A DNA stretch of 64,000 nucleotides from Bugula neritina (lineage: Eukaryota; Bryozoa; Gymnolaemata; Cheilostomatida; Bugulidae). The notes under the pieces were generated by a model. The model saw nothing but the letters and a program-made list of their open reading frames with translations, searched no databases and had not been told where the DNA came from. The stretch is from contig OZ037769.1 of NCBI GenBank assembly GCA_964035545.1, positions 12,576,633 through 12,640,632 on the forward strand, in the 5' to 3' direction. Shown here in pieces: positions 1 to 64,000 of the stretch. How positions within the stretch are numbered: the stretch's first letter is position 1; each line of letters begins with the position of its first letter. The position numbers and the translations under genes are program-made.

Positions 1-928
1 TAAAACTAAAAGTAAAACCAAATAGGCTATTCAAATCTAAATGTTATACACTACATCTTTATTTTATCATCTGTAGTTTGTTAGATTTTAGACCTAATTT
101 TATCAATTTTTACATAATTAATATGAAACTTAATGTCAAACCTAATATGAATCTTAATTAATACTATAAATGGGCTACCATGCTTGTTCTGGATAGTAAT
201 AGTACTAACTACTACAGCTATTAGAAGTAATTATACATTTACCAATTGCCGATATGGAAATGAGTATACTATCTTATTATAATTATTGTGGCTATTTTTT
301 CTTTATAGTATCAGTTTTACCTCAACGTTGACTTTATTTTTTTGTTACAAGTGCTATCCTCAACAGAGGCATTGTCATAATCATTTAATTGAATATTATT
401 GTTAGCTATGACTCTGTGATAATGGCTATTAGTATAAGTATTGCTATTGTTTGCTTATTTTTAAATTCAAGTTGACCTGGGCATGAAGAATGAATTCTAA
501 GTTGATTTTTCTATAGGGATGAGCTATTAAGAAGAAATTAAATTCATCCTCAATTTTAAGTTTGGATATTTTATTTTGATAACTTCTTGCTTACATGGAT
601 TTATTGAATTTTTAACTTGAATATTTTGATTTAAGTTAACGTCTTGTCTCACTAACCCCCCCCCCAACATACTTCAAGTATATTACTGTTGAGTTAAGGC
701 TGAAATCACACCAATGTTTATTCAGAATAATAAAAGTGTTTATTTTAAGCATACTACTAATCCAAACGGCCCTCATCCTCTTGGAAGCATAAACTATAGC
801 TGATGTTGAATTTATATTAAAACTTCACTCTAAGTGTTGGTTTTAGTACCACAATATTACTAATGCTTGTTTTATATTATATTTATATTGTATTATATTG
901 TATTGTATTATTTCTGTGAATATTTTAG

Positions 929-3900
929 AGGTTAACTACTCACCTATATGCCAGGAAAACTCAACCATACGTCATCAACTTAGATCCTGCCTGCTATGAA
1001 GTCACTTTTCCTGCCAACATAGGTTGGTCTATATCATAGCCTTAGGTTCACAGAGTAAATTTTGTTTTGTAATGGAAAGGTTTTCAGTGTGTCCCATTTT
1101 TATGAACTAAAGCTAGACCACAGTGTCATTAGTAAGCTAAAGCTTTGGGTGGAAATGCAGTTTTGAATATTTTTTATAGAAAATGGCCATAGTTGATTCA
1201 GTAACTAGTACTGTGCTTTGATAGTATGAAATAGTATTAGCAAAAATTAGCTACATATAATATATCAAGTTTGTAATTTTGTGATGCATTAGTAAATTTG
1301 TTAAAACTGCTCTGCTACTCTTCGCATGTCTTCATACTGAGCGTTTAAAAGTTTAAAAATTTTTTTATTTTCTCAATCATTGGTAAATTAAAAGAACTGA
1401 CTTTGTACTACTTCTGCCAATACAGGTTATTTCAGACCTATTTTTCTGGAAACTGTTTATTGGCTCAAAGGAACTTTTAGCTCATATTAATTAGCTTTGG
1501 GTTACAATGTTTGGGAGTTAGCCTCTCATCTTTATGTGATGTGAAAAGTTGTACAAAAATATTAGTTGCCATTGTAATTATTTTTAAACAATTAGGAAAA
1601 ATTGAAATTTACTTTGAGGTACATGTGGTCAGTGTTGAAACACTGATAAGAAACTGTTAGGATTATGGCAGAATTACATTAAAATAGATTTAATCAAAGA
1701 TAATTATAGCTTCAGTAAAATATTCAGAATTGCCCCCATTGTGTATGACAGTTAGAATGTCTTCGTTTCATACATTGCAGATATCAGGGATACAGTAAAT
1801 TATAAAGAAGTCATGAAGCAATATAATCTGGGACCTAACGGTGGTATTATGACCTCTCTCAATCTTTTCAGCACAAAATTTGTAGAGGTCAGTGTTAAAG
1901 TCATACTTAGAATGGCTTTGAAAATAACTATGAGTTTTTTCTAAATTACTGTCCTTACAATAATTTAATATTTCACTTTATTACTCTGCAAATATGATTA
2001 TATATTTAATTTATATTTATTATTTTTCTTTCAAATAATCTAAGACTGAAGTTTATTAAAGAGTTGAACAAAGCAATTTTTAAAATGATTGAAATATTAA
2101 TACAAGTGCTCAAGATGCACCATATCATAATAATTCACTGTAAATCTCACAACGTTGTTATGATCTGCAGGTTTTTTTTCTTTGGGAGTTGTGTGCCCGA
2201 ATATTTTTATAATTATGTTCAGTAGTCTGATAATAATAATGTCCACAAGCAATGATTGGTAACTCTATAGGAATTTCCTGCTCCTGGCTTTTATATTCAA
2301 GCTAGAGGTGGAAAGACTTTGGCAGACAGAATTGTAATAATTATTAGTTTTAATTTCACAATGATATTATTGCACACAGTTTACACTTAAAACTAGTCTT
2401 GGTATAGCCGGGCATGTAATATCTTGCTGTATATAATGAATAAATAAGAACACATATTTGTGATATTATATGTTTATATGCACCAAGCTATAGTGGTTAT
2501 CATAGCCAAATTTAGTTGCAAGTTGTAGTTAACATGTATGCAATAAATTGCATACATGTTTTATTAATTTTGAGATAGTTTCACATTAATTAAAATCATT
2601 TTGAATCTGTAGAGTCAATCACAAATATGTACAAACAAGCAATATACAAACTAACAAACTCAAATTCAGTTTGTACTAAATAAAGTGAACTAACCCATTT
2701 TATGACGGTAATGACCAAATAATCAAATCTATGATTTGAGAAGAGTAGTTAGTTGCAAGTATTGGAAGAGTATAGCTGACTATTGCTGGTTAAGTTATCT
2801 CATTCGCGTGTCCTAATATTCACCAGGTGATGGCGCTAGTTGAACAGAACGAAGCTAAGACTGAGTACATACTGATAGACACTCCCGGACAGATAGAAGT
2901 GTTCACTTGGTCTGCATCCGGCCAGATCATCACAGAAGCTCTGGTAAGATCACCGCAGGTTACATTGTGTGGTGGTAGACAGCTGTACCATTGTGAGTTA
3001 CAGTGGTTGGCTTATTGTGTTATTATTTCTCTACACAGGCCACTCGGTACCCGACTATCATAGTCTATGTGATGGACACGGAGCGTAGTGAGAATCCCGT
3101 CACCTTTATGTCTAACATGCTCTACGCGTGCAGTATACTCTACAAGACTAAGCTACCTTTCCTGATTGCCATGAATAAGGTCTGTCAACAATTGTTTCGG
3201 AGAATAACATACTATTCTCTGTCACATGATATACTTTCACTTTGTGGTTGCTAAGCTTTGGGGAAACTTTGTTTCACAGAGTGCAAAGTTAATGTTTGAA
3301 TTAGGAAGTTGTATTTAAAAGTTTGACCAACTGTGTGGTGATTGCAACATATTGATGTGTGTATTCTTGAAGCTGTGTAAAACAAGATATGAAGGAGCAA
3401 AGTTTAATCTTACTTACAGCTAGAATTTGCTAGAAGCATGTTTTGTAAGCTGAGATATGTCTTGGGTATTTCAAATAACCTACCCCTGTGTTACAAGGGA
3501 GTTTTACATATTGCAACTCCTACGAGTTTCAGCAAGACTAACTGCTATGTCTGTTTGGAAGAAAAATTGTTCAAATATGTAAAATACATTCTTTGTGCCC
3601 TTGAAGTTGGCCAAAGATGTTTGAAATATCTTCTCTTTGTTCAACAGACGGATATAATCAGCCACAAGTTTGCCGTGGACTGGATGCAAGACTTTGAGGC
3701 GTTTCAAGAGGCACTCGAACACGAAACAACTTATGCATCTAATCTCAGCAGCAGTATGAGTCTCGTTCTAGATGAATTCTACAGCAATATCAAGGTATAA
3801 ACTGTAGAAATGTCTTATACAGTAATACTAAGGTATAAACTGTAGAAAATATCTTCTGCAATAATATCAAGGTATAAACTGTAGAAAATATCTTCTGTAA

Positions 3901-6170
3901 TAATATCAAGGTATAAACTGTAGAAAATAGCTTCTGCAATATTATCAAGGTATAAACTGTGGGAAATATCTTCTGCAATAATATCAAGGTATAAACTGCA
4001 GAAAGTATCTTATACAGTAATACCAAGGTATAAACTGCAGAAAATATCTTATACAGTAATATCAAGGTAAAACTGTAGAAAATATCTTCTGCAATAATAT
4101 CAAGGTGTAAACTGTAGAAATATCTTCCACAGCAACATTAAAGTATAAACTGCGGAAAATATCTTCTACAATAGTGGGTATATACTGTAGAAAGTGTGTT
4201 CTGCACGGTAATATTTAGGCATAAGCCAGAAAAGATGTCAATGAAAAGCTTTATAGCTCACATTGATTGAAATGTGACCTCAAACTTTTCAGTATTGAAT
4301 TTTGTAGTGCAACTTAATGCTGCAGGATGGGTTTTTGCTTGTGATATTACATAATTATAACGTCTATCAGTAAATGTTATAGTAATAATAATTTTTATGT
4401 TATATTATTACAGTCTGTGGGAGTTTCGGCTGCGAATGGACAAGGGATATCGGAATTTTTTCAGGCAATAGATGAGCTACGAGTAGAGTATATAAAGTTA
4501 GTAGTTCACTTAGTAACATATCTTTCCATGTGTGAACATGTCTTTAGCCTGCAAATTGTTAACTTGTTTACTTGGGAAATTAATAGTCATCAAAACCGTT
4601 TGCTATGAGCTATAAGTGGTCTTACTTGGCTGTTTGTACAGAGTTTAAATTGATAAAAATGTGAACTGTAATAATTGTTGAGTTAAACTTGCTACGTGGA
4701 ATAGTGCTTAGAGTAGTACTTAGAATAGTACTTAGTATTTAGCAGAGAAGTGTTTGATAATGCTGTTAGTGTTATGATCATTTATATTAACCAGTTAGAA
4801 ACTCATTATGTTCTTTTTCAACTATAACTGATCAAACTTGCTTGTAAAGAGAGAGAGTCGACTGTGGCCAGATTTCTGTAAACTCTAACCAGTACTGTAG
4901 TCATTGCTTCTAGTTGACCATTGATGGCCTGGAAATCTCTAGCTTTTTTAACTATTTCTGGAGGGGGTGGTATGGGGACACCTTAATCTATATTTTTATT
5001 AAAATATTCACAAGTTTTCAATTGACTTAATTTGTTAGTAAGGCTATTATCATTATTGTTATCAGTGAATATAAGCCAGAGTACGACAGGCGGAAAGCTG
5101 CATTGCTAGCTAAAGAAGAGGAAGAGAGAAAAGCTAATCTAGAGAAATTGCGGAAAGATTTATCTGCATCAGGAGACGGTGATGAAGTGAAGCTGGCCGG
5201 TAAAAGCTCTTGGATATATAATTACATATATTTATACATATAATTATATATATCTGCTCAATATTTTCATCTTGACAATATTATGGTAAACGCAATATAT
5301 TACAGAGTAACCACATCATATTACAGAGTAAACGCAATATATTACAGAATAAACACATCATATTACAGAATAAACACATCATATTACAGAATAAACACAT
5401 CATATTACAGAGTAAATACATGATATTACAGAATAAACACACTATATTACAGGTGCTACTCAGAAACTAGAAGACATGATAAAGGTAAAGCACCGAGACA
5501 CAGGTATGGTCATAGCACCTGGAGATGAGGATAGTGACAGTGAAGATGAGTCTCACAGGGTTCCCAGTGATCTTTCAGGTGAATTACTCTTCTTACTCAC
5601 TTTCAGTATGGCTTAGGATTCAACCTTCCGCCTTCTCTACCTTTATGTGTTTTTCTGATTGTTTGGTGCAGCGTAACCCTCACATTGCTAGGGCATGGTA
5701 GAGCTGCTTTAGCATTTGCTCCATCTAGTGGAAATTAGCAAGGATAAAATTTTAATAAAAGAAGTGGAAGCATTTTTAAATTTGTAACAACATTCTATGA
5801 ATTAAGTTTGTCTCTTGACTTCTTGTGCACAAAATTATATATAATAATATAAAATGATAGATTATACATGTGGAAGTTAGCTGGTGTATCCATCAGCTTT
5901 CTTGTAAATGTTGGAGCGTATAATGTGTCTAGTTTCAAAGTGTAACTACTACTTGGAGATTTTAAATTATTGTTTAATTAATTGTCATTTGAGATAAAAA
6001 GCTTTAACATGGAAACATAACCCTCTGCGTATAAATTATTGTAAATTAATATAATACTCTGTGTGTACATTATTGTAGAAGATGAAGCTGAGAGACTGGA
6101 GTTTGCCTCATTTAAAAAGTTTTTAGCCACTCAAATGAATAAAGAAAATCCTGAAGATGGACAGAGTTGA
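929..6170 (+). CDS. GPN1: GPN-loop GTPase 1 (GPN1/XAB1), 5' end outside the window
   Basis: Essential GTPase that helps RNA polymerase II assemble and enter the nucleus (family knowledge). Exons read: 929-1022, 1781-1887, 2827-2943, 3039-3179, 3648-3794, 4414-4496, 5066-5199, 5453-5578, 6079-6170; all GT-AG with matching phases. Visible motifs: INLDPA early, the family-defining GPN in LGPNGG, the G3 motif DTPGQIEVF, and the G4 motif NK-TD split by the intron between exons 4 and 5. The C-terminal part is a charged coiled coil ([15 protein letters not shown]) and an acidic DEDSDSEDE run, as in known GPN1. The first exon(s) with the Gly-rich P-loop are not in the window, so the gene starts left of base 1 or in an exon I did not find in 1-928. 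Stop TGA is 6168-6170. Introns 5 and 8 hold junction-derived tandem repeats. Identity is secure; the exact start is unknown. Confidence 0.95.
3785..4195 (+). repeat. Intronic minisatellite built on the GPN1 exon-5 splice donor
   Basis: About ten units of roughly 40 bp. Each carries ATATCAAGGTATAAACTG or a close variant. The first unit is the real junction: exon 5 ends ...AATATCAAG at 3794 and the intron starts GTATAAACTG. The array therefore copies the last exonic bases plus the donor down the intron, creating a run of decoy 5' splice sites. Units degenerate toward 4195. Confidence 0.9.
5290..5452 (+). repeat. Intronic minisatellite ending in the GPN1 exon-9 splice acceptor
   Basis: About eight or nine units of 21 bp with core CATATTACAGAATAAACA. 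The last unit, CTATATTACAG ending at 5452, is the functional acceptor of the exon that starts at 5453. Every upstream unit carries the same TATTACAG. Confidence 0.85.
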
Positions 6171-6245
6171 CCTCAGTGTCCTTCAGTATGATTGGATAGT
6201 CCCTCAGTGTCCGTCAATATGATTGGATAATCCCTTAGTATTCTC
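6168..6245 (+). repeat. Short tandem repeat in the GPN1 3' UTR
   Basis: Two to three imperfect ~37-bp units of the form CCTCAGTGTCC...TATGATTGGATA directly after the stop codon. Confidence 0.6.
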
Positions 6246-8426
6246 CGATGTGGCTAGACAGTCAATGACATAGCTCACTTGTAAATACAGCCTCAGCAAA
6301 TAATGTCAGTCACAGTTTCCTGTGAATAACTCAATCCTCATACAACTGAATGAAACCATATATTAGTATAATATCTGTATACCTCACAGCTTACAGCACC
6401 TGTTTGGTGTAAGTGTATACTCCAGCTAGAAGTCAGAATATTTGTTTTGTATATACAGCTGTGTGTGACTGCTCCACCCAAGTCAAACTTTCACAACAAT
6501 ATTCAAATATTTTTTTGTATATCGATTAGAAATCTTATTGTATATATTTTTGTAAATTACACTTCAAAATTTATTTCACATAAATTAAAAAAAATTAAAT
6601 AAATTAAAAATTAAATTAAAAGTTAGTCTTAAGAAGACCCAACTGCATCTACTCTGCAATAGTAAACTTTCTGCATTGGTGCTACTCGTTATAGTAATTC
6701 ATAGCAGGAAAAGGTGAAGGTCAAATTGAACTTCTGTTTGGCTTGGTGATATCCATATCACTCTTCAGAATACATTAGGATCATGCAGGAGTGAGGAATA
6801 GAGATGGTGCATATTAACATCAAAACAAAAACAATATGTTTGTTTGTTTGTTTGTTTGTTTGGTTTATTTCATCAAAGGTATTTAATAACACAAGGACAT
6901 TAGAAAATGCCAAGTTAGAGAAACATTTTTGTTAAACATTACATAGTATGTCTAGACTTTAGAACATTGCCTGTTAGAAACGGCCTTATCACAGAAACAA
7001 TCATCTCACTGAAATTCACTTGGTAGGGTAGCTGTGAACATTGGTAATTTCAAAACAATACTTTGATCATTGTGCAGTCGCTTAGCAACAAACAAGCTCT
7101 ATGATGATGCTAAAATATGGCAGTTGAAGATGATGTTCATGGAACATAAAACGCATTTTCAATTAATTAATATATTGGTTCTTTTTCAGTTGCTGATTAT
7201 GGGCATTATAAAAAGATCATAGTCAAAACAGATAATTGTTGGCATTTTTTTATCATCCCAAAAGTAGTTAATAGTAAAGGAAAAGGTTTTTATAAAATGC
7301 TTGGACAGATATTCTGGATGTATCAAATATATTAGATGGAGTGAGAGTACGTGAGAAGCAAGGTACTTGGTTACTATAAAATATTACAGTGGTCAGAATA
7401 AAAATTTGGCATCCATTCTACGCTCTCCCTTCTATATTAAAGTTCAAACTGCTCACCAAATTTATATCTGCCAGACAAATACTGCAATGCCATTTATACA
7501 TCACACTGCACTAGCCCAACTGTTGAAAGTTATTCAGCGTAGTATATATAATGTTCACAGTTTTGTAAAACTACTTGCATATAGTTTTATTTAGATTTTT
7601 TAACTGCAGAGCAGCTAGCTACTTTCATTTACTCTATTTTTGCTGCTAGGCATGCTTGTTTTATGTAAATTGTTTAATGAGTATTCAACTGTAAAGCTTT
7701 ATGAACCCTAATTTATTACCAATAGAACTGTTAGCAACTATTTTTAAACACACTGTTATTATGTTATAATATGTACATATTTCACCTATAGCACGAATTG
7801 TTAAACTACATTATGCTACATAATATATATTGCATCACAACATACTATTTTGCAGTTTGTATCAGAGTTATCTCACCACAAACACCTGATTATACCGGTT
7901 TTTCAAACTTGGGAGAAAACATGACGTCATAAATTCTCCCAGATTGCTGTGCAGTTAGCTTCCTTCCGTAATAGTATCTTGGTGAACTAAAAAAGAATAG
8001 CTACATCGCCCACCAAGAGTAACTTACTAAATGTAATAATTGTTATTTGCAAAGTAAATGTTATTGTAAACTGGCGTTTTCAAGTAATAGAAGTTTATTT
8101 AATTGCTAGCGCTTAATTTAAATTCACATGTAAGTCAACAAACCACACTCCACAGCACATACACTTAGAGTTAGTCTTACACTTACAGGCTACAGCTGTG
8201 GGTTTGGCTTAGTAAGGTAGTTTCAGTTTGTAAGACTGAGTGACAATTGTCATACTCAAGCACATTATGTTTGTGTCTGTGAGTTGTTCACCGTCACATT
8301 TTGATTTTTTTTAGTTTCAAGTTGAATAATAGTAACTATTTTAAATCAAAGTAGTTAGTGTTACTGCTCACTAAGACTAAGACTCTAAGTCTAAGAGTAA
8401 GAGAAAGTTCAACTAGTAACAATAAG
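6246..8426. other. GPN1 3' flank and intergenic spacer
   Basis: AT-rich sequence with a (TTTG)n run at about 6837-6861 and a candidate AATAAA at 6598. I see no exon or RNA gene. The ORFs present are short and unsupported. Confidence 0.6.
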
Positions 8427-8428
8427 TA

Positions 8429-10499
8429 GGGGAAGGCGGGGTAAGTTGGGTCAAAAATTGGTTTTTTTAATATTGTGGCCGATCTAAGCATGTAAATATC
8501 AAACTGTTTGTCATAAAGATAGATTAACATGTTATCTGCGATAGCCCAATTTTATTTTGAGGCAACACCAACATTGAGTCAGCTACAGATAATACCGTAA
8601 AACCTTTCTTCTGACCTAACTTACCCCGCATGAGGGGCAAGTTGGGTCACCACCAAAAAAAAAATGGGGCAAGTTGGGTCGCTATTTCATTACTATGGCA
8701 TCTAACATATCACTGAAATAAATTCAGTTTATTAATTTTCATTAGGTCTAAGCAATGATTAACAGCATATTAGTTTGAGAAAAACATACAAAGTTTGTAA
8801 CATAGGCCCCCAGTCATCATTTAATTTAGTGAGATTATTTGAGTTTAGACTCTGGGAATGGACGAAGAAGTAAACCGAATTTGTTTGGGGCTATTATTTT
8901 TATTTAATAAAGGCATCAAGAAAACTAACTCAAAGCCCATGCCATTTAGTTTGTTGCCAAAACTAACACAGCCTATAGTTCGAACAGTTGTTCCAGTTGA
9001 GACAGGTGCCCCCAGCACTCTAAAAATTTGCTCAGCCTCCACTGTATATATGTCTGGCTATGATGGCTTAGAGAATGTGCCCTGTGGAGTCTTTTTGTAA
9101 AAGTCCAATCTCCAATCTCCTTCATCCTTGCCAACCACCATTCCAACAAAACTTATGGTTGAACGTTTTCCTTTGTATTTTGCCACCACAAACGCCCCTT
9201 CTTCTACATCTGTCACATCCTGTTCTTCTGCTTCCGCCTCGGATGGTGAATCGCTGTCTGTCTCTAGTGGAACTATGGTTCTGCTCATCTTCACTGCAGG
9301 ATTCTGGCTCTTTCTGTATAGGCCTACGCTTAGGTCGTTCCTTTCCTTTATTCAACTTGTCTGCTCATTCTTGCTCGATTCTTTCTTTCTCTGGTGTGTC
9401 TATCAGTGTAGCGGTCTTTACCCGCTTTCTTCTGGGTGCTCCATTTTTGCATAGAGCAGCTTTGGGTAAGAGAAGAACATCTTGAGGGGTAACAGGCTGC
9501 TTAGAGGTAGCCACCACCAGTGAAGTAGAAGTATCCTGAGAGGTAGCCCCTGCCAATAAACCAGAAGTACTAGGCGTGCTTGGATTGTAGATTGGAATCT
9601 GGAATAAAGTTGGCTGAGATGAACTTGGCTAAGTTGAATTAGATTATCTTGCTCATTGGTCACTCTTTGAGGTTTGTCCGTAACATCGGTTGGAACATAG
9701 TCGGCGTAGGTAAATATGCCTGCTTTTGATGGGAATATGCCAGATGAGCGAAAGCCCGATGTTATATTAGCAACAATCATGTTTTGCCCAAATGCTCGCT
9801 TTGTTAGGGGGCCAATGTCTTTCACTTTTATGCTCATGTTCAGATAGGTTATCATTTAGTTATCCATTGCCTTGTTGAAGTATGTTTTCATTGGACCGAA
9901 AACAGTTCTATCCAGAGACTGTAATTGGTGTGAAGTATGTGGTGGCAAGGTGAGTAGAACAACTCCTGATTCTTTAGCAAGAGTTACAGACTCTCTAAGG
10001 ATATATGTGAGCAGTGATTATCCAGTATCACGATCTGCAACAATAATATTACATTAACACTATGTTTAGTGACTTGGGGCAAGTTAGGCCACTGAGCCAA
10101 CTAGCCCCAAAATTTTGACCCAACTTGCCCCATTGGCAGCAATTTTGTAAAGCATGTAATTTTTGCATGAAAAAATTAATTTAAAAAGTTTTATAATCCA
10201 CCAAATATAAGCTAACTACCTAAGCATTCATGACACAAAACATCAGCACTCTAACCTCATGCTTAATGACAAAGTTTTGGTCTACTGTTTCGGTGAACAG
10301 AATGTCAAATAAAGCAAAAATATTGATATTAGGTAATATTTCACTCACCTCTTTTTTGATAGTGTTGTTGTAATAGCAGGAAGTTATTTTAGTTTGGCCT
10401 TTACTTCTTGACCTAACTATTCAGTTTCCTAGCATTACAGTTTTTGAGAAAATGGCCTGACCCAACTTGCCCCTTGACCCAACTTACCCCACCTTCCCC
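8429..10499 (-). mobile_element. Pogo-type DNA transposon, decayed, with intact terminal inverted repeats
   Basis: A 25-bp terminal inverted repeat (GGGGAAGGcGGGGTAAG..., one mismatch between ends) bounds a 2,071-bp element, flanked on both sides by TA (8427-8428, 10500-10501), as expected for Tc1/mariner/pogo. Inside each end are repeated subterminal motifs of the type GGGGCAAGTTGGGTC (about 8630-8690 and 10070-10130, 10455-10490), possible transposase-binding sites. The minus strand encodes broken DDE_1/Jerky-like transposase fragments (separate entry). Confidence 0.88.
8845..10045 (-). pseudogene. Pogo/Tigger-like (DDE_1) transposase remnant
   Basis: Minus-strand reading from about 10045 downward gives VILDNHCSHISL, then a frameshift, then VVLLTLPPHTSHQLQSLD with a stop after MDN. 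This matches the second half of a pogo/Jerky DDE domain: the LDNHxSH Asp and the SHxLQxLD Asp are visible. Further fragments at 9418-9855 (ITSGFRSSGIFP) match the usual GFRxTGIxP segment, and those at 9058-9294 (acidic, then GAFVVAKYKGK) and 8845-9042 fit the C-terminal tail. At least three frame changes, and no room for the N-terminal helix-turn-helix and first catalytic Asp before the right end. Not functional; presumably an internally deleted copy. Confidence 0.75.
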
Positions 10500-10898
10500 T
10501 ATAACTGGTTCAGCATAAATCTAACAGTAGCTCTAAGTCTAAAGATGGAGATTTGAATATTTGTGCACGGGAATTTTTTTATAGATTTTATCACTATCAC
10601 AATATCAGATTTAGTATGAGTATCAATATGAATGTAGTACGAGTATTACTAGTATTTATCTTGATCATCTTATGACTTACAGTTGCACTTAGTCATAGTT
10701 CTTAGTCTTACTCTTACTTAACAAGTAGATCAAGTAACAAACTAAAATTACATATACTCAGTCAATTTTAACCTTCGACCAGATTTAACTGTCAATTGTT
10801 ACTGTGGTAATTTTTATAGTAATAGATAAATAATCAGTGATAGTTTATAAATAAACATGCTATGTTAACATAGTAGTCACTGATCAGGTCTGCCAGAT

Positions 10899-11063
10899 GG
10901 GTGCAGGTCGTTTCGTACGCAAGTCATTTTGTCAGGTCGTTTCATACACATCAATATATTTTAACTAAAATACATGTTATTTATATTTATTTATTATTTG
11001 AGTTTGAGAGTTAATTCATTATTCATTTTGTGTACAACAATTTGTGTACGAAACGACAGGAAC
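10899..11063. mobile_element. 165-bp MITE with TIRs and a 10-bp target duplication
   Basis: The direct repeat TCTGCCAGAT is perfect at 10889-10898 and 11064-11073. Between the copies the ends are inverted relative to each other around GTCGTTTCGTAC(g/a)CA. The duplication length resembles Mutator-like elements (9-10 bp). No coding capacity. Confidence 0.7.
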
Positions 11064-11073
11064 TCTGCCAGAT

Positions 11074-15149
<4,076 letters not shown>

Positions 15150-17199
15150 AGACTGCCATTTCACCTGACCTTAGATTCAATTCTTATGAAACACTAGTTA
15201 AAAAGAAAGGGGCGTTGCCAATTGAACTTCGTACCAAATAACATTGGCTGATAGAGTTGGATGCCTGAAAGTGCGACTTGATATAGTTATTAGCTCAGTA
15301 TATTTATCTTATGTAGTTGGTAAACAGATTAGGGGACCTGCTTTTTCACTTATTTATACCTTGAATATCATGTTTTAATTTCCTTGTTGAAAAACTCACA
15401 GCCTACATGGGACCACAACTCTAACATTCTTGAAACAATAATCCTATTCCTATTACTAGCTTTTGTGTCCAGAGTACGAATTCTTAAAAATGATATGGAT
15501 AAAAAGTGGGGTGGCTGCTGATACACTCAATCTTCAAGTAGGCATGTTTTACAATATTTTGGATTTTTGAACAGTTTCTATTTTGTTGTAAATTTTTTAG
15601 TTTGCTATTAATTGTTATAACGTGGCTAATGTTGCTAACTCTGTTTACCTAGAAATATGTAGCTCGCATTATTATATCTATTATTATTCTTGCTATATTA
15701 AATTATTATGATATTTCACAATATATTGTTATACTGATTCAAATTTGGCATACTGCGTATTTCAGTGATGGTTGCTGAGCCCTCTAGGCTATTTATAGTT
15801 ATAGTGATGACTCATCATTGAATATTAAACACTCCCACACATGATTTGGTGACTGGCTATCAACACAGTCACGTAGCATGAGAAATCTTATATGAGCCAT
15901 ACGTCATAGGAGTCATACATTATGACCACCACTTGCTATGAAACACAAATTTACCGGAATTAAAACCTTTCGAGTTGGAAACATAACAGAACACAATGTT
16001 TAGACAATTTCCAATAAAAAGGCTAGGCAAGTAGTTTGTCTGCTATAACTGTAGCACTTAAATACAATTGAAGAGTTTGCAGTCCGTGTAAGTAAATCTT
16101 GGTGCATAACACAAATAGATAGCTGGTACTTTTTTATTATGGAATATCAATTTTGATATTTTTACAGTGCGTTTATATATAACTGTGTTAACATTGATGG
16201 TAGGAAACAAACCAGTGTGTGTATTTACTGGCAGTCTTGTAAACTGCAACTTCACACATGGCATAGAGTTATCCTCTCACAGAACATGATACGAGACCAA
16301 ATAAGAGTTTAGACTTAGGGTAAATTACAGGAGCAGAACTTAGGTACATTTCCCTTTTTGATTGGACATTTAGTCAACTCCTCTCCTTTGCTTCCATCAA
16401 TTTCATTCAATATTATGTCTGGTCCTTTAAGCTTCAGTAATGCTAGAGATTCTTCAATTAGAGAACCTAAATATTTTTACAATGCTTGAAATTTTGCTTA
16501 ATAGCATAATGTGTTGAGCGAACCGAATTTATTGAAGATGTGGTAGCTGATGATGAAATGAATTATATATAATCAAGTGAGGTGAAACAGTTAGAGTGAC
16601 TCAGAAAGGAATTTCCATAATTTTGCTAAAATAAACTGGGAGCTGGAAGCATACAGCACATTTAAATACATGACAGGCTTGCCTCTCATTTTACTTCTAA
16701 TATAAGGTCCTTAGCTGACAGAAGTTTTACTGCATGTTTCCATCCCTACATTTTTACAGTTTCATAACAGCAAGAGATACCAAAAATAAAAATAAATATA
16801 TAATAATATATACAAGTGATAATATAGCTTTATCAAAATAATGTAGGTGTGTTGCAAAAATAATATATTAGTGAGAAACCACTGATCTCAAAATAATTTG
16901 AATATAGAAGAATAAACTAACTAGAAAAAGCGCTTATATATAAAATTGCATTAATTTGGGTATTGTTGCAGTAGTCTAATATTTTGCCCGAAGGAAAGAA
17001 GACGACTCCCAATAATGGTTCAAAAGCTGGTTTTACAAGGTCGATTATGTAAAACGAACTGTTATTAAGTTACTCACCAACATGACTAAAAATTTGGTAG
17101 TCAATGGTGTATGAAATCAGAGTTTGAAATAATCAAAATGAGTCACCGACTGACTAACTAGTGACTGAGTCGCCGACTGATCAACTAGTGACTAAGTTG
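15150..17199. other. Space between the convergent Rho and JMY genes
   Basis: Contains the two 3' UTRs. AT-rich; no further exon or structured RNA seen. Confidence 0.6.
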
Positions 17200-19444
17200 T
17201 CACCAGTCAGTGGGCTCATCTTCAGAATCTGACTCTTCTTCAATCGCAATGTTCATCTTCTTGAACCGAGCTTTCAGAGCTTCTTGAAAGTCTATCTCCA
17301 CTTTGCTGTCTGCCGGTTTCTTAACAGTCTGAGCGCGACGTAGATTTACACCTTGTTTTATCAGAGCCAACATATTCTGCATTGGATCAGCCTTTGCCCT
17401 GCCTGCCTTGCCGTCTTGTCCAGAGAAAGAGTTCAGTTTCACAGACTTCAATGAGTCAACAGTCAGCATGCTACTCAGTTTAGGAGTCTGTAGCAAGCCA
17501 ATAGGAGCTGACAGTGGCGGCGGAGGTGGTGGGATGCCGGGTGGTGGCGGCGGAGGAGGTGGGATGCCGGGTGGTGGCGGAGGAGGTGGGATTCCTGGCG
17601 GCGGAGGTGGTGGGATGCCGGGTGGTGGCGGAGGAGGTGAGATTCCTGGCGGCGGAGGAGGGATGCCGGGTGGTGGCGGAGGAACACCAGGAGACAGAGA
17701 AGAGACACTGGCTGAAGGCTGAAGTTTGTTGGAATGAGTTTCTCCATAAGAAGCTGGGGAGCCACAAGAGCCCAAAACTCCAGGTACATGCATGCCGTCA
17801 CCATTATCACCCAGAGCTTGAGAAACCTGTTCATCGTGCTCCACTGGTGGGATTTTATTCTTGTTTTTCTAAAAAGAATGTAAAGGTCAAGGGTTAAAAT
17901 TATGAATTAAAAGATTTATCTGAAAATAATAGTGTCACACTATCGGCAGCCCGAATCAACAACCAGACGTGGAGGAATTAGTGCAGTACAGTCATACGAT
18001 TTGTTGGATCAACTGTTGTAACTAATAAGTATGTTAACAAACCTGTTTGAATTTCTTTATTCTCTGTACAGTTCTTTTCCTCTCCTCATCGTGAAACTTC
18101 TGCAGACGAGCCTTTTCTTGTGCTTGCTCTTCTCTCCTCTGTAAACAACCACCTCAGTTTCAAAGCCAGCTAATCACATAATTTCATAGATTTACTAGCA
18201 GTTTTTCTACTTCAGTATTACGTGTGGGAATAGAGACTTTAATACAATTATAATAACTCTTGTTGTAGAATAGTATTCTAGATTCCAATAACAATAGATT
18301 GCAACTGTAAGACCTGAATTCATTTCAAACACTAGTTTATGTATACTGATGGATAAAGGTAAAACCTATCCATGTAAAGGAATTTCTGTAACATGACTGT
18401 TGAAAGTGAAGCTAATTGCACTGCTGTAGTTGTCCTGCATAGACACTCGGGTGACTAGCTGTAAGATTATGGAATTGTTCTCTCTTTTACTACTATACTC
18501 AATGCAACAACAATTGATGTGAATACTCTAATGCAAACTTACCCAAGTTTATACCTGTGAGAACCCCTGATGGAAAGGGTGTTACGTTAACTCGAGCTAA
18601 GGACTTATTCAGATGGGGCACAGGAGTAATTATGACTGGATGCTCTTTCTAACATCACTAATGGCCTTTGTCGGGTTCGAACCCATGACTCCGTGTTCAC
18701 AAGGCAAACGCTTTAACGCCTAGACCACGGCTGGTCTTTACTGGGGTTCGAACTTATGACTACGTGTTTACTAAGTCAAACGCTCTAACCCCTAGACCAC
18801 ATGGCTATTGGCATGTGAAAAGTACAAAGTTGACTGAAATGTATTAGTTTATGATGACTTTAACAGCCAAGACACTCAGCACTGCGCCATATAACACATA
18901 CCTTTTGAACGAGATGGTGTTTCTCTTGCTGCTCTCTCTTCTGCACCTTCATCTTCTCTTTAGCCTCTTTCTGGTGTTCCATGTCGGCCTGTGAACAGAG
19001 AACAACGTTGACCCCATTGCTGAGTCAGCATAAAAAAGTCGACTTCACTAGAAACTGCATGTACTGTATAGCTCTTCTAAGGGGTACATAATGCAACAGG
19101 GCCAAATCTCACTGCACGCACACACCCTCTACTAGGGACATAATACAAATAACATGCCTTTTTATAAACAATAATCAATAACTTTTAATCAATGAGTCCA
19201 AACTTACTATCTGATTTCGGAGCTGAGCTTGCTTTTTCGACAGCCTGCTAATTTTGGCCGAGAGTGATGTAATTTCCTCTTTGAGTGTCACCGTTTGGTG
19301 CTTGGCTCCTGATTGGACGTCTACCTGATCCAGTTGAGATTCCTCTTCAACGGCGTCAAAAAACTCATCCGCGTTATTAACTACAGAACATGTAATATTT
19401 TAGTATTACCTCAGACTACAGTCATAGATGATCAATCAGCATGT

Positions 19445-19479
<35 letters not shown>

Positions 19480-22400
19480 TAGTATATGCCAACTAAACGG
19501 TGTTGCCATACATTTAGGTATAGTGCTAAATTAATAGATCAACAAGAAGTGAATAAAGACATTCAGGGCTGATGACTAAGCCAGCATTCCTAACCCAAAG
19601 TTGACCAATAAGACGCAGACTACAATCAAAGTTATCAAAAGACCAGCTGACACGAAGTTCAACTCACTCTCCTTGATATTGTGGGCGGAGACTTCTTTCT
19701 TAAGTCTCGCCAGTTTCACTTCAACCTCTAAGACCTTTATCTTCAAATCCAGCATTCGGCATTTCAGCTCGTAGACTTTATTCTCGTGAGAGTTGAGGAG
19801 ATCATTGGCATCCGGCGTACTGCTGTCAATATTTGCCATCTACAGGTACACAGTGCAGGTATTATATTATAACACACAACTCTACAGTTACTCCATACAA
19901 TAATGACTATAATATAGTAATTATTGTGTGGAGTAACCGTAGATGTGTATTAATATTATAATATATTTAATATAATATTATTATAATACACAACTATATA
20001 GTTACTCAATACAATAGTTACTACATTATAACACACAACTCTACAGTTACACAGTGTAGTTACTATATTATAACACACAACTCTACAGTTACACAGTGTA
20101 GTTATTATATTATAACACACAACTATATAGTTACACAGAGCGTAGAATATTCTAGATAAGTTCAACACCCACCAGTTTCATGGTGCAGGTAATCTCGTGA
20201 CTGGAGTGTTTAGACTGAGCTCTTAAATGTTGTAGTTTTACATTCAGTTTCTCACCTTCTAACCTACAGATCATAGAAACAAGAAGTAGAGTGAACAGGG
20301 AGCTTAAGCTAACTAGCTAGCAATACATGACAATATACTAAGGCTAAAGATGACTCACTAAACAGTGTATATGCTGGGAAAAGGTTTATTTCTATTATAC
20401 TGACATTATTGAAAAGATAACTCCACAAGCTTTCCGCTTGCTTACAAAAATGTATGTTGAAACTAATTTAAATTACTAAAATATTTCAAAACATAAAACT
20501 TCCAGCCTACATTTTTAATATTTGCATTATAAATACACATCAAGTATTATATTATATTATAGCCCAGAGAAAAAGAGTCAAGTTACACTAGACAAGAGTT
20601 GCAACAAGAAAACGAGGATTTTCTTCCCTCAACTCTTGCATTGCAGTTGCAGAAAAACTCATAACTAATAATCTCGTGACACCAACTCTTTCGAGTTGAG
20701 TTGTGAGAACGAGTAGAGGTAGTGATACCTGAAGAGCCTGCTACTCGCTAGTCTGGTGAATGAAGCTTTGCCAAACTTGCTCTGGTCTTTCTTCATTCTA
20801 CTGTGCATGTCTAAAAATAACCAGTCTGACTGATTAGTGAAGGTACTGAAAGAAGTGACTATGACTGATCAGTGAAGGTGCTGAAAAAAGTCACTGTGAA
20901 TGTTGATCTGGAAATCAGCAGAGACAATTTCAAACGAAATATTTAGTTATTAGTCCATTTTCAAAACTATTTCAATTTTCAAACAAAAGCAAGATTGTAT
21001 ATTATACACAACACTAGCATCTTACAGCATTAGTAGTACACATTATGAGTAACAGGAATAATAGATGTGCTATTAAGAGCTGCCTACCACTGAGAAATGA
21101 GTATATAGTAGAATAGAAAGAGACGTAGTGGTCTAGAATTATGGTCTGCATCTCAGAGTACTGGCCATCCCAGTGTAGCAGTTTCTTTGTGTGCTCCGCC
21201 TTCGGACGGGGACCAAGTGCTGGGTCGGCCAGGTGGCTCTGTAAGGAGCGCAGCAATCATGAGTGACTGACAGTTACTAGAGACTGACAGCTATGAGTAA
21301 CTAATAGTTATGAGTAATTAATAGTTATGAGTGACTAATAGTTATGAGTAACTAATAGTTATGAGTGACTGACAGTTATGAGTAACTAATAGTTATGAGT
21401 GACTGACAGTTACTAGAGACTGACAGTTATGAGTAACTAATAGTTATGAGTAACTAATAGTTATGAGTGACTAATAGTTATGAGTAACTAATAGTTATGA
21501 GTGACTGACAGTTACTAGAGACTGACAGTTATGAGTAACTAATAGTTATGAGTAATTAATAGTTATGAGTAACTAATAGTTATGAGTGACTAATAGTTAT
21601 GAGTAACTAATAGTTATGAGTGACTGACAGTTACTAGAGACTGACAGCTGAGTGACTGACAGTTAGATAGCACAGCTTTGTAGAAACTAGCCATATTGTA
21701 TAGGAAAAGAAGAAAAGCTTGTAATGTAATTATTAAGCAGTATAACTTGAAAGGGAACCTGCTCGTTTACATGTAAAAGCATAATTTCAAAACTGCTCAA
21801 TCAATCAAAGTATGCTGGTTTTGGAAGAGATCTTTTCATCCAGGTGTTTTTAAATATGCAAGACCTATCATGCTAACCATGCTACAGACCTTTTTGGGAA
21901 TAGTGATAACTAAAAAGGAACATGTGCATGTTATTTCTGGCAAAGCCACAAAGACAACCATTGAGACTGCTGAATACAATCAAGAGAGCACAACAAGGTA
22001 CCAAATTTTCAACAGAGATGCGTGAAATGAGGCACTCCTTAGTGTTACTAAGTTACCTTGGCAATCCTCATCTTTTCATTGGCTATTTCTCTAAGGTCAA
22101 TGAAAGGGTGGAGCTTAGCATTATATAAAGCCGTTAGAGCCCGGCACCAGTCATTGAATGCTTTGTCCTCCAGCTCGTAGTCTTGGCAGAGCTCCTAGAG
22201 TATACAGTATACATGGACAGTGGCACAGGTTACTGGAGAACCCCACATGATACGACAACTCCACATCAAGTGCTAAACCAGTTCAGATTATCTGATAAAC
22301 TGAGCACTTTACAGAAAAAAATTAAAAATACAATTTTTTGATATAAACACAGCATTGTCAGCCAGTGTGCATTTTGAAGTCACTTTAATTAGCTGCACAC

Positions 22401-25400
22401 CAGCAAGAACTTTAATCATTTACATAAACTTCCGTAACACCAATTTTATTACAGTGCTCCCTCCATATCTCACTAAGCTGCAGGTTTGATTCATGGCAAT
22501 AGAATACCAGACTTAACTCAGATCTATTAAACTCAGCCATTTTGTTCCTATACAGACATTTATAAGCTAAAACGGGGGTCCAAGCCCTTCTAGCGACCTG
22601 CGGAATTTCGTGAGAAATAAGACTGTGAGATATGGAGGGAGCTCTGTATTTGCTGTGAGATATGGAGGGAGCTCTGTATTTACTGTGAGATATGGAGGGA
22701 GCTCTGTATTTACAAAGTTGTGTAGTGAACAAAGTATAGAGCCAATCAGAACTGAGGACTACCTGCAGGTTGACAGCGTACTCGCTGCCGAGGTGAGCAA
22801 CGTTGATGACGCGCTCTCTAGCAATGTCTACCTGCTCCTCGAATTCCTTGATCTTCCAGTCGTTCAGCTGATCGTAATATTCTGAATCATTCATTTCCTC
22901 AAACCAGACGGCGAGGAATAGCTTCTGACCACACACGTCTACTGCACACTACAGAGAGAATGTTACACGTCTACTGCACACTACAGAGAGAATGTTACAC
23001 ATATACATACTGCACACTACAGAGAGAATGTTACACATATACATACTGCACACTACAGAGAGAATGTTACACGTCTACTGCACACTACAGAGAGAATGTT
23101 ACACGTCTACTGCACACTACAGAGAGAATGTTACACGTCTACTGCACACTACAGAATGTTACACATATACATACTGCACACTACAGAGAGAATGTTACAC
23201 ATATACATACTGCACACTACAGAGAGAATGTTACACACACATCTACTGCACACTACAGAGAGAATGTTACACACACATCTACTGCACACTACAGAGAGAA
23301 TGTTACACATATACATACCGCACACTACAGAGAGAATGTTACACATATACATACCGCACACTACAGAGAGAGAATGTTACACATATACATACTGCACACT
23401 ACAGAGAGAATGTTACACGTCTACTGCACACTACAGAGAGAATGTTACACATATACATACCGCACACTACAGAGAGAATGTTACACATATACATACCGCA
23501 CACTACAGAGAGAGAATGTTACACATATACATACTGCACACTACAGAGAGAATGTTACACGTCTACTGCACACTACAGAGAGAATGTTACACATATACAT
23601 ACCGCACACTACAGAGAGAATGTTACACATATACATACCGCACACTACAGAGAGAATGTTACACATATACATACCGCACACTACAGAGAGAATGTTACAC
23701 ATATACATACTGCACACTACAGAGAGAATGTTACACATATACATACTGCACACTACAGAGAGAGAATGTTACACATATACATACCGCACACTACAGAGAG
23801 AATGTTACACATATACATACCGCACACTACAGAGAGAGAATGTTACACATATACATACTGCACACTACAGAGAGAATGTTACACGTCTACTGCACACTAC
23901 AGAGAGAATGTTACACGTCTACTGCACACTACAGAGAGAATGTTACACGTCTACTGCACACTACAGAGAGAATGTTACACGTCTACTGCACACTACAGAG
24001 AGAATGTTACACATATACATACTGCACACTACAGAGAGAATGTTACACGTCTACTGCACACTACAGAGAGAATGTTACACGTCTACTGCACACTACAGAG
24101 AGAATGTTACACATATACATACTGCACACTACAGAGAGAATGTTACACGTCTACTGCACACTACAGAGAGAATGTTACACGTCTACTGCACACTACAGAG
24201 AGAATGTTACACGTCTACTGCACACTACAGAGAGAATGTTACACATATACATATTGCACAGAGGAAGAGAGAGAGAGTGATAGCGTGAATGAATGAGTGT
24301 GAGAGAATGGGCGAGAGAAATTCCAGCCACATAGCAATGAGCGACTCACCTGAAACCATTTCTCGAGCTCAGTGCAGACATTTCCCTCGGCCTGCTCACG
24401 GTCATATATGAAACACCACACTCCTGTGAAACATCAACACAGCAAGTTCAAGGTCACCATTACAACACATCAGCCCCTTGCAGCATAATGTTCGCAAGTT
24501 TGAAAGCATTCTACCCCTCTCCCCCCAGTTCTGTGTAGCTTAGTAAACTGATATGGCACAAGAGAAACACTTGCCGGAAGATGAGAGGCCAGATGTAAGC
24601 TAACAGCACACTATATAATGTGAAATAATACTATATCTCTTCTGGACACCTTTACCATTCAGCAGAATAAATCTGCACAACTTATAAATATTATGTTGTT
24701 TGAAATTGATAGATCTCTTAATGCGAGCAACAAGATGAAAGCATGCAAAGTAGAGGAAAGTATTGAAATATTATAAGAAATATTAAGATTATTGAAGAAC
24801 CCAACATAAAGATAATCATAAAATTCCTTAAAATTGAGTTACACACTTCACTGATGTGTTGTTAAATTGTTTTTGTGTCACAATGTTGTCTAATATTGAG
24901 CATTTTTGGAGTTCATAATATTATAGGATCTATGATTATTTTAGTATAACATAAAATTCCACAGAATACCGAAGTACTTTTAACGTTCAACACACTGAAA
25001 AGAATTTTGTGACAAGGAAATTCATTTCATGGTGTCAGCTGTAAGCATCAGTTGTGACTCAAAGAGCACAATAGAATAGGTCAGCTTGTCGCCATGGCAA
25101 CAAATGACTAAACCAGGATAGGCTGATGAGTATGTGAATTTTTTGCATTATATTCTCAAGTTGAAATATTTCATCTCTCAACTTCATCTAGCTGTCATGG
25201 CTGACAAGTATGAAAGGCAAGACAACTGACAGTTGCTAATGTGTATTACTATATTACATCACAGCTGGCAATTTCTGAAAGTTATCATTAGACTTTGGAG
25301 TTGTTGCACCAATTTTTTATTCGAATTTTCAACATTGCTCTTCTATTAAATGTGATATCCAATCCTAAAACTTCTTTAACTTCATTACTATTATCCTCAT

Positions 25401-26205
25401 TGGAACAAAAACAATATTTAATTTTGAAACAGTCTATAACTACTTAAAATAATCACATAACCCAACTTTATAACATAAAATTTGAAATATACAATTTCTA
25501 ATTTGAGTATAAATATAATATTTGCTAAAGCAGCTGCTGCCTTACCACGAGGTTCGTATGGCAGCTGAGGGAGAGGATAGTGTGAGAGATTTGGCACCAC
25601 ATCACATAGCTGAGAGTGAAGACACATTAGCTGGTACGAGCCTAGCCCTAGAGTCCATGCCTCCTCCTTCTCAGTAAGATAGGTCCGGGAATGGCGCCGG
25701 CAAGTCACTGCAAACTACACAGGATTTCAGGCTAGATTAATAGTTAGACTATTTTTTACTAATCCTGACTATATATACCTTATGATCTGAGTAAACTTTA
25801 AGATCAGCATTCTAGACTTATATAGAAACAATATAAATTCTGGGGAAATACAGTAAAAACCGAGTTATTGCATGTTTTACATTTAGCGACCCCATAGATT
25901 CTAAATGCTTGGAACAACAACACTAACCAAACTACTGCTAAACTAAACTGCCAACTACCGATATATTATTAGAAACTTATGGTTTTATTAACTGAAAGTT
26001 TGACAAAGTAAAAAGATACGTAACAAACATGGGACTAAGGCAGTACTAAAACACTTTAGAACAAACACTAAATCAATTTATATATACATACTTTATACTC
26101 TTGGTAGTTCCAGCATACAGAGAATATTAGTTTAGTAGTTATCTTATCTTCTTTAAACACTGTGTCTTTCACAGGCACCCAGTCATTACTGATGTCATCA
26201 TCCAT
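17200..26205 (-). CDS. JMY: JMY/WHAMM-type actin nucleation-promoting factor
   Basis: Family members bind membranes and microtubules and activate Arp2/3 through WH2-C-A modules. Thirteen minus-strand exons: 26092-26205, 25546-25714, 24350-24423, 22763-22948, 22057-22194, 21088-21238, 20729-20810, 20173-20263, 19668-19839, 19208-19380, 18902-18988, 18043-18138, 17200-17868. All are GT-AG and in phase, giving 733 aa. The N-terminus (NDWVPVKDTVF ... CWNYQEYKFAVTC) matches the JMY/WHAMM N-terminal module; then EYYDQL and DQSKFGKASF segments shared with JMY, long coiled coils (exons 8-12), a poly-Pro/Gly tract (PPPPPG repeats), a WH2 motif (MLALIKQGVNLRRAQ) and an acidic tail ending DSEDEPTDW. Shorter than vertebrate JMY (~990) or WHAMM (~810). 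The single gene is probably the pre-duplication orthologue of both. Exon 4 start was chosen at TCTCTGTAG|TGTGCA because only that acceptor keeps phase. Confidence 0.92.
18544..18806 (-). mobile_element. tRNA-derived SINE (family 1), dimeric copy in JMY intron 11
   Basis: The minus strand shows two tRNA-like heads in a row, each with an A-box-like GTGGTCTAGG region and a B box (GGGTTCGAACCC or variant). The inner head is followed by the family's body (AGAGCATCCAGTCATAATT type) and tail. Confidence 0.8.
19443..19472. repeat. (TA)n microsatellite
   Basis: About 15 uninterrupted TA units in JMY intron 9. Confidence 0.9.
19840..20140 (-). repeat. Minisatellite built on the JMY exon-9 splice acceptor
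   Basis: The real acceptor reads (minus) CACTGTGTACCTGTAG then exon ATGGC. Units upstream in the intron read CACTGTGTAACTGTAGAG, one mismatch over 16 bases, and share the following TTATAATATA tract. Several units of about 43-60 bp fill the rest of the intron. Confidence 0.8.
21255..21660 (-). repeat. Minisatellite in JMY intron 5
   Basis: Higher-order array of short units alternating GAGTGACTGACAGTTA, GAGTAACTAATAGTTAT and ACTAGAGACTGACAG. It begins about 16 bp from the exon-6 acceptor (exon edge 21238) but, unlike the other arrays, does not contain the acceptor itself. Confidence 0.85.
22452..22706. mobile_element. Pogo/Tigger-like MITE in JMY intron 4 with a triplicated right end
   Basis: Left end TA|CAGTGCTCCCTCCATATCTC; the right end is its inverse (…GGGAGCTCTG|TA) with one mismatch. 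TA flanks both sides (22450-22451, 22707-22708). CAGTG…CCCTC termini and TA duplication fit Tigger-like elements. The right terminal repeat is present three times in tandem (30-bp period, 22615-22706). Confidence 0.7.
22929..24255 (-). repeat. 1.3-kb minisatellite built on the JMY exon-4 splice acceptor
   Basis: About 38-40 units of 32-36 bp. On the minus strand each reads CATTCTCTCTGTAGTGTGCA. Short-type units continue GTAGACGTGT, identical to the first 16 bases of exon 4. Polypyrimidine tract, AG and exon start are thus repeated dozens of times, and the copy nearest the exon is the functional acceptor. Two unit types alternate (GTCTACTG and ATATACATACTG linkers). Confidence 0.92.
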
Positions 26206-29149
26206 AATTCTGTCAGCATAAGTAAAACTACTTCAACTTCGCCACAAATATGAAATCGGATGAGTCATCAGTGTGCTGAAAGTAACAAAGTTATATAATA
26301 TTATCAGTTGTAGGCAATAAAAAAGATATAATTACGTTAAAGGCGTCCAAAATAAGTAAATTTGATTTACTGTATGCAGGAATCTAACTCTAATAATACA
26401 GCTGTTGCTTTTAATATGCTTCATGGCCGCTATAAAATAATACTCAAAAAGTTGCAACCAGCAGCATATTAAAATTTCAATAGAAAAAACCAACAGCTAC
26501 CCTCTGGTAAAATAGAACGACAAGGTTTTGCGGTGCCAACAATTCTATATTTACCTGTGTGTTATTTAATTGTTTGTGAAATTCAATTTTAAAATATTAA
26601 ATTATAGTCTGAATAGGGAATTGCCTGCAGCCTTATACCATGAAAATTTTGCTTGAGAATAACATCTAACTTTTAAGAATGATAAAAAAATTGTAGAAAA
26701 TGTAAATAAATAAATGATTTTCAAAAAATCATATAACTATAATTATAATACAGTAATAAAAGTAAAGATATAGTAGAGCAAAATAGAAGTAAACTTTGAT
26801 GCTAATTGTGAAGCATCCCAGAAAAATAATTTCAGTTAGTTTACTATTACTGATAGCCATGCTCACCTAGTAAGTCATAATCATACCAATACTTTAACTT
26901 GAAGATAAACTTTAGTACATCACTAGACACTGTGAGTGTGACTGACAGTAACAGTAGACATAATCATATTGAGAGGACTAGCCTTAGGTGAGCAGATAGA
27001 TTTAAAGCTACTGATAGAAGTGGAAGTTAATATAAAAATATGCAATATCATCTTCAATATGAATATTTATATCAAATTAGTTCAGGTTCTACAGTGACAG
27101 TCAACAGTGACACTTATACTTATAGTTATCACCTATGGGTTATGACTAGTGGCCCATGGGTGATAATTCATAACTCAAAAGAAAATGATAGTGGTACTGA
27201 TGGTCATACTCAAAAGATTAACTGTTGTCGGTTAGACTTACTTTTGGTGCTTAAGTCTTAGTCTTACGTCTAACTTTAACTCTATGATAGTGAAATGATG
27301 AGTCATAGTCATTGTGATTGTGATTGTCATACTGATACTCATACTGGTCTGTCATACTGATACTCATATTGATATTGATATTCAATTTGAATTTCATATT
27401 GAATAAGTAACAGCGATATTGATATTCTATTCATAGAATAAGAGTGATGGACTTAGAGTTACACTAATACTAATAGTGATACTCATAGTGATACTCATTG
27501 TGATTGTCATACTTATAGTATCGATAGTGAAATCAGAAATCGTTTGAAGCAGCACGGAGTTGGGGACGTTACTGAGTGCAGTGTTTTTGCGGAAATGCAG
27601 CGTGATCTATTAACTTTAGCCCTTTGAAGAGATGCAGCGATATATAAGAATTGTTCTATAAGCAGCTCCAAGTTGGGGGTGGCTGAGCGCAGTAACTTTA
27701 ATTTTTAAGTTTAAAGTTGAGAGTTTTACTAGCCCCCAACTACAAATTAGAGAAGTATAAACTGCTGCATTCATTTACCTCTAACTCAAAATTGGTGATA
27801 AAACAAGTCAATATAATATTATAATAAGCAGTCACTTATGCCCTTCGGGGAGATGAAGCTCGTGTGCGGACCTTATAGAGTTGCTTTACCTTAAAATAAG
27901 GGAAGCCAAGAATAATAATACAATTGAAGTCACATTGCGTTGTTTGGTATATTGTTATATTATATTGTTTAATGTTATGCTGGTGAGGAAGGATGTAACA
28001 CCAAAAGTAAAATGTAAATCATTCCCTTTTTCCAAAGTGATGGTTAGAGTGAAATTACAAACATAGTACATACAAACAAACATCCGGAACTATTTCAACT
28101 GATGTCAGCTAGATAGAAAAGTATTGTGTTTACTGTTAGGTGCTTTGATTAGCTAAGGTTGTCATAAAGCAATTTTTGGCTGTGCTGTAGGTTCTCCGTT
28201 AATTGTGTAATAAAACATATCATTGTAAAGGTCATTGTTGTAGAGTTAATATAATTGCTAAAATTGTATATGTGCAATGACTTATGCAAGCTTATAATAA
28301 TATAGCCTAATGAAAATAAATAAGAAGCATTAAATATTTTTGCAGTGGTTGTGTTTATAAAATGGGTAAGCTGAAGATGAGCACATGTATGCAGCATATA
28401 CCTATTGATATAGCTAATAATAGAGAGAATAAAAAATACACTAGTTTACTTGCAGAATTATTTATTGTACAGTATGTCTAAGCTCACTCCAGCTATAGAA
28501 ACAACTATAATATAATGTAATAATTTCTTATATACTAGACATTTTTCTGTGATTATAAGGCCAGCAAACATTGATTAATATATATTTCCACATGAGAGTA
28601 TTTTATGAACTTTCCATTGAGACGTTCCAAGTTGTAACATATAGTGCATTAAATACGCACTAGCTCGTTTGTCACCATATGCAATAATTAATAGTCAGGG
28701 ATAAAGTTTGTCACAGCTGTCAATCTCATTATTGTCTTGGCATCAGCCTTTTAAAGAATAGACAAGAGAAACAAAATATTAAGATGAAAAGGATTCCTGC
28801 TTTTACAACATTTTAAATCGATGCCATCTGAGTTTTGAACAAATTACATGTATAATTAGGCATTTCTAGACTAGAGGTTTATATTTTATACATAATAGAC
28901 TCAAACCTATATTAGAATAGTTCTGCTTATTATATTAAAAAATTTTTTTGAAATAATAATATTGTTCTAAATTTTATCAAGCATAAAATAACATAATTTT
29001 AATTCTATAAAGATTCAATTGCATTGCTATAGGAGTAAAATAGTTTTATGATGATTTTATTTTTTGTTGAAATATGGGAACAATTTGAAATATTTGTTGC
29101 TGGAAATTATTTACCATTGACTGAAGAATGCTACAGTTTGTTAGTAAAA
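26206..29149. other. Intergenic, JMY 5' flank
   Basis: AT-rich. Contains a degenerate simple-sequence tract (27255-27535; GATACTCATA/GTGAT type words) and one solitary arm of the foldback repeat found at 53436 (about 27640-27700). No exon or RNA gene recognised. Confidence 0.5.
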
Positions 29150-30364
29150 ATGGCGTCTGATGTTACATGCAAACAATCCTCTGATGAAAGACTTTTGACA
29201 AATTTGGAACTCAATACAATAGTAGGTGTTCGAGCCCAAGGTAAGGACTCTGAAGGGAAATGCATTTATAATGTCTTGGGTACAGATTACAACATCCTTG
29301 GCACGATGCATGTGCACGAGCAAGAAGAAAGTGTAGAGTTTATGGACAACAGTGATAATGTATTATATTCAGCTGAAGGAGGCCTTTTCTGTAGTGATGA
29401 AAACATGGCCCTGTGGGGATTCGATCAGAATGGCTCAAAATTTAAAATAGCTCGGCTTTATCACACTTGGATTAAATATTTTCCCAACGGGTCAGCATGT
29501 GAAAGCTCAGAACTTGATATTGTACACTCTCCAGAATTTTCTGTCACCAATAAAAAAATTGTGGTCAAAAATTCGAGCGGAGATGTGGTAACTGAATTTG
29601 ATCAAAAAAGTAGTTCAGTTGTAACAATGTTCACAGTTCCAACATGGTCGGGAATTGTCAGATCAATCATGATAATGTATTCTCTAAAGATCTATTACTC
29701 AGTATATCAGCTACATTTGAATCCCATGCCGCAAAACATCCTGAAAGAATTGCCAATTGCACAACGAGGTTCGAATATCTCTTTGGAGTGTATTCTAGAA
29801 GATGTGAAGCAATTGAGACTAAGAGCTGCTTTTAGAGATAAAAAAGGAGAGCGTCTCTTTACTGACATCTTGGATGGATGCTCTGGAAACATAAAGATGG
29901 TTGCTGAAGAAAGTACCCAATGCCAGTCTTCAAACGTAGACATTAGAGATGAGTTTGGCTATCTGCAACTGCATTGTTCCTTTGGTACAGAAGATGTTGC
30001 TACTACTATAAGAGTTTACAATAGTTGTGAAACACTTATTGGAATAATTCGTAAAGATGAAGATGTTGGTTGCTTTATCATACTAGATGCGATTCAAGAC
30101 AAACCTTGCTACTTAATCCGAATGACAACTTCTCCAGTTATCTTATTCCAGGTAGCACATGTCTGTTTACCTGACCAGATTATAGCCCAGATCTACGAAG
30201 ACCGATACACCGTGATTGTGAATATGAATGGTGCAACCATAGAGTCTCAGCAGAAAGCACTACTCCTGGTTTTCGCTCACCTACAATCTTTTAAACTGCT
30301 AGAAAACAAACAGCCTTTTCCGCCAGCTGTGGATAGTTATCCTTACAGGATTTCAACTGTGTAG
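29150..30364 (+). CDS. Scramblase/tubby-like superfamily protein, copy 1 (intronless)
   Basis: 404 aa. The start at 29150 was chosen because the paralogues begin at the same aligned position in the same context (GTAAAAATGGC); the open frame continues upstream to 29048. Two repeated domains are visible. The C-terminal one resembles phospholipid scramblases in order of motifs: a VYxSCxxLxGxIR segment, then F.ILDA, then an IAxIYEDRYTV strand and a final hydrophobic helix (QQKALLLVFAHLQ). The N-terminal domain (NVLGTDYNILGT ... MRSIMIMYSLK) looks like a diverged second copy. Scramblases and LURP-like proteins share the tubby fold; lipid or membrane binding is therefore plausible, activity is not shown. 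No signal peptide. AATAAA at 30454. Roughly half identical to copies 2 and 3. Family call is inference. Confidence 0.75.
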   Translation: MASDVTCKQSSDERLLTNLELNTIVGVRAQGKDSEGKCIYNVLGTDYNILGTMHVHEQEESVEFMDNSDNVLYSAEGGLFCSDENMALWGFDQNGSKFKIARLYHTWIKYFPNGSACESSELDIVHSPEFSVTNKKIVVKNSSGDVVTEFDQKSSSVVTMFTVPTWSGIVRSIMIMYSLKIYYSVYQLHLNPMPQNILKELPIAQRGSNISLECILEDVKQLRLRAAFRDKKGERLFTDILDGCSGNIKMVAEESTQCQSSNVDIRDEFGYLQLHCSFGTEDVATTIRVYNSCETLIGIIRKDEDVGCFIILDAIQDKPCYLIRMTTSPVILFQVAHVCLPDQIIAQIYEDRYTVIVNMNGATIESQQKALLLVFAHLQSFKLLENKQPFPPAVDSYPYRISTV

Positions 30365-31786
30365 CGTCACTTATGCTATTGCTCTGTTTATTAAATACTC
30401 GAAAAATGTCTCTTTATGAAAAACTGTGATAAGAAAGTATTATTATAAATGCTAATAAAATAATGCTCATAATGTTACTATAACTACTGAAAGTTTCATA
30501 CTTCTATAAAAACTGCAATTAATTGAAAGTTTGCTAAATGTTTATTGTAAATGAGATCTAATGCAAAAGCTAAAGGCTTAAGCATAAAAAACATATTATA
30601 GTATTTCCATGGCATTCCATCATCAGCTGAACTGTTTCTTGTGCCACTCAGTTAGCTGAGTGACATCATCAGTCCTTGTATAGAGTGGTGTAATAATCTA
30701 ATAATCATATATGGTTATCTGACTGAAGCTAACTTAAGTGTTCAGACCATAGAGCAAATTTCAACTTAGTATTATAGTCTACAAAGAGTATGTGCTTCTT
30801 ATTTGCTTGCATAGGTTTAGGGAGTTATTTTTCCTTTATACATACATATGCATGAATCTTTATAAGAAACTTTGGAATTATCCCTCTTTTACGTACACAT
30901 GCGCATGAATTCGTTTTGTTTTGGGAGTTATGTTTATTTTGTATATACCCATTTGGGAATTCTTTTTCTTTTTGTTGTGTGAATCCGGATTTGGCTGAAT
31001 TCAGACACTAGAACTTTGGGGTGTCTGATTTGGAAGAGTTTGGATGTTCGAGCTGAGTTCAAGTGTCTGATTCTGACGCCCGATTCTGAAGATCGAACGT
31101 CCGATTTAGACAATTGATAGCCCAAATCCCATTTTCGAAAGTTCGATTCTGCCCGATTTCTCGAGTAAAATAAGGCAAGCTCGCCAGCAGATACTCAGTC
31201 TACTGCTGGAGCTCAGAGGCACCATACTTATATACAGACTCATATGCTTTTCTTGGAAGCTTACCAATAAAGACATCTTGCACCTGGATTTGCCTTCTTT
31301 TTTCTCTCAACAAAGAGTTCTGTTTTCTTACAAATTCACAAATTATCATAATACGTCACATTGGTTCACACTAAACTTTATTCTCATGAAAATCCTACAT
31401 GATTTCTAATATTGGTTCGTCAAGACCAATTTAGTTATTTTGCTAAAATGCTAATACCAGAGCAAAAAAAAGCAGTTTCATTTTCAATTTAAAGCAATAT
31501 AATGTCATTTCTCAATTTAAAGGTTTGTCTTATAGCATTAAACGTTAAAATATTGCAGAAATGAAACAATTGCTGCTTTAAATTCTTAATCAAGCAGCAT
31601 TGCAGCTTTAAAAAATTTATTTATATAACAATGCAAAGTTTATACTTTTATTCTAACTTGGTTTATTTCTTGCTTTATATTTACTCAATTTATGTTCACA
31701 TTAAAAACACGTTAACTTCCATAAATTATATTAACTTCCATAATAGTATTTTTATATATAATATAATAAATATGTCCATTTGAAGT
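30365..31786. other. Intergenic between copies 1 and 2
   Basis: Convergent 3' flanks. Around 30980-31150 there is a GC-richer patch with repeated words TCTGATT/CCGATT and TTCGA. Its minus-strand ORF has no recognisable match. Confidence 0.5.
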
Positions 31787-33013
31787 TTATGCGCTGGATG
31801 GTCTGTAAGGGTAGCTAAAGGCTACTGGGGGATAAGGATGCTTGTTCTCTAAAAGTTTGAATGCCTGGATGTGAGCAAAAATAAGCAGCAATGCTTTTTG
31901 CTGTGGCTCCATTCTCGTGTCAAAGTCAAGAACAACTGTATATCGATCTTCGTAAATTCTGGCTATAGGCCTCTGGGGCATGGAGATTGTACTTGCCACT
32001 TGGTAATAGAGAAATGGGCAGGTTTTTCTTTGAATAATCAAGCAAATTTTGTTGTAAACAGCATCTAAAATTACAAAACTGTCAGCATTTTCCCTTCGGA
32101 TAAAACCGACTAGCGATTCACACTTGTCATATACGCGTACAGTTGGAGCAATATCTTTTGTCCCGAAGAAGCAACTAATTTGAGGAAGACCAAATTCGTC
32201 TTTAATGTATAAGCTAGATTCTTCACATTGAACATTTTCTTCAGCAACCATTTTTATTTGCCCGGACTGTCCATCTAGGACATCAGTAAACAAAAGCTCT
32301 CCCCTTAGATCTTTGTATGCGGGTCGTATTCTAAATCTTTGTATGTTATCGAAAACGCAAGAGAACGGTGTGCTTGGGTCACATCTTTCAGCTGGTAGCT
32401 CAGACAGGATATTCTGCGGCATTGGGTTTTGATGGAGCTGGTAAGTTGTGTGGTACATCTTTAGAGCATACAGCACCATAATAGATCTCATACACCCTGA
32501 CCAAGAGCATGTCGGAAGCTTGAGGGAAATAAATATTGAGCAACTTTTCTGTGATAACTCTACCACAACCTCTCCACATGAATTCTTAACAGAAATGATT
32601 TTATCCTTCATCATGAAGTCTGATGAATGCACCATGTTGAGCTCAGAACTTTGAAAAGTTGATCCGTCAGCGAAATATACAATCCAGGCATTATAAATTC
32701 GAGCTATTTTAAACTTTGCTCCTGTTCGATCAAATCCCCAAAGGCCCATGTTTTCACTTGGGCAAAAAAGCCCGCCTTCCGCAAAATATAAGACTTTGTC
32801 GGTTTCATCTCTGAATTCAATAGCTTCGTCTTCCTCATTCACATGCAAGGTTCCAAGTATGTTGTAATCTGTACCCAAGACATTGTAAACACACTTTCCT
32901 TTACAGTTTCTACCTTGAGCTCTGATGCTAATTGTCTGGTTGGACTCCAAGCTCGCCAATAGGTTCTGGCTGCATGATTGAACTTGGTTACAGGAAGTGA
33001 CACTCAATGCCAT
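31787..33013 (-). CDS. Scramblase/tubby-like superfamily protein, copy 2 (intronless)
   Basis: 408 aa on the minus strand; start at 33013 (MALSVTSCNQVQ), in the same position and context as copy 3. Same two-domain plan: domain 1 with NVLGTDYNILGTLHV, FAEGGLFC, WGFDRTGAKFKIAR and a hydrophobic CMRSIMVLYALKMY end; domain 2 with VYDKCESLVGFIRR, FVILDA, IARIYEDRYTVV and QQKALLLIFAHIQ. About nine residues in ten match copy 3, so the two arose recently or are kept alike by conversion. Cys-rich for a cytosolic protein. No intron, frameshift or stop. Function unknown; membrane-lipid role is inference from the fold resemblance. Confidence 0.78.
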   Translation of the reverse strand: MALSVTSCNQVQSCSQNLLASLESNQTISIRAQGRNCKGKCVYNVLGTDYNILGTLHVNEEDEAIEFRDETDKVLYFAEGGLFCPSENMGLWGFDRTGAKFKIARIYNAWIVYFADGSTFQSSELNMVHSSDFMMKDKIISVKNSCGEVVVELSQKSCSIFISLKLPTCSWSGCMRSIMVLYALKMYHTTYQLHQNPMPQNILSELPAERCDPSTPFSCVFDNIQRFRIRPAYKDLRGELLFTDVLDGQSGQIKMVAEENVQCEESSLYIKDEFGLPQISCFFGTKDIAPTVRVYDKCESLVGFIRRENADSFVILDAVYNKICLIIQRKTCPFLYYQVASTISMPQRPIARIYEDRYTVVLDFDTRMEPQQKALLLIFAHIQAFKLLENKHPYPPVAFSYPYRPSSA

Positions 33014-33281
33014 TTTTACCAATTTTTGTCGTTTTTTTATCAAAAAGCTTCTTGTCTTTTAGATGTTCAAGTGATGATTGTTATGTAAAGCACAATATGC
33101 ATTATTTGCATTTTTAAAAAAGTGGCTTCACAAAATTCTACATTTTAAATGATGATATTACTGTAAAAACAAAACATAAATATAGATAGACCAAGACACA
33201 TAAAATGTACTGAATACAAAAATACTATCGTCCATGGTGATGCTAAAATCATCAGCTGCACATTCATATGATAATGCAATA

Positions 33282-33476
33282 TATTATGATATAACATAAC
33301 AAAACATAATATAATTTAACATAATATATATAATATAATATATTATAACGTAATATATAATATAATATGGTATAAAACAATATAAAATAATATAATATAA
33401 CATAAAATAATATAACATAACATAACATAATATAATACAATAAAATATAATATAATATAATATATGATATAATATG
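33282..33476. repeat. AT-rich simple repeat (AATAT/ACATAAT)n
   Basis: Degenerate tract of ATAATATA/AACATAAT words abutting the 5' head of the SINE at 33479. Confidence 0.85.
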
Positions 33477-33478
33477 AT

Positions 33479-33699
33479 GGGAGCAGCCGTGGTCTAGGGG
33501 TTAGAGCGTTTGCCTAGTAAACCCGAAAGTCATGGGTTCGAGCCCAGACAAAGGCCATTGGTGATGTTAGGAAGAGCATCCAGTCATAATTGCTCCTGTG
33601 TCACATATGAATAAGTTCTTAGTCCTATTTAACAAACACCCTCACCACAATGAAAGGGTTTCTCACAGAATGGTGACTATAAACTTGTGTGAGTGAGCT
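33479..33699 (+). mobile_element. tRNA-derived SINE (family 1)
   Basis: Head GGGAGCAGCCGTGGTCTAGG with an A-box-like block, B box GGGTTCGAGCCC, body GATGTTAGGAAGAGCATCCA, and tail ending TATAAACTTGTGTGAGTGAG. Confidence 0.88.
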
Positions 33700-34033
33700 T
33701 TAATAGCCTTGATGTTATAGCTATCTTGAAGGAGCCAATATGTGTCTTTACAAATGAAATATTTTAGTTCTCCTGCAATTCAAAGGTGCAAATAAAAGAC
33801 CTCTCGCTCTCTTTTCCTAATCTGAACACCATTTTATGTTGAAAAGAGGTTTATGCAGAAGCTGTACATAGAGGTTTAGTTGTAAGTTTTATCACAAGTT
33901 TCATGCCTTTATAAACTCTAAAGCGTTCATGAAGTAATTGCCGACAGTAAATGTTGCTGTAATAGCAAGGTTCTTCTTGCTTTATTACTTTTTCTAACAT
34001 GCTCACAGAAAAATAATAAAAACATGTAAATAA

Positions 34034-34245
34034 ACTCACGCACGCAAGTTTATAGTCACTATCCCTGTGAGAAAACCCCAGATAGAAAGGGTTTTTGTTA
34101 AAGCGGGCTAAGGACTTATTTAAGATGAGGCACAGGAGCAACTATGACCAGATGCTCTTCCTAACATCAGCCTTTGTCCAGGCTTGAACCCATGACCTCG
34201 TGTTTACTAGGCAACCGATCTAACCCCTAGACCACGGCTGCTCCC
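34034..34245 (-). mobile_element. tRNA-derived SINE (family 1)
   Basis: Full-length copy in opposite orientation to the one at 33479. The pair sits between the divergent scramblase-like copies 2 and 3. Confidence 0.88.
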
Positions 34246-34850
34246 TAAATTAAAACATGTAAATGTTGTATGGTAAAGAAATTCATGTATGGTTGTCTTA
34301 ATTGCAATGCAGTGTTATTGAGTTTCTTTATTACATAGGTTGAAGTTTTTATAGTTGTTGCTAATATGCCAGGTAAATTAATTCAAAGGTTTAAGCTAAA
34401 AAAGAAATTTTTCACAAAAATTATTTTATACAGTTAATTCTATGATGAAACTCTAAGCAGAATCAATAACACATATATAACCTCGAAGAAGTCAAATTTC
34501 CACTAATTTTAATATATTTACTTTGGCTTGCGTTTCATATTTATAATTTACAAAAAAAAACCAATTTGCAGGTAATATTATATGCACCAAATCAACTCCT
34601 AATAAGGTAACAACTATATATGGACAGTTTCTTACAAATAGTTATATTTAATTTTTGACATAGAAAAACAAACCAAATTGAAAATATAATAACAAGGTAA
34701 CATAATCTAAAGTAGCTACAAAAATTTAAAATATTGCAGCTTCTTAGCATTTTTTAAAAATGTAAGATATGTGGACAATAATGCTTTGCATGATGATTGT
34801 TTAAAAATAGCTCATTCTTTTCAAAACACGATATTGAAAAATTAGTAAAA

Positions 34851-36077
34851 ATGGCATTGAGTGTCACATCTTGTAACCAAGTTCAATCATGCAGCCAGAA
34901 CATATTGGCGAGCTTGGAGTCCAACCAGACAATTAGCATCAGAGCTCAAGGTAGGAACTGTAAAGGAAAGTGTGTTTACAATGTCTTGGGTACAGACTAC
35001 AACATTCTTGGAACCTTGCATGTGAATGAGGAAGACGAAGCTATTGAATTCAGAGATGAAGTCGGTGGAGTCCTTTACTTTGCGGAAGGCGGGCTTTTTT
35101 GCACCACTGAAAACATGGCCCTTTGGGGGTTTGATCGCACAGGAGCAAAGTTTAAAATAGCTCGGCTTTATCATGCCTGGATTGTATATTTCCCTGATGG
35201 ATCAACTTTTCAAAGTTCTGAGCTCAACGTCATGCATTCATCGGACTTTATGATGAAAGACAAAGTGATTTCTGTTAAAAATTCATGTGGGGAGGTTGTG
35301 GTAGAATTATCACAGAAAAGTTGCTCAATATTTATTTCTTTCAAGCTTCCGACATGCTCTTGGTCAGGGTTCATGAGGTCCATTATGGTGCTGTATGCTC
35401 TAAAGATGTACCACACAACTTACCAGCTCCATCAAAACCCCATGCCGCAGAATATCCTGTCTGAGCTACCAGCTGAAAGATGTGACCCAAGCACACCGTT
35501 CTCTTGCATTTTCGATAACATACAAAGATTCAGAATACGAGCCTCATACAAAGATCTAAGGGGAGAGCTTTTGTTTACTGATGTCCTAGATGGACAGTCC
35601 GGGCAAATAAAAATGGTTGCTGAAGAAAGTGTTCAATGTGAAGAATCTAGCTTATACATTAAAGACGAGTTTGGTCTTCCTCAAATTAGCTGCTTCTTTG
35701 GGACAAAGGATATTGCTACTACTGTGCGAGTGTATGACAGCTGTGATTCGCTGCTTGGGTACATTCGAAGAGAAAATGTTGACAGCTTCAGCATCTTGGA
35801 TGCCGTGTACAACAAAACTTGTATTCTGGTTCAGAGAAAGACCTGCCCATTCCCTTACTTCCAAGTGGTAAGCACCACATGCGTACCAAACAAGCCCATA
35901 GCCCGCATTTATGAAGATCGGTATACCGTAGTGGTAGACGTGGAGTGTAACATAGAGCCTCAGCAGAAAGCATTGCTCCTTGTCTTTGCCCACGTTCAAG
36001 CCTCCGTGCTTCTGAATAACAAGCAGCCTTATCCAGCAGTTGTTTGCAGCTACCCTTACAGGCCTTCTACTGAATAA
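34851..36077 (+). CDS. Scramblase/tubby-like superfamily protein, copy 3 (intronless)
   Basis: 408 aa, start at 34851 as in copy 2 (an upstream in-frame extension to 34797 is not conserved). Same two tandem domains as its paralogues, with the C-terminal domain showing the scramblase-like order VYDSCDSLLGYIRR, FSILDA, IARIYEDRYTVVVDVE and QQKALLLVFAHVQ. Nearly identical to the inverted copy 2; the homology continues weakly for about 100 bp upstream (TTTTTAAAAATG, GTAAAAATGG). AATAAA at 36211. Being intronless among split genes suggests an ancestral retrocopy followed by local duplication. Molecular function not known. Confidence 0.78.
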   Translation: MALSVTSCNQVQSCSQNILASLESNQTISIRAQGRNCKGKCVYNVLGTDYNILGTLHVNEEDEAIEFRDEVGGVLYFAEGGLFCTTENMALWGFDRTGAKFKIARLYHAWIVYFPDGSTFQSSELNVMHSSDFMMKDKVISVKNSCGEVVVELSQKSCSIFISFKLPTCSWSGFMRSIMVLYALKMYHTTYQLHQNPMPQNILSELPAERCDPSTPFSCIFDNIQRFRIRASYKDLRGELLFTDVLDGQSGQIKMVAEESVQCEESSLYIKDEFGLPQISCFFGTKDIATTVRVYDSCDSLLGYIRRENVDSFSILDAVYNKTCILVQRKTCPFPYFQVVSTTCVPNKPIARIYEDRYTVVVDVECNIEPQQKALLLVFAHVQASVLLNNKQPYPAVVCSYPYRPSTE

Positions 36078-36359
36078 GCTAGTTCTTTGAAAAAAACTAT
36101 AGTCTAGACAAAATCAAATTACTATTCTAATCAGCACTGGATGCTTTTAAAAGAAGAACTATAACTCTTATAAAATATTCTGTTTATTTTTTTATTTTTA
36201 AATCAACTTTAATAAATCAATATTCAGATATATATGCTTTATTGAGTTACATTATAATCCAGCCAAAGTGTATCATGAAAATGTAAACAAATATAAAATA
36301 CATAGAGAACCGCAGCATAAATGTTGAAACACTTTCTACAAGAACCATACTAAAAAATG

Positions 36360-36437
36360 ATTGCCCTTACTGGGATTCGAACCCTAAACCTCCAGCTTGC
36401 AAGCAGACGCGTTGACTATTACACCACAGCGACTACT
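36360..36437 (-). mobile_element. tRNA-derived SINE head (family 2)
   Basis: On the minus strand: GCTGTGGTGTAATAGTCAAC, anticodon-like CTTGCAAG, B box GGGTTCGAATCCC. No 7-bp acceptor stem can be closed, so not called a tRNA gene. The D-arm side resembles tRNA-Gln/Glu. Confidence 0.65.
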
Positions 36438-37238
36438 GCCTATTCTCATCGCTACAGATACAAAAGTTGAACAAATTTTTGGTAAATAATCACAGCATGC
36501 TTATGTCTGGCCTCAAAACCAAAGCAGCATGAAATGGAGCAAAAAATATTTTTGATTGCACATGCAATTATGGAGCAATGCCTATAAAAAGGGTAAACTT
36601 GAATCATGAACACTCTGCTGTGCTGTAGGCTGGCATGTTGCAGAAGCAAAGCATTATGAAACAATTTTATCTTCACATTCTTTTCTCTGATTAAATTAAA
36701 AGTTAAGCCAAATAACATGTAAATTGTTCATGCTTTTTTTTCAGTTTATTTTTCATGTTTCATTGTTATGTACAGCAGGTAAAATCGTTTTTGCCTTGTA
36801 GTTTAGTTATAAATGTATGTGAAACTGAGTTTAACAACCATTACATTACAAACATGAAGTTAATAAAAATTCATTGCAGACTTAGAAGCAAGAGAGCAAG
36901 CTGGTGTGTCCGAGAAGCAAAAGAATGTTCAGCAGGCTAGAAATTTGCAGGCAGAAGTAAAGATTAAGAAAAGAGGAGAACAAGCTGCTAGAGAGGGAGC
37001 AACTTACACGCCGAGCAGGTTTTACTGAGAGAAGAATTAGCTAAAAAACAGAGGCTATATTTTGCAGGTGTTGATAGGTAAGTTCTTAGACTGTGGTCTT
37101 GTGATTATACTACTTGTTAGGTGCCAACACATTTCATGTCATGCTTGCTTACTTAATAACAAGTCAAATTTTGTGTTATTCAGTAATATACGTATATATG
37201 TGTACACACATACGTGCAAGAGCTCGCGCACACACACC

Positions 37239-37322
37239 TTACATATATATTACATATATATGTAATGTATATTACATATATATTACATATATATGTAATA
37301 AATATGTAATGTATATTGCATA
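37239..37322. repeat. (TATATTACA)n simple repeat
   Basis: Repeated ATATATTAC/ATATATGTAA words; partly self-complementary. Confidence 0.8.
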
Positions 37323-37739
37323 TAGCATAAAGTTTGTGGATCATTTATCGCTAAAGTAATAGTAATGTAACTGCATACGTATGAGTATTGCAATAATATA
37401 GCTGATGCTAAATTCTGTTGTTTTTGTATATAATAATTAATATACTCCTTGGATAATATGTTATGCTAAAATCTGTTGTAGGCTGAACAATGGTGCATGC
37501 GGCTCCCTAAGGATAAAACTGAAATGGAAATGTTCCAAAACTGACACTACTAATGAGGGCTACACTGAAGATGTTATCAAGTCTGTATTTTCTAAAGTAA
37601 GTGTAAATATTTCCTACTATGTCATGCCGGAACCATTAACACGAGAGAAAGTGTGATTTTGTGTGTATATCAATGTGTGTAGTTATACCTTTTCTTCTAA
37701 TAGTATGTAGCTGTTTTGATATAGTAAACTTAATATCTG

Positions 37740-38140
37740 TGAATATTATGGTAAGTATACAAATATTATAAGTAAATAAACACAAATACTATAGTAAGTA
37801 TACAAATATTATAAGTAAATAAACACAAATACTATAGTAAGTATACAAATATTATAAGTAAATAAACACAAATACTATAGTAAGTATACAAATATAAGTA
37901 AACAAACACAAATACTATAGTAAGTATACAAATATTATAAGTAAATAAACACAAATACTATAGTAAGTATACAAATATTGTAAGTAAATAAACACAAATA
38001 CTATGGTAAGTATACAAATTTCATAAGTAAGTAAACACAAATGCTATAGTAAGTATACAAATTTCATAAGTAAGTAAACACAAATGCTATAGTAAGTATA
38101 CAAATTTCATAAGTAAGTAAACACAAATGCTATAGTAAGT
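37740..38140 (+). repeat. Minisatellite carrying a consensus 5' splice site, DNAJC17 intron
   Basis: About nine units of ~43 bp, core CTATAGTAAGTATACAAAT plus ATAAGTAAATAAACACAAA. Each contains GTAAGTAT, a full 5' splice-site consensus. The array begins ~145 bp after the real donor at 37597 (GTAAGTGT). Confidence 0.88.
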
Positions 38141-38725
38141 ATACAAATGTATCACATGATTCAAGCACACACATTTGTAATTATGTGGTGTATTTGTTTG
38201 CGTTTTAGAGATATATAACTTATTTTTCTATTTAAAAAATTGCTGTTGTTATATTTATATAATACAAAATAATATATCAACAGAATTGACATTTACTGCT
38301 ATTTACAGTATGGGGATGTCTTCATTATACTTATCAGCTCTGAAAGAAATGGATCTGCTATTCTAGAGTTTGATAGCCTCTATGCTCAGGTAAAGCGTTC
38401 ACAGATCCTGCTATTAATAATAAATAACAATTGAATTCAATTTTGTTGCATATCATACGGTTATCATCTAAAATATCACTATTTAGGCGGGTTGGTATAC
38501 TAGTTGTGAAATATTGTATAAGCTAATATTTTTGACCTTTCACAGTAGGTCAAATGGCATTATTGGCTCTATATTTTACTGTTGCTTTTTGTTAATGTAG
38601 GAGATAACTCTATGACTCACCATGTTCCCCCTTATTTACCACATTATATATTTATAGTCACATGATACAACTTTCTCATGTACTCTATATAGTATTACTT
38701 TGTGCTTACTTTCTCCTTACTGTAA

Positions 38726-38737
38726 GTACACACACAC

Positions 38738-38806
<69 letters not shown>

Positions 38807-38999
38807 CGCACACACACCACGCATACACACACCACGCACACACACCACGCATACACACACCACGCATACACCATACACACCACGCATACACACACCACGC
38901 ATACACACACCACGCATACACCATACACACCACGCATACACACACACCACGCATACACACACCACACATACACCATACACACCACGCATACACACACAC

Positions 39000-39041
<42 letters not shown>

Positions 39042-39146
39042 CACGCACACACACCACGCACACACACACCACGCACACACACACGCACGCACCACGCGCA
39101 CACAAACACCACGCATACACACACCACACCACACACACACACACAC

Positions 39147-39227
<81 letters not shown>

Positions 39228-39234
39228 ACACTAC
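38726..39234. repeat. Long (CA)n-type microsatellite with CCACGCATACACA variant units
   Basis: Pure CA blocks at both ends enclose a tract of CACCACGCATACACA-type higher-order units. It lies in the DNAJC17 intron before exon 4 and is open in several frames by composition only. Confidence 0.95.
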
Positions 39235-40204
39235 TTAGAAAGCGTCAGCTAGTGTACTTGGTGTGTAGCCGCTGTGTATGTGTCATATACACGGCTAAAG
39301 CTGATGTGTTGCAATTTTTATATTCAGTTCATCTTTAGGCGGAGTCATTAGAAAGTGAGTCTGGGCTGTCAACATGTCCGTTAATTGTGTCCTGACTGAG
39401 TGGAAAACCTTTGCAATCCAAATCCGAAACGTTAAATGCATCTCCAACATCACCTCCTGAGAATGTAAGAGTTTTAACTTTTGTAAATTTATTAGATATT
39501 CTAATTTCATAATTTAAGTAATTAATTTAATAATTAATTGTAACAACTAACTCAATGACTTACTAATCTTATGGCAAACTTTTATCAAGTGCTGTGGGTA
39601 GATTTAATTTCTCAGAGATGTGCAAATTTGTTCGATTTTCAGCTCACAGCTCATGCTCTAGTTTTGTGATTTTAAAAATCTCATTCCTTTGTGAAATTGT
39701 AGACTCTTTTAATTTTTTTCATGCATCTTAAAACTGGCTGGTTTTAATGGTTTGACATATGATTTGCTTTAGTGTACTAATTGTGTGGGTGATAAATAAC
39801 ACTATATCTTTGCCAATGATCATTTATTATACAATATACGATGTTTTATACATTCTATGAGTAGAAATTATGCCAACTAATATCTTAAAGTAATGCAAAA
39901 GCAAAAATAATGCATATTAGGAATAATTACATTTATGAAAAAAGCAATAATATAATATAATTATGATAATAAAAAGTAATAAAATTATTATTTTTATTAT
40001 CAATTTTTAATAATACCACCAATCGAAAGGCAATTGTCAAGTATAATAGCACAACTCAGCCAGTAGGCCCTGTAAGAGTCTACACCCCACTGATAACACA
40101 TTGCTTTTTAATCATGAAACCACAAATGAGTGGGCATTAACCTTTGTCCCCCCCCCCTTAATTTCAATTAAAGTAGTTTTTTGCCATTGGCACACTTGAT
40201 ACTA

Positions 40205-40313
40205 CAGGAGAGAGGTGTCCGATTTCTTCAACTTCTCTTTCCTTGACCCCGGCTTTGGCATTGGCTCAATGATATAATTAACATCTGTACTTCTTTCCGA
40301 ATGCTTACCGAAA
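40205..40313 (-). other. Orphan exon-like segment (possible terminal exon)
   Basis: After a good acceptor (TTGTTGCAG) at about 40316 the minus strand reads LFGKHSERSTDVNYIIEPMP, then a basic stretch and stop TAG. I find no companion exons and do not recognise it. It lies antisense inside a DNAJC17 intron. Could be chance. Confidence 0.25.
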
Positions 40314-41316
40314 AGCTGCAACAACAATATAAGGATAATAAGCTATAATTTGCTAATAAAAATTCATTTTTCATGCTAGACAACAAAACAAAACTTTCTT
40401 AGGCTTTGTTATATTTGGCGCTAATTCTACAATTCATATTGGTATTCCAGGTGCTTTATATTGCAAGACATTCTCTTTTTTATTAGTATCAAAACATTAC
40501 GCCATTTTTCTGTCTTCAACAAAACTTTAATGCAACTGGCGTTTTTTGTAGTTTTGCTTAAAGTACAATTTTCTTGATGTTATTTTTAGCTGATTTTTTA
40601 TAAACCTGATAAGTAGAATGCATGTCCTGTTGGCTTTTAAAGGTAGTTTAGATGCAGTTGGTGTGGCATTGATTGGTCTATGGTGTCTCTTACGTTCTGT
40701 GTTGTGGCTTAGCGACTACTTTTTTTTAACAAACCTGAGTCATTAATCCCAGTTAGTTTCATCTGTAACCTCAATTGTGGAAGCAAAAAAAATTAGTCAT
40801 AATTTTACTGGCTCAACATTTAAACATAGTTCAACTACTACAGCCCAGGCTGCTATAAAAACAAGTTGACATCATGTGTTGTGAATAGCTGTATAGTTTA
40901 GAAGTTATTTTGCACTGCCTGCCTGTTTTAATTGCTCTATATCTCTACAATAATATGAAATTGTATAACATATATACTCTCATAACATGTAAATGAACCA
41001 TCAAATTACATTATTCCTATAATGTTTATTTTGCTAGCTTATTCAGTTTTGCTCTCAATATTTTTAAGTATTTTTAAACGTTTACCTGCTGAAATGTAGT
41101 CTTCTATTAATTATAATTTTTTATATTTTTGCAGTTAGTTGAAAAGTTTTATTTATTTATATTTTACAGGAAGCTTACAAAAATACCGTGGACTCCTCTA
41201 CAGACACTGATTCTGAGGACTTTGTGTTAAATAAGTTAGCCAAAGCTGAAGCCAGTATTCAAATAGTTGAACCTTTGCCTGCTGAACTCTATGATAATCG
41301 ATCAGGAAATTCCTAG

Positions 41317-43418
41317 CGGGTAGCAGCTAACACCCACTGGATTTATAATACATATCTGTTTTATGATTGCAGTCTAAACTGTGAAACGTGTCTATCCAAT
41401 TACTGTAATGTGGCCGCTTTTTCAAAATGGCTGCACTTGACTCAATCAAAATGTATCTTCTGAAGCTTAACCCTGTCAGAATAATTTCTCCATAAGCAGC
41501 TCAGAGTTGGGGGTGACTGAGTGCAATAGTTTGGGGTTTCGGGTTTGGAGTTGGGGGTTCAGAGTTCCAACCTAAACCTCCAGTCAAACTGCTACTCGTT
41601 TTGTTACTAACTATGAGAGTCTCTTTTAACCTTGACCCTGCCAACAACTCATTTTAGAGCAGGTCACAACGTTTAGGTGTTTTCATATCACTTTTGTTTG
41701 AAATTGATTCAATGTTTTAGCATCTCTTGTTTGTTAACTGCTGTATCTGGTGTTCCATCCATTTATTTTAGTCAATAAAACTAATTATGACAACCAACAT
41801 TTGTTTTTCCCTGTATCTTCATGTATCTCACAGGAGAACATGTTTATACTAATGATCTAACCCTGTATAAGGAAAATAGTTTTTTGCTAATACTTTCTTG
41901 GTATAGTGTGTCAAAATATTGTCTCTTTTTATCATTTGAACTTTTGACTGGTGAAAAGGAGCATATTAGTCCATTAGCACTTGACAAAGGTAGCCTAGTA
42001 GGTATAAATCCGGGTCCACATTCTTAGATTTCCTCTATACCTGCTCATAAGAAACATTTTGAGGTTATTTTAGGCACAGTGGTAATAAAACGTACCCACA
42101 TATTGACTAAATATGTATAGTCTTGTGTTACACTAAATCTGAGCCTCTTTTAAACAATTTTTTGAAACTTATATAAGCATTAGTTTGAACCAATCAAAAG
42201 GTTTAAATGATTTCAAAACTTACATAACTAGCAGCTCGGTTTTATGGTTTTTCACTGAATAAAAGCTGCATGTATATATACAACCATTTTATGACAGCGA
42301 TCTGCCCGCACCATTACTCATAATAATAGGAAGTAGGTAATAAAAAACCCTCCTCCAATGAAATCAGCTGCCGAAGAACATTTCAAGAGCATGGTTCATT
42401 TGCTTGGCGATAATGGGCGGAAGAGCTATATTTAGCTATATGGCAATGATTACCTTTTTCATGGTCACAGCTACTGCCCCCTGACAGTTCCTATATACTT
42501 AAACTAATAGTTTAGCTTTACCAGGAACTTTGAAATACATTCAGTGCCAGCATGGTGCCTGAATGTCTTGGGAATAGTATAGTTATAACTTGTTATACAA
42601 TCAAATTTAATGCCAATTGACGTTATAAAACCCGACATCTTTGGCATGTCTGACCATATCGAAAATTGCTAGACCTGAATCATAGATGCAACACCAGGTG
42701 ATGGGGGTCAATATCGAGTGCCAATGTAAAAAGGTATTGGAGCTGGTTTTTTTACTAATTATTATAATGCAACAAGTTTTGTTTTAGACAAAGTACTTTT
42801 GGAGTCTTTACCAATTTGTTCCCATCAATTTAATATAGGAGGTAAAATGTTTATGAGTTTGTAAAATAACCTAAAACTACTAATCATTCACTTTAAAGTT
42901 TTTTTAAATGGATATTCTAATTTTAGCTGTGATTTCAGCCATAAAGGAGACATATTTTACAGCTTGCATTCCTGCGACTTTTTCCTTATTATTATAGTAA
43001 TTACCAAGATTATGTTTTTAGTCAACAGCTTTTCACTTATTATAGATCATACTAAATCTTAACTTGGTGTATGCGTAAAGGAGCAAATATAGATAAATGT
43101 GCTTTAAATAAATCATAAATAAAAAAATATATCAATGTTATATATTATAGACCCATCCATAAAAACAATGATGTTTTATATTGGAGTGAAATGATGATTT
43201 TGTAATATTATAGGATATAAATATTAAAAATAGTAGGCAACCTGTCACAAAAATGTTAAACTCATTTATTCTGTACCAAAAATAGCAAAATGTGATCTAA
43301 TATGATGGGTCAACAAGATTTTAAAATGGAAGATAGGCTGATTTAACTGAACAGTCTGTGTATAATGAAAAATCACCAATAAACAACAAAAAGCGCCTGT
43401 TCTTCTTCTAAAAAAAGA
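41317..43418. other. DNAJC17 3' flank and intergenic spacer
   Basis: Contains a single arm of the foldback MITE family (about 41480-41560; CATAAGCAGCTCAGAGTTGG). Otherwise AT-rich without a supported gene. Confidence 0.5.
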
Positions 43419-43629
43419 CTCACACAAGTTTATAGTTGCTATTCCTGTGAGAAACTCTTGATGGAAAGGGTTTATGTTAAAGCGGGCTAAGGACTTATTT
43501 AAATAAGGCACAGGAAAAATTATGACTGGATGCTCTTTCCAACATCACCAATGGTCTTTTGTCGGGGTTCGAACCCATGACCTCGTGTTTACTAGGCAAA
43601 TGTTCTAACCCCCAGACCACGGCTGTTCT
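43419..43629 (-). mobile_element. tRNA-derived SINE (family 1)
   Basis: Minus-strand copy with B box GGGTTCGAACCC inside, body TGGAAAGAGCATCCAGTCAT and 3' tail ending in CTTGTGTGAG. Confidence 0.85.
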
Positions 43630-43744
43630 TTTTTAAGAGTAATGTATTTAATTAGTTCTAATCAAAACTATAAATTAGTTATTTTAATTAACATAATGAA
43701 ATTGCCGACTAATTTATTTAAGTCATTTAGCTAGAACATATATC

Positions 43745-44015
43745 ATCATCATCTTGCTGTCTGTCTAGTCCGACTATGACTTCTGGTGTATCATTTGTCT
43801 CCATTTGGGTCTGTCAAGTGACAGCATTTGCCATTTGCCGAGAGATATTCCCTTGCCTTTAAGGTTGCATTTAATGGTATCTTTGTAACGGAGCCTCGGT
43901 CTGCCAATGTCACGGGAGCCTTCTGTTAGCTGTGAGTATAAAACCTGTTTTTGGATCCTGGTGTTGTCTAATCTGTTGATATGTCCGGCCCATATATAAA
44001 CCAGCCTAAACAATT
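43745..44015 (-). mobile_element. LINE 3' fragment (non-LTR reverse transcriptase C-terminus)
   Basis: Minus-strand ORF with WAGHINRLDNTRIQKQVLY, GRPRLRYKDTIKCNLKGKGI and KWQMLSLDRPKWRQ, the conserved C-terminal tail of many animal LINE reverse transcriptases. It ends at a short ATGATGATGATA tail, as expected for a LINE 3' end. 5'-truncated. Confidence 0.8.
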
Positions 44016-44621
44016 ATTTCGTAAGCATTTTTTCCCAGTTTTCAATCATATCATGTAATAGTACTATAATAAACTCTTGAAAGCAAACATTTATGTTGCA
44101 TAGTATTTTTGTTGCATGCGTCTAATGATAACTACTGAGGTTATGGACTATAATGTAGCATGAGCTTCAAGCATGCAGTCAAACGAAAAGTTAAAATACG
44201 ACTAAGCAAAGACCTATACTTGCAAAATGCAACTGAAACAAGCTAAAACAATAATTTTTCATAGAATGGAATTCTATAGAATTATATTAGCATTCTTTAT
44301 AGACTATATGTGCTTCTAATGTTATGTATATGATGCATTGAGATTCAAATAAAATATTACTGCAGAGGTCAGGCTATTCCTCATCAAATGTTAATATGCA
44401 AAATAAAAACTTATTATCCACATTTTCTATTGTTGCTTTAATTCTGATAATATTGTTTTGCTGTTATATATATAAATACTAACCAGGATATGCGCTTCTC
44501 ATGCTTTGAGAAATTTTACATATTTGGTTGAACAACACATGCAATCTTATTGTATATCAAAATCCTGTTTTCCATTCTGGCAACACTGCCAATCTAGTAT
44601 AGATGAACTTGGGACATTTTT

Positions 44622-44643
44622 TATAAAATAAAAAGTATATAAG
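44622..44643 (+). promoter_or_regulatory. TATA-box candidates for the TGF-beta-like gene
   Basis: TATAAAAT at 44622 and TATATAAG at 44636, 50-70 bp before the ATG at 44694. Position fits a short 5' UTR, supporting 44694 as the true first coding exon. Confidence 0.45.
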
Positions 44644-44693
44644 AAAGAGATAGGAACTCTCTTTCTATACATTGGTTAGCCTGTTTAGTCACC

Positions 44694-46848
44694 ATGTCTG
44701 TTTACATGTTCCTGATCGTCTTTATCGTTATGGGTGATCAAATTACAGCCTGCTTGCCAACACCGACGGCAGCGAAGGCAGCAAGAGCGAAAACATCACC
44801 AACATTGAAAACATCAGCAAAAGATGATTTGGCTTTACTGGAGTCTATTCCACACGAGGAAACAAGAACCAGGTATAAATCTATAGTTAAATAAGCTGTT
44901 GGGGTGTCTGTTTCTAGATAATACGTTATTCTATCACAGTTGCAACTTTGGGGAATGTTTTGTTTAAATGTACTTTTAGCTTGCAACAGAGCTATTGCAC
45001 TTTATATAACTAAGAATACAATTATTACTATAAAGAAGTTCAAACTTGTGTATAAAATATTATAGTGATGTCAATCTCGGGAATTGCATCAACATAAAAT
45101 AGATGATTGCTGTGTCACTTATCAAGAGTCTAGGATAGTTTGGAGAGCAGCTTTGGAGTAAAATACTATTTTACTAAAATACTATACGGTTCAATACATA
45201 AATATGTTTGATTGGTGCGTAAGCTAATTTCATAAAGTTACTATAAGATCTCATGTGGTAATGATTTCATGGAAGTATAATAAAAATTTGTATAACCCAA
45301 CTAAATAATAATGACTTGCTCATTGTCTTTTTTATCTTTTCCTAAAGCTGTACATGCACAGCTGTTCATTGGAGCCAAATAGTAAAAAAGTAATATTAAT
45401 TTCCTAATGTGAAGTACTTGATATATAAGAAAAAAACCTATAATTTAAAATTTAACTTTAGTTTAAAATTGTTAGATTTTATTAAAATAGCTATAAAACA
45501 ATTTGCAAGAAACTGAAAGTTGCGTGAATAAAAATTGTTTGAAAAGATATACGTTTTAGTGCTAGCAAAACTGAAATATATATAGTAGTCTATTATACGC
45601 TTTTACCCTTTTTTTACAGAGCAAGTATTACTTAAATATATTATTGCTTTTATAGTGCTTATATTATTATATAAAATTAAATTAATGGAATGAGAATGTA
45701 AATTATAGATTGAAAAATTATAATTTGATCACAAATACTTTTTTGCAAATAATATACAATATAAAACACACAACCATAAATGAATAACTACTCCAGAAAG
45801 AGAAAATAATTAAATAGCATTACGGTTTATTAATTTTACACAGGATTGATCATTCTAGAACTCAGTTGCAGTAAACTTGTCTTGTGTAATACACATGTCA
45901 TCAACTGGTGAAAATATTAAATCAGACTTGGTAATGCCTCCTATCAGTTTATCTACCTGGGTTTTATTTACAAAATGCTTATCAACTCACTATAATATGA
46001 CAAATCATCCTCCATAACTCAACATTGAAATGAAACATATATTAAATGTCTGCAGTTATTTTCACCAGTTTGATTTATTGCATTTTATTTTGTAGAGAAC
46101 CAAGAAAAAATCCGTTTACCGGCTTTGACTATTGTGAGGAAGGGCAGACTTCATGCTGCCTCCACCCATTTGCTAAAAGGGCCTCAGAACTTGAGCTACC
46201 TTATGTTTTTCCTCAAATCATACCTCTCAACTACTGCCAAGGGCACTGTAAGTTCTTGCAACATAAAGGATGTTCTGTCTATAAAATTGCAGTATTGATA
46301 AATTCTACTTTTATATTTTTATCTGAAAAATTATTGCCTTCACTGGGGTTCGAACCCGAGACTTCCGGCTTGCAAGCAAGTGTGCTAACCATTACACCAC
46401 GGGAACTACTGGGAAAGCACGACACTACACCATCGTTATTCAGCTACACGTCTCTCACTGATGTGCTATAATCTCGTGTCGTTGTCTCCTCTGAGACTCA
46501 AACCTCAGGCTTAACCAACTAGCTTAAGTGAGCTTGCTAACCGCTACACTATATAAAGTCTACTAAAGAACCTCAAAGCTACAGTCTGTTTACTATTAAA
46601 TATATTAAATTTTCACAGAACTTTTTTTGTTAAATTATCTCTAAAAACAATGCCCGGCATTATTAGATGTCATGTGTTTAACAGGTCGCTTAGAAGGCAG
46701 CGTTCATTCTCAGCTGCTGAGCAAGGACTCCTCTTGCTGCCACGCCACAGAGTTTGAGCCTATCATGGTTACGTACTACGACGGCAACGGTGTACTGCAA
46801 TCAGAGTGGCTGGATGGAGCTGTCGCAACCAAATGTGCATGTTCATAG
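44694..46848 (+). CDS. Compact TGF-beta superfamily ligand
   Basis: Secreted cystine-knot growth factor by family. Exons 44694-44872, 46096-46247, 46685-46848 join in phase to 164 aa. Residues 1-19 form a signal peptide (MSVYMFLIVFIVMGDQITAC). A minimal furin site REPR (60-63) would release a ~101-aa mature domain with the full cysteine pattern: C73, CC80-81, YCQGHC (107, 111), CC128-129, CACS (161, 163), i.e. nine Cys as in the TGF-beta/activin/myostatin group, ending CxCS. Odd points: the prosegment is only ~40 aa against roughly 200-300 usually, and the loop between CxGxC and CC is short (16 residues). TATA-like boxes lie just upstream and AATAAA at 46991, so the gene appears complete. Either a novel short-prodomain ligand or a gene whose longer 5' exons I missed. 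Confidence 0.85.
46327..46414 (-). mobile_element. tRNA-derived SINE head (family 2)
   Basis: Minus strand: CCCGTGGTGTAATGGTTAGC, anticodon-like CTTGCAAG, B box GGGTTCGAACCCC. In intron 2 of the TGF-beta-like gene. A second, degenerate tRNA-like head follows at about 46489-46556. Confidence 0.7.
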
Positions 46849-48315
46849 ATAATCCTTGGTTATACAATGAAGGTGGTTGCGGACAATATTTTCGCTATAT
46901 AATTATAATTATATATAAATAATTATAAATATATAATAATTATAATATTATTATGAAAAAATATCAACTATTGTTTATGTTGTTTGAATGAATAAATATA
47001 AGAAGTTTCTATAAATGATAATATAAATAATTCCTATTTCTTGGTTTTTTATACAGAAATGCTTATCTTCCAGATGTTGTGTTTATTTGGGAAACTTATT
47101 GTCTCAACCGCTATCTGTTTAAGCTAGAGAACAACATGAGTAATAAAAGGAGCTAAAAATACTATTTCTTAGAAATTAAAGGTTTATCTTGTATACTTTT
47201 TTTACTAACAAAGGGATGTGCGTATCATTCCCTTTAATTACCTGAAATATCACTACTTGGATTTGCTTTGCAATTCAAACTTGTGATATTTTTAATCAAC
47301 ATATATAAAAATATCTGCTTATATATTTAGCAAATACAATAATTTATACAAATACAATATAATGAGCTTACCATGATAGATAATAGCTAATAGCTAATAG
47401 TCCTTATTGCTGTATCTAATGCTTTTTACAGAAGTCTGTTAGAAATCTTAGCTTAGGCATTCTACTGGCAATATATACTTAGGCATGTACTATATGCCCA
47501 TATTTATGATGCTGTTATGGTAAAATCAACACATATACCTATAATAGTTTCTATAATACAGTCTTTACATCAGCCACCTCATTGGCTGAACCTTTCTATA
47601 TAATACACATAAAGTCATTAATTAAAAGTCACATAATTGAAAGCAATAATATTTTTCTGATTTGTTGCACCTGCTTGATTTCAACAACTAGGAAGTTATT
47701 CTTATAAAACATTTACATTTATTGAAATGGCATTTACTGCAGCACAAAACAACAGAATAGATTACACTAAAATAGCTGGCTGATGCTGCCTGTCACCATG
47801 TTTGGGGTGATGTTTGTCATGCTGTCCTGTTTTTGCTGCTGTTAAACCAAGCGTTCCCACACCTTTACTTTTATCTCAGTGTCTTTCATTTTATTTTTCA
47901 GCTAAAAATAGAGCTTCAATAAAAAATGTGTCAGAAGATAACTTCTTAAATTTATATTTTGCTGATTCTACTGGGCAAACTATTGTTACAGTACACAAAC
48001 TATATCTATTAATTGTTACACAACCATGTACATGATGTGTTACTGCAATATATTCTATAAAATTCTTAAATCGCTTAATTCTTAAACAGTAATTATTTTT
48101 ATAATATTATTATTTTTTATTATTATTTATTATAAATTTAGAATTTTTTACGGAAGTTTCACACCATAAGAAGTATTCAGAGAGTATTAACACCCATGCC
48201 GACAGTCATAACGTTCCCATAACATTTTCCAGGGGCTTTATTCTGAAACCCTTTCTATTATTATACTCAACAAGCACACAACTACAAATCACACTATAAC
48301 CTCAAGTATAATTAC
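46849..48315. other. Intergenic, AT-rich
   Basis: 3' UTR of the TGF-beta-like gene to about 47010, then nothing supported. Confidence 0.5.
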
Positions 48316-48515
48316 CATATCGTAGGCAGCATGAAACAACTGCTGCTGCTCCTTGCCATCTTTCCCAATTGGTTTATAAGTGTGGAGCTTCTTATTAATC
48401 TCTTCATATTTCTTACGGATGTCCTTCATTATTTTTTTGATTGGAGTTCGAGTTGGCCTTCTGCCAAAAATATCCTCCAGGTGTTTCCTGAAACCCTCCA
48501 CATGTGGGCCATAGG
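48316..48515 (-). other. Orphan coding-like exon
   Basis: On the minus strand an acceptor (ACAGCTCAG) and a donor (GATATG|GTAATT) bound 200 nt open in one frame: AYGPHVEGFRKHLEDIFGRR, TPIKKIMKDIRKKYEEINKK and KEQQQLFHAAYDM. Helical, charged, natural-looking composition. I do not recognise it and see no partner exons, so it may belong to a long-intron gene or be a pseudo-exon. Confidence 0.45.
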
Positions 48516-48519
48516 CTGA

Positions 48520-48625
48520 GCTGTATATTATGTATACGATGTATATTATGTATATTATGTATTATGTATACTATGTATATTATGTATACTATGTATACAT
48601 GTATATTATGTATATTTTATTATAT
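48520..48625. repeat. (TATGTATAC/TATTATG)n microsatellite
   Basis: Tandem TATGTATATTATG words starting directly at the acceptor side of the orphan exon. Confidence 0.8.
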
Positions 48626-49474
48626 ATTTTAACACATGCAAGTTTAAAGGATTGCTCTATCTTGTCTAATAAATGGCCATTTAGGTCAAACACACATAAT
48701 ATTGTGTTTTTCTAAGCATGCATTGACAAAAAGCATTTGACCAAAGGTAGAAAAAGTTAGTTGAAGTTGAGGGTGTAGATTGGTAACAGCCAAAACGCCG
48801 ATTTTGAAATGAGCTGGGAAATGTGACGTAACAGCGCCAGCATTCCTGCTGGTCACGTGACTATACAAATGAATAACTATAGAAATATGACTGTGAGATG
48901 TGATCTTTCAGCTCGAAATTTGTATATTCATAGAAGTGCAAATGTGAATTATCTCAATCTATAGTTTTTTGACATTTTAAATAACATGTATGTGATAACA
49001 TTAGGCCATATTTTGCTTGTAAGCATAGAAAAAAGCATTGCAAAAACATGCATTCTTTAGGATGAATGCCTGCGATCGATCTAAACTAGGTCAGATTGTG
49101 CAATATTACGGGCACACCAAAGCTGACCTATATAGCGCACTGTAACTGCTTGAGCGTTATTGGTTGATGTTGTGCTCAGCAACCTTGAATACTAGCGTTA
49201 TAGTTAGCACGTGCAGCATAGTTACTGGCGTTCACACGTCACGTATTAGGCTATTCTTTTTCATGGCTGAAAATTTTACCTCCCTCAAAATTGGAATTTT
49301 GAAAAGCTGTTTTCTAGGCACATATCCCTTTGCAAAGTCACAATTGTTTGCATACACATTAGATTATAGTTCATAATTATAATGTGATTGTAATAAACTA
49401 AGATTGAGCAATCCTTTAAATGAGTTTATTGATCTATAATCATCAGTGCTCTCAACACAAGTAGTGCGTTATTA

Positions 49475-49514
49475 TATATATATTATATTATATTATATAT
49501 ATATATATATATAT
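49475..49514. repeat. (TA)n microsatellite
   Basis: TATATTATAT then pure TA units. Confidence 0.9.
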
Positions 49515-49550
49515 GCAAGTTATCTATGTTGTAGAAGATTAGTCAATGTC

Positions 49551-49670
49551 TTACACAACAGCTTCAGTCTCATCAGCATTGCTGCCGTCAGCAGCTAGCT
49601 TAGCATCCTGGGACAGTTTCTCAGCCCATTCTCTCAGATCAGTCTGAGCTTTCCTGAAGTTTGAGTGCAA
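49551..49670 (-). other. Probable terminal exon of an unplaced minus-strand gene
   Basis: After the acceptor ATATGTTTTAG the minus strand reads 39 codons to TAA: LHSNFRKAQTDLREWAEKLS, then an Ala/Asp-rich tail ending ETEAVV. Higher GC than its surroundings and helical in character. No upstream exon identified; family unknown. Confidence 0.45.
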
Positions 49671-52600
49671 CTAAAACATATCCAGTTATATAACACAACT
49701 TAAGTGAACAAAAAGGTATATTTCATCACTTTCTATATGGAAATAAACCATGCAACAGAACACCATTTTCTCCTTAATAAGTTATTGCAGTTATACATTG
49801 CCTATAGTTTATACACGGTCTTGTATAGACAAAAGTAAATAGTATTGTGCTTTATTGTGTTTAGAGTTCATAGTTGTGCACAGAGGTCCAAAATAATTAG
49901 AGTTTAATTCAAACAATCAAATGGTTTAATTCTTTATTATAATAAACAAGATGCAAATGGTTATAAATCTTAGCCTCCAGCTACTGGCTTTAGGTTAGAG
50001 CTGTTAAACAAATCACCATAGCAACAATGTTGTTATTCTTTTCATCTTTACTAACCACCAATACTTGGAATTATCCCCCTCTACATTGCTTCACTTAGTA
50101 CTTACCGCCCAGACAGCGTGTATTAAGCAAGTGTCAAGACATCTCACTGTACCATCAATATAATTTATTATAATATAAAATAATGCAACATAATGTAATG
50201 TAATATAAATAAAATGTAATATAATATAAGTACAATGAGTGCAACAGACCACTTAATGTTAAAACGAATGTACATTATTATGAATTAAAATCTGGGCTGA
50301 AAAGCTATTAGTAAATTGATAAAGAAGTATTATATAGTTTTGATTAGGAAATCATCTAGTATAAATAAGGTGAAGTAATACTCATTATAAACTAAATTTA
50401 ACGTCGAGACCTGTGCAATGCTTTATTTGATAAAATAGCTTTCTTTACAGTTGCATAAAAGGTATTTAATTAGTAAATTTAAAAAAGTTACGAGATTGTA
50501 GACAATTCAGCAACTATGAAGTTGAATCATATTCTTATACAAACTTCATAAAATTAAGAAGTAATAAATTTTTTTTATCAGTTTTCATTTAATAGTATTT
50601 AATAATTAGTGAAAAATGGTTTCATCATAATTATTACACAAAAATGATTCGATCTTTCCAACAGAATGATTTTCTTTTACATGAAACAAACACCATAGGC
50701 TCAAAAAATGCACCTAAGACAATCCTTCTTGGTCAGCAAGTGTTTATGTTCGACAGGTACGACAGATCATATTGCAGTCCGTTACAGCCATACTGAGTAG
50801 TGCTAATTGATCTACACTAGATATAGTCTGAGCACAAATTCTACGCTTTCTCCACGAGATCTTTACTGGAGAAGTCCTGTTTCCACACAAACTCCGCAGC
50901 ATAGCCCTAGATTTCCCAAGACTCCTCACAAGTGTATACTAGCAGTGTACCCTAGTCTAAGCCGTCTTTCACATTGATCACGTGGAGATAACTAAAAGTT
51001 TGACTCATGATTTACAAGAGCACACATCCATAAAGACTGTTTGCAACTGGAGTGTTTTCAATATGATTTGAAGTTTCAATACAGGTGATCATTGTACAAG
51101 CTTCTATACTATCAAGAATCGTTTTACAAACAGCTGTGAGTTGGTGGTGACTAAGTGCAACAGTTTGGGATTCTCGAGTTTAGAATGGGGAGGGGGAAAA
51201 ATTCCAACTTAAACCCCTCAACTCTAATCTCAAGGATCCCAAACTACTGCACTCAACCACCCCCAATTCAGAGCTGCTTATAGAACAGTTCTATTGCCAT
51301 ACCATGATTATGTAACATGTATAAACAACAATTGTTATTGTAAACATCACAGCAATGGCATCAAAATAACACAATCTATAAAACAGATGATGATGCAATT
51401 CTACAATTTAGATATACAGCAGAGGAATTCGTGATTCCTTTTACTATAAAAAAGCTTATTTACGTTATCTTCTGATGTGCATTTTATCAAGCATTTACTA
51501 ACTTTAATCAGCGATTTTACCTTCAAGGACTCTAGATTTATTTATTTTTAGGTCATATAACTAATCAGCTGCTTCTAATTAAAACCTAAAACTTCCCCAG
51601 TTTAAACTATTCCAATAATCAACATTATACTATTACACATGGCTGTAATTATACAGTTGTATAATGTATTCTTGATTACTTTTTTAGTTTATGTACTGCA
51701 AGAGATAAAAACACACGCCAATTACGACAACATAATTAATTATCCACTCTTTTATATATATATTCTTTTTTAATTTTCTTGACGATATTTTATCATAAAA
51801 TCTATAATTTGCTCAATGCTCGACACACTCAACATATCAACCGTTGAAGAGTTTTCAAACACTTCCAATCAAATTTTAGCAAACATCCATAAATAAACAT
51901 TTCTTCCGTGAAAAAGGTCTGCCAAAACTATTTAACAAACGGACACAAATTAATACAATGCCGGATGAATTTAAAATCTTTGAAAGCATTTGTAGAATAA
52001 CTTGCTGTGTTTAGCAACATATTTGATGAATTCAGCAAAGGAAGTTTTTACTCTGATATGAAGTAGTGACTAGAAGTCTAAGCAGCTGTAAAAGTGTTCT
52101 TTGGTTCTGATTAATGGTGTCATCCCACTTAGACGATTTCCAGTTAAACGATATTTATATATTTTAGTGTAATATATGTATTTTATGCTATTATTTAGCA
52201 CATAATAGCAAGCAAAGAAACCACCAGCAAGCCACTTATAACAGTAACAATGCTTTTATAAGAAGCCATCTTGCATACATCTTAAACTTTAAGGTAAAAG
52301 ATAGATAAAATATAATAAGAAAAAGTTGTAATATAGCAGTATGCGATATACTATGAAATGCATTTGTGCATTTTATTCTGTTATTCTGAATATAAAATAA
52401 ACTGTAGCTAAATTAGTATTGAGTTAAAGCAAATAGCTGGCTTGGTACCTTATTTCATGTTTAGCAGTAAATGCGACAGTTATATTTGTATATTACTATA
52501 TATATTGTACCAAAATTAAAAACTCGTTTAAGTGGGATGAAATACACAGTCATTCTTGCAGATGAAGTATCTAAAAGCGATAAGAATTTACTATACAAGG

Positions 52601-53126
52601 TCTTAAATTTCAAATATTTCCTGATTCTCAGTCATCAGTTTTATTTGGTAGATAATTTATTGGCTACAATTTATGACGATGGCCTCTTCGTGTGATCCAC
52701 AGACTGCCATATTTGATTATAAACCCGTAAATCCGATCAATAAATATTTTCCAAATTCCAGAGAAGTTTATCCTTTAATTTTCAGTTACCTTTATTAATG
52801 CATGCTTATGTATTGATAAGATAATAAACTTATCAATCTAAGTTATGTAAAGAAAATCAGCTTCATATCATTCTGCATTTGTTCAAAACAGCATAGTAAC
52901 CTTGAGTGTTGTGTTCGCATGCATGCACTGTTCACACCAGCAACTGACTAATTGAAAATATACCAAAAAAGTGTTACAAAAGTCATAACTTCTGAAGACT
53001 GGATGCAGAGTAATTTATACTCTTGAAGATCATACTGACATCTTTGATGAAAAGTGACTTCCTTCAAAAGATTATAAAATACTTGTTAGGCAGACGACTC
53101 GCTCTTGAGAAGCTTAATCCAATACA
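49671..53126. other. Long AT-rich stretch
   Basis: Holds an old foldback MITE (51116-51291) and AT-rich simple tracts (50160-50235). Possibly an intron of the minus gene ending at 49551. No exon supported. Confidence 0.4.
51116..51291. mobile_element. Foldback MITE, older copy
   Basis: Inverted arms (AACAGCTGTGAGTTGGTGGT … CACCCCCAATTCAGAGCTGC) related to the element at 53436. No clear target duplication remains. Confidence 0.7.
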
Positions 53127-55283
53127 ATGTCAAGGTCACATGATCAAGAGTTGCCAGTAGCCCGTTTCAAAGGGCTAAGAATAAAACAGGAAGAAGAAAC
53201 AGTAACTGATAAACTGAAAAGACTTAGCTCTCGAAGACAAAACACATCTTCCAATAGAAGGGCTAGCGATCGCCAGCGCCACTACTCCGCGCCGGACTTA
53301 TCATTTGGAAGAAACATAGACTTGAGTTTGCTCCAGACAGCTAACAGTGACTTGCCGGAAACCAAGAGCAAAGTACTTGAAAAGTTTAGTAATGAGACTC
53401 TTGTGAGGCCTGTAGGTAAGCGGCACATAGAACACGAATTGTTCTATAAACAGCTCCGAGTTAGGAGTGATTAAGTGCAGTTGTTTGAAATTCAATAAAC
53501 CTCAACTCCAAAATTGAGAATCCCAAACTACTGCACTCAATCACCCGCAACTCGGAGCTGCTTATAGAACAATTCATAGAACACAGACTATAATGTAAAA
53601 GATGTTGTTCCCTTACTAAATACATGTAATCTCGTCTGTGTATAATATGACAGGAACACATGCTGGGGTTGATAGAGCTTAAATATGCTTATCAGTTTTG
53701 TTTTCTGGTGCTATGCTGTGTAAGGGAGTTTGTTACAAAATCACATGCTATGCTATGAAGTACAGAAGTTATGCAAGTCATTAAAGTCTGCTCATTATTA
53801 TAGGGCAACCTGCAGTTGTCTACTTGTAAAAAACTGCCCATTTTACTCTATAGAAACGACATTGTAGCTAAATGGTGACCTTTTCCAACTTTGAGTTTTA
53901 TGCTGTGTGCTGTTTTGATTGCATTTGAAGTACTTCAGAACATTGATTTGAGTTAACGAGGCTGGATGTTAAGAGCTATGATATATTCATATAATGAAAG
54001 GTAACTGTGTTTAAAGAAATAGTATGGAATAGATTGGTGCCTTATCTAGCCTTACTGTTGAGAATATTGGTTTGACTTCGCAGCCGTTCATACTTCTTTA
54101 CCTGTGAAATGGCAGATTGAATAACCAGCTATCTGATAACATCACCTTAGATAAGCAATAACTACATTTATGTAGATCATTTTAGTTATACTCCACTATG
54201 AGGTACAGCACAGCATACACTGTGTATGTGGAAAATATTGAAGTTCCTATAAGGCTTACAGCTTCTCTACTCTATCAGATCTGTGCTTAGAAAACGTATT
54301 AACAGTTGGACAGATAATTTAATATTTGCCCGAAAATGCTTTTAATGTCAGCTCAAACGCCGCATAAAGTTTTACCATTTTCTAAAGTGAAAGTGTGTTT
54401 AAAAATGCCAAAGTAGTAGGAATCATAAAAATATTAACTTTAAATAACCAAAACACTTTCTCTTCTATGGTTTAGAACAGGGCTGTCCAACAGGCGGCCC
54501 CAGGGCCGGATGTGGCCCCCAGCCTAAATTTATGTGGCCTTCAAAAACATACAACTAAAATTATGTTTGACAGTATACATATATTAGAGTGAAAAACCAC
54601 TTTTTAAATATCTTATTTATACACATGCTATAAAACAAGCAGCCTGCATTTATTATTGGAACTTTATTATGCCATGAGTCATAAGAATTTGGAATAAAAC
54701 AATATGAAAATACTGACGTGACCCCCAGCTCAAACTAAAGTTTACAATACGGCCCTCGCCACAAAATATTCATTGCTCTGAGAAGGTTGGATACCCCTGG
54801 TTTAGAAGCTTTGCATGGTAATTGGCCACTCACTCAGCGGTCTCAGCCCTTTCTACATTCCCTTTTGAAGGCGTAGCATTTTGAAAACTTGATAACGTAT
54901 ATCAATAAAAAAAAATCGTTGCATAAAGTTGCTTTATAATGTATCCGGTTAGAGTTATACTTCCATAGTCCTTTGTGAGAATCAATAGAGTTCATGCATT
55001 TATTTTCTCATCTGAATTTTCCCTAGTGAGACGGGCATCTCTAACCACCAGCCCTAATTTAGAGCACATCAACGAGATTGCTGAGGGTATAGAAGATGGT
55101 AAACAGCAGTCTGTGGATTCAACTAAATTAGTTGAAGAAGAAGACATCATTTCAAATTTACCTCCAATCTACGAGAACATGAAGTCCTTACCACCAACTG
55201 CTTCAAGCACACGTCAGATGAGACACATTAGACTGAAACGAGCTACTTCTGGAGATGATACTTCTAGAAGGAAGTCCACCTAG
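53127..55283 (+). CDS. Unrecognised 181-aa basic protein with two RRAS sites
   Basis: Exons 53127-53415 and 55027-55283 join in phase (GTAG|GTAAGC ... TCCCTAG|TGAGA). Not recognised. Hydrophilic, Ser/Arg-rich, no signal peptide or membrane segment, probably disordered. Features: RFKGLRIKQEEE near the N-terminus, RRQNTSSNRRASDRQRHYSA with an RRAS motif, DLSFGRNIDLSLLQ, a second RRAS immediately at the exon junction (VRRASLTTSP), an acidic middle and a basic Ser/Thr tail. RRxS is the consensus of PKA, so phosphoregulation is a reasonable guess only. A foldback MITE inserted 21 bp after exon 1 leaves the donor intact. Confidence 0.65.
53436..53575. mobile_element. 140-bp foldback MITE with perfect 9-bp target duplication (Mutator-like)
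   Basis: ATAGAACAC flanks both sides (53427-53435, 53576-53584). Arms of about 52 bp are inverted: GAATTGTTCTATAAACAGCT at the left and its near-complement at the right, so the element is almost entirely a hairpin. A 9-bp duplication with long TIRs fits Mutator-like elements. Confidence 0.85.
54478..54799. mobile_element. hAT-type MITE with perfect 8-bp target duplication
   Basis: Flanks GTTTAGAA at 54470-54477 and 54800-54807. Ends CAGGGcTgTCCAAC and its inverse; GGCGGCCCCAGGGCCGGATG near the left end. 322 bp, non-coding. CAGGG termini and 8-bp duplication are hAT hallmarks. Confidence 0.9.
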
Positions 55284-56226
55284 TCGCTAGAGTTTAAAGG
55301 TAAAGTTGTTTAGGATTGTATCATTGCGTTCCACGACTTCGAATGAATGCTCGTACGAATTAGTTTGTGTTTGTGATTTGCATTAACTTATGGTTGCGGT
55401 TTCCTTCGATGTAACTACTTCCACTAGGCAAATGAAAACTCTATTCGCATAATGCAATTGGTGGAAACTCCGTGTATTTAATACTTATATTGGAACTCTT
55501 TTAAAACTGATACTAAAACTTTGTACTTATGGTAACTCTGAGAAAACTGTCTTATCAATGCATAAATTATAGTTTCATGCATGAATGAAGAAGTTACCAA
55601 AATACTTCTATGCTGAGATAAAACTATATACTTACATTAATTTGTAGACTGAGAAACAAGAGCAACATGCAAAAACACAAGCCATATCTTCCAGGGTATT
55701 CTTTAGTACTGAGACTAAAAAGAGAGTTTCAGCAAAAAATATTGTAAATAATTTTATAATTTAAATGCTAACAATTGACTCAAAATTCTTTTGAACAGAT
55801 TAAGCAAGAAAGGACGATTCTTTATTGATGATGCAAACGTTTTCAAATGTTTTATGTGATTTTTGTTTTATGTTCATGTTTTGAATTGCAGCTTTAAAGT
55901 GTCTTTTTTTTTACAAAAGATTATTAATTTTTATAATTTCACTATAATATAACATAATTTTGATAACATTTTCACAAATCAAGATTCTTTCTGCAAACTT
56001 AGAGATGAATAATTGTCAACTGCTTATGTGTAAGACCCTAGATATGAACTCATAAGTTATTTGGAACATTATAAATTAGCTGCTACGACTTGTGACTGAT
56101 AGAATTTTAAGTTTTCTCATTTAAAGGAAGTATAACTTTCTCTAGAACATCATAAAAATATAACCCAATGTCATTATAATGGCAATAGTAATATTTCCTA
56201 AATTTTAAACATTATGCTAATAATCT

Positions 56227-56233
56227 TATATAT

Positions 56234-56268
<35 letters not shown>

Positions 56269-56282
56269 CATATATAGATATA
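56227..56282. repeat. (TA)n microsatellite
   Basis: Interrupted TA run. Confidence 0.9.
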
Positions 56283-56547
56283 TTAATATTTTATGTTTTT
56301 TCATCAGACTATAACCGAATAAATAAAAGTTTCACAACAATCTATTTTATATGAATGCAAAGTAATTACAAAAAGAAAACAAATACAAATATTTTTTTAC
56401 TGAAAATTTTATTATATAGAAAAAACAGAAAAAATAAACATGATAAAATCATTATTATTTGAATTTCAAAGTTCAAAGAAAAGAAGTATATATTCAAAAT
56501 ATATAGCTATCAACGCTAATAACTTTATTCAGTTTTTTTGGACTATA

Positions 56548-56645
56548 TAACAACTATATAGCAACTATACAGCAACTATATAGCAAATATATAGCAGTTA
56601 TATAACAACTATATAGCAACTATATAGCAACTATACAGCAACTTT
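56548..56645. repeat. Tandem AACTATATAGC repeat
   Basis: About nine 10-11-bp units. Confidence 0.8.
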
Positions 56646-57049
56646 CAATAATAGCAACTGCGTTGTTAGCTTTACTAAATACTTCTGTTATAGTATATAC
56701 TTTGTAGAAGCCATCATATATATGGCTTATATAATGTACATATTATTACAGACAAAAATGAAATAAAGTTACTTAAACATTTTAAGCTAGAGTTTTAAGC
56801 AGCAAGTTTTAGAGGCACATATGAATAAGTGGAAACTGGAAAGTCGTAAAAAAACAATTTTTGCAGAATTTGCAGAAAATATTGAAGCCAAACACAGAAT
56901 AAAACTGCTTTCTTTAATAATTTTTTAGAAAATTGTGCTCAAACTGACAAATAATAAACATTACTTTGATTGAAGCATACAGAAACATTAATTTACTATG
57001 TATTTCACACATATAACATGACACATCTAAGAAATACGTCTACAAAGAT

Positions 57050-60000
57050 TTATCTGCATAGAATTAGAAAGAGTGACATCATAGCCAGCAGTGCTGACTG
57101 ACTCAGGCCACTGGCTGCATTGTCTAAATATTCGTAGTAGTCGAGTATCTCACACTCGTCATAAGAGCCATAACTGACGCACGACCCTGTGCCTTTCTCC
57201 ACGGGGTAGTAGTTCATGAAACCGTAACACATCTCATCCTGTATCAATGCAACTCTGTTTTTTTTGGCTAGTATGACACTTATAATATGCGGAATTATAG
57301 GTTTCATGTTACCATTCTTAAAGCTTCAAAAAATAATTAATTCAGGTTAAAATAATCATTCTAGGGGTTTGGCTAATTGGCCATATGTACAAGATAATAT
57401 TGCCAGCCTTGAATTAAGAATTTCTATACATTTCATGTCAGCAGTACACAAAGCATAACAACATTATTATGCTATTTGAGTCTTAATATTTCTACTGCCA
57501 AGCTGTCTAATGTTGAAGATATAGAAAAAATCTTATTTTAAAAACTTTATCATCAATCTATTATCAAATAATTGAAATAAGAACTTATATTTTTAGTTTG
57601 ATTAAATTTTGAAAAATTTAGAAAATTTACTCTAGTAATTGTCTCTAACATATTGTTTTAAGGCTTTTGGAATATGATTTAGTTAAACAATGCTAACGGA
57701 ATATATACACCAATTCTATAGCTATATATCTTCATATGTTGCTTAACATTATTAAACACACTATTAAATTTTGCATTGTTTATTAAAAACCAGAATCTAA
57801 ATTTCTTGCGCATTTTTAGCAGATCAACTACCGAGTAAAGGCCTGGCCACACACTCGCGAGAATCACACGAAATTGTCTATTTGACACGAAAAAACAATC
57901 GTGCGAGAAAATTTGAGGGAATTCAAACAAAATTGTCTTCGTTAGGTGTACACAACAACGACGATGGACGAAAAATCACAATCAACAATAAGCACCATTT
58001 GATTGGTTAATAGAATTTTAGCAACAGTAATTACCTATTTAATTTCTACCAAGTTTCTCTATTTGCCAATTTTCTGCTGTTTGTATCTTGTGCAAGACTC
58101 ATACACGGACTATTTATTATGTGTTTCATCCGACGAGTGTGTTGCTGGTCATAACGAGAGGATAACTCATGAAAATCGTCACAAGATTTCGTGTGATTAT
58201 CACAAGCGTGAGGCCAGGCCTTTAACAAATGAACGAAGCTGCAGCTCTGTGATATAAGCTCATAACTTACTGAAGTTGCCGCACCATACTTAGTATCTTC
58301 TGATTGGTCTAGACTTTGGAATGTGCATGTTGTGACAATTTTATCATTTGGCTTCAACTCTATTGGTGGATCAAACCTGCAAATAAGCATCAGTTGTGTG
58401 TTTATGTATGCAGATATTTATTGCAATGTTTGATTTTTAATGTTGGAGATCTCAAAGACTTCCATATTAATCCCAACAGCTTTACCACACTTTCCTATGA
58501 TCATGCTGAATGGAGGCAAAACCTTCATACCGGACAGACATTCAACTCAGAGAACAACATCAAGAAACTTATGGCTAGACGTGCAAGACACCAGCACTGA
58601 AGATGCCATGCATTTTCAACACTGACAGAGGCTTGCCTCTCCAATATTGGAGAAGATTTGCATCCACCAGGGATAAAGTATGGGTTTAGAGATTTGCTAG
58701 AGTAAATGTCCATGGTCTATTAGTATTATAATGCATGTAGTCACGTTATAAGATCATTCGGGAAATTGAATTCGATTGTTTTGCTGAAAGTGCAACTAAT
58801 TTCAGAAGACTACGCAATCTAAAATTGAGTGATGGGTAGATTACCACCGCATATCGATTTACCAGTTTGTAGAATTTAGAATTGTCGACTATTGCATTTT
58901 TAGAAATGAGGTTAGAAATTTTCTTTCCCAAAAGTTGTTTGTATGTCAATTTACTTAGCAACTTGAGATAGAAACCTAAACATACTCAGTAAACACAGGC
59001 AGGTCATAGCTGTACGAGGCCACGTCAAACCAGGTGTTGATAACTTCACCATTTCTATAGTGTTCTATCTTTCCCTTTGCACCTGCAACATTTTATACCA
59101 AAGCAATCATATTTAGAAATGCTTTACCCACATTAGTTTAAAGTTTTGTTATGCATATGGATCTAAATATATAGTTGTTTGGCCGTATGTGTGCTACATT
59201 ACGCGCAACATTGATACAATTCTAGTTGAATTTACTCATTTAATAAAATGATAAACCTTTTTTAAATACTTAAACAGTTGGACAATAAACAACTTTTAAT
59301 TTGATCAATAAAAGCATTAAATTTTGATTAATAACTTAAACAAAGAAAGAGCAGGGTAACAAAATTAACTATATGCATATATAATGCGGTTTGACTTACC
59401 AAGATAGTGCATATGCACATGGGCACTTGTGATATAAATGGAATCAGTTAGTTTTCTCTTGAGACAAGACTCGGGGCAAGTTCCAGTAACAGTGTAAGCC
59501 GACTCCTTTGGGGGAATAACAAAATCTTCCTGACCAGTGAGCAAATAACCCATGTTGTACTTACGCAGGTTTGGCGTGAGATAGAACGTCATTCCAGATG
59601 AGTCACTGGAGAGAAACATACTTGCAATCATTGTCTGCTAGAATATTAGTATTAAAATATGTGAAAATTATGTGGGTAATTAAAATTTAAAATTAGATAA
59701 CTATCTTAAAAAGTCTATATAAAGATATAATTAAGTTTTAATTTAAACATGATGGTATTTAATAATTAGTTATTTACATAGTGTAGAATAGTTAAATATA
59801 TTGAAAAGGTAAGTCTTAACCTACCATCATATGCTTTAATAAACAATTAGAATATTAAATATAGTTATATTTATAATGACAGAACCAACATTTGTGGTTA
59901 AAAAAATGGATTTGAAAAATTGAAAACGACAGATTCAACAGTAGGCTATAATAGATAAGGTTCTGCCTAAGAATGCAATATAAATGAGAGTGTAGCATGT

Positions 60001-63000
60001 GTTCTTACTAATAATCCGCCACCAGCAGAGGGTTGTTCCAGTGCTGCTCCACAATAATATACGTGTAGTGACCTTTACCGACAAGGAACCCTCTATCACT
60101 GGTCTGACATTCACCCGCTGATCCAACAGTCCAGCCTCCAAGCATATCCTCGCAATCTTCATTGTACATTCCACATTCTACTGGCCCGTCAAAACCTTCT
60201 GTCAAACATAGACGAGGCACATATTAAGAAAACTACTTAACAGAAATAGCGCTCTGAAGATAAATATTGCAGGTGATTAAATTAGTGATTTCAAACTTTC
60301 TTTTTTAGACACCATCTATTGATCTTTGGAGAATCATTTCAATCAGAGGTAGGTGCAGTAATGAAGAAGTTAAGAAAAGCCTATGTTCTAGATTAGAAAT
60401 TTAGCGCAAGAAGTTATGTTCTCACAAAAACTTTAACCCGCACGCCCCAACCAAAATTTAATAAAGAAATAAAAGAACTTGGGCTATCTCAATTTCTCCA
60501 CATCTGTTCCTAAGTGTTCAGTCAATGATGACTGCAGTAAGTATTACACAGGTTTTAGGATCATGCGAAGGGATTGTAGCACGTTGCTTTGTTTTATAGA
60601 GAAACACTAAATATTGCCAGATATCTAATTAATGATTTTCCGGCACTATTTGTGGCTCCTCATTCAATTATTTCTACCATTTTGTACCACTATACAAAAA
60701 TATTGTAACAAGTTGCTTAGTAAAATTACTGTTCTATAGAAGAAGAAGTCGTAACTTATTTAAAGTCACATATTCAGAGCAGCCCCAAATTTCTTTGAAT
60801 AACCTTGGTACCCTGACTTACCAATTTTTGTTTTGCACCCATAAACTATAGTGTGATGCATAACATAGGCATTGTCTATGACAGGTTTCACTGCAAAAAG
60901 ATGGTACTCCTTGTCAGATGGCAAAGAGAATCCCTGGCACATGTATGTAGTCTCCTGTGTAGGTACTTTTGTATTGTCTAGTCTCACCGTATGAGCCACA
61001 GTGTCTGGTTAAATAGTAAAATTAAACAAATAAATGTAAGAATATATAAGGCTGTATTGGGTCAAAAAATCACATACCTAACTGTACAATCTGTTTTGTG
61101 AGCTTGAGGTAGGTGCAGTAATCAAGAAATGAAAAAAGCCTGTGTTCTAGATTAGAAATGTAGGAAAAGAAGTTATGTTCTCATAAGAATTTTGTCCCAC
61201 ACCCTAAACCAAAGTTTAATAAAGAAATTATAGAGCATAGGCCATTTCAGTTTCCCCCCTATGCTGCTCCTGAATGGGGAGCATGAACTAAATAAGCGCA
61301 TACAAAATAGCTGATTGAAGAAAATAAAAATTTGTGAATTATTTCTATATTTTCCATCTGAAAGTTGCGTCAGGTTGTAAAGACATACAATAACTTACCT
61401 TGGTCATCCACACCTTCACACCAGAAGTCATCTCCCTCTGAACAATCTATTTCCCATGCATTTTTCGCCTTACAATCATCTGAGTCAGTCGGCTCGCATA
61501 TTCCAGGGTGAGTTATGTTTTCTGTTCTTGAAGGAGTGTCACCTGGAGAGGAAGCAGAAACATTAGAATGACTTTAGTATAGACAGAGACATAACTCTCT
61601 TGAGTTGAACTTTGACCTTTGACATGAAACTCCGACTTTGAACTTTGACCTTTTGAAATTTACTGCTTCTATGAGTTTCAATCATGATTTTGTCTTACTG
61701 CAGTCTGCCTAAAATAAAATGTTAAGTAACATAGCGCGTTTTTTAAAAGAAAATGGTTTTGCAGCGTTTTAGTGAAAAAATGCTATGGGAGTTTCGCCTG
61801 TGGATGGGCTGCTTTGGTAGCTTCAGAATTGAAACTACTTCTAGCATTGACTAAAATACTTAGTGCTTATTTTATTTTAAAAGTGACTGCAAAATCGATA
61901 AGTAGAAAAACTTGTTGTATTTGATTGATATTAGGAAATTTATAATATGCAACTTTTTAGGCAGCCAATGCTGTCCACCTTTGCAACAGGCAGTCGCTTA
62001 ACATGAACATATTATATAAGAGCTGAGCAAAATATATAATATAAGATAACACTTAAACTTAATTACAGCAAAGTATAGTGAAATATATAGATTCAACATA
62101 ACATAGAAATAATACAGCAGACACATATAGGTTAGGGATGTACGTATGTACATATGCATTGGGGGGGGGGTTTAGGCAGCCTACCTGTGGTCCAGGTACA
62201 AGATGGATCTCCGAGTTCCTCGCCATTAGTTCTACCATCTCCATCTGAATCATCTTGACAGAGGACATTGGTCCAGGTCTGGAACCAGAAACATTAGTGA
62301 AGTAAAGTCACTCACTAACTTCAGCTTTATCAAAGAATCAATTAAGCCTCAAAAGATGCTTTTAATTCAACTATAGCCACTAGTGGCTAGTCACACAAGA
62401 CTCCTACAAATTTATAGTCGCTATCCCTATGAGAAAACCCTGATGGAAAGGGTTTTTTGTTAATTCGGGCTAAGGACTTCGTTCGATGGGGCACAGGAGC
62501 TATTATGACTGCATGGATGCTCTTCCTAACATTACCGATGGCCTTAATTTACAGGGAATCGAACCAATGACTTCATGAATACTAAGCAAGCGGTCTAACC
62601 CTTAGACTATGTTTAATTCAACTGGTCATTAGGGTTGCTAGTCAACACAATTAAGAAACTGATGATATGCAGGTCATATACACCGGCTTTCCATGGACCG
62701 ATCTCAGATCGATCTCGGCGAGATCGATCCATGGAAAGACGCCAAAGATCGATCTCAGTCGATCTGAGCTGGTCGGTCTGTGGAGCTCGAACTCAGATCG
62801 ATCTCATGTCAATAAGACCATGGAAAGACGCCAGATCGATCTGAGAAGCAGAAAAAGACTGCACGCTACAATGTTGTCTGCTAATAAAAATGATAACTCG
62901 TTGATAATTACTAAGCAAAGTATTAAATAATTATGATAGCCACCTTTTTAGATGCCAAAACTTTGACTTTCAGTACAATGATTAAGAAAACTCAATTATA

Positions 63001-64000
63001 TGCAGTAGAAGGTTGAAAAAAATGGGAGAATTTAAATTGAATTTAAATTACTATTAAAACTTGGTTTCATTAGCTATTTTCTTTGTAATTTTAAGCCTAA
63101 CAGTCCTGTAAGTTTATTAATAATCTGCAAGACAGCCATTAATTTTATATAAGCTGTCAAGCTAAAAAATTAAAATTAATTATTTTAAATTGGCCAAATT
63201 GTCATACACTGAAAGCTTTGCTGCGTATAGTTTATAGCTGGGATTAAATTTTAGACTACGACCATCTTGTTTTTAACAGTAGTAGCTTTAATCACCCAAA
63301 TAGGTGAAAAAATTATACTTTTAAAGTATCCTTCACTTAAGAGGAGGCAACTTCGCGAGATCGATCTGACACTCTCATGGAAAAACGATCGATCTGAGCA
63401 CATTTCTCAGATCGATCTCAGCGAGATCGATCTGAGATCGGTACATGGAAAGCCCGTGATAGATATATGGGGAAAAATTTGGCTGTATTGCATGTTATGA
63501 ATGACATACCATCAATAGCTTCCTTATGCAGGTAAATTATTAAATATATACTCATGATTTGGGAGTAGCCGTGGTCTAGGGGTTAGAGCGTTTGCTTAGT
63601 GAACACGAGGTCATGGGTTCGAGCCTGGAAAAAGGAGATTGGTGATGTTAGGAAGAGCATCCAGTCATAATTGCGCCTGTGCCTCATTTAAAATAAGTCT
63701 TTAGCCCGCTTTAACAAAAACCCTTTCCACCAGAGGTTTTCTCACAGGGATAGTGTCTATAAACTTGCATGAGTATTTGGGAATTATAAAACTTAGATAG
63801 TTTAAAGTCTATTGTCGGCCCAGTAAAATTAAATGACCTCCTAATACGCATTTTTTATATGATTGAAAGTGAATGCCTAATCTTGGCACACTATTTCAAC
63901 GAATCAAATAAAGCATGCTGCCTCTGTGTGCTGCCACAGTTTTTATTTGGGTACTGACATGTGATTGGTCTGCAAAGTCTTCACCGAATGGATTTCTCTT
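57050..64000 (-). CDS. DBH/MOXD-like copper monooxygenase with N-terminal temptin-type domain (5' end outside window)
   Basis: Ascorbate-dependent type II copper monooxygenase; the real substrate (catecholamine-like or other) is unknown. Exons on the minus strand: 63959-64000 (partial), 62185-62278, 61399-61542, 60822-61004, 60009-60198, 59400-59605, 58986-59082, 58271-58376, 57050-57238, all in phase. Order: temptin-like RNPFGEDFADQ and DSDGDGRTNGEELGDPSCTW; a Cys-rich linker; the first copper lobe with the HH pair (AYVMHHTIVYGC) and a third His in VEQHWNNP; the second lobe with HVHMHYLG (H-x-H) and the Met of DEMC. All six expected copper ligands are therefore present. A hydrophobic C-terminus (SALLAMMSLFLILC) suggests a GPI or membrane anchor. 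The protein N-terminus lies to the right of the window. Confidence 0.9.
57838..58222. mobile_element. 385-bp MITE with ~37-bp TIRs, last intron of the monooxygenase
   Basis: Ends AAGGCCTGGCCacACaCT and the inverse of AAGGCCTGGCCtCACGCT, each followed by ATCACACGAAAT. TA flanks both sides (57836-57837, 58223-58224). Non-coding; superfamily not assigned. Confidence 0.8.
60350..60519. repeat. Direct repeat, copy A (monooxygenase intron)
   Basis: AGGTAGGTGCAGTAAT..., CTATGTTCTAGATTAGAAAT, AGAAGTTATGTTCTCA... shared in order with copy B at 61109 in the neighbouring intron. Confidence 0.75.
61109..61275. repeat. Direct repeat, copy B (monooxygenase intron)
   Basis: Same orientation as copy A; together they bracket the exon at 60822-61004. 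Confidence 0.75.
62398..62612 (-). mobile_element. tRNA-derived SINE (family 1), diverged
   Basis: Minus-strand copy; the B box is mutated (GGAATCGAACC on the plus side). In a monooxygenase intron. Confidence 0.8.
62681..63458. mobile_element. DNA-transposon-derived element rich in AGATCGATCT palindromes
   Basis: Ends CACcGGCTTTCCATGgACCG and the inverse of CACgGGCTTTCCATGtACCG, continuing into ATCTCAGATCGATCTCG. 3-bp duplication ATA on both sides (62678-62680, 63459-63461). CAC termini with a 3-bp duplication recall CACTA-type elements, but this is tentative. Eight or more AGATCGATCT/GATCGATC palindromes crowd both subterminal regions. Non-coding. Confidence 0.7.
63561..63774 (+). mobile_element. 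tRNA-derived SINE (family 1)
   Basis: Head GGGAGTAGCCGTGGTCTAGG, B box GGGTTCGAGCC, and the family body and tail. About 100 bp past the palindrome-rich element. Confidence 0.88.

What the first reader, a model, noticed from the sequence alone, without database searches (positions are those of the whole stretch)
44694..46848. TGF-beta superfamily ligand with almost no prodomain
164 aa in total: signal peptide, ~40-aa prosegment, REPR site, nine-cysteine mature domain with a shortened loop before the CC pair. TGF-beta ligands normally need a long prodomain for folding and latency. TATA-like boxes and AATAAA bracket the gene, so it looks complete. It may represent an undescribed short-form ligand subfamily.
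Basis: partly seen in the sequence, partly recalled or inferred. Interest (0 to 1): 0.75.

Follow-up and report, generated by a model that had tools for sequence, protein, structure and literature searches.

The report
Short-precursor TGF-beta-like ligand gene pair
A moss animal carries two near-identical genes for a TGF-beta-like signalling protein that lacks the long helper region most such proteins have; a few vertebrate nerve growth factors of the same superfamily have a similar short layout, so it is an unusual variant, not a new kind.

Summary
Three exons (44694-44872, 46096-46247, 46685-46848) encode 164 aa: signal peptide, ~44-aa prosegment ending in REPR, and a nine-cysteine domain (Pfam TGF_beta 38.7 bits, cut-off 27). 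The genome is Bugula neritina or a very close relative. New evidence: an intact second copy (170 aa, same exons) lies on another contig in a ~15 kb segmental duplication, with dN/dS 0.08 overall and 0.10 in signal plus prosegment. The short prosegment is therefore selected coding sequence. TATA-to-ATG is 92-94% identical between copies; no prodomain-sized coding exon shows upstream in the DNA the copies share, and no prodomain match lies near. Three GDF8-like paralogues in this genome do have prodomain exons.

Short prosegments are known in GDNF-family ligands (persephin RXXR at residue 60; here 63). No relative was found outside this genome, so a wider subfamily is unproven. Placement is unresolved: GDNF-, GDF15- and GDF8-like are all allowed. 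The loop before the CC pair is the shortest of 22 domains compared and finger 1 has no tryptophan, hinting at altered type I receptor and prodomain contacts. No transcript data.

The parts
44636..44643 (+). TATA-like box (TATATAAG), 58 bases before the ATG
   Evidence: 50-base windows 44622-44671 and 44647-44696 are 92% and 94% identical to the second copy, against 84-86% just upstream (44572-44646) and 32-87% in windows within 44222-44596
44694..44872 (+). exon 1: signal peptide (about residues 1-19) and most of the prosegment; phase 2 donor
   Evidence: residues 1-62 dN 0.029, dS 0.284 against the C9 copy, Fisher p 5.7e-5
46096..46247 (+). exon 2: REPR cleavage site, CEEGQTSCC and YCQGHC half of the knot; donor splits the codon of the fifth mature cysteine (phase 1)
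   Evidence: 7 silent and 0 replacement codon changes in the best 28-codon window
46685..46848 (+). exon 3: short heel loop, CC pair, finger 2, CACS and stop
   Evidence: 54 of 54 residues (split codon C111 counted) identical to the C9 copy in the alignment
46991..46996 (+). AATAAA, possible polyadenylation signal, not conserved in the second copy
36613..51427 (.). extent of the segmental duplication shared, with gaps, with G000:C9:6189703-6206396
   Evidence: blastn of the whole window against C9:6180001-6220000; pieces over 150 bases, 79-94% identical

Best explanation
A functional gene pair of Bugula neritina (or a very close relative) encodes a secreted, short-precursor TGF-beta-superfamily ligand. 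Shown by sequence: signal-peptide-like N terminus, ~44-aa low-complexity prosegment, RxxR, 101-aa nine-cysteine cystine-knot domain, two intact copies under purifying selection. Inferred: the protein enters the secretory pathway, is cut by a furin-like protease at REPR, forms a disulfide-linked dimer through the first cysteine of the CC pair, and folds without a large prodomain, so it is released without prodomain-based latency, as GDNF-family ligands are. Also inferred: since the finger-1 tryptophans are absent and the heel loop is cut to 16 residues while finger 2 keeps its usual length, the face that normally meets the type I receptor and the prodomain is remodelled, and receptor use is probably not the canonical one.
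For: Pfam TGF_beta above cut-off. Second intact copy with dN/dS 0.08, 21 silent against 6 replacement differences, p 1.7e-9; the only indel in the coding part is an in-frame 18-base one in the prosegment. TATA-to-ATG stretch conserved. All 3 exons come out of a coding scan of the duplicated DNA with 0 replacement changes in their best windows. No prodomain match on this contig. Three GDF8-like paralogues do have prodomain exons (frames read; one of the three also gives PF00688 matches). Loop 16 residues against 22-35 in 20 other domains; finger 2 is 31 residues, as in GDF8, activin A and BMP2.
Against: No transcript, peptide or expression evidence. The TTTAG before TCACCATG (44684-44688) could also serve as a splice acceptor, so a 5' UTR intron or a far exon is not formally excluded. 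The RxxR has P at P2 and K at P1', not an ideal furin site (recalled rule). Missing tryptophans are not unique: 4 of the 11 other genes of this genome also lack them in finger 1, and all four have prodomain sequence, so the tie between missing tryptophans and missing prodomain is weak. The step up in identity at the TATA box is modest (84-86% just before it). Dimer formation and receptor use are inference; no structure was predicted.
Confidence: 0.7

Rival explanations
1. A natural antagonist: the ligand keeps a type II receptor-binding finger 2 but has lost the type I face, so it occupies type II receptors without assembling a signalling complex, much as engineered TGF-beta2 monomers with a shortened heel do.
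For: Shortest heel loop of 22 domains and no finger-1 tryptophan, with usual-length finger 2. Engineered short TGF-beta2 forms (92-97 aa against 112) are among its matches. PMC11845725, passages read, says such a monomer keeps its TGFBR2 affinity and cites a paper whose title calls it a dominant negative; the heel deletion itself is recalled.
Against: The CC pair, hence the interchain cysteine, is kept. Residues that contact type II receptors were not tested. Four other genes of this genome lack the tryptophans too.
Confidence: 0.25
2. A GDNF- or GDF15-like ligand that signals through a GFR-alpha-type co-receptor and RET rather than serine/threonine kinase receptors.
For: Persephin-like precursor layout. 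Best tree joins it to GDNF and neurturin (FastTree 0.81; ultrafast bootstrap 75, AU p 0.74). No tryptophan in finger 1, as in GDNF and neurturin.
Against: Nine cysteines with a CxxxxxxCC start; GDNF and neurturin have seven. Neurturin is only a weak, partial sequence match (E 0.13, residues 76-119). Placement on 136 columns of very divergent sequences may be long-branch attraction; GDF8-like (AU 0.36), GDF15-like (0.24) and other placements are not rejected. Neither the GFR-alpha family (PF02351) nor RET_CLD1 (PF17756) was found in the genome, but the control genomes gave none either, so that is inconclusive.
Confidence: 0.2
3. The gene model is incomplete: a normal prodomain lies on upstream exons joined by alternative splicing or a distant promoter.
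For: A pyrimidine-rich stretch ending in TTTAG just before the ATG in both copies. The GDF8-like paralogues are multi-exon.
Against: A strong signal-like peptide starts at the ATG. The TATA-to-ATG stretch is well conserved. No prodomain-size coding stretch upstream in the aligned blocks. No PF00688 match on this contig.
Confidence: 0.08
4. A decaying or haplotypic duplicate without function.
For: Two copies; no match in the protein database, which does hold a Bugula and a Watersipora BMP2.
Against: Both copies intact with dN/dS 0.08. The copies lie on different contigs of 17.7 and 10.9 Mb in a duplication with limits, pieces 79-94% identical, so they are not two haplotypes of one place.
Confidence: 0.04

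Closest known systems
GDNF-family ligands, above all persephin
   Same: Short pre-pro part (persephin RXXR at residue 60, PMC7377943 passages; here 63); ~100-aa mature knot; no tryptophan in finger 1 (GDNF, neurturin)
   Different: Seven cysteines in GDNF and neurturin against nine here; finger 2 of 28 against 31 residues; heel loop 28-29 against 16. Persephin's own letters were not compared.
GDF8/GDF11 (myostatin) group, with three full-length paralogues in this genome
   Same: Nine cysteines, CC pair at the start, finger 2 of 31 residues, best solved-structure hits
   Different: The paralogues have prodomain exons and the mature domain in one exon; loop 22-25 against 16
Engineered TGF-beta2 monomers (PDB 5tx2, 5tx4, 5tx6, 5ty4)
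   Same: Shortened chain of 92-97 against 112 aa; that the heel is what was shortened is recalled
   Different: Engineered from TGF-beta2 and monomeric; the bryozoan protein keeps the CC pair
GDF15
   Same: Extra N-terminal cysteines in full-length GDF15 (recalled; the letters used start at CC); non-canonical GFRAL-RET receptor (PMC7299427 abstract in the listing)
   Different: Longer prodomain (recalled); loop 28; tryptophans present

Membership tests
TGF-beta superfamily growth-factor domain (PF00019) | Cystine-knot domain above the family cut-off | tested here: met
   38.7 bits, cut-off 27, E 1.8e-9
TGF-beta superfamily growth-factor domain (PF00019) | CxGxC, CC and C-terminal CxC cysteines of the knot | tested here: met
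   CQGHC, CC, CACS
TGF-beta superfamily growth-factor domain (PF00019) | Secreted and cut at a basic site | tested here: inconclusive
   Signal-like N terminus and RxxR present; secretion and cleavage untested
Canonical TGF-beta/activin/BMP precursors (PF00688 prodomain) | Large prodomain | tested here: not met
   Only PF00019 matched in the protein; no PF00688 match on the contig; no upstream exon in aligned blocks; ~44-aa prosegment
TGF-beta/activin/GDF8 branch | Nine cysteines with two extra at the N terminus | tested here: met
TGF-beta/activin/GDF8 branch | Groups with the branch in a tree | tested here: inconclusive
   AU p 0.36 with GDF8-like, 0.15 with TGFB1, 0.13 with activin; the last two are excluded by RELL and ELW weights; the best tree is elsewhere
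BMP branch | Groups with BMPs; seven cysteines | tested here: not met
   AU p 0.026 (SH 0.117 and KH 0.087 do not reject); nine cysteines
GDNF-family ligands | Seven-cysteine pattern without an N-terminal CC pair | tested here: not met
   Nine cysteines, CEEGQTSCC
GDNF-family ligands | Signals through GFR-alpha and RET | tested here: inconclusive
   PF02351 and PF17756 not found, controls silent; signalling itself not testable
GDNF-family ligands | Short prosegment | tested here: met
   RxxR at 60-63; persephin 60

The most novel reading that the evidence does not exclude
A protostome lineage evolved its own prodomain-free, non-latent mini TGF-beta with a pared-down heel and type I face, acting as a natural type II receptor blocker or as a GDNF-like ligand outside vertebrates.
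Probability: 0.3. Interest if true: 0.7.

Novelty: new variant of a known kind. Interest (0 to 1): 0.48.

Why it matters
If confirmed, it would show that a nine-cysteine TGF-beta-type ligand can shed its prodomain in evolution outside the GDNF family, and might link prodomain loss to loss of the surface that the prodomain and the type I receptor share. It would be a natural test of how much prodomain such a knot needs to fold, and a signalling gene of bryozoans that the protein searches here did not find recorded.

Tried and rejected
Homologue searches: two of the three protein searches used this protein, whole (108 candidates, none at E <= 10) and words from the mature part only (no candidate shared three words). 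The third was a control with the genome's own BMP2/4-like protein: 80 hits, among them a Bugula neritina (99%) and a Watersipora subatra BMP2. So the database holds bryozoans, but absence is weak evidence for a short, split, divergent gene; where a contig length was given for the control hits it was 997 bases or more, so short transcripts may be missing.

A first ORF-based scan for conserved coding pieces (233 pieces, 7 passed) recovered only one of the three known exons, so it was replaced by a sliding 28-codon scan that recovers all three. That scan also flags five other short stretches: two on the + strand upstream (30 and 28 codons), one + strand downstream, two on the - strand; read, the two upstream ones look like no prodomain. 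It covered only the 13 aligned blocks.

Of the 15 PF00019 matches, 11 went into the domain table and tree; 4 were dropped: C1:28504292, C1:27464952 and C1:27465407 (split by introns) and C7:2962860 (domain cut short).

Considered and rejected: haplotig; pseudogene; CTCK-type cystine knot (von Willebrand factor E 0.005, against a TGF_beta match above cut-off). Structure prediction was not used: the tool takes proteins that the DNA gives letter for letter, and this one is spliced.

Paper searches on short or missing prodomains and on bryozoan TGF-beta ligands listed no paper whose title or abstract start describes this gene or a prodomain-poor bryozoan ligand; lists were capped (20 of 26, 8 of 18), and searches found no paper. 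Passages or a section were read of four papers: PMC11845725, PMC7017013, PMC13121700, PMC7377943.

Full report
WHAT IS THERE. The exons at 44694-44872, 46096-46247 and 46685-46848 join with GT/AG sites to one open frame of 164 aa; the seven other splice combinations printed contain internal stops. The protein has a hydrophobic N terminus, one RxxR (REPR, residues 60-63) and nine cysteines after it. Pfam TGF_beta matches at 38.7 bits against a cut-off of 27. The best solved relatives by sequence are GDF8 and GDF11 at E 6e-4 to 8e-4.

WHOSE GENOME. The genome's BMP2/4-like protein is 99% identical to a Bugula neritina BMP2 record, so the window is from that bryozoan or a very close relative. The genome has 15 PF00019 matches, two of which look like two exons of one gene. 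The window gene is not among them; its domain is split by an intron.

A SECOND COPY. A search of the genome with the protein finds all three exons again on C9. The C9 gene (6198171-6198367, 6198854-6199005, 6199350-6199513) encodes 170 aa with the same exon structure. It differs by 6 replacement and 21 silent changes plus one in-frame 18-base indel: dN 0.016, dS 0.203. By part: residues 1-62 dN 0.029, dS 0.284; the rest dN 0.0086, dS 0.155. Fisher p is 1.7e-9, 5.7e-5 and 1.4e-5. The two genes lie in a segmental duplication of about 15 kb (36613-51427 against C9:6189703-6206396, pieces 79-94% identical, in which the whole window was compared with C9:6180001-6220000). Two window pieces outside those limits, searched in the whole genome, gave no match near there among the 40 best candidates scored. 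This shows that the prosegment is coding and selected, and implies that this ATG is used.

IS A PRODOMAIN HIDDEN? Identity between the copies is 92-94% in the two 50-base windows from the TATA box (44636) to the ATG, 84-86% just upstream, and 32-87% in windows within 44222-44596. The frame of the ATG is closed by a stop just before 44643. A 28-codon sliding scan of the 13 aligned blocks flags all three exons with no replacement change in their best windows (silent/replacement 6/0, 7/0, 3/0) and five weaker short stretches; the two on the + strand upstream (37465-37554, 4/2; 40247-40330, 3/2) are too short and too far for a prodomain. The stretch 43359-44221 has no alignment to the C9 copy, so it was not scanned, but a coding exon shared by both genes would be expected to align. 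The genome-wide PF00688 search finds seven matches, none on this contig. By contrast, three GDF8-like genes on C4 and C5 have signal and prodomain frames before the mature exon (PF00688 matches for one of them). One of the three was compared with solved structures (GDF11 and GDF8 best); the other two join it in the tree (0.99). A possible acceptor just before the ATG leaves a 5' UTR intron open.

THE MATURE DOMAIN. In a table of 22 domains (2 copies, 11 other genes of this genome, 9 solved references) the heel loop between the fifth cysteine and the CC pair (or the single cysteine in its place) has 16 residues; the 20 others have 22-35. Finger 1 has no tryptophan; that also holds for four other genes of this genome, which do have prodomain sequence, and for GDNF and neurturin. 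Finger 2 has 31 residues, as in GDF8, activin A and BMP2. In known ligands the heel helix and the finger-1 tryptophans meet the type I receptor and the prodomain (recalled), so loss of both together with the prodomain is a coherent picture, but it is inference.

PLACEMENT. FastTree and IQ-TREE both join the pair to GDNF and neurturin (0.81; 75), but the AU test does not reject GDF15-like, GDF8-like, TGF-beta1, activin, C1:34788619 or other bryozoan placements. Only the BMP placement is rejected by AU (p 0.026), and not by SH or KH; RELL and ELW weights also exclude TGF-beta1 and activin. With nine cysteines it fails the GDNF-family pattern. GFR-alpha and RET_CLD1 were not found, but the control genomes gave neither, so nothing follows.

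WHAT IS KNOWN. Short prosegments are established in GDNF-family ligands: putative RXXR sites at residues 77 (GDNF), 95 (neurturin) and 60 (persephin) (PMC7377943, passages). A survey of spiralian BMP components reports many lineage-specific duplications and losses in bryozoans (PMC13121700, section 7 read); the words Bugula and prodomain do not occur in its main text. PMC7017013 (passages) parsed 45 TGF-beta family members of fly, mouse and worm plus mouse GDNF as outgroup into prodomain and ligand.

VERDICT. A real, lineage-specific (as far as these searches reach) short-precursor ligand pair: a new variant of a known kind. The subfamily claim and the mechanism await transcripts, relatives and biochemistry.

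Noticed in passing
29039-30364 (+), 31787-33058 (-), 34797-36077 (+): Three related long open frames of 441, 423 and 426 aa in mixed orientation; the one tested (34797) has no Pfam match. Its DNA matches the inverted neighbour at 87% over about 1.2 kb.
   Followed up: partly
22852-24296 (+): A repeat array open in all three forward frames over about 1.4 kb, an example of long frames that are probably not genes.
   Followed up: no
46919-47451 and G000:C9:6196694-6197209: The stretch downstream of the gene is 87% identical to a piece lying upstream of the C9 gene, besides its expected counterpart; perhaps a mobile repeat.
   Followed up: no
L031 (G000:C1:34788619-34788897): Another divergent TGF-beta-like gene of this genome: eight cysteines, only one of the CC pair, heel loop 22, ends CACV; best solved match GDF15, E 2e-4.
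   Followed up: partly
about 34038-34250 and 52116-52542: High-copy repeats of about 210 and 430 bases matching many places on several contigs, mostly at 84-92% identity (only the 40 best candidates scored).
   Followed up: no
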